The notes beneath the pieces were generated by a model. It was not told the DNA's origin. It made no database searches and worked only from the letters and a program-made list of their open reading frames with translations. 39,607 bases of DNA from contig JAUSIQ010000028.1 of NCBI GenBank assembly GCA_030647955.1, positions 1 to 39,607 of the forward strand, written 5' to 3'. How positions within the stretch are numbered: position 1 is the stretch's first letter; each line of letters starts with the position of its first letter. Positions 1-39,607 of the stretch are shown piece after piece. Made by a program: the position numbers and the translations under genes. The DNA is from a bacterium (lineage in GTDB: Bacteria > Patescibacteriota > Minisyncoccia > 2-02-FULL-40-12 > IGHO2-12-FULL-4).

Positions 1-30
1 CCGGCGTTCGAATCCTCTCTCTAGTCTCCA
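1..30 (+). other. 3' end of a tRNA or tmRNA-like gene running in from the left edge
   Basis: The window opens inside an RNA-like sequence: a T-loop consensus (GTTCGAATC, 6-14) is followed by a sequence ending in CCA at 28-30, and a strong terminator starts 7 nt later. The T-stem does not pair cleanly in the visible part, so I cannot name the RNA. It could be a tRNA, the tRNA-like end of tmRNA, or a degenerate copy. Only the 3' end is in the window. Confidence 0.4.
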
Positions 31-36
31 GAATAG

Positions 37-74
37 CATAAAAATAGACTGCCTCAAGGCAGTCTATTTTTATG
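37..74 (+). terminator. Intrinsic terminator, perfect 17-bp stem with TCAA loop
   Basis: CATAAAAATAGACTGCC (37-53) pairs perfectly with 58-74 around a 4-nt loop. The descending arm contains TATTTTTATG, giving a T-run for the plus strand, and the stem is A-rich on the other side. It most likely terminates the RNA gene at 1-30 and may also stop the minus-strand unit ending at 173. Confidence 0.85.
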
Positions 75-172
75 ATGCGGGGACGATGTCCCGAAGTTAG
101 AACCGAGACGGCTGAATTGCAGGAGCGTTGATAAAATTGTACGGGATTTAAGGCGAATCTACAAAGAAAATC

Positions 173-364
173 CTACTTTGTTTGACATCCCTGCTTTTGC
201 CCAAAAACAATATTAGCTACTCGCTCCACATCTTTATCTGACAATTTTGAACCTTCAAGACGAGTGGATGCACCTGCAGAGGCAACAAGAGTTGCGTGAA
301 GAAGCTCCGTCAGGCGCTCTGGTGAGATGCTGGTATGCCTTTTGATTGTCTTTGACTTTGTCAT
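173..364 (-). CDS. Small protein with Fic-inhibition (VbhA-like) motif, 63 aa
   Basis: The protein is 63 residues. Residues 33-38 read S-T-R-L-E-G, which fits the (S/T)xxxE(G/N) inhibitory helix of Fic AMPylators, and the following K-L-S-D-K-D-V resembles the stretch after that motif in Fic N-terminal domains. VbhA-type stand-alone antitoxins have about this length. It starts 3 nt after the stop of the deoxyribosyltransferase-like gene, so the two are probably cotranscribed and translationally coupled. No Fic domain (HPFxxGN) is visible anywhere in the window. It could be an orphan antitoxin, a remnant of a Fic N-terminus, or an unrelated helical protein. The motif is seen; the function is inference. 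Confidence 0.6.
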   Translation of the reverse strand: MTKSKTIKRHTSISPERLTELLHATLVASAGASTRLEGSKLSDKDVERVANIVFGQKQGCQTK

Positions 365-367
365 AAA

Positions 368-781
368 TTATTTAATCAAGGAATAATCTCCATTGATTAT
401 CACGGGCTTCACTGCTTCGATCTCTGATTTGTAGTAAGGAATTTCAGGGATTGGATTGTATAAGAATACTTTCTGATCAAGGACGTGAGCAAATCCGATC
501 TCCATCAAAGTATTGCCACCGATATAGTTTTTAACTCCATGCTTATCAAAATTCATAACCAAGACGGCATCGGCACCCTGCATGAGACGCCAAAATTCTC
601 GAATAGCGTCTAAATTGTTTTTCTGATCTATTTTTATTTTCTCTTTCTCCTCGTCAGTCTTGCCAATAAAAGGAGAAGCGAGATTCGTCACGAACGCATC
701 ATGCCCACGCTTAATAAGCTCGTCACGAGCTTCGAGCATTTTTTCTGTATATTGCATGCTTCCAATTATGCCGATTTTCAT
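368..781 (-). CDS. Nucleoside 2-deoxyribosyltransferase-like protein, 137 aa
   Basis: The short Rossmann-like protein begins MKIGIIGSM and carries D-A-V-L-V-M-N (71-77) followed by G-G-N-T-L-M-E-I-G-F-A (88-98). The latter resembles the strand and catalytic-glutamate helix of nucleoside 2-deoxyribosyltransferase-fold proteins, with E94 as the candidate nucleophile. The length of 137 residues suits that family, which transfers deoxyribose between bases or hydrolyses nucleotides. Similar small proteins in this lineage are usually annotated as hypothetical, so the substrate is unknown. It is first gene of a pair with the 63-residue protein 3 nt downstream. A short hairpin (about 791-805) lies just upstream of the ATG, and no strong Shine-Dalgarno sequence is visible. 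Confidence 0.65.
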   Translation of the reverse strand: MKIGIIGSMQYTEKMLEARDELIKRGHDAFVTNLASPFIGKTDEEKEKIKIDQKNNLDAIREFWRLMQGADAVLVMNFDKHGVKNYIGGNTLMEIGFAHVLDQKVFLYNPIPEIPYYKSEIEAVKPVIINGDYSLIK

Positions 782-827
782 ATAAGTTCGAATCCCTTTG
801 GGGTTTCAATCATTTTATCACTTTCTC

Positions 828-878
828 GTTTTGAAATGTAGCGCAAAACAAGGATATTTTGGCGCTCATTTTCAAAAC
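828..878 (-). other. Long imperfect hairpin just downstream of tRNA-Ser
   Basis: Positions 828-844 and 862-878 form a 17-bp stem with about three mismatches around a 17-nt loop. It begins 4 nt past the tRNA CCA end. There is no T-run on either side, so it is a poor intrinsic terminator; a processing signal or structured leader of the downstream deoxyribosyltransferase-like gene is possible. Confidence 0.4.
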
Positions 879-881
879 TAC

Positions 882-969
882 TGGCGGAGGCGAGAGGATT
901 CGAACCTCTGATACCTTGCGGTATATTCGCTTTCCAAGCGAACGCACTAGACCACTATGCGACGCCTCC
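882..969 (-). tRNA. tRNA-Ser(GGA), CCA encoded
   Basis: This is an 88-nt type II tRNA. The acceptor GGAGGCG (969-963) pairs with CGCCTCC, the discriminator is G73 as expected for serine, and CCA is encoded at 884-882. The anticodon loop contains GGA (935-933). The long variable arm pairs around ATACC/GGTAT, and the T-arm carries GGTTCGAATCC. It decodes UCC/UCU serine codons. Confidence 0.95.
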
Positions 970-1060
970 GTTATTTACTTATAACCCACTCTGCGATGCC
1001 TCTATCATTAACGTCTAAATAGGTTCGAGGGTACTAACAAAATACCCTATTTTATCGAAA

Positions 1061-1084
1061 ATTTAAAGGCCCCGGGAAGGGGCC
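1061..1084 (-). terminator. Intrinsic terminator of the alpha/beta hydrolase gene
   Basis: GGCCCC (1068-1073) and GGGGCC (1079-1084) form a strong 6-bp GC stem with a 5-nt loop. On the minus strand it is followed by TTTAAATTTT. It lies 6 nt beyond the hydrolase stop codon. Confidence 0.75.
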
Positions 1085-1089
1085 GAAGA

Positions 1090-1875
1090 TTATCTTAGAA
1101 AGTCCGCGATGTGATCAAGAATCAAGGCAATGCGTTGTGAATCAGCAAAATTTCCCGCATGCCTGCCGGGGAAAACGGTTATACTTGGAGCCGGCCGATC
1201 GGCTACCGCTTGACCGCGCACAAAATGCTCAAAATAAGCGAAGGGGATCTCTTTCACGACTTCGTCTTCACAAAAGGCCATAATATGTGGCCGCGCTCGT
1301 ACCATATTTCTGGCGACAGTGAAAATACTGCTCTCTCGCCAAGGATAAGCATTTTCGTCTCGCAGAATACGGGTAAATTCTCCGTCCGCCGTCGGACTGA
1401 ACTTTATACTGGGACGGATGGCTCGATCATGATAAGCCGCCGGCGCCACCAGAATCAAATTACTAATCGAATTCCCAAATTCACCGGCCAGTTGAGTGGC
1501 AATATGCCCACCCATACTAACTCCGATCAACGTCAGGGGCTTTCCGAAAGGTTTGTCTAAAAGCCACCGCAGAACCCTAATCGCATCCACGGTACGATCC
1601 CAAAGACCAAAATCGTAGAAATTATTTTTGGGAAGATTGCTCTGAAAATCAAAGCAGTACACCGTAAATCCTAACCTAGCCAACGGTTCGCCCCAATTAT
1701 TCCTAACTACAAAACGAAAGTTCGGCTCTGTTGTTCCTCCATAAATAATGAGCAGGTCATGGGGTAAAGCTTGGACTTTATTGGAGGGCAGGATCGTCAT
1801 CAAGGGAATTTTCCCGGCAATCATGGTTCCGCCCACTATGGGGTCATTACTAAGAAAAGTCGGATTGTTAGTCAA
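1090..1875 (-). CDS. Alpha/beta-hydrolase fold protein, 261 aa
   Basis: A soluble alpha/beta hydrolase without signal peptide. The nucleophile elbow is G-V-S-M-G-G with Ser120, the oxyanion region is Y-G-G-T (45-48), the probable acid is Asp204 (C-E-D-E-V-V) and the catalytic His is His239 (P-G-R-H-A-G). Length fits single-domain esterases, lipases and peptidases of this superfamily; the substrate cannot be told. Translation starts with TTG at 1875, supported by a perfect AGGAGG 5 nt upstream on the minus strand. It lies 47 nt downstream of murD on the same strand and ends at a strong terminator, so it may be the last gene of the htpX-murD unit. Confidence 0.85.
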   Translation of the reverse strand: MTNNPTFLSNDPIVGGTMIAGKIPLMTILPSNKVQALPHDLLIIYGGTTEPNFRFVVRNNWGEPLARLGFTVYCFDFQSNLPKNNFYDFGLWDRTVDAIRVLRWLLDKPFGKPLTLIGVSMGGHIATQLAGEFGNSISNLILVAPAAYHDRAIRPSIKFSPTADGEFTRILRDENAYPWRESSIFTVARNMVRARPHIMAFCEDEVVKEIPFAYFEHFVRGQAVADRPAPSITVFPGRHAGNFADSQRIALILDHIADFLR

Positions 1876-1922
1876 AGAACACCTCCTATATACTCAATCT
1901 GTCATATTCTTTATATCACAAA

Positions 1923-3302
1923 TTACTTCTTTAGTAAAGAGCTGACGAGGACGTTAAACTGTTCGCCGCGATCGTACTCGTTTTTAAATTTCTCAAAACT
2001 TTTCGCGGAGGGAGAGAACAAAATCACCACGTTATTTTTCCCCTTGGCCTGCGCTAAAGCCTGCTCCAAGCAAGCCTGCAGAGTTTCATGCACTTGTTCG
2101 GGCTTAACTTTATCCCCCAACAGAGTGAGCATTTTTTGAGTAGCACTCCCCTGCAGAAAGATTAAATTAGCCGGATTGATTTTTTCCAAAACCACCGGAG
2201 CCCATGGCGTAAAATCCAACTGACGGTCTGTGCCGCCCGTAATCAAAATGCAATTTTCTCCACCAAATCTTTTGATCGCCGCCATTCCCCCTTCCGGTGA
2301 AGTAGCGGTGGTGTCATTGATAATTTTTAAATTCGCCGAGATAAACACCGGCTCCTGGCGAAATTCCACTTGCGGCAGAGTGGCCACCTGGCCGGCAATC
2401 TTTTCCCAGGAACATCCCGCTAAAGATGCCCCCAAAACCGAAGCCAAAAGATTTTGCACATTATGCTCTCCCCGCTCGGTGATAAAATCTCCTAAAGTAA
2501 GCACCGCTTGCACCCCCTTTTCATCCTTCCAAAAAATCTGCCCGTCCCGGTAAAAAACTCCGGTCTGTTCGGGGCGCAAAGAGTGCATGGAGAAAAACCG
2601 CACTTGGCCGGCTGGTTTTTGTTTGAGAAAAAAATCTGTCCACTCGTGATCCGCATTGAGAACCAAAAACTGCTCCACCGTCTGGTTTTTAAAAACATTA
2701 GCTTTTACTGCGGCATATTCTTCCATCGTGTGATGCCGATTGAGGTGATCTTGCGAAATGTTGGTGATCACGGCCACATCGGGTTTGCCCTCGAACAGTT
2801 CCAGCAAAAAAGAGGGCAGCTCCGTGACGGCGTAATCGTAATTTTCCGCCTCGTCTAAAACAGAGAGTAGTGGTTGCGAAGTGGAGTTACCGGTGACGAT
2901 TGAGTTAAAAGAAGAATTTAAAAAATGATTAACCCAATTCACCGTGGTGGTCTTGCCGCGCGTGCCGGTCACGGCCACCGTTTTTTTATTCCAAAAAGTA
3001 TAAAAAAGAGTCGCCTCGTTAGCGACTTCTTTGCCCAATTTCTGGGCCAATTTAATATATGGATTATTTAAAGAAACGTCGGGGTTAACCACGATCAGAT
3101 CGTTTTCCTCAATGTCTTTTTCAGTGTGTCCGCCGAGAGCCAGCGTGACTTTCCCCACGATTTTATCCAGAGAAGGGCGCAAGGTTGCCTCGTCTTTCAT
3201 GTCCGTGACCGTCACTGCATAGCCGTGTTTTAACAGCCAGTTAGTAGTGGCCACTCCTCCGCCCAGCAAACCTAACCCAAACACCAGTGCTTTCTTGGTC
3301 AT
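1923..3302 (-). CDS. murD: UDP-N-acetylmuramoyl-L-alanine--D-glutamate ligase MurD
   Basis: Cytoplasmic Mur ligase of 459 residues adding D-glutamate to UDP-MurNAc-L-Ala in peptidoglycan precursor synthesis. The N-terminal Rossmann domain opens V-F-G-L-G-L-L-G-G-G. The ATP loop is G-T-R-G-K-T-T-T (113-120), followed by N-I-S-Q-D-H-L-N-R-H and N-A-D-H of the central domain. The C-terminal domain ends with the MurD-type S-P-S-A-K-S-F-E-K-F motif and R-G-E-Q-F. Length is normal. It starts 4 nt after the htpX stop codon, so it is cotranscribed with htpX. No other dcw-cluster gene is adjacent; dispersed mur genes are common in reduced genomes. Confidence 0.93.
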   Translation of the reverse strand: MTKKALVFGLGLLGGGVATTNWLLKHGYAVTVTDMKDEATLRPSLDKIVGKVTLALGGHTEKDIEENDLIVVNPDVSLNNPYIKLAQKLGKEVANEATLFYTFWNKKTVAVTGTRGKTTTVNWVNHFLNSSFNSIVTGNSTSQPLLSVLDEAENYDYAVTELPSFLLELFEGKPDVAVITNISQDHLNRHHTMEEYAAVKANVFKNQTVEQFLVLNADHEWTDFFLKQKPAGQVRFFSMHSLRPEQTGVFYRDGQIFWKDEKGVQAVLTLGDFITERGEHNVQNLLASVLGASLAGCSWEKIAGQVATLPQVEFRQEPVFISANLKIINDTTATSPEGGMAAIKRFGGENCILITGGTDRQLDFTPWAPVVLEKINPANLIFLQGSATQKMLTLLGDKVKPEQVHETLQACLEQALAQAKGKNNVVILFSPSAKSFEKFKNEYDRGEQFNVLVSSLLKK

Positions 3303-3306
3303 AAAC

Positions 3307-4194
3307 CTAGACGCGCATGCCGCGCAGGATTTTAATTCTTTCTTCCAGCGGCGGATGAGTCATAAAGAGTTTGGTGAACCAGTTCTGTTTTTCTCGCCCT
3401 CGAAAAGGGTTGGAGAGGAAGAGGTGGGCCGTGGCTGTGCGGGCGTTGCGCATCGGAGTTTGGTCATAAGCGATTTTTTCCAAAGCATTGGCCAGACCAT
3501 CCGGATAGCGAGTTAATAATGCCCCCGAAGCATCAGCCAAGTATTCTCTTTTGCGCGAGACGGACAAATGCACCAAGGTCGCCGCTAGCGGCGCCAGCAA
3601 GGCAGCCACGATGGCGATGATTTGCAACAATCCTCCACGATTGTCATCATCTCTTCCGCCAAAAAAGCTCGTTCTCAAGAAGACATCGGCGAGCATGGAA
3701 ATGATTCCGGCCAGGACCACGACAATTGTGGAAACCAAAATATCCCGATTACCAATGTGAGAAATTTCGTGCGCCAAGACACCTTCGAGCTCTTCGTTTT
3801 GTAACTTTTCTAAAGCGCCTTGCGTCACCGCCACCGCGGCATGCTTGGGATTACGGCCCGTGGCAAAGGCATTGATTTGCGCTGAAGGCATGACGTACAC
3901 TCGCGGCATCGGTAAACCAGCGGTAATGGTCAAATTTTCGATCATACAGTAAAGATAAGGATTCTGCTCCCGCGTCACCGGATGCGCTCCGGACATCGAT
4001 AAAGCGATTTTGTCCGAGTACCAATAGGCCACCAAGTTGGTGATAATACTAAAGACCGCGAAGCCATAAAGAATACGCACGTCACCCAATACCAAAGACA
4101 AAATCCAGCCTAATCCGATGAGCAAGAGCAAAGACATGGTGATCAGTAACCATGTCTTGCGAATATTGGATTCTTTGTGGCGATATAAGTTCAT
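3307..4194 (-). CDS. htpX: Membrane zinc metalloprotease HtpX (M48B)
   Basis: Integral membrane protease involved in quality control of membrane proteins. Counted from ATG 4194 it has 295 residues. Two N-terminal TM helices (about 15-36 and 40-58) are followed by H-E-I-S-H (142-146) with zinc ligands His142 and His146 and catalytic Glu143. Two more hydrophobic helices (about 155-205) precede R-E-Y-L-A-D-A, which carries the third ligand Glu. A TTG directly precedes the ATG in frame, and both lie inside a repeated element (4187-4220). It sits downstream of lemA, a pairing frequent across bacteria, and 4 nt upstream of murD. Confidence 0.94.
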   Translation of the reverse strand: MNLYRHKESNIRKTWLLITMSLLLLIGLGWILSLVLGDVRILYGFAVFSIITNLVAYWYSDKIALSMSGAHPVTREQNPYLYCMIENLTITAGLPMPRVYVMPSAQINAFATGRNPKHAAVAVTQGALEKLQNEELEGVLAHEISHIGNRDILVSTIVVVLAGIISMLADVFLRTSFFGGRDDDNRGGLLQIIAIVAALLAPLAATLVHLSVSRKREYLADASGALLTRYPDGLANALEKIAYDQTPMRNARTATAHLFLSNPFRGREKQNWFTKLFMTHPPLEERIKILRGMRV

Positions 4195-4242
4195 CAAGTT
4201 ATAAAGTTCATCAAGTTATAAAGTAAAGAATCTTGCTTTATA
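4187..4242. repeat. Tandem 17-bp repeat overlapping the htpX start, plus hairpin
   Basis: AAGTTCATCAAGTTATA occurs twice head to tail without a mismatch (4187-4203, 4204-4220). It is followed by an inverted repeat TATAAAG (4217-4223) / CTTTATA (4236-4242). On the coding strand each unit contains TTGATGAACTT, and the unit nearest the gene supplies the htpX start codon. Related sequence occurs at about 31060-31150 and 32946-32968. Confidence 0.8.
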
Positions 4243-4262
4243 ACCTTTAAAACTTAATAAAA

Positions 4263-4817
4263 CTAAAATTGCACCCTAACCGGCTGGCGTTCCGCTTCGG
4301 AACCTAATTCGAAAAATGTTTCTTTGGTGAAGCCAAACATGTTGGCAAAAATATTGGTTGGAAACTGCTCTACTTTGTTATTTAAGTCGAGCACATTGGT
4401 ATTGTAGAAGCGACGAGCAGCTTGGATTTTATTCTCTGTATCACTTAACTCATCCTGTAATTTGGCAAAGTTTTCGGAAGCTCTAAGTTGAGGATAAGCC
4501 TCAGACAAAGCAAACAAACTTTTCAGCGCTCCGGAAAGCATATTTTCAGCCTGCCCATGTTCACCGACAGTCTGGGCTCCCATCGCCGCCGAACGCGCCT
4601 TGATGACATTTTCTAAAACTTCTCGCTCATGAGAGGCATATCCTTTTACTGTTTCCACCAAGTTGGGGATCAGATCATAACGACGCTTAAGCTGGACATC
4701 AATGTCCGACCAAGCTTCTTTTACCCGGTTGCGAGAGCGCACCAAGGCGTTAAACATACCTACCAGCCAGAGACCGAGAACAACGATAATACCGACAATA
4801 ATCAGTGAAATCTTCAT
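4263..4817 (-). CDS. lemA: LemA family protein, 184 aa
   Basis: An N-terminal TM helix (residues 3-22) is followed by a helical domain with the family signature: residues N-R-V-K-E-A-W-S-D-I-D-V-Q-L-K-R-R-Y-D-L and I-P-N-L-V-E-T-V-K-G-Y. Length and architecture are typical for LemA, a membrane-anchored protein of poorly defined function with the bulk predicted outside the cytoplasm. It is followed by htpX 65 nt downstream, a conserved association suggesting a shared role in membrane proteostasis. An extended -10 promoter (4841-4849) lies about 25 nt upstream of the ATG. Confidence 0.92.
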   Translation of the reverse strand: MKISLIIVGIIVVLGLWLVGMFNALVRSRNRVKEAWSDIDVQLKRRYDLIPNLVETVKGYASHEREVLENVIKARSAAMGAQTVGEHGQAENMLSGALKSLFALSEAYPQLRASENFAKLQDELSDTENKIQAARRFYNTNVLDLNNKVEQFPTNIFANMFGFTKETFFELGSEAERQPVRVQF

Positions 4818-4840
4818 GTTTGTTGGTTAATATTTATTCT

Positions 4841-4849
4841 ACTATACCA
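4841..4849 (-). promoter_or_regulatory. Extended -10 promoter of lemA-htpX
   Basis: The minus strand reads TTGGTATAGT, a TGn-TATAAT-type extended -10 element. No good -35 is seen 17 bp upstream. The same 10-mer ACTATACCAA (plus strand) recurs at 38921 in front of the phosphohexomutase, and a near copy occurs at 5405-5413. Confidence 0.6.
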
Positions 4850-4907
4850 ATTTTTTATCAAAAAACAATGTTCAAATTATGAGATTTTGACAGCCTTGGA
4901 GGCGATA

Positions 4908-4931
4908 AAAAAAGACTAGCTAAGCTAGTCT
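4908..4931 (-). terminator. Intrinsic terminator of the Arg-rich secreted protein gene
   Basis: AGACTAGC (4913-4920) / GCTAGTCT (4924-4931) form an 8-bp stem with a 3-nt loop, followed on the minus strand by seven T residues. It begins 10 nt after the stop codon at 4941. Confidence 0.9.
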
Positions 4932-4940
4932 AAAGAAACC

Positions 4941-5372
4941 TTACCGATAATGACCGCTGTACCACCAATACGGATGGTCATGGAACCGCACATTACAGTA
5001 GCCAGGAGTCCAAGCCCATCTTTGAAATAGTCCGAACCATCGCCAGCCCCAATAGCCGCCGCGGCAATAGGAAGAGCGATGGTAGTCCGGATACGAATAA
5101 CGGTAATTCGGATAGTGTTCGCGTCCGTAACCGTAGGAACGATAGCGATCGTAATTGTAGCGCCGATGACGCTCATAGCGATGATCGTCTCTGCGTCCAT
5201 AAGAACGTTCGCCACGACGATTTTCTCTCTGTCGATGATCTCGCTGTTCATCTCCCCGACGATGATCTTGACGATTATCCCGATCCCGACGGTGATCTTC
5301 TCGTCGCTGGGCCAATCCCGGCATGGTCAAAAGTAAAAGAACAGCTAAGCTTGAAATAACCAGCTTTTTCAC
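4941..5372 (-). CDS. Secreted Arg/His/Tyr-rich low-complexity protein, 143 aa
   Basis: A signal peptide (residues 1-21, ending P-G-L-A before Q-R-R) precedes a mature chain made almost only of R, D, H, Y, G, Q and E. Residues 22-60 are dominated by R/D/H/Q, residues 60-100 by R/Y/H, and the C-terminal 40 residues are rich in W, Y, F and G with two cysteines. No known domain is evident. Similar sequences are annotated as YXWGXW-repeat-like or low-complexity exported proteins; here the Y-W-G-W-R-W part is reminiscent of those. The start is GTG at 5372 with AAGGAGG about 6 nt upstream, and its own promoter and terminator flank it. A second open frame on the same DNA (4925-5251) lacks a start signal and is a shadow. 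Function unknown. Confidence 0.75.
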   Translation of the reverse strand: MKKLVISSLAVLLLLTMPGLAQRREDHRRDRDNRQDHRRGDEQRDHRQRENRRGERSYGRRDDHRYERHRRYNYDRYRSYGYGREHYPNYRYSYPDYHRSSYCRGGYWGWRWFGLFQRWAWTPGYCNVRFHDHPYWWYSGHYR

Positions 5373-5404
5373 GCCTTCCTCCTTGTCTATACAAAGCTAC
5401 CCAA

Positions 5405-5413
5405 ACTATACCA
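5405..5413 (-). promoter_or_regulatory. Extended -10 promoter of the Arg-rich protein gene
   Basis: The minus strand reads TGGTATAGT, the same extended -10 as at 4841 and 38921. A TTGATT sequence lies 14 bp upstream, too close for a classical -35. The predicted start site is about 25 nt before the GTG codon, leaving room for the AAGGAGG ribosome site. Confidence 0.55.
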
Positions 5414-5427
5414 CAAATCCGCCCAAT

Positions 5428-5448
5428 CAAAAAGCCGACAAGGTCGGC
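5428..5448 (-). terminator. Intrinsic terminator of the CPBP gene
   Basis: GCCGAC (5434-5439) and GTCGGC (5443-5448) form a stem with a 3-nt loop, followed on the minus strand by TTTTTGATT. It begins 6 nt after the CPBP stop codon. Confidence 0.85.
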
Positions 5449-5454
5449 CTTCAC

Positions 5455-5904
5455 TTAGTTATAAATTTTAAGGAAAAAAATCGATATTACTAATCCATTA
5501 TATAATGCATGGGTTAGAACTGCCGCCCAATATCCCCCTTTTAAATATATCCATCCAAATACCAACCCTGTTGCTCCTTGTACAAAAATATTAGCCAAAG
5601 AACCATGAGCCAACCCAAAGAGAGTAGAAGACAACATAATCACTAACCAAATAATTCTCATATCGGAAGTATATTTTTTGACTACACGGATAGGAAGCAG
5701 ACGATACATAAATTCCTCACATAATGGGGCAACGATTACGGCTAGAAATAGGGTGAACCAAAAATAATTAGCAAAGCCCTTTTCCATTGCATCAACACTA
5801 GAAGGAACGCTGATTTCCAGAGCTTCAGCTAGAAATGAACCGAAAGCACTGACAAAAAAAACCAAAGCGACACCCATCAATACTAACCCTATTTTTTTAT
5901 TCAA
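5455..5904 (-). CDS. CPBP-family intramembrane metalloprotease, 149 aa
   Basis: A small polytopic membrane protein with the three CPBP (CAAX protease/bacteriocin-processing, Abi) motifs: E63-E64-F-M-Y-R68, F96-G-L-A-H100, and H132-A-L-Y-N136. At 149 residues it is shorter than most members (about 200-300) but retains the catalytic core with about four TM helices. Family roles include prenyl-protein processing and bacteriocin self-immunity; the substrate here is unknown. The start is TTG at 5904, with AAAGGAGG 5 nt upstream. It has its own strong promoter and terminator, so it is monocistronic. Confidence 0.88.
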   Translation of the reverse strand: MNKKIGLVLMGVALVFFVSAFGSFLAEALEISVPSSVDAMEKGFANYFWFTLFLAVIVAPLCEEFMYRLLPIRVVKKYTSDMRIIWLVIMLSSTLFGLAHGSLANIFVQGATGLVFGWIYLKGGYWAAVLTHALYNGLVISIFFLKIYN

Positions 5905-5946
5905 TCCGGCCTCCTTTTCAGCGCAGATTGTTAAAATGCTTTACAT

Positions 5947-5975
5947 ACAATACACTTAAATAGTACAAATGTCAA
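5947..5975 (-). promoter_or_regulatory. Near-consensus promoter of the CPBP gene
   Basis: On the minus strand TTGACA (5975-5970), a 17-bp spacer, then TATTGT (5952-5947). The leader is about 35 nt and contains AAAGGAGG. Confidence 0.75.
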
Positions 5976-5995
5976 CGTACGGGGGTCTTCCAGTA

Positions 5996-7627
5996 TTACT
6001 TACCGATGGCCGCTTTTACTAATCCCACAAACAGAGGATGAGGATTTAACGGACGAGATTTTAATTCCGGATGAAATTGCGAACCCACGAAAAACTTGTG
6101 ACCGGGCAGCTCAATCATCTCCACCAAATCATGCTTCGGATTGTGCCCCGCCAAAACCAGCCCCTTCTGTTCCAGAGCTTTTCGGTACTTATTATTCACC
6201 TCATAACGATGGCGATGTCTTTCAGAAATCAGATTCGTTCCGTACAGTTTCGCGCATAAACTGTTTTTAGCCAGCTGACATTTGTACGCGCCCAAACGCA
6301 TCGAGCCACCCATCTCTTTATTCTTAATCTTTCCGATCTGATCGGCCATGGTGTGAATCACCGGATGAGCCGCTTCCGGATTAACCTCCAAAGTATGCGC
6401 GTCTTTCAGACCACAGACATTTCTGGCAAACTCCACCACTGCCAGTTGCAATCCATAGCACAATCCCAGATACGGAATATTGTTCTCTCGCACATAGTTA
6501 ATGGCCAAAATCTTACCCTCTACTCCGCGCTTTCCAAATCCACCCGGTACAATGATCCCATCAAAATTTTTCAGCTCTTCCAATTTAGCCGGCTGCTTTT
6601 CGTAAACTTCGGCATCCAACCAAGTGATCTCCGGCTTCCGGTTCAAGGACCAGGCGGCATGCTTAATCGCTTCCAAAACCGAAATATACGAATCAGTTAA
6701 AGTAAAATCTCCCGTTCCAAAATATTTTCCCACAATGCCAATTTTGACGGGCTCTTTTGCTTCTTTAATTTTTTTCACCAAATTATTCCACGGCCGAAAA
6801 TTCTTCGCTTTCGCTTTCATGCCCACTTTTTGCAAAATTCTTTTGCCTAAATTATCTCTCTCAAAATTAACCGGTACTTCGTAAATCGAAGAGATATCCG
6901 GAGCGGAGATGATATCCTGCACCTGCATATTACAAAAAATTGAAACTTTATCTTTTCGCACCTCGTCTAAAGCCACACTCGCCCGGGCAATGATAAAATC
7001 GGGCTGTATTCCGGCCGAGTTTAAGGAACGTACCGCGTGCTGAGTTGGTTTGGTTTTCATTTCCCCCACCATTTTAGGAATTGGAAAGTAACTCACCAAC
7101 ATAAACAACACCTGGCCGGGCATTCTCAAGCGCATGATACGTCCTGTTTCTAAAAACAATAAATTTTCATACTCACCCACCGTCCCACCAATTTCAATCA
7201 ACACAAAATCAGCTTTACTTTTCTTGGCTACCCGCACTAAACGATTCTCAATTTCATCGGTAACGTGAGGAATAATCTGCACGCATTTTCCGCCATAACC
7301 CAGGTTTCTTTCTCGATTGATCACCGATTGATACACCAACCCGGTGGTCATGTAGTTTCCGCGCAAAATATCCTCATCCGCGAAACGCTCGTAGTTGCCA
7401 ATGTCTTGATCGCACTCCATGCCATCATCGGTCACGAACACTTCCCCATGTTCGATAGGATTCATCGTGCCCGCATCCACATTCAAATACGGATCAATCT
7501 TTACGGCCGTGACCTTAAAACCATAGTCCTTGAGAATTCTGGCCGTGGAGGCCACGGTCACACCTTTACCAATTCCCGACATCACTCCACCCGCCACAAA
7601 GATGAATTTTGTTTTTAGTTTCGCCAT
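5996..7627 (-). CDS. pyrG: CTP synthase
   Basis: Amination of UTP to CTP using glutamine and ATP; cytoplasmic. The 543 residues are the normal length. The N-terminal synthase domain (1-265) has the P-loop-like G-G-V-M-S-G-I-G-K-G and the E-H-G-E-V-F-V-T-D-D-G motif. The C-terminal glutamine amidotransferase domain has the G-L-C-Y-G-L-Q nucleophile elbow (a typical motif is GICLGMQ; the Cys is retained) and the F-H-P-E-L-K-S-R catalytic His/Glu. The divergent sigma-factor gene shares the 124-nt upstream region. Confidence 0.97.
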   Translation of the reverse strand: MAKLKTKFIFVAGGVMSGIGKGVTVASTARILKDYGFKVTAVKIDPYLNVDAGTMNPIEHGEVFVTDDGMECDQDIGNYERFADEDILRGNYMTTGLVYQSVINRERNLGYGGKCVQIIPHVTDEIENRLVRVAKKSKADFVLIEIGGTVGEYENLLFLETGRIMRLRMPGQVLFMLVSYFPIPKMVGEMKTKPTQHAVRSLNSAGIQPDFIIARASVALDEVRKDKVSIFCNMQVQDIISAPDISSIYEVPVNFERDNLGKRILQKVGMKAKAKNFRPWNNLVKKIKEAKEPVKIGIVGKYFGTGDFTLTDSYISVLEAIKHAAWSLNRKPEITWLDAEVYEKQPAKLEELKNFDGIIVPGGFGKRGVEGKILAINYVRENNIPYLGLCYGLQLAVVEFARNVCGLKDAHTLEVNPEAAHPVIHTMADQIGKIKNKEMGGSMRLGAYKCQLAKNSLCAKLYGTNLISERHRHRYEVNNKYRKALEQKGLVLAGHNPKHDLVEMIELPGHKFFVGSQFHPELKSRPLNPHPLFVGLVKAAIGK

Positions 7628-7691
7628 CGTTACTCTATGTTAAATTATTATTTATAAAATCAAAAGAGCGGCTGTGCCCAAAAAAGCCATC

Positions 7692-7720
7692 TTGACATAC
7701 AATATATCTTATATTATTAT
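7692..7720 (+). promoter_or_regulatory. Near-consensus sigma-70 promoter of the sigma-factor gene
   Basis: TTGACA (7692-7697), a 17-bp spacer, then TATTAT (7715-7720). The predicted start is about 7727, which leaves a leader of about 25 nt before the GTG at 7752. It also shows that the frame upstream of 7752 is not translated from the same transcript. Confidence 0.85.
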
Positions 7721-7751
7721 AGCGCATGGTTCTTTTATATCGGAGGTACGA

Positions 7752-8618
7752 GTGCAAGAGCATGTTCTAAGCGATGTTCAACATTACCTACATGCCTCCA
7801 CCGCCTTTCCCCTCTTAGGTAAAGCCGGCGAGGTAAGGTTGTTTAGTGAGCTAGCGAGAACCAACGACCCCGCCGAGAAGAGACGCATAAAAGAAGAGAT
7901 CTTTAACGCCAATATACGGTTAGTTGTCTCCATAACCAAACAGTTTTTCGATCCACTCGAAAACCTTACCCAAATGGACCTCATCCAGGAAGGTAATTTA
8001 GGGCTGATACGGGCTATCGAAAAATTTGACTACAAGCTCGGGAATCGATTCTCGACCTACGCCACCTGGTGGATTAGACAAGCGGCCGGCCGTGCTCTGG
8101 CCGATAAATCTCGTACGATTCGTATTCCGGTACACATGGTGGGAGAAATTAATAGGTGCAAAAGGATAATCCGCTCTTTGTTCAATAGCTTGGGGCGCGA
8201 CCCATCGATAAGGGAAATTGCTAGAAGCATGGTCACCAGTATAAGAAACGTTGAGAATATTCTGCGAATTTCCGAACAGACGTTATCGCTTAGTCAACCG
8301 TTAACCGGTGATAATGATACTCTTACCATTGGTGATGGCCTAGAAGCATCGCCAGACCAAGCCCCTTCTCCCCTAGAACAAGCGGAGAATGAAAGCCATT
8401 CTCAATGGCTCGATGCTTTTATAAATACCTTCCTTACCTCTCGTGAGAAAGAGATTTTGCACTTAAGATTCGGTTTAGATGGTAAAGGAGAACGTACCCT
8501 GAAAGAAGTAGGCCGTATTTTCTCCGTTACGCACGAACGTATCCGACAGATCGAAACTAAAGCCCTTCGGAAGTTAAAACGAAAAGCGAACTTCGTAAAG
8601 CAAAAGCCCCGACTATAA
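7752..8618 (+). CDS. RNA polymerase sigma-70 family factor (RpoD/group 2-like), 288 aa
   Basis: Directs RNA polymerase to promoters. The region 2 signature runs D-L-I-Q-E-G-N-L-G-L-I-R-A-I-E-K-F-D-Y and continues to S-T-Y-A-T-W-W-I-R-Q-A, followed by region 3 (R-I-P-V-H-M) and region 4.2 ending T-H-E-R-I-R-Q-I-E-T-K-A-L-R-K-L-K. There is no acidic region 1.1. I place the start at GTG 7752: it has GGAGGT at a good distance, while an upstream in-frame ATG at 7674 lies before the -35 box. The gene is monocistronic, with its terminator overlapping the stop codon. Whether it is the principal or an alternative factor cannot be decided here. Confidence 0.92.
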   Translation: MQEHVLSDVQHYLHASTAFPLLGKAGEVRLFSELARTNDPAEKRRIKEEIFNANIRLVVSITKQFFDPLENLTQMDLIQEGNLGLIRAIEKFDYKLGNRFSTYATWWIRQAAGRALADKSRTIRIPVHMVGEINRCKRIIRSLFNSLGRDPSIREIARSMVTSIRNVENILRISEQTLSLSQPLTGDNDTLTIGDGLEASPDQAPSPLEQAENESHSQWLDAFINTFLTSREKEILHLRFGLDGKGERTLKEVGRIFSVTHERIRQIETKALRKLKRKANFVKQKPRL

Positions 8619-8633
8619 GCCGGGGCTTTTTTT
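8602..8633 (+). terminator. Intrinsic terminator overlapping the sigma-factor stop
   Basis: AAAAGCCCCG (8602-8611) pairs perfectly with CGGGGCTTTT (8621-8630), and the T-run extends to 8633. The stop codon TAA (8616-8618) lies in the loop, so the last codons form the stem. Confidence 0.9.
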
Positions 8634-8652
8634 AATACTCGAGGGGATGAGA

Positions 8653-10490
<1,838 letters not shown>

Positions 10491-10498
10491 ATCTATAA

Positions 10499-10786
10499 TT
10501 ATTCTATTATTGCTAAGATATCTTCTTCGCGAGCGATTAAATATTCCTTGTCGTCCAATTTAATTTCGTTCGGGCCGTACTTCGTAAACAAAACGACGTC
10601 ACCCTTCTTTACCGAAAGAGGAATAAGTTTTCCATCTTCCATTTTACCCGGTCCCACCGCCACGACCTTCGCTTTTTCCGGACGTTCCTTCTGGACAGTC
10701 TCTGGCAAAAGGATACTTCCCTTTTTGCGCTCTTCGCGCAGAGCTTCTAATAAAACCTGATCGCGTAATGGCTTTATCTTAATCAT
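10499..10786 (-). CDS. groES: Co-chaperonin GroES (10 kDa)
   Basis: The lid of the GroEL chamber, 95 residues, full length. It opens [11 protein letters not shown], carries G-S-I-L-L-P-E-T in the mobile-loop region and closes with D-I-L-A-I-I-E; V-V-A-V-G-P-G and [10 protein letters not shown] are typical of the beta-barrel. First gene of the groES-groEL unit, preceded by a CIRCE-like operator and a TATAAT box. Confidence 0.97.
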
Positions 10787-10820
10787 GAAAATTTATTAAT
10801 ATTTACCTGTTATAATTGTT

Positions 10821-10855
10821 ATTATATTTTAGCAATCCCGACCAGAGACTGCTAA
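10821..10855 (-). promoter_or_regulatory. CIRCE operator (HrcA site) and -10 box of groES-groEL
   Basis: On the minus strand TTAGCAGTC, exactly 9 nt, then GATTGCTAA (10855-10829). The consensus CIRCE is TTAGCACTC-N9-GAGTGCTAA, so each arm differs at one base and the spacer length is exact. A TATAAT (10826-10821) follows immediately downstream. HrcA repression of groESL is established for many bacteria; no hrcA gene is in the window. Confidence 0.85.
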
Positions 10856-10947
10856 TAGAGCTCCATCTTAAGGCAAAGCCCCAAAGCCGTCAAGTCCTAC
10901 ATTAGGCCTACTAGCCTCAGTACTTCTTCACTCGCATTCGGTCGAAA

Positions 10948-10969
10948 CAAAAACCCCACCAAAGGGGTT
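10948..10969 (-). terminator. Intrinsic terminator of the 136-aa hypothetical gene
   Basis: AACCCC (10952-10957) / GGGGTT (10964-10969) with a 6-nt loop, then TTTTTGTTT on the minus strand. The stop codon at 10968-10970 overlaps the stem base. Confidence 0.8.
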
Positions 10970-11378
10970 AACTCAACGGCACCATTTGCCACTTGGCAGA
11001 CTTAATACCAGCTGCCTGGCCATCCATAAATTCATCGATAACGACAGCGTTCAATCCTGCCTTGGTATTTTCCTCCGCAGGAAAATTGCCATCTTTCTCT
11101 TTATTAGCTAACCGGAACTCGTCTTCCCCCGCTCCTCGAAAATATACGATCTCATCCGAGAACAGATCATGGAGATTCGCTAGAACAGCTATCTCAAAAA
11201 CAATGTGGTCGTCCGAAACCCTTATTCCTCGCGAAAGCGCCCCAACTTGTCCACTCGCGCCAAATGGATCCTGATAAAAAGCCGTGTCTTCAACTCTGAA
11301 ATTCTCACCCGGGACTTCTTGTGAACTCTTCGCCCTTAATGGAAAAGTTTCCGCTGGAAAAATCTCTTCTAATTTCAA
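10968..11378 (-). CDS. Hypothetical protein, 136 aa
   Basis: No recognised family. It has no signal peptide and no membrane segment, is acidic (many E and D) and seems to be a compact alpha/beta protein. Notable stretches are I-V-F-E-I-A-V-L-A-N-L-H-D-L-F-S and A-V-V-I-D-E-F-M-D-G-Q-A-A-G. The start is TTG at 11378 with a perfect AAGGAGG 5 nt upstream. It is monocistronic, with its own TTGACA-16-TAAAAT promoter and terminator. It marks the boundary between groESL and the accessory block. Confidence 0.75.
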   Translation of the reverse strand: MKLEEIFPAETFPLRAKSSQEVPGENFRVEDTAFYQDPFGASGQVGALSRGIRVSDDHIVFEIAVLANLHDLFSDEIVYFRGAGEDEFRLANKEKDGNFPAEENTKAGLNAVVIDEFMDGQAAGIKSAKWQMVPLS

Positions 11379-11408
11379 GGCGTCCTCCTTATTTAAGATA
11401 CTTGTTGT

Positions 11409-11436
11409 ATTTTACAAAATAAAAACTTCCTGTCAA
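11409..11436 (-). promoter_or_regulatory. Promoter of the 136-aa hypothetical gene
   Basis: On the minus strand TTGACA (11436-11431), a 16-bp spacer, TAAAAT (11414-11409), then a leader of about 25 nt containing AAGGAGG. On the plus strand a TTGACT (11455-11460) could be the -35 of the divergent receptor gene, but its -10 is poor. Confidence 0.75.
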
Positions 11437-11515
11437 TCCAGGTGAAAAACGGTGTTGACTTTGAGAGGTAAAGTGCCATCTTTAGAGAAATGGTCCTTAA
11501 CAAATAGGTGAGCAA

Positions 11516-14014
11516 ATGCGCAAAGTTTTTCTGCGTCACACGCTTTGGGGTGTCCTCCTTACTATCGGCATACTTTTCCCTCCTGTCGTTTCTGCTCAAG
11601 TGCAGGTCACGATTAGTGGAAAAATCGCCGACGAATTGGAGAATCCTATTGCGAACGCGATGATTGTACTAGAACCGGAGCAAGCCGGTTCCCGATTGGA
11701 AATTACCACCCAAGAAGATGGCCGCTTCAATATTAGCCGCGACTTGAGCATCGCCGGCGCTTATCGCCTCTCCGCTCACGCCCCCGGTTATTACGAATTA
11801 AAAAAACCGGAGCCGATTATCTTAGTGGTTGGTCTTAACATCATATCCGTTCAGCTGATCAAAGAAGAAATGATCAAGAACTCTCTAACCGTTACCGCCG
11901 ATATTTATTCTCCGGCACACCTGAAAATTGAACAACTAGAAATGTCTCAACAGTTATCTGCCAAGCAAATTGATAATGTACCGGTGGTGCGGGCGGCTAA
12001 GCTAGAAAATGCTATCGCCGCCTTACCAGGAGTGGCCAAAGATCAGACCGGACAACTCCATCTTTATGGCAGTCCCGCCGATCAAATTAATTGGCTGTTC
12101 AATGGTTTTAGTTTAAATGATCCGGCCAGTGGCAAGCTAGAGGCTAATATCGGCATCGAGAGTATCGGAGGAATAAACGCTTTTGCCAGCCGCTACTCTG
12201 TAGAGTACGGGCCAGGCAGTGGCGGAACAATCTCCCTAGAAACCAAATCGCCGACCAATAAACATGCTTATCATTTTACTGATGCCGTGCCGGGAATCGA
12301 ATTTAACAACGGCTTGAAGTTTAATAGCTGGGGACCACAACTTAATTTCTCCGGGCCAATTAAAAAAGATCGTGCCTGGTACTTTCTCGGTTTGAACACT
12401 GAATATCGAAAAAGTTTTATTCGGGAACTTCCGGAAACTGAAAACGAATTCAGCTATTGGAATAGTAGCGGCGTCAGCCGCTTCCAATTAAACTTGAGCC
12501 CGCGCCACACTCTCCATGCCGGCCTACTCTATAATTACTTTGATGCTCCACAATTCGGCTTAAACCCTTTCGCCCCCCTGGAAACCACCGCCCATCGTCG
12601 CTCCCGACGAACCTTCCTTTACGCCAAAGATCAGTTCTTTCTTTCGCCAAAAACGATGTTTGAAATTGGCTACGGATTTTACCGCTCCGGTCATCGCGAA
12701 GAACCCCGCGGCCAAAAGCCCTATCAGCTGTTTGGACCATATCAAAAAGGCAATTACCCTTTTGATCGCCGCCAAGACAGTGATCGCCACGAACTGCTTA
12801 TCAATGCCCTCCTCACTCCCTGGTCTTTTTACGGAACGCATCAGTGGAAAGTGGGAGGAAATTTTCAGTATCTAAGATATGACCAGGATATTATGCGCAG
12901 TAGTATCGAATACTTTCGCGTCGATGGTACCAAATCTTTCGCGATGAACTACGGCGGCAACGGCCAATTAAGCAAAGCCAACTTGGAGAGCGCTCTATAT
13001 TTCCAAGATCGTTGGACCATTCCGGGCCAACCCTGGCTGATGATCGAAGGCGGTTTGCGCGTCGACTACAATCGTCTTTTGGGCCAACTACCGATTACCC
13101 CTCGCTTCAGTCTTGCCGCCCTGCCGCCTTGGCTAAAAACAAAAACTAAGTTCTCTGCCGGCTTCGGCCTGATTCCCGAGAAAATTAATCTAGCTCTCTT
13201 TACTCGACCGCTGGATCAATTTGTTACTTTTACTCGCTTCTCTCCAGACGGACGCGCCCAGCAAACTAGTCTGCGCTTCCTACCCTTTACTCCCCAGGCC
13301 TTGAAAATGTCGACTATCACCAACACCAGCTTCGGAGTGGAACAGGGCTTTCCTTACAAAATATTTTTGCAGTTCAATTATCTACGCAAAAGAGGGCAAC
13401 ATGGTTATACTTTCTTCCAAGTTCCTTCCCTCCGCCTCAATAGTGATCTACTTTATCGCTTGCAGAGTTCTAAGTCTGAGTCCTTTAACTTTATGGAAGT
13501 GGCGATTAGTAAACAATTTCTTAACAAGTACGACTGGTTTGCCAGTTACGCTTGGTCTAAGGCAATTTCTAACGCCGCCCTCGACATTAACGCTGAAGAT
13601 GCCATTGTCCATCGAAAAACGGCCGGACGTTTGGCCTGGGACACTCCTCATCGATTAACTTCTTGGGGGATATTCCCTCTCGGACAAAAAGAACATCATC
13701 AGTTTTCTTATTTTCTAGAATGGCGCGATGGCTTCCCCTACTTCGCCTACAACGACCAAGGAGAGCAGGTTGGCAACTACAACTTTGACCGCCTACCAAG
13801 ACAGTTCAATCTCAATATTCGCTACGCTTGGAAATTCCGCTTTTGGCGCTATGGATTAAGATTACAACTCGGCTTCGACAATATCGCCAATCGCGCTAAT
13901 TACAATTTTGTTAATCAAAATATTTCTTCTTCCGCCTTTGGAGCTTTGAGTGGCAGTCAGCCGCGCCGCTTCGTTGTCGGTTTACGGTTCTTAAACAAAG
14001 ATCAGATAAAATGA
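11516..14014 (+). CDS. TonB-dependent-receptor-like outer membrane protein, 832 aa
   Basis: A signal peptide (1-27, cleavage after V-V-S-A before Q) precedes a carboxypeptidase-regulatory-like beta-sandwich (about 30-115; T-I-S-G-K-I-A-D and G-R-F-N-I). A TonB-box-like L-T-V-T-A-D follows near 125. The plug (about 140-245) includes L-E-N-A-I-A-A-L-P-G-V, L-F-N-G-F-S-L-N-D-P and Y-G-P-G-S-G-G-T-I-S-L-E-T-K-S. The rest is a barrel rich in alternating aromatic strands, whose last strand R-F-V-V-G-L-R-F resembles an OMP beta-signal, with seven extra residues after it. This architecture is common in Acidobacteriota and Bacteroidota receptors taking up glycans or peptides. No tonB or exbBD is in the window. 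Start ATG has AGGTGA upstream. Very unexpected if the host is Patescibacteria. Confidence 0.85.
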   Translation: MRKVFLRHTLWGVLLTIGILFPPVVSAQVQVTISGKIADELENPIANAMIVLEPEQAGSRLEITTQEDGRFNISRDLSIAGAYRLSAHAPGYYELKKPEPIILVVGLNIISVQLIKEEMIKNSLTVTADIYSPAHLKIEQLEMSQQLSAKQIDNVPVVRAAKLENAIAALPGVAKDQTGQLHLYGSPADQINWLFNGFSLNDPASGKLEANIGIESIGGINAFASRYSVEYGPGSGGTISLETKSPTNKHAYHFTDAVPGIEFNNGLKFNSWGPQLNFSGPIKKDRAWYFLGLNTEYRKSFIRELPETENEFSYWNSSGVSRFQLNLSPRHTLHAGLLYNYFDAPQFGLNPFAPLETTAHRRSRRTFLYAKDQFFLSPKTMFEIGYGFYRSGHREEPRGQKPYQLFGPYQKGNYPFDRRQDSDRHELLINALLTPWSFYGTHQWKVGGNFQYLRYDQDIMRSSIEYFRVDGTKSFAMNYGGNGQLSKANLESALYFQDRWTIPGQPWLMIEGGLRVDYNRLLGQLPITPRFSLAALPPWLKTKTKFSAGFGLIPEKINLALFTRPLDQFVTFTRFSPDGRAQQTSLRFLPFTPQALKMSTITNTSFGVEQGFPYKIFLQFNYLRKRGQHGYTFFQVPSLRLNSDLLYRLQSSKSESFNFMEVAISKQFLNKYDWFASYAWSKAISNAALDINAEDAIVHRKTAGRLAWDTPHRLTSWGIFPLGQKEHHQFSYFLEWRDGFPYFAYNDQGEQVGNYNFDRLPRQFNLNIRYAWKFRFWRYGLRLQLGFDNIANRANYNFVNQNISSSAFGALSGSQPRRFVVGLRFLNKDQIK

Positions 14015-14046
14015 TCCCGCCCTTATGTACAAGAGCGGGATTTTAT
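14014..14046 (+). terminator. Intrinsic terminator of the receptor gene
   Basis: ATCCCGC (14014-14020) / GCGGGAT (14035-14041) with a 14-nt loop, then TTTTATAATTT. It overlaps the TGA stop codon. Confidence 0.8.
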
Positions 14047-14051
14047 AATTT

Positions 14052-14074
14052 AAAAACCGAGGTTGGCTCGGTTT
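14052..14074 (-). terminator. Intrinsic terminator of the glycosidase gene
   Basis: AAACCGAG (14054-14061) / CTCGGTTT (14067-14074), 5-nt loop, followed on the minus strand by TTTAAATT. It overlaps the glycosidase stop codon and faces the receptor terminator. Confidence 0.8.
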
Positions 14075-15572
14075 AAAATAATTGTGCGAAAGAAATTCTT
14101 ATCCAGGATTTCGTGGAATTACCCGTGCGATCATAGGCAACCGCTACCAGTAAACCACCCCCGGAACGAGTTAAAAACTTCTCTCTTTTTAAAATAGTTT
14201 GGTAGGGAGCAGCGTACAGGACATCGAGCTTTTCCCTATCGAGCCAGAACTCCACCCTCTCTACTTTGTCATTATCGCTCGCCCCGGCGTAGATAATCTG
14301 ATCTGCCAACAAGCGTGCACGGTTAAAGGGGTAGGTTAAAACAATTTGCGGAGGAGTAACATCGGGATTCTCCACTACGGTTGGCCAGCCCAATATCTGA
14401 TTGGTATCTTTGAGCTTGGTAAGAATAAAATCAGTCATCCCCGGTTCCAAAGTATAGAGCTGTTCGTAGGCTACATAGTAGGGAAAGTTGGGATAATACT
14501 GCCAACCCCATAGCGCGCTAAAAGGTATCCTTAGTGAAACAATTTTTCGCAACACGCTTTGCGTAAAGCGACCCTCTCCATCTTGAGGAATACTAGGATC
14601 ATTATCTCCAAACTCTCCTAAAAATAAGAGCTTGCCCGCAGCATCGGCTATCGCTTTCACTATATCAAGTATATCGGCATTGTCGGACCCTCGGATAGAA
14701 AAGCGCTCATTGTCCCGACTAGTGCAATCCGCGTTCTCGCAGAAATTATAAGGATGGTAGCTGATGATGTCGAAGGCTTTATGCATCTCCAAAAGATTTT
14801 TGATAAATTCGCCCATCGAATCTTCTGTCCAGTCCGGTCCGTTCTCAGACCATTCCGGCTGTCGCTGAAGGTGCACCGCGGTGCGCCGCGATCCATAAAA
14901 TCCGGAGGAGATCATCCGCGAAGGATCCAAAGAACGCAATTCTTTCGTAAACTCCAAGGTAAAATTAATTAATTCGTCCGAGGTGAAATTCTCGCCTTTT
15001 AGCTTAAAACGGCGATCAATGTCAAGCTCGGCATCCAAGTCCCACTCATTCCCCATCTCCCAGAAGAGGATGTCGTCTGAATCTCGATAACGCAAGACTA
15101 GTTCCGTCATGTATTGATTGAGTAAACTTCGAGATTTTGAGTTACGATCGGTAAGAAAGGTATGAGTGTTTTCTTTGGCCAGTAGCGGAAATTGTCTTAT
15201 CCACCAAACCACGGTCGGAATAATTTTTATATTATTCCGATGCAAATCGACGATCATCTCATCAAACTTTTCCCAATATTTTTCGGGGTTAGCTTGCCAG
15301 ATCAAAAGATCTCGATGACTATACCCCGAAGCAGCAATTCTAAAATATTTTATCCCCAGATTTTTAGCATCCACGATGGATTTCTTACCCATCGCTAAGG
15401 TCACCGCGCGCGGAACCTTCTCCCCCGAAGCCGTTCCCAAGTATTGTAGCCAGAGATCAAATTTGACCAGCCCTACCGCCGGACGCACCGGACCAATTTC
15501 ATCTTCCTGCCCATAAGACATTATCATTGTAGCCACAACCATCGCGAGAAGTAAAATACCTACTCTGCGCAT
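14073..15572 (-). CDS. Secreted clan GH-A (GH5-like) glycoside hydrolase
   Basis: A signal peptide (to about residue 21, ending M-S-Y-G before Q-E) precedes a (beta/alpha)8 glycosidase. Counted from ATG 15572, the acid/base is Glu166 in W-E-M-G-N-E-W, the nucleophile Glu310 in F-L-G-E-F-G, and His263 lies in I-S-Y-H-P-Y; these are the usual clan GH-A positions. A C-terminal Ig-like domain (about 405-499) opens with T-P-P-Q-I-V-L-T-Y-P and has D-N-D-K-V-E-R-V-E-F-W. Likely an endo-acting beta-mannanase or cellulase type enzyme, substrate unknown. An upstream in-frame GTG (15578) is the alternative start. It is last of the secreted-protein genes on this strand and lies in a convergent pair with the receptor gene. 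Confidence 0.85.
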   Translation of the reverse strand: MRRVGILLLAMVVATMIMSYGQEDEIGPVRPAVGLVKFDLWLQYLGTASGEKVPRAVTLAMGKKSIVDAKNLGIKYFRIAASGYSHRDLLIWQANPEKYWEKFDEMIVDLHRNNIKIIPTVVWWIRQFPLLAKENTHTFLTDRNSKSRSLLNQYMTELVLRYRDSDDILFWEMGNEWDLDAELDIDRRFKLKGENFTSDELINFTLEFTKELRSLDPSRMISSGFYGSRRTAVHLQRQPEWSENGPDWTEDSMGEFIKNLLEMHKAFDIISYHPYNFCENADCTSRDNERFSIRGSDNADILDIVKAIADAAGKLLFLGEFGDNDPSIPQDGEGRFTQSVLRKIVSLRIPFSALWGWQYYPNFPYYVAYEQLYTLEPGMTDFILTKLKDTNQILGWPTVVENPDVTPPQIVLTYPFNRARLLADQIIYAGASDNDKVERVEFWLDREKLDVLYAAPYQTILKREKFLTRSGGGLLVAVAYDRTGNSTKSWIRISFAQLF

Positions 15573-15589
15573 AGCCACCCCATTTAAAA

Positions 15590-15617
15590 TTAAAAAGTGC
15601 TACCCATAAAGTAGCAC
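15590..15617 (-). terminator. Intrinsic terminator of the trypsin-like protease gene
   Basis: GTGCTAC (15597-15603) / GTAGCAC (15611-15617), 7-nt loop, then TTTTTAATTTT on the minus strand. It separates the protease gene from the glycosidase gene downstream. Confidence 0.85.
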
Positions 15618-15639
15618 ATCGTTTTCCAAGATCAAATCC

Positions 15640-16515
15640 TCACTTTTTTTCAGATTTTTCAGCTTTCTTCATGCCCGTCTTAGCACTATCAAGAAAGCGA
15701 CTAATAGTCTCAACTAAAATTACATAACTATAGGAAGCGGTGGTACGCGCTACCACTCCCACTACCACTCCATCTGGAGTGATCAGAGGACCTCCGGAAA
15801 AACCTTTTTCCACTCCTCCCTGAACGATCCCCATCGGATAAACCATCCCACTGGATAATAGATTGGTCATGGCCCGCAGTGGTCCAATTTGAATCGAGAA
15901 AAAAGCGCTGGGATTAGCAGGAAAGAAAGAGAATGCATAAAGCTTCTCCGCTAGAGGACTTTTCGATAATGTTTCCGAGGGCATCGTTGCCGGCTTAGAA
16001 CCAAACACAACCTTATCGACATTGGGAGAAACAACTTTTAACAAAACCAGGTCTGCCTCATAGCTGAATGAAGCCAGCTCCGCATCGAAAATGTTTTTTC
16101 CATCAGTAACCTGAATAGTCAGCGGAAAATCCTTGTCCGACCAAATAGCCGGATAGGCCGGTCCCAAAACATGCATACAGGTCAGCACATAACCATCCCA
16201 GCCCGGCGGCACAAAACCGACCCCCGAGAAAGTATCGTGATGCATCCCGCCCTCATCTTCGCCGTAATGAATAATCTCCACACGGATAGGTACAATTGAA
16301 TCTTTTCTGAGATTATTAACGGGATCGGGCAAATATCCATCCATGGAAAGAAAGGTGGGAATTTTATTGGCACCAGAAGGCGCGGTACTTTTCTCCGCCT
16401 CCTGCTCAAGATGTTTTGGATGCAATACTTCTTTTTCCTGAGCCTGCCCGGGCCATGCCCCAGCAAAAACGGTTATAAAAATAACAAAACCTATTCTTCC
16501 TGCATTTCCAAACAT
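15640..16515 (-). CDS. Secreted trypsin-like serine protease (S1/S1C fold), 291 aa
   Basis: I set the start at ATG 16515: it has GAGGATG just upstream and gives a proper signal peptide (cleaved near G-Q-A-Q, residue 25). The open frame extends 33 codons further without a signal-like start. The catalytic triad is His115 (T-C-M-H-V-L), Asp155 (E-A-D-L-V-L-L-K) and Ser240 (G-F-S-G-G-P-L). There is no PDZ domain and no membrane anchor, unlike DegP/DegS, and a charged K/E tail closes the protein. A protease domain this short after a 60-residue linker suggests processing of surface or extracellular proteins. Terminators on both sides make it a separate unit in the secreted gene series. Confidence 0.85.
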   Translation of the reverse strand: MFGNAGRIGFVIFITVFAGAWPGQAQEKEVLHPKHLEQEAEKSTAPSGANKIPTFLSMDGYLPDPVNNLRKDSIVPIRVEIIHYGEDEGGMHHDTFSGVGFVPPGWDGYVLTCMHVLGPAYPAIWSDKDFPLTIQVTDGKNIFDAELASFSYEADLVLLKVVSPNVDKVVFGSKPATMPSETLSKSPLAEKLYAFSFFPANPSAFFSIQIGPLRAMTNLLSSGMVYPMGIVQGGVEKGFSGGPLITPDGVVVGVVARTTASYSYVILVETISRFLDSAKTGMKKAEKSEKK

Positions 16516-16600
16516 GGCATCCTCTATTTTCAATGATCCAGCTGTTTTGAGTATAGGACTCCTCTCTTTGCTCGTCAAATGAATATTTCTTGCTGGATAA

Positions 16601-16628
16601 ATAAAAAAATACACGGTTATCCGTGTAT
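16601..16628 (-). terminator. Intrinsic terminator of the metalloprotease-lipoprotein unit
   Basis: ATACACGG (16609-16616) / CCGTGTAT (16621-16628), TTAT loop, then TTTTTTATTTAT on the minus strand, 4 nt beyond the lipoprotein stop codon. Confidence 0.9.
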
Positions 16629-16631
16629 TAA

Positions 16632-18200
16632 TTACTGCTTGGGAAGGCGGAAGTGTACATGTTGGTGACCTCCACCCTGTTCATTGTAAGCATCCACGCC
16701 ATTAGAGTTATCGACGGCTGTTTCCAGTCTCAACTCATAGCTACCATTACTATCTTTATCCCAGATGATAAATCTCTTCTCCCCTTCCGTGAAGACCACC
16801 TTGTAAGGCTTGTCCTCAATGAAGTTATTAATCCCGGGAGTAATATTGGCAAATTTTATTTCGCCATTGGCCAGTTCGATTCGAATGCGTTTTCCATTCT
16901 CTTCGACAGCCTGTAAGACATTTCTTTCGTTGAAAGGAGCTTTTAGACGAAAATACTCAATCACCGAACCCGTCCCGCTGAAAACCTTGGCCACATAATC
17001 CAGTTGCTTATTAGCAGCATCGGGATTATCAGCATCAACCTCTTGCTTGGGCTTAGCAAAACCCACCTTCACCGTATAGTTATCCTTTTGGGAGCTCTTA
17101 TACCCAAAGGGGACCTTCCAACCGGCCGGAGTAGAGGCCTTTTCCCATAAATCCACCGGCGCTCCCACTTGAGCAATTTCCACCTTGATATCCGGCTTGA
17201 CCGGAGGAACTTTACGACGCTCCTTCGGCTTATCGGGGAACAGGACATCGATAGTGGCCTCGGTCATCATCATCCGCGCGGAAACAATCTTGCTCACCGC
17301 AAGGACAATTTCCGGTAAGCCAAAGCCTGATTCTTTTTCCCGATCCTGATCAGCCACGACCACGGAGCGATCCTCAAAAATAAAAATTTTCAGAGCCGGT
17401 TTGCTTTCTTCCTTAAAAGAAAGTTGATTACCAGGATCGACCACCAGTCGCGTGCCCTCGATATAATCCACTTCATTGTCCTTGGGCTTCTGGCCACTGT
17501 GAACAATTTTGTAGCTTCTAAAAAGCAGGCCGCGCTGAACCGGTCGCCAATTAAATTTATTCTGATCATTCGGCGAGTTCGGATCTGGTTCTTTCAAACC
17601 ATAGGTCTGCTTAGCAAACCAGACAAACTCTTCCACTGGCTGCAAGTTTTTATTTTTCCTCGCCTCATTCACTAGGTCACTTTCAAAACGATACATATCT
17701 CGAAAGTCTCCAGAAGCATAAAGCTTCTTGAGGTCAACCATCGCTAAGGGACTGCCTTTCCCGGAAGAATTACGCAACCCCATATGAGTCTGAAATTGAT
17801 TTTCAAGCTCTAATACCCTCAAACGATCGTAGGTTGTTTTCAACAGATCTTCTTTGCGCTCGTATTCTGCCCTAAGACCAAAGTAAGAGATGAAGCTCGC
17901 CCACGCCTCGTTCTTATAATCCAGGATCACGCGAAAATCTTCTAGTCTCTCACCAAGCCATTGGCGAATTTGTTCCCAGCTCAATTTTCGAAAGGAAACA
18001 TCGAAACTATTTTTATTCTCGTCCCATTTTAGAGCAATGAATTTAAAAGAATCGGCATACGCCGCCATACGCTCTTCTTCGTTATTTCCTCTCGCTTCTC
18101 GTAGCTTGGTAAATTCGGTTCGATAGCGTTTCACGCAACCGCTATTCGATCCCAAAATTACTAAAGCTAACAATGGCCAGAGCCATGTGCGTCGCATCAC
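16632..18200 (-). CDS. Putative lipoprotein of unknown function, 522 aa
   Basis: The N-terminus has a short hydrophobic stretch ending S-N-S-G-C-V (Cys22), a tolerable but not ideal lipobox. Residues 25-200 are helical and charged, residues 200-350 mixed alpha/beta, and the C-terminal 150 residues look beta-rich, with A-N-I-T-P-G-I-N-N-F and D-K-D-S-N-G-S-Y-E-L-R-L. The last resembles a calcium-binding D-x-D-x-N/D-G loop, and the chain ends G-G-G-H-Q-H-V-H-F-R. I do not recognise the family. Its ATG overlaps the TGA of the HELIH protein gene by 4 nt, so the two products are likely made together and may interact. A possible ligand-binding partner or inhibitor of the protease is speculation. 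Confidence 0.7.
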   Translation of the reverse strand: MMRRTWLWPLLALVILGSNSGCVKRYRTEFTKLREARGNNEEERMAAYADSFKFIALKWDENKNSFDVSFRKLSWEQIRQWLGERLEDFRVILDYKNEAWASFISYFGLRAEYERKEDLLKTTYDRLRVLELENQFQTHMGLRNSSGKGSPLAMVDLKKLYASGDFRDMYRFESDLVNEARKNKNLQPVEEFVWFAKQTYGLKEPDPNSPNDQNKFNWRPVQRGLLFRSYKIVHSGQKPKDNEVDYIEGTRLVVDPGNQLSFKEESKPALKIFIFEDRSVVVADQDREKESGFGLPEIVLAVSKIVSARMMMTEATIDVLFPDKPKERRKVPPVKPDIKVEIAQVGAPVDLWEKASTPAGWKVPFGYKSSQKDNYTVKVGFAKPKQEVDADNPDAANKQLDYVAKVFSGTGSVIEYFRLKAPFNERNVLQAVEENGKRIRIELANGEIKFANITPGINNFIEDKPYKVVFTEGEKRFIIWDKDSNGSYELRLETAVDNSNGVDAYNEQGGGHQHVHFRLPKQ

Positions 18201-19654
18201 CGTCCTCCTTTTCCAGACATCTTACTTTCCAAAACCTGCCAAATTAATCCTTTGACCTGTTCAGGACTCATCTTCATGACATCTTCCGGCTTGAGCTTCA
18301 GCTCTTTTAAGAAGCGACTGACTTCAGTCTCGTTGTCAATATTTACTCCTAATAAGAGAGCTAGCTGCCTCAGCATCGGCTGTGCCATCGCTCCTTCTTT
18401 TCCTTCTTCCATCTTCGTACCACTAAGCTCCCACGCTTTTTCGGCATCCACTCTGATATTGTCCTCGTTGGCCTTAAGCCAACGCGCGGTATTCTCTCGT
18501 CCTCCTAAAATGGTGGGCTCGTACATTTTGCGCATCATAATCCAAAGGACGGCGCGATTATCAGCAAGCTTGTGATGCATCGCTGACCACAATACGATCT
18601 TGCCGTAAAATTCTCCAAGCGCCTTGGGAAAAAATTTCACATACTCCGCCTTGATCTGATTAAGCATCAGCGCGTAGTGATCAAACTTTTTCTCATCGAT
18701 AAAAAGATTACCGGCGGCATCGAACTGAATGACCTCTTTGCGCACACGCTTATAGTTATATCCAAAGAAAACCCAGGCCAGCTCGCGCAGATCCGGCACG
18801 TAGCTATGAAACTGCAAGTTAATATGATCATCCGAAGACAGCATCGAAGGAATCGAAGCGAAGAACTCTGTATCAAATCCCTCTGAGAAAGGAATAGATT
18901 GTAGAACCTTATTGCTATGGATTAATTCATGCTTGGTAACCATCGGAGCTTTTAAAAGATAGTCCGCTACCTGGCCAATAGGAGTAAGATACACCACTCC
19001 GGTATCGAGCCACGTAAAACCGATCGCTCCGGGAATAGCTGGGCCATAACCCAGATGCACTTCTCGCGGAATAAAATCTTTCTTCTCCATCTGCTTGGGT
19101 AGCCAGTAAAGTTCGCTTAACGTAAAGCGCGGATTTTCTGGAGCGGGCTTATTAAGAACCTTATCAAGCTCCGCGGCTGTAAGACCAATACCACTCTCTA
19201 CTAAACCTTCGATCGCCCACTTGCGCAGATCGCCGTAGAACGCAAAGTTCGCGTCCACAGACTCTCGTAGAGAACGCATCGTCCAGTCCACCACCACCTG
19301 TAGTTCGGCAGGCGTAATAATTTCCTGTCCGAGAAAATTAGTAAAACGAATACGGCCATCGGGCAGGCGTACATAATGATCGAGCACTAGAACAATTTTC
19401 TGCCCATCAATTACACCATTCACTTTAATAGCGTTAACCGGAATGAGCCGAGCATGATCATCGCTATTCGTTTCGTAAGCCTTCTGCATCGCCGCCAAAT
19501 ATCGAAAATATTCCGCCCACTGCTGACTTGGTTTGTTAGCCTGAATCACTCCTGGAGGGAAATAATGCGGCAGAGTCTGACTCTTCGCTGTAACTGTCAT
19601 GAAGAAAGAAAACAAAACAGAAAAAACAAAAATGCGAGACCGTCGAGTATCCAT
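18197..19654 (-). CDS. Secreted putative zinc metallopeptidase (HELIH), 485 aa
   Basis: A signal peptide (to about residue 25, T-A-K-S before Q-T-L) is followed by a long helical protein. V-T-K-H-E-L-I-H (239-246) contains a perfect HExxH zinc-peptidase motif: His242, Glu243, His246. E-G-F-D-T-E (258-263), 12-17 residues on, offers a candidate third ligand in a shorter than usual gluzincin-type spacing. The rest matches no family I know, so protease activity is inferred from the motif and location only. ATG at 19654 is preceded by GAGAGGAAG. First gene of a two-gene unit with the putative lipoprotein (4-nt overlap). A short C-terminal helical region (430-480) is rich in K and E. Confidence 0.72.
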   Translation of the reverse strand: MDTRRSRIFVFSVLFSFFMTVTAKSQTLPHYFPPGVIQANKPSQQWAEYFRYLAAMQKAYETNSDDHARLIPVNAIKVNGVIDGQKIVLVLDHYVRLPDGRIRFTNFLGQEIITPAELQVVVDWTMRSLRESVDANFAFYGDLRKWAIEGLVESGIGLTAAELDKVLNKPAPENPRFTLSELYWLPKQMEKKDFIPREVHLGYGPAIPGAIGFTWLDTGVVYLTPIGQVADYLLKAPMVTKHELIHSNKVLQSIPFSEGFDTEFFASIPSMLSSDDHINLQFHSYVPDLRELAWVFFGYNYKRVRKEVIQFDAAGNLFIDEKKFDHYALMLNQIKAEYVKFFPKALGEFYGKIVLWSAMHHKLADNRAVLWIMMRKMYEPTILGGRENTARWLKANEDNIRVDAEKAWELSGTKMEEGKEGAMAQPMLRQLALLLGVNIDNETEVSRFLKELKLKPEDVMKMSPEQVKGLIWQVLESKMSGKGGR

Positions 19655-19699
19655 TTACTTCCTCTCAATTTTTAAAGTCCTGTTGTTGCGATAGTAGGA

Positions 19700-20686
19700 T
19701 TAATTGAGACCCGAGTCAAGTTCTAAATATGAGCCAAATTCCTTCCAAGAATCAATGGTTTTATTATATTTTTGTAAAATCCTTCCCTCGGCGGAATTAG
19801 GATGAAATTCAAGCTGCTGATCGCTCATCGTGATACGTCCCGGCAAATTCAACTGCACCCTGCTGCGCTGCAAAGCCCTGGCCCAATTTTCCAGCTTCCC
19901 CCTAAACATAAAATTCAAAACAACCTCGGCTAGACTAGCAATTTTTTGTAAAAATTTATTCTCCTGAATATGCCGATATTGGTAGCCATCCAAGTGCTCC
20001 CAGTTCTGTAAATAATTTTCAATCCAAGTATTTTCTCGCCAAAAATCATCCAGCACTTCTTTGCGCCGTACATAGACCGGAATCAAATGAGCGTAAAGTT
20101 GCGCCGTATACAAACTGACGCAGGGAATACGTAACGAACGGGTCGTAATAAAATGATTGGGACAAATTTTATCCGGAGCAATAATTTGTTCTTTGCGCCG
20201 TCTTACGCCCATTATTCCAAAAAGCACATAGACGAATAAGCGCGCCGTCCAAATCCGTCCAGACTTGGCGACAATCAACATATCCAAATCGCTATTTTCC
20301 GTCATGTGCCCCATCGCCAAAGATCCACTGGCCAATACCAGTTCAATAAAAGGCAAAGACTGGATCCAAAATAAATACCGCCGTGCTTTTTTCCATTTTT
20401 CTTCCGCCAGCTTAATCCTTTCAATCCTTTCTAAATAAATATGTTTTTTTCCGGGAAGAAAATAAAAACCCAGAAACTCCTCCACCAGTCCTTTGAGTTT
20501 GAGATTCTGTAACACTTCTTCAATTTGCCCATACCCCAGCTCCTCCTTTTTCCGAGTAAAAATTTTTTTATCAACAAACTTCTCCGGATTAATTAAAAAA
20601 CGCGTAACCTCTCTGACGGTTAATGGAAAATCTAACACATCAAAATAGGCCAAGGTCGCCAAAATAGATTTTTCTAAAGCTGCCAT
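19700..20686 (-). CDS. Nucleotidyltransferase-domain protein (Pol beta-like), 328 aa
   Basis: The central A-S-G-S-L-A-M-G-H-M-T-E-N-S-D-L-D-M-L-I-V matches the GS-x(9-10)-DxD metal site of Pol-beta-type nucleotidyltransferases (about residues 120-140). An N-terminal region (1-75) looks like a winged helix (T-V-R-E-V-T-R-F-L and L-K-L-K-G-L-V-E-E). The C-terminal half is helical with a hydrophobic stretch. I have the impression that proteins of this layout are frequent in Patescibacteria; the substrate is unknown. It lies between the two halves of the accessory block, 45 nt upstream of the metallopeptidase gene and downstream of the MxaL-like gene and its terminator, and supports a single genome of origin for the whole block. 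Confidence 0.75.
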   Translation of the reverse strand: MAALEKSILATLAYFDVLDFPLTVREVTRFLINPEKFVDKKIFTRKKEELGYGQIEEVLQNLKLKGLVEEFLGFYFLPGKKHIYLERIERIKLAEEKWKKARRYLFWIQSLPFIELVLASGSLAMGHMTENSDLDMLIVAKSGRIWTARLFVYVLFGIMGVRRRKEQIIAPDKICPNHFITTRSLRIPCVSLYTAQLYAHLIPVYVRRKEVLDDFWRENTWIENYLQNWEHLDGYQYRHIQENKFLQKIASLAEVVLNFMFRGKLENWARALQRSRVQLNLPGRITMSDQQLEFHPNSAEGRILQKYNKTIDSWKEFGSYLELDSGLN

Positions 20687-20711
20687 GCTGTCATCATAGC
20701 CGAATCAATTA

Positions 20712-20736
20712 AAAACAAAAACCCCGCATGGCGGGG
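20712..20736 (-). terminator. Intrinsic terminator of the MoxR-VWA operon
   Basis: CCCCGC (20722-20727) / GCGGGG (20731-20736), 3-nt loop, then TTTTTGTTTTT on the minus strand directly after the stop codon of the last gene. Confidence 0.92.
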
Positions 20737-21825
20737 CTAGAACAAAAGAATACTAAGTAAAAAAAGGATGGCGCAGGCCGCTAGAACATACCAATAAAGC
20801 TCCTGTTTTTCTCGAGTTATAACGCTCACTCCTTTTTGCCTCTCATCTTCTAAAATAGTGTGCAAGAATGTGCTCACCTCCGCGGAGGAAGTGCGTAGAC
20901 CGAAATAACGCGCCCCTGTCACTACACTAATAGATTTTAGATTTTCCTCCTGCAATTTCGTAAAGATCTTATCGACCTTCTCCACCTCTTTTGAAAGTCC
21001 CGTAGGATGATCTCCGAAATCTACAGAAGTTTTTTCTTTATAGACATGTTTTACAGAGGTGCCTTCGAGAGTTCCCACACCAATGGTGTAGACCGGCCAA
21101 GCCTCTTGTCTGAAATTGCGCAGTATACCATCAAACTCGGCTATTTTCAGATCTCGCTCTTTTTTGGCCTCCTCATCCTTGGCTGGCTTTAAAAAATTAT
21201 CATCCCCGTCCGAAAAAAGAATGACGACGACCTGCCGCTTTTTGTACGCCGGACTGTCCATATCAAAGCTAACTTGGTTTTTAAGAAAGGCGAAGGCGTA
21301 GCTTAAGGCGAAGGAGAGATTAGTATCCCAAGCATCCGCTCCTTCCGGATCAATATCCAGGTTATTCAGTCTAAATAAGATATTGCCATGGTCATGAGAG
21401 AAAAAAGAAACCATCCCCACACCTTTATCAAACCGCATCATCGCCACCCGGTCGGCAGATTTTATCTCCGCAGTCACTAGGCGCCGAATCTCTTTTTTTA
21501 CTCGCCCAAAACGCGCGCCCCAAATATCATCCGCTAACATCGAAAACGAACTGTCCGCCATGATAAGAATATCTAAGCTTTTATCTTGAGGCAGATCGAC
21601 CACCTTTTGCGGTCGTGCTAACGCCACAATTAATCCCGCGGAGATGATAATAAAAAGGGCCAAAACTTTGCTCTGGCCCCAGAAAGAAAATCTGGAATAG
21701 AGAGTTTTGGCCGGACGAGACCGTACTTTTGAAATCAGTTGTACCATCCACCATCCTGCTAAGCCTAAACAGATCCATAACCACGGCAGATAGCCAGGTT
21801 TAACCCACTCGATGTTGTCTAGCAT
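20737..21825 (-). CDS. VWA-domain membrane protein, MxaL/BatB-like
   Basis: Two N-terminal TM helices (about 13-31 and 54-70) precede a von Willebrand A domain with a full MIDAS start D91-S-S93-F-S95 and L-F-S-D-G-D-D. One C-terminal TM helix (about 340-360) anchors the end. This is the BatA/BatB and MxaC/MxaL architecture, in which the VWA domain sits outside the cytoplasmic membrane and works with a MoxR ATPase. I use ATG 21825 (preceded by GAGAGG) rather than the upstream ORF start at 21858; it lies 1 nt after the stop of the TM-plus-tail gene. Sixth and last gene of the cluster. A VWA insert (about 150-260) has many charged residues. Confidence 0.85.
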   Translation of the reverse strand: MLDNIEWVKPGYLPWLWICLGLAGWWMVQLISKVRSRPAKTLYSRFSFWGQSKVLALFIIISAGLIVALARPQKVVDLPQDKSLDILIMADSSFSMLADDIWGARFGRVKKEIRRLVTAEIKSADRVAMMRFDKGVGMVSFFSHDHGNILFRLNNLDIDPEGADAWDTNLSFALSYAFAFLKNQVSFDMDSPAYKKRQVVVILFSDGDDNFLKPAKDEEAKKERDLKIAEFDGILRNFRQEAWPVYTIGVGTLEGTSVKHVYKEKTSVDFGDHPTGLSKEVEKVDKIFTKLQEENLKSISVVTGARYFGLRTSSAEVSTFLHTILEDERQKGVSVITREKQELYWYVLAACAILFLLSILLF

Positions 21826-21826
21826 C

Positions 21827-22510
21827 TCATCCTCTCTTATTCGATCCGCCCGAACCACTTTGGCGCCCGATGTCTTTAATATTGTAAGGCTTCTTTCCGC
21901 CGCTGGGCTTTGGGCCTTTCACTTTACCTTCTTGACCCTCTTTGCCTTCTTGCGGATTTTGCCCTTGCGCCTTGGCTTTTTGCTTTGCCACCACTTTCTG
22001 TCTCGTCTGCTTATCCGCCATTATTTCGTAATTGAATTTGCTATCAAAATGATCGGGATCAAGAATAATAGACTTAAAATATTCTTCCTTGGACTGATCA
22101 AGAATATTTTCACTTCCGCTAGAGGACAACTCCTCCGCTACTACTTTTCTAAAGTAGGCATTGCCTCGCGCAAAATGGGCCCAACTCGCTTTAACTCCTT
22201 TAGTCCGTTTGAGGACGGCTTCGTATTCGCCGTTCTCGTAGAGCCACGTCACTTCATTCTCAAGAATAAAGCGGAAAATAAGCAGTCGATCCAAAACACG
22301 CTCTGCTTTTATCTGTCGGCCCCAGTCGTAAAGTTCGTAGAGGTGCTTGCTATGCTTAGCAACTTTTTCCTTGTCGCCAGACTCAATCGCCTGACTCAAT
22401 TTTTCATTACAAAAGTAAAGATATCCTAAAGAGAATAGCGGTCCACAAATTGCCAAAGCAATCAGTAGAGCCGCTCCCAGTTCGAGCAAAACTCTCCTGA
22501 GCCTGGCCAT
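21827..22510 (-). CDS. Membrane-anchored helical protein with basic tail, MxaK/BatC-like
   Basis: One TM helix (about 10-32) precedes a helical region (35-165) with TPR-like character, for example Y-E-A-V-L-K and A-H-F-A-R-G-N-A-Y-F. It ends in a 60-residue tail of K, G, Q, P and S (K-A-K-A-Q-G-Q-N-P and G-S-G-G-S-N-K-R-G). BatC proteins are TPR-containing partners of BatA/BatB, and MxaK is a similarly small anchored protein. Sequence identity alone does not name it; the position between two VWA genes does. It has a terminator-like hairpin upstream, so its expression may differ from the four genes before it. Confidence 0.7.
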   Translation of the reverse strand: MARLRRVLLELGAALLIALAICGPLFSLGYLYFCNEKLSQAIESGDKEKVAKHSKHLYELYDWGRQIKAERVLDRLLIFRFILENEVTWLYENGEYEAVLKRTKGVKASWAHFARGNAYFRKVVAEELSSSGSENILDQSKEEYFKSIILDPDHFDSKFNYEIMADKQTRQKVVAKQKAKAQGQNPQEGKEGQEGKVKGPKPSGGKKPYNIKDIGRQSGSGGSNKRG

Positions 22511-22555
22511 CTTTTTTCCGCCTTTAGTTATAAAAGTTCTCTAGCTTAACTGGTA

Positions 22556-22590
22556 ACAAAAAAAGCGCCAAGGGTCAATCCTAGGCGCTT
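22556..22590 (-). terminator. Terminator-like hairpin inside the MoxR-VWA operon
   Basis: AAGCGCC (22563-22569) / GGCGCTT (22584-22590), 14-nt loop, then TTTTTTTGTT on the minus strand, 3 nt after the stop codon of the first VWA gene. It splits the cluster into four upstream and two downstream genes; a -10-like TATAAC follows but no clear -35. Confidence 0.8.
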
Positions 22591-22592
22591 CA

Positions 22593-23573
22593 TCATGGAA
22601 AGTCTCTAAACCAGGGAGATAGAGCAATAAGTAAAGCTCCTACGAGTACAAAGAAAGCTGCTCGAGCCCAAGGCTCAAAAAGAGGAATGTATCCCGAAAG
22701 CTTTTGAGTCAAAACTTTAGTAGTTTCAATTTGATCAATTTTATCCACTGCCTCATCAATGGCCGCCGCACTCTCTCCGGCGAAATATATTCCGCCGGCT
22801 TTTTTAACCGTGTCTACCATAATCAATCCATTGGGAGAATTTGCTACACCTATCCCAATAAGATAAATGGTAATTCCTTCTCGCTGAGCTTCCTTAATCG
22901 CTTTAGTCGGATCCGTATTGCTATCCGCATCGGTAAAAATTACCAACACCCGTTTTTTTACATCCTTATCTCCATGACGGATAAAATAATTTTTAGCCGC
23001 ATTCACTGCCACATCGATCTGGGTCCCACTTTCTCCGTACTGGTCAAATTTAATGCTATCCAAGAGAAAGCGATAATAATTAAAGTCCTTCGTAAAGCCG
23101 GAAATGATGTAGGTGTTATCAGAAAAGATTAACAGCGCATACTGATCCAAAGACTTTGTTCGTCGCAATATTAATTTTTTAATTGAATCGGTGGCCACTT
23201 TAAATGGCACCGGAGTGCCGCCCATCATACTGCCCGAGAAATCGAGCATCATCACCAATTGGCGCGTTTCTTCGTGATCATTTATTTCTCTTTGCTCTAA
23301 GACCGGATCAGCTAAGGCCACCCCAAACAATAAAGCCGCGGCCAGAAATAAAAACTTGGGAAGATGGAACCAATATCCTCTCCGCCGTAGCCTGTTTAAA
23401 TTTGAAAGGGAGAGATCGGAAAATACCCAGTACTGCCGGTACTCATTCCGACCTCTCCGATTTCGTCGCCATCGCAGTATTAAGCGCAAGGCGATAAAGA
23501 CCAGCGCTACGGCAATAATAATCTGTACAAAAGGCCAATGTAAAAACCTTACTTCTTCACCGAAACTGAACAT
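22593..23573 (-). CDS. VWA-domain membrane protein, MxaC/BatA-like, 326 aa
   Basis: TM helices at about 15-33 and 70-89 and a C-terminal TM at 303-321 frame a von Willebrand A domain. The MIDAS begins D111-F-S113-G-S115-M, with V-I-F-T-D-A-D later, so metal binding is probably intact. I set the start at ATG 23573 because TAGGAG lies 5 nt before it; the frame reaches back to 23621 across the preceding stop. It follows the MxaA/BatD-like gene by 8 nt. The MIDAS-bearing domain in Bat/Mxa systems is thought to bind a client or cofactor-insertion intermediate. Confidence 0.88.
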   Translation of the reverse strand: MFSFGEEVRFLHWPFVQIIIAVALVFIALRLILRWRRNRRGRNEYRQYWVFSDLSLSNLNRLRRRGYWFHLPKFLFLAAALLFGVALADPVLEQREINDHEETRQLVMMLDFSGSMMGGTPVPFKVATDSIKKLILRRTKSLDQYALLIFSDNTYIISGFTKDFNYYRFLLDSIKFDQYGESGTQIDVAVNAAKNYFIRHGDKDVKKRVLVIFTDADSNTDPTKAIKEAQREGITIYLIGIGVANSPNGLIMVDTVKKAGGIYFAGESAAAIDEAVDKIDQIETTKVLTQKLSGYIPLFEPWARAAFFVLVGALLIALSPWFRDFP

Positions 23574-23581
23574 ACGCGCTC

Positions 23582-24613
23582 CTATCTTAACCGGCGCAAG
23601 AACAGCTTCGTTCGGCCCCATAAACTAAAGTTGCCAAGAAGGACTAGAACCGCTTTCGATTCCGTGTCGAAATTCGGGATAACCTCGTCTCGCCACTGAT
23701 GATACTGCCATCTTTCCCAAACCTTAAGCAGCTCTTTCCCAGCCTCTCCATACCATTGAGAACTAGCCTGCTCAAAGGCCCGAGCAGCTTCGTCTGCCGT
23801 TTTAGATTCATGGGTTCGCAAAAGTGCCAGACAGAAAAAATCTCTCAAAACACTAATCGCTAAACCTTGTTTCTGCAAAGTCACATCCACTGCGCATCCA
23901 CAGGCGAGCTGATTAGAAATTTCTTTAAGTCTTTTTCTGGTTTGTCTGGCCGCTCTAAATAAACTAGGGAAAACTTCTCGAGCTACTCCGGCTATTACCG
24001 GTCCTCGCCACGATTTTACCAATACCGTAGTGCGCCAACCGACAAAGCTCATCAGTAAAAATACCGAGAGTCCCATCAGGATCAATCCCCGATACGGAAA
24101 AGTATGCAGCGCTTGTCGATCTCGAATATCGTCCACATCTTTATACAGAGTGCTCCGCCATTCCACCGGAACTTTTTCCAGCTTATATTCCTTCTGCGGG
24201 AGCTCCTCTACTTTTTTACCCGGCTCCAAAACCACGTAAGGAATAACCAACGCCTCGATCGTCATGCTCACTTTACGAATTTCAAAGTTTCTAATTCGAT
24301 AATGAGCTTTTAAAACTTTGAGCTCTCCGTGCACGGTGTCGCGCAATTCTCCGGACACCACCTCAAAAGGGGTGAGTAAGATCCGTTTCGGATCAAGTCC
24401 ATTGCGAACAACATGAACGTTGTCGGGATAATAGATATTGAGATAAAAATCTAATTCGTCTCCCACAAAGAAAGCCGTTCGGCCTATCTGGGCCTCGGCC
24501 CATAAAGGATGGGCCTCAGCCGGATTTGCGGCCACAGTTGGCGGCAACACCTGGGCCATCACTGGCACCCAGAAGGCACTTAGCATAATCAACCACACAA
24601 ATTTCTTTCTCAT
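23582..24613 (-). CDS. Signal-peptide membrane protein, MxaA/BatD-like, 343 aa
   Basis: The signal peptide (1-20, cleavage after P-V-M-A before Q) is followed by an extracytoplasmic beta-rich domain (about 25-165; G-R-T-A-F-F-V-G-D-E-L-D-F-Y-L-N-I-Y-Y), one TM helix (about 178-196) and a cytoplasmic helical domain (200-343). The layout of exported beta domain, TM and C-terminal cytoplasmic part is that of BatD and MxaA. The ATG overlaps the TGA of the DUF58 gene by 4 nt. Its sequence is too divergent for a symbol. Confidence 0.75.
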   Translation of the reverse strand: MRKKFVWLIMLSAFWVPVMAQVLPPTVAANPAEAHPLWAEAQIGRTAFFVGDELDFYLNIYYPDNVHVVRNGLDPKRILLTPFEVVSGELRDTVHGELKVLKAHYRIRNFEIRKVSMTIEALVIPYVVLEPGKKVEELPQKEYKLEKVPVEWRSTLYKDVDDIRDRQALHTFPYRGLILMGLSVFLLMSFVGWRTTVLVKSWRGPVIAGVAREVFPSLFRAARQTRKRLKEISNQLACGCAVDVTLQKQGLAISVLRDFFCLALLRTHESKTADEAARAFEQASSQWYGEAGKELLKVWERWQYHQWRDEVIPNFDTESKAVLVLLGNFSLWGRTKLFLRRLR

Positions 24614-25524
24614 CTCAGTATTCTCCTTTCTAGAAATTTTTCTACTAACCTATCAAGATATTTCTTTTCCGTATCCCAGGGAAGATCAATCCAATCTCCG
24701 CCCAAACCGATCACGTCCTTTTGCAAGGCTTCTTTTTGTTTATTAAGCTCTGCCATCACTACCACTAAATCTTTCTGGCTCAGACGAACCGTTTGACCCG
24801 TCTCCACGTCTCGTATTTTTATAAATCCATAGCGCCGTTTAAAATTTTCTTCTTCCGGAACCACTGGACGAAAAGCGATCAAGTCGTGACGCAAAGCTAA
24901 GCTTTTTAAAACCGCTCTGTCCACTGCATGCGCTCCGCCCAAAAAATCGGAAACAATCGGTAAGAAACACGGCCGTCGCGACTGCTGTTCGATTTGCCGC
25001 AAAGCGGCATTAAGATCAGTAGTCTGCGGCTGAAATTTTTTACTCCCTTGCTCTAGTTTTTCCCATAATTGTTCCAGTAGATAATAAACCTGATTTTTTC
25101 CTCCGCGGGGTTTGAGGGACAAACAAACCTCCTGATCAAACCCCACACAGCCCACGGCATCCCCTAAGTGACTGGAGGTGAACGCGATCGCTCCAAGTAA
25201 TTCCATCAGAAAATAACTTTTCAGCGGAGAACTTCCGAATAAAATTGAACGGCTTAAATCCGCCACCATCACGGTGAGCACTTCTTTCGGCTCGACAAAC
25301 TCTTTAACCAAAAGTGGGGCGTCATCAGTGGTTCTGGCGGCACTCGCTCGCCAGTCAATCTGATGCAGATCATCTCCCGGTTCATACTCTCGAATATTGA
25401 TAAAATCCAAGCCACTGCCTGTTTTACGACTGCGATGCTCACCAATCCTTAATCCTTTGGAAAGACGATAACTCACTAAACCATCGATCTCTTGCAGCCT
25501 ATCCTGCAACTCTTTGGGTAACAT
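24610..25524 (-). CDS. DUF58 domain protein, MxaS-like, 304 aa
   Basis: The DUF58 core is visible: Y-E-P-G-D-D-L-H-Q-I-D-W-R-A-S-A-A-R-T (about 47-65), then V-M-V-A-D-L-S-R-S-I-L-F, which resembles the VWA-like D-x-S-x-S strand end. R-x-Y and G-S-G-L-D-F-I-N-I-R-E precede it. There is no TM segment, so it is likely cytoplasmic or peripheral. DUF58 proteins sit next to MoxR ATPases in Bat, Mxa and other VWA systems and are regarded as adaptors. Its start overlaps the moxR stop by one base (TAATG), indicating tight coupling. Confidence 0.92.
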   Translation of the reverse strand: MLPKELQDRLQEIDGLVSYRLSKGLRIGEHRSRKTGSGLDFINIREYEPGDDLHQIDWRASAARTTDDAPLLVKEFVEPKEVLTVMVADLSRSILFGSSPLKSYFLMELLGAIAFTSSHLGDAVGCVGFDQEVCLSLKPRGGKNQVYYLLEQLWEKLEQGSKKFQPQTTDLNAALRQIEQQSRRPCFLPIVSDFLGGAHAVDRAVLKSLALRHDLIAFRPVVPEEENFKRRYGFIKIRDVETGQTVRLSQKDLVVVMAELNKQKEALQKDVIGLGGDWIDLPWDTEKKYLDRLVEKFLERRILR

Positions 25525-26558
25525 TAGGGCACCGGCGTTTTGTCTAAAATCAATTCCAAGATTTCATCCGGAGTGATTTTTTGCGCCTGCGCTTGGGGTT
25601 TTAAAACTAACTTATGCGGCAGCACTAAGCGCGCCACGTACTTCACGTCATCAGGCAGAACCGTATCGCCTCCCCGCAGAAAAGCCCGTGTGACCGCGGC
25701 CGCCTTCATCTGAAATTCGTTGCGTGGAGAAATACCCACCTCGATATACTGAAGCACTTCTTTTAGTTGAGAGCGCTCCGGACGAGAGGCATCAAAAATT
25801 TCCACCACATATTTATCCACCAAACTTCCTTTTTTCACATAGTCCGTGATAAAGCGCGCTACTTCCATAATCATCGCCGGATTCGCCACTCTCTTAATCA
25901 CCTTGCCCCGCAAACTTTCGGCACTGATTTTCATTTCCGAATCTCGATCGGGATAATTAATTCTAATTCTCATAAAGAAGCGGTCTAATTCCGCTTCCGT
26001 CAGAGGATACGTTCCTTCGCTTTCAATCGGGTTAGCCGTAGCCAGGACCCAAAAAAATCTCTCGGTCGTCGCCGCTACTTCCATCAACGGATAAACCGCC
26101 TCTCCAATCGTCACCGCTCGCTCTTCCATCGGCTGCAAAATAGCGGATTTAGTTTTGGGAATAATCCGGTTCAGTTCGTCAATCAAAACGACATGGCCAA
26201 AAATGGGCCCGGGCATCATCTTAAATTCTCGGGTCTTTTGATCAAAGACCAAGCTGCCCGTAACGGCACTCGGCAGCAGATCCGGAACGCCCTGAATACG
26301 CTGATACTTGGCATCCATCGCCGCCGCCAGTGCGCTGGCCAACTCGGTCTTACCGGTACCCGGCACACTCATCAATAAAATATGTCCCTGCCCATAGCAC
26401 TTTTCTCTGCCGTTCGCCGCAGAGTACGGCGCACGAGCAAATAGTCCAATCATGCAGTCGTCAATCACCTGGTCTAAACCAAAAAGAAACTGTCGCGGCT
26501 GTTCCGCCACCGCTTTGATAATTTCCCGAGCCTTCTCAAGATTCATTTCTTCTCTCAT
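25524..26558 (-). CDS. MoxR-family AAA+ ATPase, MxaR-like, 344 aa
   Basis: A AAA+ module of the MoxR clade: Walker A V-P-G-T-G-K-T (65-71), Walker B V-V-L-I-D-E-L-N-R (123-131), sensor 1 A-T-A-N-P, and the P-L-T-E-A-E-L-D-R-F motif typical of MoxR. The C-terminal lid follows. MoxR ATPases act as metal- or cofactor-insertion chaperones together with VWA proteins. It is first gene of the six-gene cluster. I chose ATG 26558, which has GGAG 6 nt upstream, over the ATG at 26570; a third in-frame ATG is 26546. Divergent from uvrC. Confidence 0.93.
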   Translation of the reverse strand: MREEMNLEKAREIIKAVAEQPRQFLFGLDQVIDDCMIGLFARAPYSAANGREKCYGQGHILLMSVPGTGKTELASALAAAMDAKYQRIQGVPDLLPSAVTGSLVFDQKTREFKMMPGPIFGHVVLIDELNRIIPKTKSAILQPMEERAVTIGEAVYPLMEVAATTERFFWVLATANPIESEGTYPLTEAELDRFFMRIRINYPDRDSEMKISAESLRGKVIKRVANPAMIMEVARFITDYVKKGSLVDKYVVEIFDASRPERSQLKEVLQYIEVGISPRNEFQMKAAAVTRAFLRGGDTVLPDDVKYVARLVLPHKLVLKPQAQAQKITPDEILELILDKTPVP

Positions 26559-26609
26559 CCCAATCTCCATTCACTTGTAAAAGTTCATTTTCTAGGCTTA
26601 AAGTACCCT

Positions 26610-26637
26610 ATTTTACCTACTTGGCCAATATTTACAA
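26610..26637 (-). promoter_or_regulatory. Candidate promoter of the MoxR-VWA operon
   Basis: On the minus strand TTGTAA (26637-26632), a 16-bp spacer, then TAAAAT (26615-26610), about 52 nt upstream of the ATG at 26558. Both hexamers differ from consensus, and I see no operator or palindrome between promoter and gene. Confidence 0.5.
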
Positions 26638-26649
26638 AATAGCTAATTG

Positions 26650-27969
26650 ATGTTATCGTATGGCACTGTGCTTTCCATTAAACCCAACCATATTCCAACC
26701 ACTCCCGGCGTCTATTTTTTCCAAGATGGCAAGGGAAAAACTCTCTATATCGGCAAAGCGGCTAATTTAAAAAGCCGCCTTGGTTCGTATTTTAAAAAAC
26801 AGCCGCACGACACACGCATCACCGCCATGCTCGCAAGAGCCTCCAAAGTAAGATGGCAAGAAACGCCTTCTGAAATTGAGGCGCTCATTTTAGAATCCCA
26901 GCTGATTAAAAAGAAACGTCCGCCATTTAATGTTTTGCTGCGGGACGATAAGCAGTATTTTTATGTAACCTTCACAGCAGATGAATTTCCTCGTATCTAT
27001 CTCACTCATCAACCTCAGCGCTATACCGACTACATTGGCCCGTTCACAGATGGCCACGCCTTACGAACCACTTTAAAGTTATTGCGCCGCGTCTTCCCCT
27101 ACTGCACCTGCAAACAAAAGCATCACCATCCCTGCTTAAATTTTCACCTGGGCAAATGCGCCGGCTACTGTTGCCTAAAGCATCATGAAACAGCCAACAT
27201 AAAACATGAAACAAAAGAATACGGAAAAAATATAAAGGCGATTAAAAAAATCTTAACTGGCAAAAAATCCAACCTCTCCGGAGAATTGCACAAGCAGATG
27301 TCCCAAGCGGCGAAAAAAGAAAATTTTACCAAAGCCATTGAACTGCGTGATAAACTTGGCCACCTGGAAAGAGTTTTTGAAAATGCTCGCATCATCAAAG
27401 GCATTTCCGAAAGAGAAGGAATCCTCCGCGATGTTCAGCTCGCTCTAGAACTGACCAAACTTCCTCGTCGCATCGAAGGGTACGATATTTCCAATATCCA
27501 AGGCGAAATGGCCACCGGCGCGATGATCGCTTTCACCAACGGCCAACCCGACACAAATGAGTATCGCAAATTTAAAATCCGCCTGGGTAATACCCCGGAC
27601 GACACCGCCATGCTCAGAGAAGTTCTCTCTCGGCGCTTTAATCATCCGGAATGGCCTTTTCCCGATTTGATTTTGATTGACGGCGGCAAAGGCCAGCTCA
27701 ACGCCGCTATTGCCGCAATTTTCAATTTTCAAACTCCAATTTCCAATAAATTTTCAAATTCCAAACCTCAAATTTCAGAAATTCCGATTATTGCTCTAAC
27801 TAAAAATGAAAAACATCGTGGAGACCACATCTTCATCAGTAATCAAAAAGAGCCCGTGGCTCTTAAAGATCTCCCTCCAGCCGTTAGTGACTTTATCTTA
27901 CACGTAGACTCCGAAGCGCATCGCTTCGCAATCCAATATTACCGGGAGTTACACCGCAAAGCGCTTTAG
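26650..27969 (+). CDS. uvrC: Excinuclease ABC subunit C (short UvrC), 439 aa
   Basis: Nucleotide-excision repair endonuclease. The GIY-YIG domain opens with T-P-G-V-Y-F-F and L-Y-I-G-K-A (about 15-40), the UVR motif Q-A-A-K-K-E-N-F-T-K-A-I-E-L-R-D lies near 220, and the RNase H-like domain carries I-E-G-Y-D-I-S-N-I-Q-G and L-I-L-I-D-G-G-K-G-Q-L-N-A. The protein ends shortly after H-V-D-S-E-A-H-R-F-A-I-Q-Y-Y and lacks the C-terminal tandem helix-hairpin-helix found in E. coli UvrC (610 aa); this short form is frequent in Patescibacteria. ATG 26650 is preceded by an in-frame TTG. The stop overlaps that of the convergent gene. Confidence 0.95.
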   Translation: MLSYGTVLSIKPNHIPTTPGVYFFQDGKGKTLYIGKAANLKSRLGSYFKKQPHDTRITAMLARASKVRWQETPSEIEALILESQLIKKKRPPFNVLLRDDKQYFYVTFTADEFPRIYLTHQPQRYTDYIGPFTDGHALRTTLKLLRRVFPYCTCKQKHHHPCLNFHLGKCAGYCCLKHHETANIKHETKEYGKNIKAIKKILTGKKSNLSGELHKQMSQAAKKENFTKAIELRDKLGHLERVFENARIIKGISEREGILRDVQLALELTKLPRRIEGYDISNIQGEMATGAMIAFTNGQPDTNEYRKFKIRLGNTPDDTAMLREVLSRRFNHPEWPFPDLILIDGGKGQLNAAIAAIFNFQTPISNKFSNSKPQISEIPIIALTKNEKHRGDHIFISNQKEPVALKDLPPAVSDFILHVDSEAHRFAIQYYRELHRKAL

Positions 27970-28619
27970 AAATCTGTGCAAGTTTCTTTTGCCTCCACAA
28001 TTGCACACTGACGAATAAGTTTTTCCGTTCCAGACGATATATCGAAAGAATACGTCTCATCGTGACGAGATCCCTCATCGCTAATTACGCACTTGTAAAT
28101 AATCTGCCCTGTTTTAAGCCAGCTCACCTCATTCTCACATGATTGATAAATCTTTAGCTTCTTCTTGGAACCAACAACAAAGTCGTCCTTAGAGATATCG
28201 TAGACTCCAAATTGGCTATAGCGATCTTTGGGGTCACTCCAGTCCTTGTCTGTATCAAAGTTGGTTCTAAAGTAAACGGCCTGTTTTAACTCTGCGTTAT
28301 GACAGACTCTATTTAAGAACCAACCGGGCAAGACCTTACCCTTAATGTATTCGTACCAAGCTTGTCCTTTAAAAATTTCGCCGGTATAGTCTCCCTGGCA
28401 TTGTAGAGCATATTCACTACTCGTTACTGTTTCAGGAGTTGCAGTAGGGCTAGCGGGCAGAGGCGAATCACTGGGCGTCCAACTAACGGAAATCCCCGAA
28501 CCATTATTTGGAATAACAGCCACCTGCACATTCCACGGCCACCAACCGCCGATACCCGCGACGATTAGATAAACTACCACCACAACAAACACCAGCAATG
28601 GAAGATGTTTTGGATTCAT
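27966..28619 (-). CDS. Membrane-anchored exported protein, 217 aa
   Basis: An uncleaved TM helix (residues 5-24) is followed by W-W-P-W-N-V-Q-V-A-V-I-P and a Ser/Pro/Thr linker (T-P-S-D-S-P-L-P-A-S-P-T-A-T-P-E). An extracytoplasmic domain (75-217) has several cysteines (C-Q-G-D-Y, C-H-N-A, C-E-N, C-V-I, C-A-I, C-T-D-F), probably oxidised in pairs. The N-terminus shares the TM-WWPWNV module with the 501-residue neighbour upstream. No domain recognised. The stop codon overlaps the uvrC stop by 3 nt in convergent orientation. Confidence 0.75.
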   Translation of the reverse strand: MNPKHLPLLVFVVVVVYLIVAGIGGWWPWNVQVAVIPNNGSGISVSWTPSDSPLPASPTATPETVTSSEYALQCQGDYTGEIFKGQAWYEYIKGKVLPGWFLNRVCHNAELKQAVYFRTNFDTDKDWSDPKDRYSQFGVYDISKDDFVVGSKKKLKIYQSCENEVSWLKTGQIIYKCVISDEGSRHDETYSFDISSGTEKLIRQCAIVEAKETCTDF

Positions 28620-28675
28620 GATTCGATTATTACTTAATCAAATTTAAATGTCGAGAGGATCACTATTTTAAACAT

Positions 28676-28912
28676 CTAATCGATCAGCTTCATTGTTTTA
28701 ACAAAATTCTCTAGTTCGGGAATCTCGCCACCGCATATCTTAGAAAGTTGATAGTTGGCCTTCTTGCCTATAACCTCCACGATGGCGTAATCGCAAAACC
28801 CATATTCTTCCCACTCCACAACTTCTAAGCCGTTTATAACGACCGAATGTGGTTTTACTCCTATAAATGACTGGTCGCCGGAATTTATCTCTCCTATTAT
28901 CTCATCCGCCAT
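28676..28912 (-). CDS. Hypothetical protein, 78 aa
   Basis: A small acidic soluble protein (M-A-D-E-I-I-G-E-I) with two cysteines and a V-V-I-N-G-L-E-V-V-E-W-E-E pattern. No recognised domain. It starts 3 nt after the stop of the upstream PsbP-like gene and ends 56 nt before the next exported-protein gene, so it is the middle gene of a three-gene unit. No signal peptide, unlike its neighbours. Confidence 0.65.
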   Translation of the reverse strand: MADEIIGEINSGDQSFIGVKPHSVVINGLEVVEWEEYGFCDYAIVEVIGKKANYQLSKICGGEIPELENFVKTMKLID

Positions 28913-28915
28913 TTT

Positions 28916-30403
28916 TTATTTAGTGAATTTAAATGTCGAAATAATTTTTTCAACTAGTTGTGCGCTCTGTTTAGATCCGTATACTACTATAAACATAAAA
29001 TCTCCTTGATTTTTTTCATTAATTGCATATGCGGTCACATTATCCACATCCTCAAAATAATTAGCTTTGTAAGCTTCAATCTCACCCAATTTTATCTTTG
29101 TAAAATAAACTTGCCTACCATCAACACTGGTTTGTTCTATCCACCATGTTAAATAAGACTGAAAATCTTTGATCTCGGCCGGATAATAATTAGCAAATAT
29201 TATCTTCTTGGTAAAATCCATAAGTATTTGGCCTGCAATTAAGTCTTGTTGCTGCTCCATAATCTTCTCATTGCTTAAAAACAATTGTTCAGTGAAACCC
29301 TCTTTGTGCCAGTTTGCAGGATACTTAACTTCAAATAATTCATTTCGATAAGTCTTCCATGTGGATGCGTCCACTGGTTCAACGAGTTGAAAATTCCTAA
29401 AATACGAATAACATTCCGGGGCGCCGCGGCCGGCGGAGAAGACGGCTTTAGTGGCTTGCAGGGAAACCGGATTTTGTTCGGTGCTCTTCAATAATTTTTC
29501 CATATCACTCCCCGTGATGATATTTTGAGCCGTTCCCTTATCTGAAAAATTAACCGAATAAATTCGAGAGCTGTCTTGTTGATAACAGCCTAGCCCAAAA
29601 CTTCCCTGATTCAGAAATGCGTTACCGGAGCCCTCTTTCAAATAATCGGAAAAGTTTTGATCATCTACCTTGGTGATATAAAACAAAACATAGTCCACGT
29701 CCGTACCGCATGGCGAATCCGGCGGACAGACCCGATGCTCAATCTTGGTATAGCCGGTCACGTTCACTGTACCGTAACAGCCATTTTTCTCATCACACTG
29801 AAACGGCCCGGATTCATCGATAGGCTCGATAAATTTAAAAGTGGAGAGGATTTGGTTGAAAATTCTCTCGTATTCAAGACTTTTATCTGATGGCATGCTT
29901 CGAACTTCAAATATATAGGTGGCATTATTCTTCTCGAATGTTGCATATCCACTTACCCACTCATCAGAAGCTTGCCAGTAATATCTAGCCGTACCAGATG
30001 GAAATACGACTTCCCTCTGATGTTCTGGCGCACCGTGACCACCCGCACCGAGAATTATTCTCGTCTCAATTCCTTTGTCCTCGTTCTCACCAAATGGATA
30101 AAGTGTGTTATCGATTAATTTCCAATCCGGAGGATACATTATTGAGAAACTAGTAGATCCGTCATTGGTATAGACTGTTTCGCCTATAAAAGTTTTCCAC
30201 TCTGGGGTTGCGGAGGGTGCGGTCGTATATGCCGGATCAACAACAATATACACATTCCACGGCCACCAATTTTGGTAAAAAGAAATGGAGGTGTAAACCG
30301 CCACGATCAATAGAATAACCGCCGAGATTAACTTGGGGGGAGTAAGTAAAAATTGCTTATGAGGCTCCGGGGAGGGTGCGAGTGACTTTGAGAGCTCGTC
30401 CAT
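28916..30403 (-). CDS. Membrane-anchored exported protein with two PsbP-like domains, 495 aa
   Basis: A short cytoplasmic head, one TM helix (about 25-45) and W-W-P-W-N-V-Y-I-V-V are followed by two copies of the pattern Y-x-N-x-x-F-x-x-x-Y-P-x-x-W: F-S-I-M-Y-P-P-D-W-K near 90 and F-E-V-K-Y-P-A-N-W-H near 365. These are typical of PsbP/Mog1-like or DUF4367-like exported domains abundant in Patescibacteria. A cysteine-rich middle (C-D-E-K-N-G-C, C-P-P-D-S-P-C) separates them. The start is ATG 30403, within one nucleotide of the predicted transcription start (TGCTATAAT at 30418-30410), so the mRNA should be leaderless. Function unknown; a ligand-binding surface protein is possible. Confidence 0.8.
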   Translation of the reverse strand: MDELSKSLAPSPEPHKQFLLTPPKLISAVILLIVAVYTSISFYQNWWPWNVYIVVDPAYTTAPSATPEWKTFIGETVYTNDGSTSFSIMYPPDWKLIDNTLYPFGENEDKGIETRIILGAGGHGAPEHQREVVFPSGTARYYWQASDEWVSGYATFEKNNATYIFEVRSMPSDKSLEYERIFNQILSTFKFIEPIDESGPFQCDEKNGCYGTVNVTGYTKIEHRVCPPDSPCGTDVDYVLFYITKVDDQNFSDYLKEGSGNAFLNQGSFGLGCYQQDSSRIYSVNFSDKGTAQNIITGSDMEKLLKSTEQNPVSLQATKAVFSAGRGAPECYSYFRNFQLVEPVDASTWKTYRNELFEVKYPANWHKEGFTEQLFLSNEKIMEQQQDLIAGQILMDFTKKIIFANYYPAEIKDFQSYLTWWIEQTSVDGRQVYFTKIKLGEIEAYKANYFEDVDNVTAYAINEKNQGDFMFIVVYGSKQSAQLVEKIISTFKFTK

Positions 30404-30409
30404 TTTATA

Positions 30410-30418
30410 ATTATAGCA
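30410..30418 (-). promoter_or_regulatory. Extended -10 promoter giving a leaderless mRNA
   Basis: The minus strand reads TGCTATAAT (30418-30410), a perfect extended -10. The start point 6-8 nt on falls at the ATG of the PsbP-like gene (30403). No -35 is visible and no Shine-Dalgarno precedes the ATG. Confidence 0.7.
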
Positions 30419-30432
30419 CAAAACCCCTTTCG

Positions 30433-30461
30433 TTGACGCTAGAGCCTCATTTTGGTACTAT
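30433..30461 (+). promoter_or_regulatory. Promoter of the holin-family-secG unit
   Basis: TTGACG (30433-30438), 17-bp spacer, TACTAT (30456-30461). The start point is about 30468, only about 6 nt before the ATG at 30474; a very short leader. Confidence 0.65.
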
Positions 30462-30473
30462 GGTAAGTAGCCT

Positions 30474-30827
30474 ATGGCGTCTTTTATTATTCGGCTTTTT
30501 TCTAATTGCCTAGCCCTCTATATCGCCTATTTACTCGTTCCGGGCTTGGTAATTAACAACGGTTTAACTGGATTCATTGTGGCCGGTCTTTTTCTGGGAG
30601 TCCTGAATTTATCCGTTAAGCCTATCTTAAAATTCATTTCTGCCCCGATTATTATCCTTACCCTAGGCATTTTCAGCTTAATCATCAATGGTATTCTATT
30701 GTGGTTGGTGAGCTATGCTCTCGATTTTGTGGTCATCCAAACTTTCCCCGCCTTGATTATGTCTACAATCATTGTTACGATCGCCAATGTCATCATTACG
30801 AGCACATCTAAAGCGATTTTAAAGTAG
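30474..30827 (+). CDS. Four-TM holin-family protein (Phage_holin_4_2 type), 117 aa
   Basis: A strongly hydrophobic protein with four TM helices (about 5-25, 28-48, 55-78 and 86-110) and the family features L-N-L-S-V-K-P-I-L-K after TM2 and I-L-T-L-G-I-F-S-L-I-I-N-G in TM3. This family (PF04020) is widespread in bacterial chromosomes and usually not connected to phage lysis; the role is unknown. No phage genes are in the window. It precedes secG by 13 nt, so the two are likely cotranscribed. Confidence 0.9.
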   Translation: MASFIIRLFSNCLALYIAYLLVPGLVINNGLTGFIVAGLFLGVLNLSVKPILKFISAPIIILTLGIFSLIINGILLWLVSYALDFVVIQTFPALIMSTIIVTIANVIITSTSKAILK

Positions 30828-30840
30828 CTATCTATAAATT

Positions 30841-31056
30841 ATGAATATTCTTACTATCGTCCAAGTTGTCCTTTCCCTTCTGCTTATAGGCGCCATTTTA
30901 TTGCAGCAGAAAGGTTCCGGATTAGGTTCCACTTTCGGAAGCGAAGGTGGTAATTTATATAGCACCAAACGCGGAGTAGAAAAGATTCTTTTTTACGCCA
31001 CCATCGTTTTAGCTATCGCCTTTTTCGCTATCGCCATCCTCCGCGTCAGAGTTTAA
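30841..31056 (+). CDS. secG: Preprotein translocase subunit SecG, 71 aa
   Basis: Two TM helices (about 2-21 and 50-68) flank a G-rich loop, with L-L-Q-Q-K-G-S-G-L-G-S-T-F-G-S-E typical of SecG, the accessory subunit of SecYEG. Length is normal. This supports active Sec export of the many signal-peptide proteins in the window. Confidence 0.93.
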   Translation: MNILTIVQVVLSLLLIGAILLQQKGSGLGSTFGSEGGNLYSTKRGVEKILFYATIVLAIAFFAIAILRVRV

Positions 31057-31059
31057 GAA

Positions 31060-31150
31060 AAAGTTCATCAAGTTTATAAAGTTATAAAGTTCATAAAGTG
31101 TTAATTCGGAACTTTAAAACTTTAAGAACTTTCTACTTGATAACTTGTTT
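31060..31150. repeat. AT-rich repeat cluster related to the htpX start repeat
   Basis: Between secG and the solute-binding-protein gene the DNA is built from permutations of AAGTTCATCAAGTT, TATAAAG and AACTTTAA; AAAGTTCATCAAGTTTATAA (31060-31079) matches the 4187-4220 unit with one added T, and imperfect inverted copies (ACTTTAAAACTTTAAGAACT, TACTTGATAACTTG) follow. The unit can fold on itself. No promoter or terminator is clear in it. Confidence 0.7.
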
Positions 31151-31161
31151 GTAAAGCAAAC

Positions 31162-32949
31162 ATGGATAATCAGATCGATGAGTTCTACAATTCGTCTATA
31201 AATAAGAAGAAATCCTCTTCCCCCCGTTCTCCCAAGAGATTCAATTTTTTAAGCTGGCTAAAGAAGATTTTTCCCTCAAAAAAACAGCTCCGTTTTCTTC
31301 CTCATGTTTTATCCAAAAGGGAACGCTACGGCATTCTCACTTTCTGCATAATCATTTTTGGATTATTAATCTATTTGCCTATCGGGGCTTTTTATTCCAG
31401 TACTCAACCCGCCCCAGATTTCGGTGGTTCTTATACCGAGGGTCTTTTGGGCGAGCCCAAGTACATTAACCCTCTCTTAGTCCAAGCCAACGACACCGAT
31501 CGCGATATTTCCAGCATCATCTATTCCGGTTTAATGAAGCACGACGAAGCCGGTAAGCTAGTTTATGACCTAGCCGAATCCTACGAAGTTTCCAGCGATG
31601 GTCTGGAATATACCTTCGTACTGAATAAAAATGTACAGTGGCACGACGGCGCTCCTTTGACCACCGACGATGTTATTTTTACCATCAAAATTTTACAGAA
31701 CAGCGACTACGGCAGTATTCAGAGAATTAACTGGCAAGGAATCGACACGGAAAAAGTCAGTGATCATATCCTCAAGTTGAAGCTAAAAAACAAATACGCG
31801 CAGTTTCTGAACAATGCCACTTTGGGCATCCTACCTAAACACCTTTGGGAAAATATTAAGCCCTCTAATTTCGCTCTTTCTGATTTAAACCTTCACCCGA
31901 TTGGTTCCGGACCATACAAATTCAAACGCCTCATTAAAGACGACGCGGGATTAATTAAGAGCTACGAATTAGAATCTTACGAAAATTACCATCAGAGCAA
32001 ACCCTTTATCGATAAAATTACTTTCAAGTTCTTTGATTCCGAAGATGACCTCGTTTCTGCCTATAACCGCAACCTTATTGAAGGCATTGGTTTTCTATCC
32101 AACAAACAACTTGATAGTTTAAAATTCTCTCAACGCCTTTCCCCAAAACAGACCCGCTTACCTCGTTACTTCGCCGCCTTCTTTAATCCCAATCAGAGCG
32201 CCCTACTGATTGATAAAAATATCCGCCTAGTCCTTAACTACGGGACCAACAAACAAGAACTGATTGATCGTATTTTAAATGGCCAAGGACTTGCCATTAA
32301 CTCTCCGATCCTTAAAGAACTTTTTGTCCCGGATACCCCAGCTAAATATGCCTATGACCCGGCTTTTGCCAAACAAATTTTAGAAAATAGCGGATGGAAA
32401 GATGAAGATGGAGATGGCATCAGAGAAAAAAATAAGAACCTGTTGACGATCAGCATTAAAACTTCTAACTGGCCAGAGCTTTCTCAAACTGCCGAAATTC
32501 TTAAAGAACAGTGGACTAGTCTTGGCTTCGGGGTGGAATTACAGATCGAATCTCTTACGGAAATTCAGCAATCTATTAAAGACCGCAACTATGAAGTGTT
32601 GGTCTTCGGCGAAGTTTTGAACCTCGATCCCGATCCGTACAGCTTTTGGCACTCCTCCCAAAAGAAAGACCCCGGCCTAAACCTCGCTTTGTATGACAAT
32701 CAAAATGCTGATAAGATATTAGAAGAGAGTCGCCAGATTCTTGACCCTATTGAGCGCGACAAAAAATATCAGGATTTCGAAAAAATTCTCCTCGAAGACA
32801 CTCCCACCGTTTTTCTCTATTCTCCTTATTACGTTTATTTGCCTAGTAAAAAAATTAAAGGTAACGATCTCGAAGTCTTACCGACCCCTTCTTCTCGCTT
32901 CGATAATATCAACGAGTGGTACATAAGTACGAAAAGAATTAAGAAGTAG
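31162..32949 (+). CDS. Peptide/nickel-type ABC transporter solute-binding protein (SBP_bac_5), 595 aa
   Basis: A basic cytoplasmic N-terminus (1-55) and an uncleaved TM helix (about 58-77) replace the usual signal peptide. The family 5 solute-binding core follows: L-L-G-E-P-K-Y-I-N-P-L, D-I-S-S-I-I-Y-S-G-L-M, V-Q-W-H-D-G-A-P-L-T-T-D-D-V, I-G-S-G-P-Y-K and L-L-I-D-K-N-I-R-L-V-L-N-Y. It probably binds oligopeptides outside the membrane. No permease or ATPase gene is adjacent, as often seen in Patescibacteria. Closely followed by the SIS isomerase gene, with the AACTTGATGAACT repeat unit between. Confidence 0.93.
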   Translation: MDNQIDEFYNSSINKKKSSSPRSPKRFNFLSWLKKIFPSKKQLRFLPHVLSKRERYGILTFCIIIFGLLIYLPIGAFYSSTQPAPDFGGSYTEGLLGEPKYINPLLVQANDTDRDISSIIYSGLMKHDEAGKLVYDLAESYEVSSDGLEYTFVLNKNVQWHDGAPLTTDDVIFTIKILQNSDYGSIQRINWQGIDTEKVSDHILKLKLKNKYAQFLNNATLGILPKHLWENIKPSNFALSDLNLHPIGSGPYKFKRLIKDDAGLIKSYELESYENYHQSKPFIDKITFKFFDSEDDLVSAYNRNLIEGIGFLSNKQLDSLKFSQRLSPKQTRLPRYFAAFFNPNQSALLIDKNIRLVLNYGTNKQELIDRILNGQGLAINSPILKELFVPDTPAKYAYDPAFAKQILENSGWKDEDGDGIREKNKNLLTISIKTSNWPELSQTAEILKEQWTSLGFGVELQIESLTEIQQSIKDRNYEVLVFGEVLNLDPDPYSFWHSSQKKDPGLNLALYDNQNADKILEESRQILDPIERDKKYQDFEKILLEDTPTVFLYSPYYVYLPSKKIKGNDLEVLPTPSSRFDNINEWYISTKRIKK

Positions 32950-32968
32950 TTATAAACTTGATGAACTC
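32946..32968. repeat. Third copy of the repeat unit, at the isomerase start
   Basis: TTATAAACTTGATGAACTC spans 32950-32968 and contains the TTG-ATG start of the isomerase gene, just as the repeat at 4187-4203 contains that of htpX, in the same orientation relative to the gene. Confidence 0.7.
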
Positions 32969-33941
32969 AATATACGAACAATTAAAAACCGGTTCGGCCG
33001 AAGCTAAAAAAATTGCCCCCGTTTCTTCTCAACAATACCCCCGCATCATCTTTTCCGGCATGGGCGGCTCTATCATGCCCGCCGAAGCCCTTTCCATGCT
33101 CTGGCTTCCCGAACATCAGATCTACCTGAACCGCACCGCCTATCTCCCGCATTGGGCTACCGCTGGTCATTTAGCTGTCTGCATCTCCTGGTCTGGCAAC
33201 ACGGAAGAGACCATCAATTGCTTCCTCGAAGCTCAAGAGAAGAAGATTGCCACCGTGGTCATCACCACCGGCGGCAAGTTGGCTGAATTAGCTCAAAAAG
33301 CCGGTACTCCAACCATACTTCTGCCCCACCAAGACCTCCAACCCCGAGAAGCGTTAGCGATGATGCTTTCCGCCTTATTGACCCTGTTAAATCAAGCGGA
33401 GCTTGTGCAGAGCAATTTAACAGGGTTGACTTTGCTTTCTCACTTTGATATAATTGAAAATAGCGTTAATTCTTCTGCTTTTGACCTTATCGATTCTAGC
33501 CCTCTCTCTGCTTCTATCGCGCAAAGTATCGGGTCAAAAACTCCCTTAATGTACTCTTCGTATCCCTGGAGATACCTCGGTTCATTTTGGAAGATACTTT
33601 TCAACGAAAACGTCAAAACTCACGCCTTCTTTAATCACCTGCCGGGCGCGGGCCATAACGAAATCGCCGCTATCAAGGAACAAGACCCTAATTTCTTTTA
33701 TCTTGTCCTACGTGATGCCGACGACCATTTCGAAGATAATAAAAAACTAGATCAATTAACCGCCCTATTAAAAACCTATCAGACCGGTCACACCGTGGTA
33801 GAAATTTCTGGAGCAAACCGCTTTGAGAAAATCATTAAGCAGTATGCTCTCGCCCTGCAAACTTCGACGCAATTAGCTATGCAATTAGGAGTTGATCCTC
33901 ACTCCATCGCCGTTATTGAAAAGTTCAAACAACTTTCTTAG
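32961..33941 (+). CDS. SIS-domain phosphoglucose/phosphomannose isomerase, 326 aa
   Basis: Interconverts glucose-6-P or mannose-6-P and fructose-6-P. Two SIS domains: S-G-M-G-G-S (about 31-36) and S-W-S-G-N-T-E-E-T bind the phosphate; H-N-E-I-A-A-I supplies the catalytic glutamate in the second domain, and the C-terminal V-D-P-H-S-I-A-V-I-E-K-F-K has the active His. Length is that of the bifunctional enzymes of archaea and Patescibacteria. ATG 32961 is preferred over the TTG directly before it. A TrpS-distant phosphohexomutase (37627) may use the mannose product. Confidence 0.88.
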   Translation: MNSIYEQLKTGSAEAKKIAPVSSQQYPRIIFSGMGGSIMPAEALSMLWLPEHQIYLNRTAYLPHWATAGHLAVCISWSGNTEETINCFLEAQEKKIATVVITTGGKLAELAQKAGTPTILLPHQDLQPREALAMMLSALLTLLNQAELVQSNLTGLTLLSHFDIIENSVNSSAFDLIDSSPLSASIAQSIGSKTPLMYSSYPWRYLGSFWKILFNENVKTHAFFNHLPGAGHNEIAAIKEQDPNFFYLVLRDADDHFEDNKKLDQLTALLKTYQTGHTVVEISGANRFEKIIKQYALALQTSTQLAMQLGVDPHSIAVIEKFKQLS

Positions 33942-33970
33942 GCCTTTTTTCGCACAAGCTAATAAAACCA

Positions 33971-34053
33971 GCCCTCATGGCGGAATGGTAGACGCGCTAG
34001 CTTCAGGAGCTAGTAGTCGCAAGGCTGTAGAGGTTCAAATCCTCTTGAGGGCA
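33971..34053 (+). tRNA. tRNA-Leu(CAG), CCA not encoded
   Basis: Acceptor GCCCTCA (33971-33977) pairs with TGAGGGC (34046-34052), discriminator A73 at 34053. The anticodon loop TTCAGGA, closed by CTAGC/GCTAG, contains CAG. The T-arm is AGAGGTTCAAATCCTCT and the variable arm long. The next bases are CAA, so CCA must be added enzymatically, in contrast to tRNA-Ser in this window. Confidence 0.93.
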
Positions 34054-34072
34054 CAATTAAATAATTTTACTT

Positions 34073-34303
34073 ATGGAAAACAAAGACAATGTAGTTTCCC
34101 TAAAGGAATTTAAGAAAGAGAAGAAGTCAGAAGGAATAGATACAGAAAGAACAGAGCTCGGTCTTTTGGATATCAAAGGGGATCTTGGAATAATAGGTGC
34201 CTTCTTAGGCCTCCCCGCAGGTAGCACCGAGCTAGAAGTATACGAGGCCGTTCTTAGAAAAATCGAAGAACTGCGCAGAGAACGCCTCAAACTTGTTAAA
34301 TAA
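34073..34303 (+). CDS. Hypothetical protein, 76 aa
   Basis: A small charged helical protein: a lysine-rich head (residues 5-19) and a C-terminal amphipathic helix L-R-K-I-E-E-L-R-R-E-R-L-K. In between G-D-L-G-I-I-G-A-F-L-G-L-P-A-G-S-T. No recognised domain. It sits between tRNA-Leu and the RNase J gene, 13 nt upstream of the latter, so cotranscription is possible; no Shine-Dalgarno is seen (AAATAATTTTACTT precedes the ATG). Confidence 0.55.
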   Translation: MENKDNVVSLKEFKKEKKSEGIDTERTELGLLDIKGDLGIIGAFLGLPAGSTELEVYEAVLRKIEELRRERLKLVK

Positions 34304-34316
34304 CTAATAGAAACAT

Positions 34317-36173
34317 ATGGTAGAACTAACTAAAAAGAAAAGTCCGAACTGGAAAAGACCCGTACGCCGCTCCTCACCTGAGGGACATGGCAACGGTCCC
34401 AGCGGACACCCTCGCAAAGGACAACACAATCCTGGCGAAGCGACAGAAACCGAGCAGCCTTCCGCTAATTTTACGGAAGATACTCTAAAAATTATCCCCT
34501 TGGGGGGGTTAGGAGAGGTGGGCAAAAACATGTCCATGCTCCAATACAAAGACGATATCATTATCATTGATGCCGGTTTAAAATTCCCGGACGGCAGCGA
34601 CATGCCTGGAATCGATTTTCTCCTTCCTAACGTGGAGTACTTGGAGAAATATAAAGATAAAATTCGCGGATTAATTTTCACCCACGGTCACCTTGACCAC
34701 ATTGGTGGATTACCTTATCTGCAAGAAAAACTGGGCAACCCCGATCTTTACGGCGGAGCTTTGACTCGCGGCATTATCGCCAAGCGTCATGACGAGTTTA
34801 AACACTTGCCCACTTTGAAATTCAATATCGTTAAAAGCGGCGACGTCATTCAATTGGGAGATTACTTTAAGGTGGAGTTCTTCCACGTTAACCACAACAT
34901 TCCTGACGATCTCGCTTTATTTATTGAAACTCCGCGCGGCACCGTGGTGCACACGGCGGACTTTAAATTCGACCACTCGCCTACCAGCGGCCAGCCGATT
35001 GATATCGAGCACCTGCGCGGATTGGGCGATCGCGGTGTTTCCGTCCTCATGTCTGACTCCACCGGAGCCGAACGCGAAGGACATTCCATCTCTGAATCAG
35101 CCATTAAAGAAAATCTGGATTTAATTTTCCAAGAATCCAAGCAGATGATTATCTGCAGTACTTTCGCCTCTTTGATCGACCGCATTCAACAGGTCATCGA
35201 ATTGTCCGAAAAGCACGGCCGTAAAATTATCTTTGACGGTTACAGCATGAAGTCGAATATCGAGATCGCCAGAGAATTGGGTTACATTAAAATTCAAAAG
35301 GGGACACAGATTAACATGGAGCAGGTGGATGACTATCCCCGCTCTCAAATTACCGTCATGGCTACCGGCGCTCAAGGACAAAGCAATGCGTCTTTGATGC
35401 GTATCGCTAACCGCGAACACCGCCACATTCAGCTACAGAAGAAAGATGCGGTCATCTTCTCTTCTTCGGCTATTCCTGGTAACGAACGTACCGTGCAGAA
35501 TCTTAAAGACATGTTCTACCGCGCCGGTGTAAAAGTTTATCACTACCAAATGATGGACATTCACGCCGGAGGACACGCTCAAAAAGAAGACTTGGGCCAC
35601 ATGATTGAATTGATGCGTCCAAAATTCTTAATGCCTATTCACGGCCAATACTCGATGATGGTCAGCCATTCCGAATTGGGACAAGCCAAAGGCATTCCCG
35701 AAGAGAACGTCATCATCGCCGACAACGGTTCGGTTATTCATATTGAAGATCCGCACCCCATCAATCGCAATGGCACCGATACGGCGCGCTGGTGGATGGA
35801 CCAAAAGACCGTCCCCTCCGGATATATCATGGTAGATGGTTTAGGAGTCGGAGATATTGGCAATGTCGTCTTGCGCGACCGTCAAGTTTTAGCTGAAGAC
35901 GGTATGATTGTTTTGGTCACGCTCATCGATGCCAAAACCGGCAAAGTCTTGCGCAGTCCGGATATCATCTCTCGAGGATTTATTTACCTCAAAGAGAACA
36001 AGGACTTCATGACTGAAATCCGCAAACGTATTCGCTTTATTGTAGAGAAAAGCGCCGGTCCACAGGTTAATACCACTTACATCAAAGATAATCTTCGCGA
36101 AGAGATCGGCAAATTCCTCTTCCAAAAAACCGAAAGGCGTCCGATGGTCTTACCGGTAGTGATCGAAATATAG
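34317..36173 (+). CDS. rnj: Ribonuclease J, 618 aa
   Basis: Metallo-beta-lactamase-fold 5'-3' exo/endoribonuclease of mRNA decay and rRNA processing. A basic, proline/glycine-rich tail (1-48) precedes the core. The zinc motif is F-T-H-G-H-L-D-H-I-G-G, followed by H-T-A-D-F-K-F-D and S-D-S-T-G-A beta-CASP features, H-I-H-G-Q-Y and the C-terminal domain D-G-L-G-V-G-D-I-G-N-V-V-L-R-D-R. Full length; the basic tail, common in Patescibacteria, may bind RNA. No Shine-Dalgarno precedes the ATG. Confidence 0.94.
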   Translation: MVELTKKKSPNWKRPVRRSSPEGHGNGPSGHPRKGQHNPGEATETEQPSANFTEDTLKIIPLGGLGEVGKNMSMLQYKDDIIIIDAGLKFPDGSDMPGIDFLLPNVEYLEKYKDKIRGLIFTHGHLDHIGGLPYLQEKLGNPDLYGGALTRGIIAKRHDEFKHLPTLKFNIVKSGDVIQLGDYFKVEFFHVNHNIPDDLALFIETPRGTVVHTADFKFDHSPTSGQPIDIEHLRGLGDRGVSVLMSDSTGAEREGHSISESAIKENLDLIFQESKQMIICSTFASLIDRIQQVIELSEKHGRKIIFDGYSMKSNIEIARELGYIKIQKGTQINMEQVDDYPRSQITVMATGAQGQSNASLMRIANREHRHIQLQKKDAVIFSSSAIPGNERTVQNLKDMFYRAGVKVYHYQMMDIHAGGHAQKEDLGHMIELMRPKFLMPIHGQYSMMVSHSELGQAKGIPEENVIIADNGSVIHIEDPHPINRNGTDTARWWMDQKTVPSGYIMVDGLGVGDIGNVVLRDRQVLAEDGMIVLVTLIDAKTGKVLRSPDIISRGFIYLKENKDFMTEIRKRIRFIVEKSAGPQVNTTYIKDNLREEIGKFLFQKTERRPMVLPVVIEI

Positions 36174-36180
36174 AAATTTA

Positions 36181-36204
36181 AAAAGAGAGCGCGAGCTCTC
36201 TTTT
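36181..36204 (+). terminator. Bidirectional terminator, RNase J and RMF-like gene
   Basis: AAAAGAGAGC (36181-36190) pairs perfectly with GCTCTCTTTT (36195-36204), GCGA loop. T-runs follow on both strands, and the convergent genes end at 36173 and 36221. Confidence 0.92.
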
Positions 36205-36220
36205 GGTTTTAGCTAACAAA

Positions 36221-36517
36221 TTACTCCAATAAATCTTCTAAATCTTGGGGTAGAGTACCATAATTTTCGAACTGCTCACGCGCCTGGCGTGCCCCTTTGT
36301 AATCATTCACACTGTAGTAATGCTTCTCCAAAGCCCAGGGCAATAGACGTGTCTGCCAGCAAGCCCAGCCATGATCCCAAGCTTCACGTTCATACTTTAG
36401 ACGATGCGGGTTTGTATCCTTAGTCTGTCCATCGCGAGCCGCTTTAAACCCCACAATTGTTGCCGAATTTTCCGAGTATGCTATCAAGTACCTTTCCGCT
36501 TCATAAGCTTGGCACAT
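36221..36517 (-). CDS. RMF-like small protein, 98 aa
   Basis: The central part G-F-K-A-A-R-D-G-Q-T-K-D-T-N-P-H followed about 7 residues on by A-W-D-H-G-W-A-C-W resembles the ribosome modulation factor pattern (GxxAGxxG...NPY...WxxGW), here in a longer acidic context ending L-P-Q-D-L-E-D-L-L-E. RMF drives ribosome hibernation in gammaproteobacteria; RMF/CrpP-like proteins also occur in mobile DNA. Starting at ATG 36517, which has GGAGG 5 nt upstream; an upstream in-frame TTG overlaps that GGAGG. The promoter is near-perfect (TTGACA-17-TATTAT). Similarity is motif-level only. Confidence 0.55.
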   Translation of the reverse strand: MCQAYEAERYLIAYSENSATIVGFKAARDGQTKDTNPHRLKYEREAWDHGWACWQTRLLPWALEKHYYSVNDYKGARQAREQFENYGTLPQDLEDLLE

Positions 36518-36548
36518 TTTTACCTCCAAAGAACAAAACGCTTGAGAG

Positions 36549-36577
36549 ATAATACTACTAATTTATGCTTGTGTCAA
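36549..36577 (-). promoter_or_regulatory. Consensus promoter of the RMF-like gene
   Basis: On the minus strand TTGACA (36577-36572), 17 bp, TATTAT (36554-36549), the same hexamers and spacing as at 7692-7720. Leader about 25-30 nt with GGAGG. Confidence 0.85.
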
Positions 36578-36589
36578 TTAAATTTTTAA

Positions 36590-36618
36590 TTTACAGAAAC
36601 AATAAAAAACACTATACT
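36590..36618 (+). promoter_or_regulatory. Promoter of trpS, near-leaderless
   Basis: TTTACA (36590-36595), 17 bp, TATACT (36613-36618), so transcription should start about 36625, 4 nt before the ATG at 36629. A second box TATAAT (36622-36627) directly abuts the ATG and would start inside the gene. It partly overlaps the divergent RMF-like promoter region. Confidence 0.65.
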
Positions 36619-36628
36619 TTGTATAATT

Positions 36629-37615
36629 ATGTCTAACAAAATCTTCTCCGGCATCAGACCGTCTGGAAAACTGCATTTAGGAAACTACCTGGGAGCGATC
36701 AAAAACTGGATCGCTTTGCAAAATGACCCTCAAACTGAACAGGCCATTTATGCCGTGGTGGATTATCACGGCATCACCACTCCCTTTGATCCCAAGACTT
36801 ATTCCAAACAGGTCATGGATGTAATTTTAGACTATCTCGCCGCCGGCATTGATCCGGAAAAGTCCCCTCTCATTCGACAATCTCACGTTCCGGAACACAC
36901 CGAACTCGCCTGGATTTTTAATACCATCACTCCGGTCAGCTGGTTGGAGCGCTTGCCCACTTACAAAGAAAAGATCGAAGAAACCCAAGGCAAATACACT
37001 CACATGGGCATTTTAGATTATCCCGTCTTAATGGCCGCGGATATTTTAGTTTATAAATCTAACTTGGTTCCCGTCGGAGACGACCAAAAAGCGCACATCG
37101 ATCTGACCAACGAAATCGGCAAAAAGTTTAATCACATGTTCGGAGAAACTTTTCCTGCCGTAAAAACCATCAAAGCCGAAGGAGCCCGCATTAAGTCCCT
37201 ACAAAGTCCCACCAAAAAAATGTCTAAATCCGGAGACGAAGGTATTGCTTTAACCGATGATCCCGACACCATTCGCGAAAAGATTAAAAAAGCCGTAACC
37301 GATTCCGGCAAAGAAATTACTTTTGATCCGGAAAACAAACCGGCTCTTTCTAATCTTTTGACTATTTACCATCTGCTATCCGAAAAAGAAATTAAAACCA
37401 TCGAAAAAGACTACGCAGGCAAAAGCTATTCTGATTTCAAGGCTGACTTAGCCGAAGTAGTGGTTAATTTCTTAAAACCATTTCAGGACAAACACCGCGA
37501 ACTTTCTAATAACCTCGACCAGGTTGAGGCCATCTTGAAAAAATCAGAAGAAAAGGCTAGAAATCTAGCCGCGCAAACTCTACAAGAAGTCAGAAAAAAT
37601 ATCGGCGTGAACTAA
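36629..37615 (+). CDS. trpS: Tryptophanyl-tRNA synthetase
   Basis: Class I synthetase charging tRNA-Trp, 328 residues, full length. F-S-G-I-R-P-S-G-K-L-H-L-G-N-Y-L-G is the HIGH region and K-K-M-S-K-S-G-D the KMSKS loop (about 197-204). D-D-Q-K-A-H-I is the family's ligand-binding sequence. Without a Shine-Dalgarno, and probably read from a near-leaderless mRNA. Confidence 0.97.
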   Translation: MSNKIFSGIRPSGKLHLGNYLGAIKNWIALQNDPQTEQAIYAVVDYHGITTPFDPKTYSKQVMDVILDYLAAGIDPEKSPLIRQSHVPEHTELAWIFNTITPVSWLERLPTYKEKIEETQGKYTHMGILDYPVLMAADILVYKSNLVPVGDDQKAHIDLTNEIGKKFNHMFGETFPAVKTIKAEGARIKSLQSPTKKMSKSGDEGIALTDDPDTIREKIKKAVTDSGKEITFDPENKPALSNLLTIYHLLSEKEIKTIEKDYAGKSYSDFKADLAEVVVNFLKPFQDKHRELSNNLDQVEAILKKSEEKARNLAAQTLQEVRKNIGVN

Positions 37616-37618
37616 CCT

Positions 37619-37642
37619 AAAAGCCGCTAACTAGCGGCTTTT
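37619..37642 (+). terminator. Bidirectional terminator, trpS and phosphohexomutase
   Basis: AAAAGCCGCT (37619-37628) / AGCGGCTTTT (37633-37642), 4-nt loop, perfect. The phosphohexomutase stop codon at 37627-37629 lies in it. Confidence 0.9.
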
Positions 37643-38910
37643 AAAATACTCGAGATCTCTTCCACCTTCTGCTCCATCATCTCTTTAGTTCTGGCTTCCA
37701 CCACCAGTCGCAGAGTAGGTTCATTCATCGACATCCGCACATTAAACCACCACTCCGGATAATCCACTGTTAACCCGTCGAATTCCTTGATTTTTCCGTC
37801 TTTATATTTTTCTTTCAAACTTTGAAAGATTTTTAATTTTGCATCATCATTTTCCATTTTGCTTTTTCCATTTTGATCTAGGCGGAAGTTAATCTCTCCG
37901 GAATGAGACCAGGTCTGAAAAGGTTTAACCAAGGCATCGATCGTGGTATTAAATTTCTGTAAAAGTTTCAAAATCTTCAGGGCCGCCAAATAAGTAGATT
38001 CGGCATAGTTTGTTTCTTTAAAGAAGATGTGTCCAGACAACTCCCCCGCCACATCCGCATGATGCTGTCGCATGATTGCTTTAATAAAAGTATGCCCCAC
38101 CGGCGCGGAAAATAGCTTTAATCCGCTTTGTTTCAAATCTTCAATGACTCCACGCGAAGAACGGAAATCATAAACCGCCGTCGGTTTTCTCCAAAATACC
38201 ATCTTCTCTTTGGCGAGTAGACCGAAGATCAAATCTCCACTAATTTTTTGTTTCTGATTGTTATAGACCAGTAAACGATCGGCGTCCGCGTCAAAGCCGA
38301 ATAAAATATCATAACTGGAACTCACCACCTCCACCCCCAGCTTTTTAAAAATTTCTCCTAATTCTCTAGTCACTAAAGCGTTCCCCTCTAGCCCCACTTT
38401 GAGCTTTATCTCTCCGGGTTTAATTTTAGCCAACTTAATGAGAAAGTCGGCATGCTTCTCAACCACTGCTTCTTTCCAAACCTCTCCTAGCTTTTCCGCT
38501 GGGTGCAGATCCTCTTCTAGTGTCTTGGCAATTTCCCTTAATCCGCTATCCAAACCGATATTCGCTCCTACCCCATCGATCATCTTAAACCCGTTGTATT
38601 CTTCCGGAAGATGCGAAGCTGTGACCATAATTCCTCCGCCTGCTTTAAAAGCGAAAGCGGCCCAATAGAACATCGGCGTAGAAGCTTCGCCAATATCAAT
38701 GACATCTACTCCCATACTTTTGAGACCTTCGATTACTTTGTACTTCAGAGGTTCAGAGGAAGGGCGCAAATCAGAGGCCACCAACACGGCTTCTCCGCCA
38801 AAATATTTGGCCATCGCCTGCCCCAAATGCAAAGCAAAGTGATCATCAAAATCCTTGCCGTAAACCCCGCGAATATCATATCCCCGAAAGATATCTGGAT
38901 TATGCTCCAT
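37627..38910 (-). CDS. Phosphomannomutase/phosphoglucomutase, 427 aa
   Basis: Alpha-D-phosphohexomutase interconverting hexose 1- and 6-phosphates for cell-surface sugars. The serine loop T-A-S-H-L-P (usually TASHNP), the metal loop F-D-A-D-A-D-R, the sugar-specificity loop G-E-L-S-G-H and the phosphate-binding R-M-S-M-N-E-P-T-L-R are all present; the P-L in place of N-P is slightly unusual. I use ATG 38910: the 38 residues upstream in frame cross a double terminator and look unlike the family. An extended -10 box (38921-38929) gives a leader of only a few nt. Confidence 0.93.
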   Translation of the reverse strand: MEHNPDIFRGYDIRGVYGKDFDDHFALHLGQAMAKYFGGEAVLVASDLRPSSEPLKYKVIEGLKSMGVDVIDIGEASTPMFYWAAFAFKAGGGIMVTASHLPEEYNGFKMIDGVGANIGLDSGLREIAKTLEEDLHPAEKLGEVWKEAVVEKHADFLIKLAKIKPGEIKLKVGLEGNALVTRELGEIFKKLGVEVVSSSYDILFGFDADADRLLVYNNQKQKISGDLIFGLLAKEKMVFWRKPTAVYDFRSSRGVIEDLKQSGLKLFSAPVGHTFIKAIMRQHHADVAGELSGHIFFKETNYAESTYLAALKILKLLQKFNTTIDALVKPFQTWSHSGEINFRLDQNGKSKMENDDAKLKIFQSLKEKYKDGKIKEFDGLTVDYPEWWFNVRMSMNEPTLRLVVEARTKEMMEQKVEEISSILKAAS

Positions 38911-38920
38911 AATGCTATTT

Positions 38921-38929
38921 ACTATACCA
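38921..38929 (-). promoter_or_regulatory. Extended -10 promoter of the phosphohexomutase gene
   Basis: The minus strand reads TTGGTATAGT, identical over 10 bases to the lemA box at 4841. The start point would be about 38914, four nt before the ATG; no -35 is visible. Confidence 0.6.
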
Positions 38930-38933
38930 AAAA

Positions 38934-38964
38934 TTAAAAAAGCCCGCACATTTTTGTGCAGGGC
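38934..38964 (-). terminator. Second of two tandem terminators of the 158-aa gene
   Basis: GCCCGCACA (38942-38950) / TGTGCAGGGC (38955-38964) with one bulge, then TTTTTTAATTTTT on the minus strand. It follows the terminator at 38974-39004. Confidence 0.85.
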
Positions 38965-38973
38965 CTGATACAT

Positions 38974-39004
38974 AAAAAAAGCCCCGCACGGTTCGCGCGG
39001 GGCT
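38974..39004 (-). terminator. First of two tandem terminators of the 158-aa gene
   Basis: AGCCCCGC (38980-38987) / GCGGGGCT (38997-39004), then TTTTTTTATG on the minus strand, 7 nt beyond the stop codon. Confidence 0.92.
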
Positions 39005-39010
39005 TGTCCA

Positions 39011-39487
39011 CTATAAATCCACATCTAGAAATTCTGCAGCCTTATGTAACTCTGCTATTGCTTGCGTTAGATCCAAAGGTACGTTGAAGATAAACGCAGT
39101 CGACTCAGAACTGCCCACATCCTCAACATAATAATACTCCCTGCAAATCTCTAGGGTACCAACTTCATCGCCATTGAAGATTTTTGCTTCTGGCATTCTG
39201 CAGATTTCTAAGGCAGCTGCGTAGATTTCTTTAGAGTCTTCAGATTCAGCATCAGCAATCTTACTCTCTAAAAAACGGATAACTCTCCAGCGTATCGAAT
39301 CACACTCTTGAGAATACCTATCTGCTAGATAAGCACCCCTGCCTTCATTATCTTTATCCTCAAAACCCAAATACACCATTGGATCGACCCGGAGAGCCGA
39401 GTAATGTCGATCAGTTTTTTTACAAAGCATACTTATGACCACTACCACCAGAACCAGAGCACTTATGGCAATACCTTGGGCAGTCAT
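39011..39487 (-). CDS. Membrane-anchored hypothetical protein, 158 aa
   Basis: One N-terminal TM helix (residues 5-21) then K-K-T-D and an acidic helical domain (30-158) rich in E, D and A with four cysteines (C-D-S, C-R-M, C-R-E and one in the TM end). No known domain. ATG 39487 has a purine-rich GGAGAAGAG upstream, a strong promoter and two tandem terminators. Monocistronic. Confidence 0.7.
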   Translation of the reverse strand: MTAQGIAISALVLVVVVISMLCKKTDRHYSALRVDPMVYLGFEDKDNEGRGAYLADRYSQECDSIRWRVIRFLESKIADAESEDSKEIYAAALEICRMPEAKIFNGDEVGTLEICREYYYVEDVGSSESTAFIFNVPLDLTQAIAELHKAAEFLDVDL

Positions 39488-39519
39488 CTCTTCTCCGCTT
39501 GTTTGTTAAAGATTTTATT

Positions 39520-39548
39520 ATCATACATGAAATTATTTAAAAAGTCAA
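39520..39548 (-). promoter_or_regulatory. Promoter of the 158-aa gene
   Basis: On the minus strand TTGACT (39548-39543), 17 bp, TATGAT (39525-39520), leader about 30 nt. Confidence 0.75.
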
Positions 39549-39607
39549 CAAATGCGGTTTGTCCTTCCAGGATTTTTATAATAACATAGAGCAATGCTAT
39601 CAATCGG

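Follow-up and report, generated by a model that had tools for sequence, protein, structure and literature searches.

The presence of TonB-dependent transporters (TBDTs) is taken as a sign that a cell has an outer membrane and TonB-ExbBD. Insertion of the TBDT barrel depends on BAM in the diderms that have been studied, and Ton and BAM machinery is expected in the Bryobacterales, a group of acidobacteria that encode TBDTs. Patescibacteria have been treated as monoderm in work on T4SS (PMC12102498), and a survey of protein families in the CPR found TonB-ExbB-ExbD and PilQ to be missing, which was read as support for there being no outer membrane (PMC6744442). A search of openly licensed papers found no report of a TBDT in Patescibacteria; this is not proof of absence.

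A gene for a receptor of this type is found in an order of Paceibacteria. The window, that is, the whole stretch of 39,607 nucleotides that was analysed, comes from a metagenome-assembled genome (MAG) of 942,948 bases in 42 contigs, which is 97.8% complete with an estimated contamination of 2.85%. Its features are listed in Table 1.

Table 1. Positions and strands of the receptor gene, its predicted domains and the neighbouring genes, with the basis of each assignment
Feature	Position in window	Strand	Basis
groES, left native neighbour	10499..10786	-	homologues 64-89% identical, beside groEL in relatives
TBDT-fold receptor gene (P0001)	11516..14014	+	ORF, AlphaFold2, Foldseek, PF25183 partial match
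Predicted Sec signal peptide, residues 1-28	11516..11599	+	SPase I-like site VSA/Q, sequence read by eye
CarboxypepD_reg-like beta sandwich, residues 29-115	11600..11860	+	PF13620 and model strands
TonB-box-like LTVTA, residues 124-128	11885..11899	+	sequence and alignment
Plug, ~residues 141-268	11936..12319	+	model and Foldseek alignment; boundaries approximate
Beta-barrel, ~22 strands, residues 269-832	12320..14011	+	model, Foldseek, PF25183 partial match
Secreted GH5-like glycoside hydrolase with bacterial Ig domain	14073..15578	-	PF00150, PF17957
Secreted trypsin-like protease	15640..16614	-	PF13365
522-aa exported protein, possible lipoprotein	16632..18200	-	sequence alone; no Pfam match
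485-aa exported protein with HELIH, possible zinc metallopeptidase	18197..19654	-	motif; no Pfam match
Nucleotidyltransferase-like gene, right native neighbour	19700..20686	-	adjoins groES in receptor-less relatives
MoxR/DUF58/VWA (Bat-like) cluster	20737..26570	-	native to the order
uvrC	26647..27969	+	homologue in 44 of the order's 45 genomes, identity 46-62%

The open reading frame of the receptor encodes 832 amino acids from an ATG start and has no internal stops. Read by eye, the putative signal peptide is MRKVFLRHTLWGVLLTIGILFPPVVSA/Q. A Pfam scan of the single protein yields one match, PF13620 (CarboxypepD_reg), at residues 32-97 (E 4.5e-10, 40.2 bits), and no plug or barrel family for the ~700 residues that follow the linker; an NCBIfam scan of the receptor gives no match. 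In the whole-genome scan PF25183, an outer-membrane barrel family with a cut-off of 30 bits, matches part of the barrel at 36.5 bits. At the position of LTVTA the aligned relatives carry a degenerate S-[IV]-x-V-type stretch.

A sequence search of the PDB with the receptor returned one meaningless match, and fold comparison alone is informative. The AlphaFold2 model, built with 13 related sequences and of moderate confidence (mean pLDDT 76, pTM 0.73), displays a sandwich joined by a disordered linker to a plug and ~22 long strands. Every one of the 50 PDB matches listed by Foldseek is a TBDT; the best is YddB (E 6e-27), and others are FusA, PfeA, FepA, FhuA, BtuB and SusC. The window receptor is predicted to have the TBDT fold, with the plug inside a barrel of ~22 strands. 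The preliminary description of this DNA had read the gene as a TBDT with signal peptide, sandwich, LTVTA, plug and barrel, and that reading is upheld by the intact frame, by PF13620 and by the agreement of AlphaFold2 with Foldseek. The barrel end that it had placed at RFVVGLRF is also present as the last strand, and is followed by a short tail, LNKDQIK. Identity with the homologue L012 is 34% in the barrel, 31% in the plug and 33% in the N-terminal domain, and between L012 and L014 the values are 46, 44 and 32%. The barrel and plug are thus conserved like the N-terminal domain, which argues for a working barrel.

The window-type receptor is present in three of the 45 genomes of the order, and the same three are the carriers among 384 sampled genomes of the class. 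The other two carriers, G024 and G016 (the latter PCXQ01000005.1, Candidatus Yanofskybacteria CG10, a relative in the same order), are independent genomes of a family other than that of the window. Their full-length homologues show 34-35% identity over the aligned part. The receptor locus is common to G016 and G024, with at least four homologous neighbours on each side (36-69% identity), and carriers span two genera at this shared locus. As 42 of the 45 genomes are without a window-type receptor, it is dispensable in the order.

A second TBDT, of acidobacterial type and 1092 amino acids long, is encoded elsewhere in the window genome, on contig C1, and matches PF25183 at 476 bits; a sample of 380 genomes from the phylum contained this family once. 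By similarity its neighbours are read as dnaE, thrS, miaA, gatB, gyrB, nusG, rplK, pyrH, gatA and gatC. In G001, a genome of the window's family, two TBDT gene fragments lie at contig ends (L078:2-2320 on contig C19 and L079:1-1041 on contig C32), on contigs that carry pnp, rpsO and infB. The fragments are non-identical, with 86% nucleotide identity over 264 bases, and the ending of both contigs inside these copies suggests that the receptor family has several copies, at which the assembly broke. A tblastn search of plasmids with the window receptor gave weak matches, mostly in Acidobacteriota, Bacteroidota and Pseudoalteromonas.

Outside Paceibacteria, a scan of GTDB species genomes turned up full-length relatives at three loci only, all of them in Bryobacterales/Bryobacteraceae (Acidobacteriota), with 28-31% identity. 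In a maximum-likelihood tree, which is small and has seven rows of unusual composition, the three Paceibacteria sequences group together (97/95) as the sister of a Bryobacterales clade (99/97), the joint node having 100/100. The sister relation alone is no proof of direction; we infer transfer from Acidobacteriota to Paceibacteria because the receptor is rare in Paceibacteria and TBDTs are abundant in Acidobacteriota. Third-position GC content (GC3) of the receptor is close to that of its own genome in the window (0.49 vs 0.48) and in the other carriers (0.43 vs 0.42 and 0.35 vs 0.29), and is 0.71-0.81 in the Bryobacterales copies. Open frames of 832-900 codons have been kept among receptors that share 32-43% identity. 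The two G001 copies give dN 0.055, dS 0.70 and dN/dS ~0.08 over 88 codons, a figure that comes from two fragments of a TBDT type other than the window receptor. That the frames stayed open while the sequences diverged, together with a host-like composition and this low ratio, points to old genes kept by selection. These are very probably authentic Paceibacteria TBDTs of at least two families, kept by selection and derived by old transfer or transfers from, or via a common source with, Bryobacterales-like Acidobacteriota. Acquisition of the gene followed by a different use had been suggested as one possibility; the Bryobacterales relatives in the tree bear out the acquisition, and the matter of a different use passes to the readings weighed below.

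The chromosomal setting was compared in stretches around uvrC from 15 relatives. A conserved gene order runs through murD-like, M48, LemA, pyrG, groEL, groES and the nucleotidyltransferase-like gene, and continues, with the MoxR/DUF58/VWA cluster where present, into uvrC, holin-like, SBP5, PGI, rnj, trpS and PMM. Exceptions are single genomes in which some members are absent or relocated, and names of flanking genes that have no Pfam match come from inspection of the sequence. The site is empty in six relatives (G002, G004, G006, G010, G020 and G036), where groES adjoins the nucleotidyltransferase gene. G003, which belongs to the window genome's family, has a GH5 homologue (40%) next to groES without an intervening receptor gene, and shares with the window the head-to-head arrangement of moxR and uvrC. 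To judge from these sequences, the receptor gene is an opposite-strand insertion into a native stretch of chromosome, with groES on one side and GH5 on the other, and the edges that had come under suspicion are ordinary.

Several doubts voiced in the preliminary description are answered by this comparison. A chimeric contig is contradicted by the gene order conserved to the left and right of the putative foreign block and by the second TBDT elsewhere in the genome. A wrong lineage call is refuted too, as the relatives include a named Ca. Yanofskybacteria genome and the flanks have the gene order of the order, and the genome is not placed in a diderm phylum, the placement that had been set beforehand as refuting. 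Nor is the 10.9-26.7 kb block a foreign insert as a whole, since its MoxR/DUF58/VWA cluster and nucleotidyltransferase gene are native to the order.

The interval between groES and uvrC (window 10787-26646; L060-L063, L066 and L071 in relatives) is a hotspot in the order. Its variable content comprises MoxR/DUF58/VWA-TPR clusters, S1C proteases, S55-like peptidases and GH5, with the nucleotidyltransferase gene conserved. On the minus strand a 136-aa open reading frame (window 10968-11378) separates groES from the receptor gene. It has no homologue in the relatives examined and could be either a genuine small gene or a chance frame.

The genes that follow the receptor encode putative secreted proteins. 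GH5-like and GH42-like hydrolases are found near the receptor in G024, and a 69% homologue of the GH42-like gene is near the receptor in G016. The presence of glycoside-hydrolase-like genes near the receptor in the window, G024 and G016 suggests glycan substrates. GH5 as an obligate partner of the receptor is weakened, since the GH5 of G003 sits at the same site without a receptor; at the window site GH5 would appear either to predate the receptor or to be independent of it. A SusC/D locus was considered and rejected, a SusD-like gene not being recognised among the neighbours scanned. The 485-aa HELIH protein could possibly be a new secreted metallopeptidase. Its PorZ match, at 14.8 bits, falls far short of the cut-off of 260, and the idea of a type IX secretion neighbour was dropped.

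Outer-membrane and Ton machinery was searched for with the profiles POTRA, Omp85, ExbD, TonB_C and LptD, ExbD being taken as marker for ExbBD. POTRA (BamA) has no match in the 45 genomes of the order, with 8 of 14 controls matched, and the same is true of ExbD (PF02472), with 5 of 14 controls matched. LptD is likewise at 0 of 45, a weak result since the profile matched only two of the 14 controls. Omp85 is absent from the three receptor carriers and present in four other genomes of the order; TonB_C (PF03544) is absent from the carriers and present in seven of the 45 genomes, none of them a TBDT carrier. Both of these profiles also matched controls. The preliminary description had found no tonB/exbBD in view, which with the PF03544 and PF02472 profiles is true of both the window and the 97.8% complete genome. 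It had also proposed a search of the genome for bamA, tonB, exbBD and lptD, and in the carriers none is matched by POTRA/Omp85, TonB_C, ExbD or LptD. The three independent carriers have 94-98% completeness, so that gaps in the assemblies are very unlikely to have removed BamA and ExbD from all three. The classical steps of assembly in the outer membrane and of energising by Ton very probably lie beyond the cell's own known machinery.

The TonB_C proteins of the seven genomes (L053, L054 and L057 in G003, G017 and G027, and those of G005, G011, G020 and G022) consist of a membrane segment, a proline- or glycine-rich linker and then the domain, in genomes without ExbD or a detected TBDT. Their occurrence contradicts the published absence of TonB in CPR. 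The Omp85-like proteins L049, L050, L051 and L052 (G019, G030, G031 and G041) are large and exported and have an RGY-type motif; from sequence, and from Pfam in two of the four, they join a PD40 propeller to an Omp85-like barrel but lack POTRA. Each adjoins a small lipoprotein-like gene resembling GWxTD proteins.

Given the BAM dependence of TBDTs, a cell without BAM would have to rely on the BAM of a second cell or on a different route. Growth of Patescibacteria as epibionts of other bacteria has been reported (PMC12102498), and it makes the membrane of a diderm host a physically available site. The most likely use, though a tentative one, is that the receptor, presumably exported by Sec, is made for a diderm partner, such as an acidobacterium, and for the outer membrane of that cell. 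The partner's BAM would insert it and the partner's Ton system would drive it, and the benefit would be uptake of glycan fragments freed by the secreted hydrolases, or a docking site. The whole chain, an authentic, acquired and selected receptor together with a host-directed mechanism, is plausible if still somewhat doubtful. A far-reaching form of it, in which an epibiont-made receptor of acidobacterial type, implanted by host BAM and Ton-driven, remodels the host's uptake or docking surface, is unlikely.

The receptor might instead work in the cell's own envelope, in an atypical outer layer or membrane, with non-Omp85 insertion and no canonical ExbBD; an unusual envelope was among the possibilities named in the preliminary description. 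Diderm-style genes do recur in the order, with TonB_C in 7 of 45 genomes, Omp85-like proteins with PD40 in 4 of 45 and TBDTs in the three carriers and G001, and the receptor retains its TonB-box-like stretch; but POTRA, ExbD and LptD are at 0 of 45, genomes with TonB_C and genomes with TBDTs do not overlap, and TonB-ExbBD and PilQ are reported missing in CPR (PMC6744442), which leaves this account somewhat unlikely. A non-transport role at the surface or outside the cell, as an adhesin or in glycan or phage binding, with a barrel that is never inserted in a membrane, would fit the failure to find insertion machinery, the N-terminal sandwich and the secreted hydrolases around the gene. Conservation of barrel and plug to the same degree as the N-terminal domain is, however, unexpected for an idle barrel, and such a role is rather unlikely.

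Acidobacterial genes could also have been taken up by a naturally competent epibiont as a passive gene load, functionless so far. The patchy distribution (3 of 45) and the several unrelated TBDT types within one family would agree with this, yet the frames of 832-900 codons remain open at 32-43% identity, composition is that of the own genome, the locus is common to two genera and dN/dS is ~0.08; a passive load is therefore highly improbable. An artefact, either a chimeric contig or a mis-binned acidobacterial fragment, is scarcely credible even for a MAG of 42 contigs with 2.85% estimated contamination. It is opposed by order-level synteny on both sides, the independent carriers, the second TBDT on a housekeeping contig and a GC3 of 0.49 as against 0.71-0.81 in Bryobacterales; the independent carriers and GC3 composition rule out the mis-binned fragment in particular.

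Members of one order of Paceibacteria carry native TBDTs that are old and apparently under selection, and no BamA or ExbD homologue was found there. Either the envelope of the order differs from what has been assumed, or these proteins are made for someone else's membrane. The acidobacterial affinity suggests a candidate partner for uncultured Paceibacteria cells, and the question of whose membrane receives Paceibacteria TBDTs is directly testable.

Among known systems, SusC of Bacteroidota polysaccharide loci resembles the window receptor in having an N-terminal sandwich joined to a TBDT and an adjoining glycoside hydrolase; the window receptor differs in belonging to another subfamily, with no SusD-like gene recognised in the scanned neighbours and no inner machinery. 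The solved TBDTs YddB, FusA, PfeA, FepA and FhuA have a plug and a barrel of the same fold (Foldseek E 6e-27 to 5e-21), but they are 10-14% identical to the receptor, mostly have no N-terminal sandwich and come from cells with a TonB-ExbBD and a BAM of their own. To the Oar-like/PF25183 receptors of Acidobacteriota, which the C1 receptor matches at 476 bits, the window receptor has only partial similarity; it is shorter and forms a separate family. The TBDTs of Bryobacterales (L013, L015 and L016) have the same succession of CarboxypepD_reg, box, plug and barrel, with 28-31% full-length identity, but are encoded by diderm acidobacteria of ~60% GC. By its context the window receptor fails as a component of a same-cell Ton-dependent uptake system; it has the fold of a TBDT, and the small family in which it falls also includes Bryobacterales proteins.

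Follow-up and report, generated by a model that had tools for sequence, protein, structure and literature searches.

Does a run of six genes in the order mxaR-S-A-C-K-L belong to the Mxa system, which methylotrophs require for the calcium of methanol dehydrogenase, when the genome that carries it is without mxaF? The locus that raises this question lies in the window (the whole 39,607-nucleotide stretch of DNA analysed here), where six open frames on the minus strand, read from 26570 to 20737, encode a MoxR ATPase, a DUF58 protein, a protein with a signal peptide and one transmembrane (TM) segment, a VWA protein, a TM-anchored TPR protein and a second VWA protein. Frame positions, strand and Pfam domains (AAA_3, 6.8e-47, with AAA_lid_2, 5e-17; DUF58, 6.7e-32; VWA, 6.3e-16; VWA_2, 1.9e-13) bear out the order given in a preliminary description made from the sequence alone. 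Its account of tight start/stop overlaps also holds, as close spacing, at all junctions but one: MoxR/DUF58 and DUF58/third gene overlap as TAATG and ATGA; the third gene and VWA1 overlap by 40 nt counting from the first ATG, or lie 8 nt apart counting from the second; and the fifth gene and VWA2 are 1 nt apart if the latter starts at the ATG at 21825, not at the listed GTG. The exception is an 82-nt gap between VWA1 and the TPR gene, containing a terminator-like hairpin (22557..22590, minus strand; -15.4 kcal/mol, z -4.4, equalled by 0/200 shuffles), so that the operon may form two transcription units; this hairpin is absent from the output of the consensus terminator scan. A further terminator-like hairpin, found by consensus scan and folding, lies 3' of VWA2 (20720..20738, minus strand).

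The first two products are the predicted cytosolic parts. MoxR (25524..26570; 348 aa) has Walker A (SVPGTGKT) and Walker B (VLIDELNR) motifs, zero TM segments and, as its best-matching solved chain, 2r44 (3e-56). Scored by aligned columns—a strict pattern being unsuitable given the motif variants—the Walker A lysine is present in 32/32 aligned MoxRs and the Walker B D-E pair in 31/32. The DUF58 protein (24610..25524; 304 aa), a putative adaptor with a VWA-like fold, is likewise without TM segments and has a D-x-S-x-S motif of its own (DLSRS, residue 89). Both VWA proteins keep this metal site, just as previously described: DFSGS at residue 127 of VWA1 (BatA/MxaC-like; 22593..23621, likely start 23573; TM 31-49, 85-103 and 320-338) and DSSFS at residue 102 of VWA2 (BatB/MxaL-like; 20737..21858, likely start 21825). 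A MoxR of the AAA_3 type with Walker motifs, together with a MIDAS VWA partner, places the locus, by its parts, in the MoxR-VWA chaperone class, whose NorQ-NorD member likewise pairs a MoxR ATPase with a MIDAS VWA protein on which it has been shown to act (PMC13036017, in excerpt); NorQ-NorD, however, comprises two proteins, has no DUF58, BatD-like or TPR parts, and serves a known client.

The gene set is not peculiar to the window. Selecting relatives' loci by matches to DUF58 or to the third protein gave 39, six of them cut by contig ends; DUF58-x-VWA-(TPR)-VWA is retained in all 33 uncut loci, the exceptions of detail being a single fifth gene missed by the TPR HMM and a single locus in which two frames occupy the third position. 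The full order, on whose recurrence the preliminary description had staked its reading, is seen in 30/33, with MoxR immediately upstream. Because the order repeats in relatives, we regard the gene set as real beyond chance.

Is it, then, an Mxa operon? The order is that described for methylotrophs (PMC3615186, as excerpted) and seen in comparison loci L208, L210 and L211, the architecture is the same, the fifth protein and MxaK are related and the MIDAS sites are retained; on these grounds the locus could be a true MxaRSACKL-type metal inserter that loads some secreted enzyme, though not methanol dehydrogenase. The trees, however, place it elsewhere. A four-gene tree contains a 100/100 split that puts the window operon on the same side as Bacteroidota and gammaproteobacterial Bat, opposite Mxa, the inner branches on the Bat side being weak (74/59, 95/77). 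A tree of MoxR alone, which has a weak backbone and several long branches and leaves the inner Bat-side branches unseparated, sets the window's clade (15 rows, 100/99) outside MxaR, itself closing at 100/100 with two other relatives. Judging by the annotation of L085 and by where both fall in the tree, the rows L085 and L224, which carry an mxa label, represent a different type of MoxR-DUF58 cluster. The absence of mxaF, xoxF and any cytochrome from the window, as first described, also holds: frames of at least 60 aa contain no CXXCH motif, and the quinoprotein dehydrogenase families TIGR03075 and PF01011 have no match anywhere in the window's genome (G000). Taken with the third protein, discussed below, these results make such a metal inserter very unlikely.

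The third protein (23582..24613, minus strand; 343 aa) has no Pfam match. Its AlphaFold model (pLDDT 77) suggests a signal peptide, a beta-sandwich outside, one TM segment and a helical C-terminal domain inside; a PDB fold search with it gave general Ig-like/TRAP-type matches alone, at low TM-scores. By hhalign, its family profile reaches 87% against an internal domain of BatD, 29% against the Bacteroidota small BatD (6% against a single sequence) and 2.8% against MxaA, and an MxaA HMM has zero matches among the third proteins of relatives in the order. It therefore looks BatD-like by profile. Of the ways in which the preliminary description could fail, unrelatedness to MxaA is borne out by sequence, whereas unrelatedness to BatD or MxaK and failure of the order to recur are not. 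The fifth protein (21827..22510, minus strand; 227 aa), TM-anchored, TPR-type and with a Gly-rich tail, matches Pfam TPR weakly (0.05) and BatC_Lepto at 5e-4, under cut-off; its model (pLDDT 82.6) finds only TPR folds in the PDB, none at E 0.001. The relationship to MxaK proposed at the outset is confirmed by hhalign (96%) and by the fifth-protein HMM, which retrieves MxaK proteins at up to 3e-13; the MxaK and BatC profiles also match each other (92%), such that the match lacks specificity for MxaK.

We conclude that, by sequence, this is an operon with mxaRSACKL order yet not Mxa. Order alone as proof of Mxa is ruled out by hhalign, the MxaA HMM and both trees; what the locus shares with Mxa is the order, the fold set and the MxaK-related fifth protein, whereas the MoxR and four-gene lineage, the third protein and the lack of a dehydrogenase client set it apart. 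That the same fold set serves Bat operons, also put forward at the time, agrees with the BatD-like third protein and with best NCBIfam matches to BatA (BatA_Lepto, 2.6e-20, VWA1), BatC and BatB (BatB_Lepto, 1.4e-10, VWA2), every one under its family cut-off. Bacteroidota Bat operons (L086, L214, L215), on the same side of the four-gene tree, begin in the same order and likewise comprise MoxR, DUF58, a small BatD-like third gene, two VWA genes and a TPR gene. They differ in running VWA-VWA-TPR and then a large BatD, whereas the window has VWA-TPR-VWA with neither a second, large BatD nor BatE; the MoxRs share ~36-40% identity, and the window has protease and nucleotidyltransferase genes nearby. 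MoxR-DUF58-SpoIIM/RDD clusters (L085, L087) have MoxR and DUF58 in common with the window, but neither a VWA pair nor a TPR gene is annotated beside them. The machine type is thus already known; the variant and the lineage are new.

We consider it probable that the locus encodes a Bat-type MoxR-VWA machine, with a cytosolic ATPase and outward-facing VWA, BatD-like and TPR parts, that remodels exported proteins. A cytosolic MoxR ring and DUF58 would act on four membrane-anchored partners—the two metal-site VWA proteins, the BatD-like beta-sandwich protein and the TPR protein—whose working domains face outwards, and ATP hydrolysis, relayed via the membrane parts, would lead to exported proteins being folded, remodelled or released; at the outer face, clients would be trimmed or removed by a trypsin-like protease acting as a partner. 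We infer the formation of the complex, its topology in this organism, the direction of force and the part played by the protease; for the VWA domain, the charge pattern predicts an outside location, and an outward-facing VWA has been demonstrated for BB0173 (PMC5700661, excerpt). Such placement would also suit a role in surface adhesion or sensing, the VWA metal sites of a single-membrane cell binding host or neighbour proteins, much as B. burgdorferi BB0172 binds integrin (same excerpt); this seems highly improbable to us, since the constant MoxR, DUF58 and TPR parts would be superfluous for simple adhesion, and BB0173 is, by the excerpted account, not surface-exposed.

Several observations run counter to a Bat-type machine of this kind: deletion of bat in L. 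biflexa gave neither an oxidative-stress nor a growth phenotype (PMC3557215, in the part available), the Bat matches are sub-cut-off, the third protein scores low against the Bacteroidota small BatD, the inner branches of the Bat side are weak, the TPR gene precedes the second VWA gene, unlike in Bacteroidota, two genomes have the protease without the machine, and three genes (the nucleotidyltransferase, p8 and p9) separate VWA2 from the protease in the window.

What always lies beside the operon? The synteny comparison suggested in the preliminary description returned a constant neighbour, a protease of the trypsin-like type that is either secreted or a lipoprotein. All 20 operon-bearing genomes of the order have it at the operon or close by, the window's included (15640..16614, minus strand; Trypsin_2, 7e-11), and its catalytic H, D and S columns are unchanged in 16/16 aligned. 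It shifts place (upstream of, inside or downstream of the operon) yet remains close, and outside the order, within the class, 5/20 loci also have it. The nucleotidyltransferase-fold protein (19700..20686, minus strand; weak NTP_transf_2, GS...DLD motif) lies near the operon in 17/20 operon genomes; being present in 44/45 order genomes regardless of the operon, it is rejected as an operon partner and serves as a landmark only. That near-ubiquity would fit another account, in which protease and nucleotidyltransferase are positional neighbours retained by descent with no working link to the machine, as would the genomes G039 and G041, where the protease persists, adjoining the flanking nucleotidyltransferase gene, and the six genes look to have been lost as one block. 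We find this account somewhat unlikely, given the mobile yet close position of the protease, its presence at loci outside the order, and its distribution: the operon-type protease occurs in 17/20 genomes with DUF58 versus 2/25 without (Fisher 2e-7), a comparison between related genomes with queries drawn from operon genomes, where 16 of the 17 strong matches fall in the genomes that supplied query rows.

As for clients, a nearby metalloprotein-like product had been suggested; the HELIH protein p8 (19654-18197), which is of this kind, is rejected as a linked client along with p9, each having zero matches across 27 relatives' loci, where p11 has one (L038). PF01011 occurs in 4/45 order genomes and in 4/4 of these at the operon: three have it within 114-664 nt of a core gene, and in the remaining one 1.4 kb separates it from MoxR; the three arrangements seen among the four make mere inheritance of position less likely. 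Their best family is 'acido-empty-quinoprotein' (2e-91 to 2e-142, under cut-off). Compared with methanol dehydrogenase, the disulfide and what we take to be Glu177 are lost in 4/4 and presumed Asn261 in 3/4, while the positions that we assign to Trp243, Asp303 and Arg331 are retained; an MxaF-like metal site in these 'empty' proteins is consequently unlikely. The client of the machine might be a quinoprotein-fold beta-propeller, now or ancestrally, with 'empty' quinoproteins matured by it and the client lost or replaced in the window's genome; we judge this unlikely, as 16/20 operon-bearing genomes of the order, the window's among them, have no PF01011 quinoprotein. Joining the two linkages, a machine of the Bat type, served by its own outer-face protease, might in these ultra-small bacteria mature exported proteins that include 'empty' quinoproteins, whose fold is of the kind that Mxa serves in methylotrophs; this we offer as speculation, improbable as it stands. 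Were it true, Bat and Mxa would be two branches of one system for maturing exported propellers that predates methanol oxidation, and the function of Bat, which 'remains elusive' (PMC3557215, excerpt), would be client maturation, not oxygen defence.

Open-literature searches gave no match for MoxR with Patescibacteria, nothing related, judged by listing, for MoxR with Parcubacteria, and no occurrence of the phrase 'empty quinoprotein' among the 10 matches listed of 38. An ultra-small bacterium keeps the full six-gene set and a near-constant protease, to which four relatives add an adjoining quinoprotein relative, and these linkages supply concrete client candidates for testing. A class-wide search with TIGR03075 gave weak matches in 12/188, 0 above cut-off, the weak ones being excluded as dehydrogenases; Mxa-lineage operons are present in two more distant relatives of the same class (L041, L045), and raise the question of what role Mxa plays without methanol dehydrogenase.

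Reading along the minus strand from 26570 to 20737, we see the six genes of the preliminary description, which Pfam and NCBIfam assign, in gene order and leaving aside the third, to MoxR, DUF58, VWA, a weak TPR match and VWA; the third protein, exported and with one transmembrane (TM) segment, is given no family by either. The best NCBIfam names, all below cut-off, are those of Leptospira Bat (Bacteroides aerotolerance) proteins: BatA for the first VWA protein (VWA1; 2.6e-20), BatC for the fifth protein (5e-4) and BatB for the second VWA protein (VWA2; 1.4e-10). The MIDAS motifs reported for both VWA domains are indeed intact, and the DUF58 protein also retains one. The tight junctions described earlier hold except after VWA1, where an 82-nt gap contains a strong hairpin together with a run of T; a second hairpin directly follows VWA2. 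On account of these hairpins there may be two transcripts, MoxR–DUF58–third–VWA1 and TPR–VWA2, with the next gene, a nucleotidyltransferase (19700–20686, minus strand), apart.

The third protein is laid out as signal peptide, beta-sandwich, TM segment and helical domain (AlphaFold pLDDT 77; input from 17 relatives), the fifth as a TM segment followed by TPR-like helices (pLDDT 82.6; 24 relatives). By pairwise hhalign, whose probabilities are not database-calibrated, the third protein matches an internal domain of BatD (87%), with 29% for the small BatD of Bacteroidota and 2.8% for MxaA, such that of the suggested MxaA/BatD kinship only the BatD side looks supported. The fifth bears out its suggested likeness to MxaK (96%), giving 17% with BatC and 72% with part of BatD; MxaK and BatC themselves score 92%, and two unrelated control families fall below 1%.

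DUF58 is found in 25 of 188 class genomes and 20 of the 45 of the order, the window's genome counted in both. We compared the gene layout of 39 loci, six of them interrupted by contig ends; all 39 were chosen by DUF58 or third-protein matches, so the presence of those two genes, though not of the rest, is by selection. The proposed order, DUF58–x–VWA–(fifth)–VWA, is kept in all 33 uncut loci, with the fifth gene not recognised in L057 and the third place occupied by two frames in L055. MoxR lies immediately upstream in 30 of the 33; upstream of DUF58 in L050, L052 and L053 (three genomes) no MoxR gene was recognisable. Two loci, L082 and L084, have an additional VWA. The MoxR of one subclade (L034, L035, L036, L037, L075) carries an altered Walker A, G-G/S-T-G-x-G-K-T, and in four of these five the residue after the sensor-1 Asn is altered.

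The likeness drawn to the methylotroph Mxa operon, which serves methanol dehydrogenase (mxaF), does not extend to lineage. Our Mxa references came from among the matches listed when named genomes were scanned with an mxaF primer from the literature, the loci then being read out. A MoxR tree of 87 rows places the window within a clade of 15 relatives (100/99), and 41 MxaR sequences form a clade with L041 and L045 only (100/100); an unrooted four-gene tree of 44 loci sets Mxa, L041 and L045 against all others, Bat and the window's operon included (100/100). L041 and L045 also match the MxaA (2e-16, 1.5e-39) and MxaK (2e-13, 2e-6) profiles. Judged by these trees and profiles, Mxa-lineage operons are present in the class—L041 (genome G126, 7896–12757) and L045 (G096, 149–5420)—and the window's is not one of them. 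No TIGR03075 match exceeds the cut-off in the 188 class genomes; G096 has a weak propeller match on a different contig (3.6e-13, below cut-off), and the 12 genomes that gave any match do not include G126. The L041 operon immediately follows rpoB–rpoC. Separately, a Methylophilaceae genome (G230) carries three mxaRSACKL-type clusters on a single contig (L218, L219, L220), two of them apart from the listed mxaF match.

The preliminary description had asked which gene constantly adjoins the operon; a trypsin-like protease (window 15640–16614, minus strand) lies at or near it in all 20 operon-bearing genomes of the order, the window included, and in five of 20 loci elsewhere in the class. In the window three genes intervene; in G035 the protease is on a second contig, adjoining a DUF58 fragment. 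In many relatives the protease has a lipoprotein-type start, and all 16 aligned sequences share the same residues in the H, D and S columns. A profile built from these proteases detects strong members (E <1e-30) in 17 of the 20 DUF58-bearing genomes versus 2 of the 25 that lack DUF58 (Fisher 2e-7), 16 of those 17 having supplied query rows and the genomes being related; the remaining three operon genomes have diverged proteases only. The two exceptions are G039 and G041. Here 140 and 213 nt separate the protease match from that of the nucleotidyltransferase, their order and orientation are those seen around the operon, and searches for DUF58 and for the third gene found neither; for these reasons the six genes look to have been lost together as a single block. 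We treat the nucleotidyltransferase gene, present in 44 of 45 order genomes, as a landmark rather than an established partner. After it, L034 (1474–3186) and L082 (1638–3491) encode an exported protein of ~600 aa with weak SpoIVB peptidase S55 matches, possibly a second protease.

Searching the 45 order genomes for PF01011 independently of the operon, we found matches in four, in every case at the operon: between VWA2 and the nucleotidyltransferase gene (G021, G035), divergent between MoxR and the protease (G027), or upstream of the protease (G036); the window's genome has none. All four (L075 3051–4544, L079 12282–13781, L080 5395–6897, L035 3659–5290) take ‘acido-empty-quinoprotein’ as best NCBIfam name. 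Aligned to five MxaF sequences (residue numbers via a 32-residue offset), the Cys pair and Glu177 are missing from all four, Trp243, Asp303 and Arg331 are retained, and Asn261 is kept in one of four. A small secreted Cys-rich protein adjoins the quinoprotein in G021 and G035 (L075 4640–5149, L080 6953–7384), the two sharing the tail GCTCVRKC...CxCPxPC; one is additionally Met/His-rich and, by composition, possibly binds metal.

Neither MoxR nor DUF58 protein has a TM segment. VWA1 has three, and the positive loop between the first two predicts its VWA domain to be outside, in agreement with BB0173, a VWA protein that PMC5700661 places in the inner membrane, oriented towards the periplasm; the C-terminal domain of the third protein is predicted inside. 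The operon would thus encode an ATP-driven machine acting outward, in maturation or quality control, together with the protease. In NorQD the ATPase is reported to twist and stretch its VWA partner, enabling metal insertion (PMC13036017). The window's machine may load metal. For Leptospira, a bat deletion is reported to leave both growth and oxidative tolerance unchanged (PMC3557215). The observation of the operon is confirmed, then, and its reading as an export-side metal- or cofactor-loading machine for another client partly supported: the machine is of an already known kind, in a new lineage and variant. Its chief value lies in the named neighbours, with which the open question of Bat function becomes testable.

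The window's genome is 0.94 Mb in size. Ribosomal protein L30 was detected in none of the 41 genomes searched (the window's and relatives') versus 13 of 14 controls, which fits the Patescibacteria/CPR. An 832-aa exported protein (11516–14014, plus strand) matches CarboxypepD_reg and, below threshold, the TonB plug. It resembles an outer-membrane receptor, which would be unusual in a CPR cell; among 57 other genomes, two (G016 and G024) encode relatives over the full length (34–35%). A 485-aa exported, zincin-like protein with HELIH (18197–19654, minus strand) has no family and no match in the 27 relatives' loci searched. Finally, a protein resembling GH5 cellulases and carrying a bacterial Ig domain (14073–15578, minus strand) has a homologue near the operon in L038.
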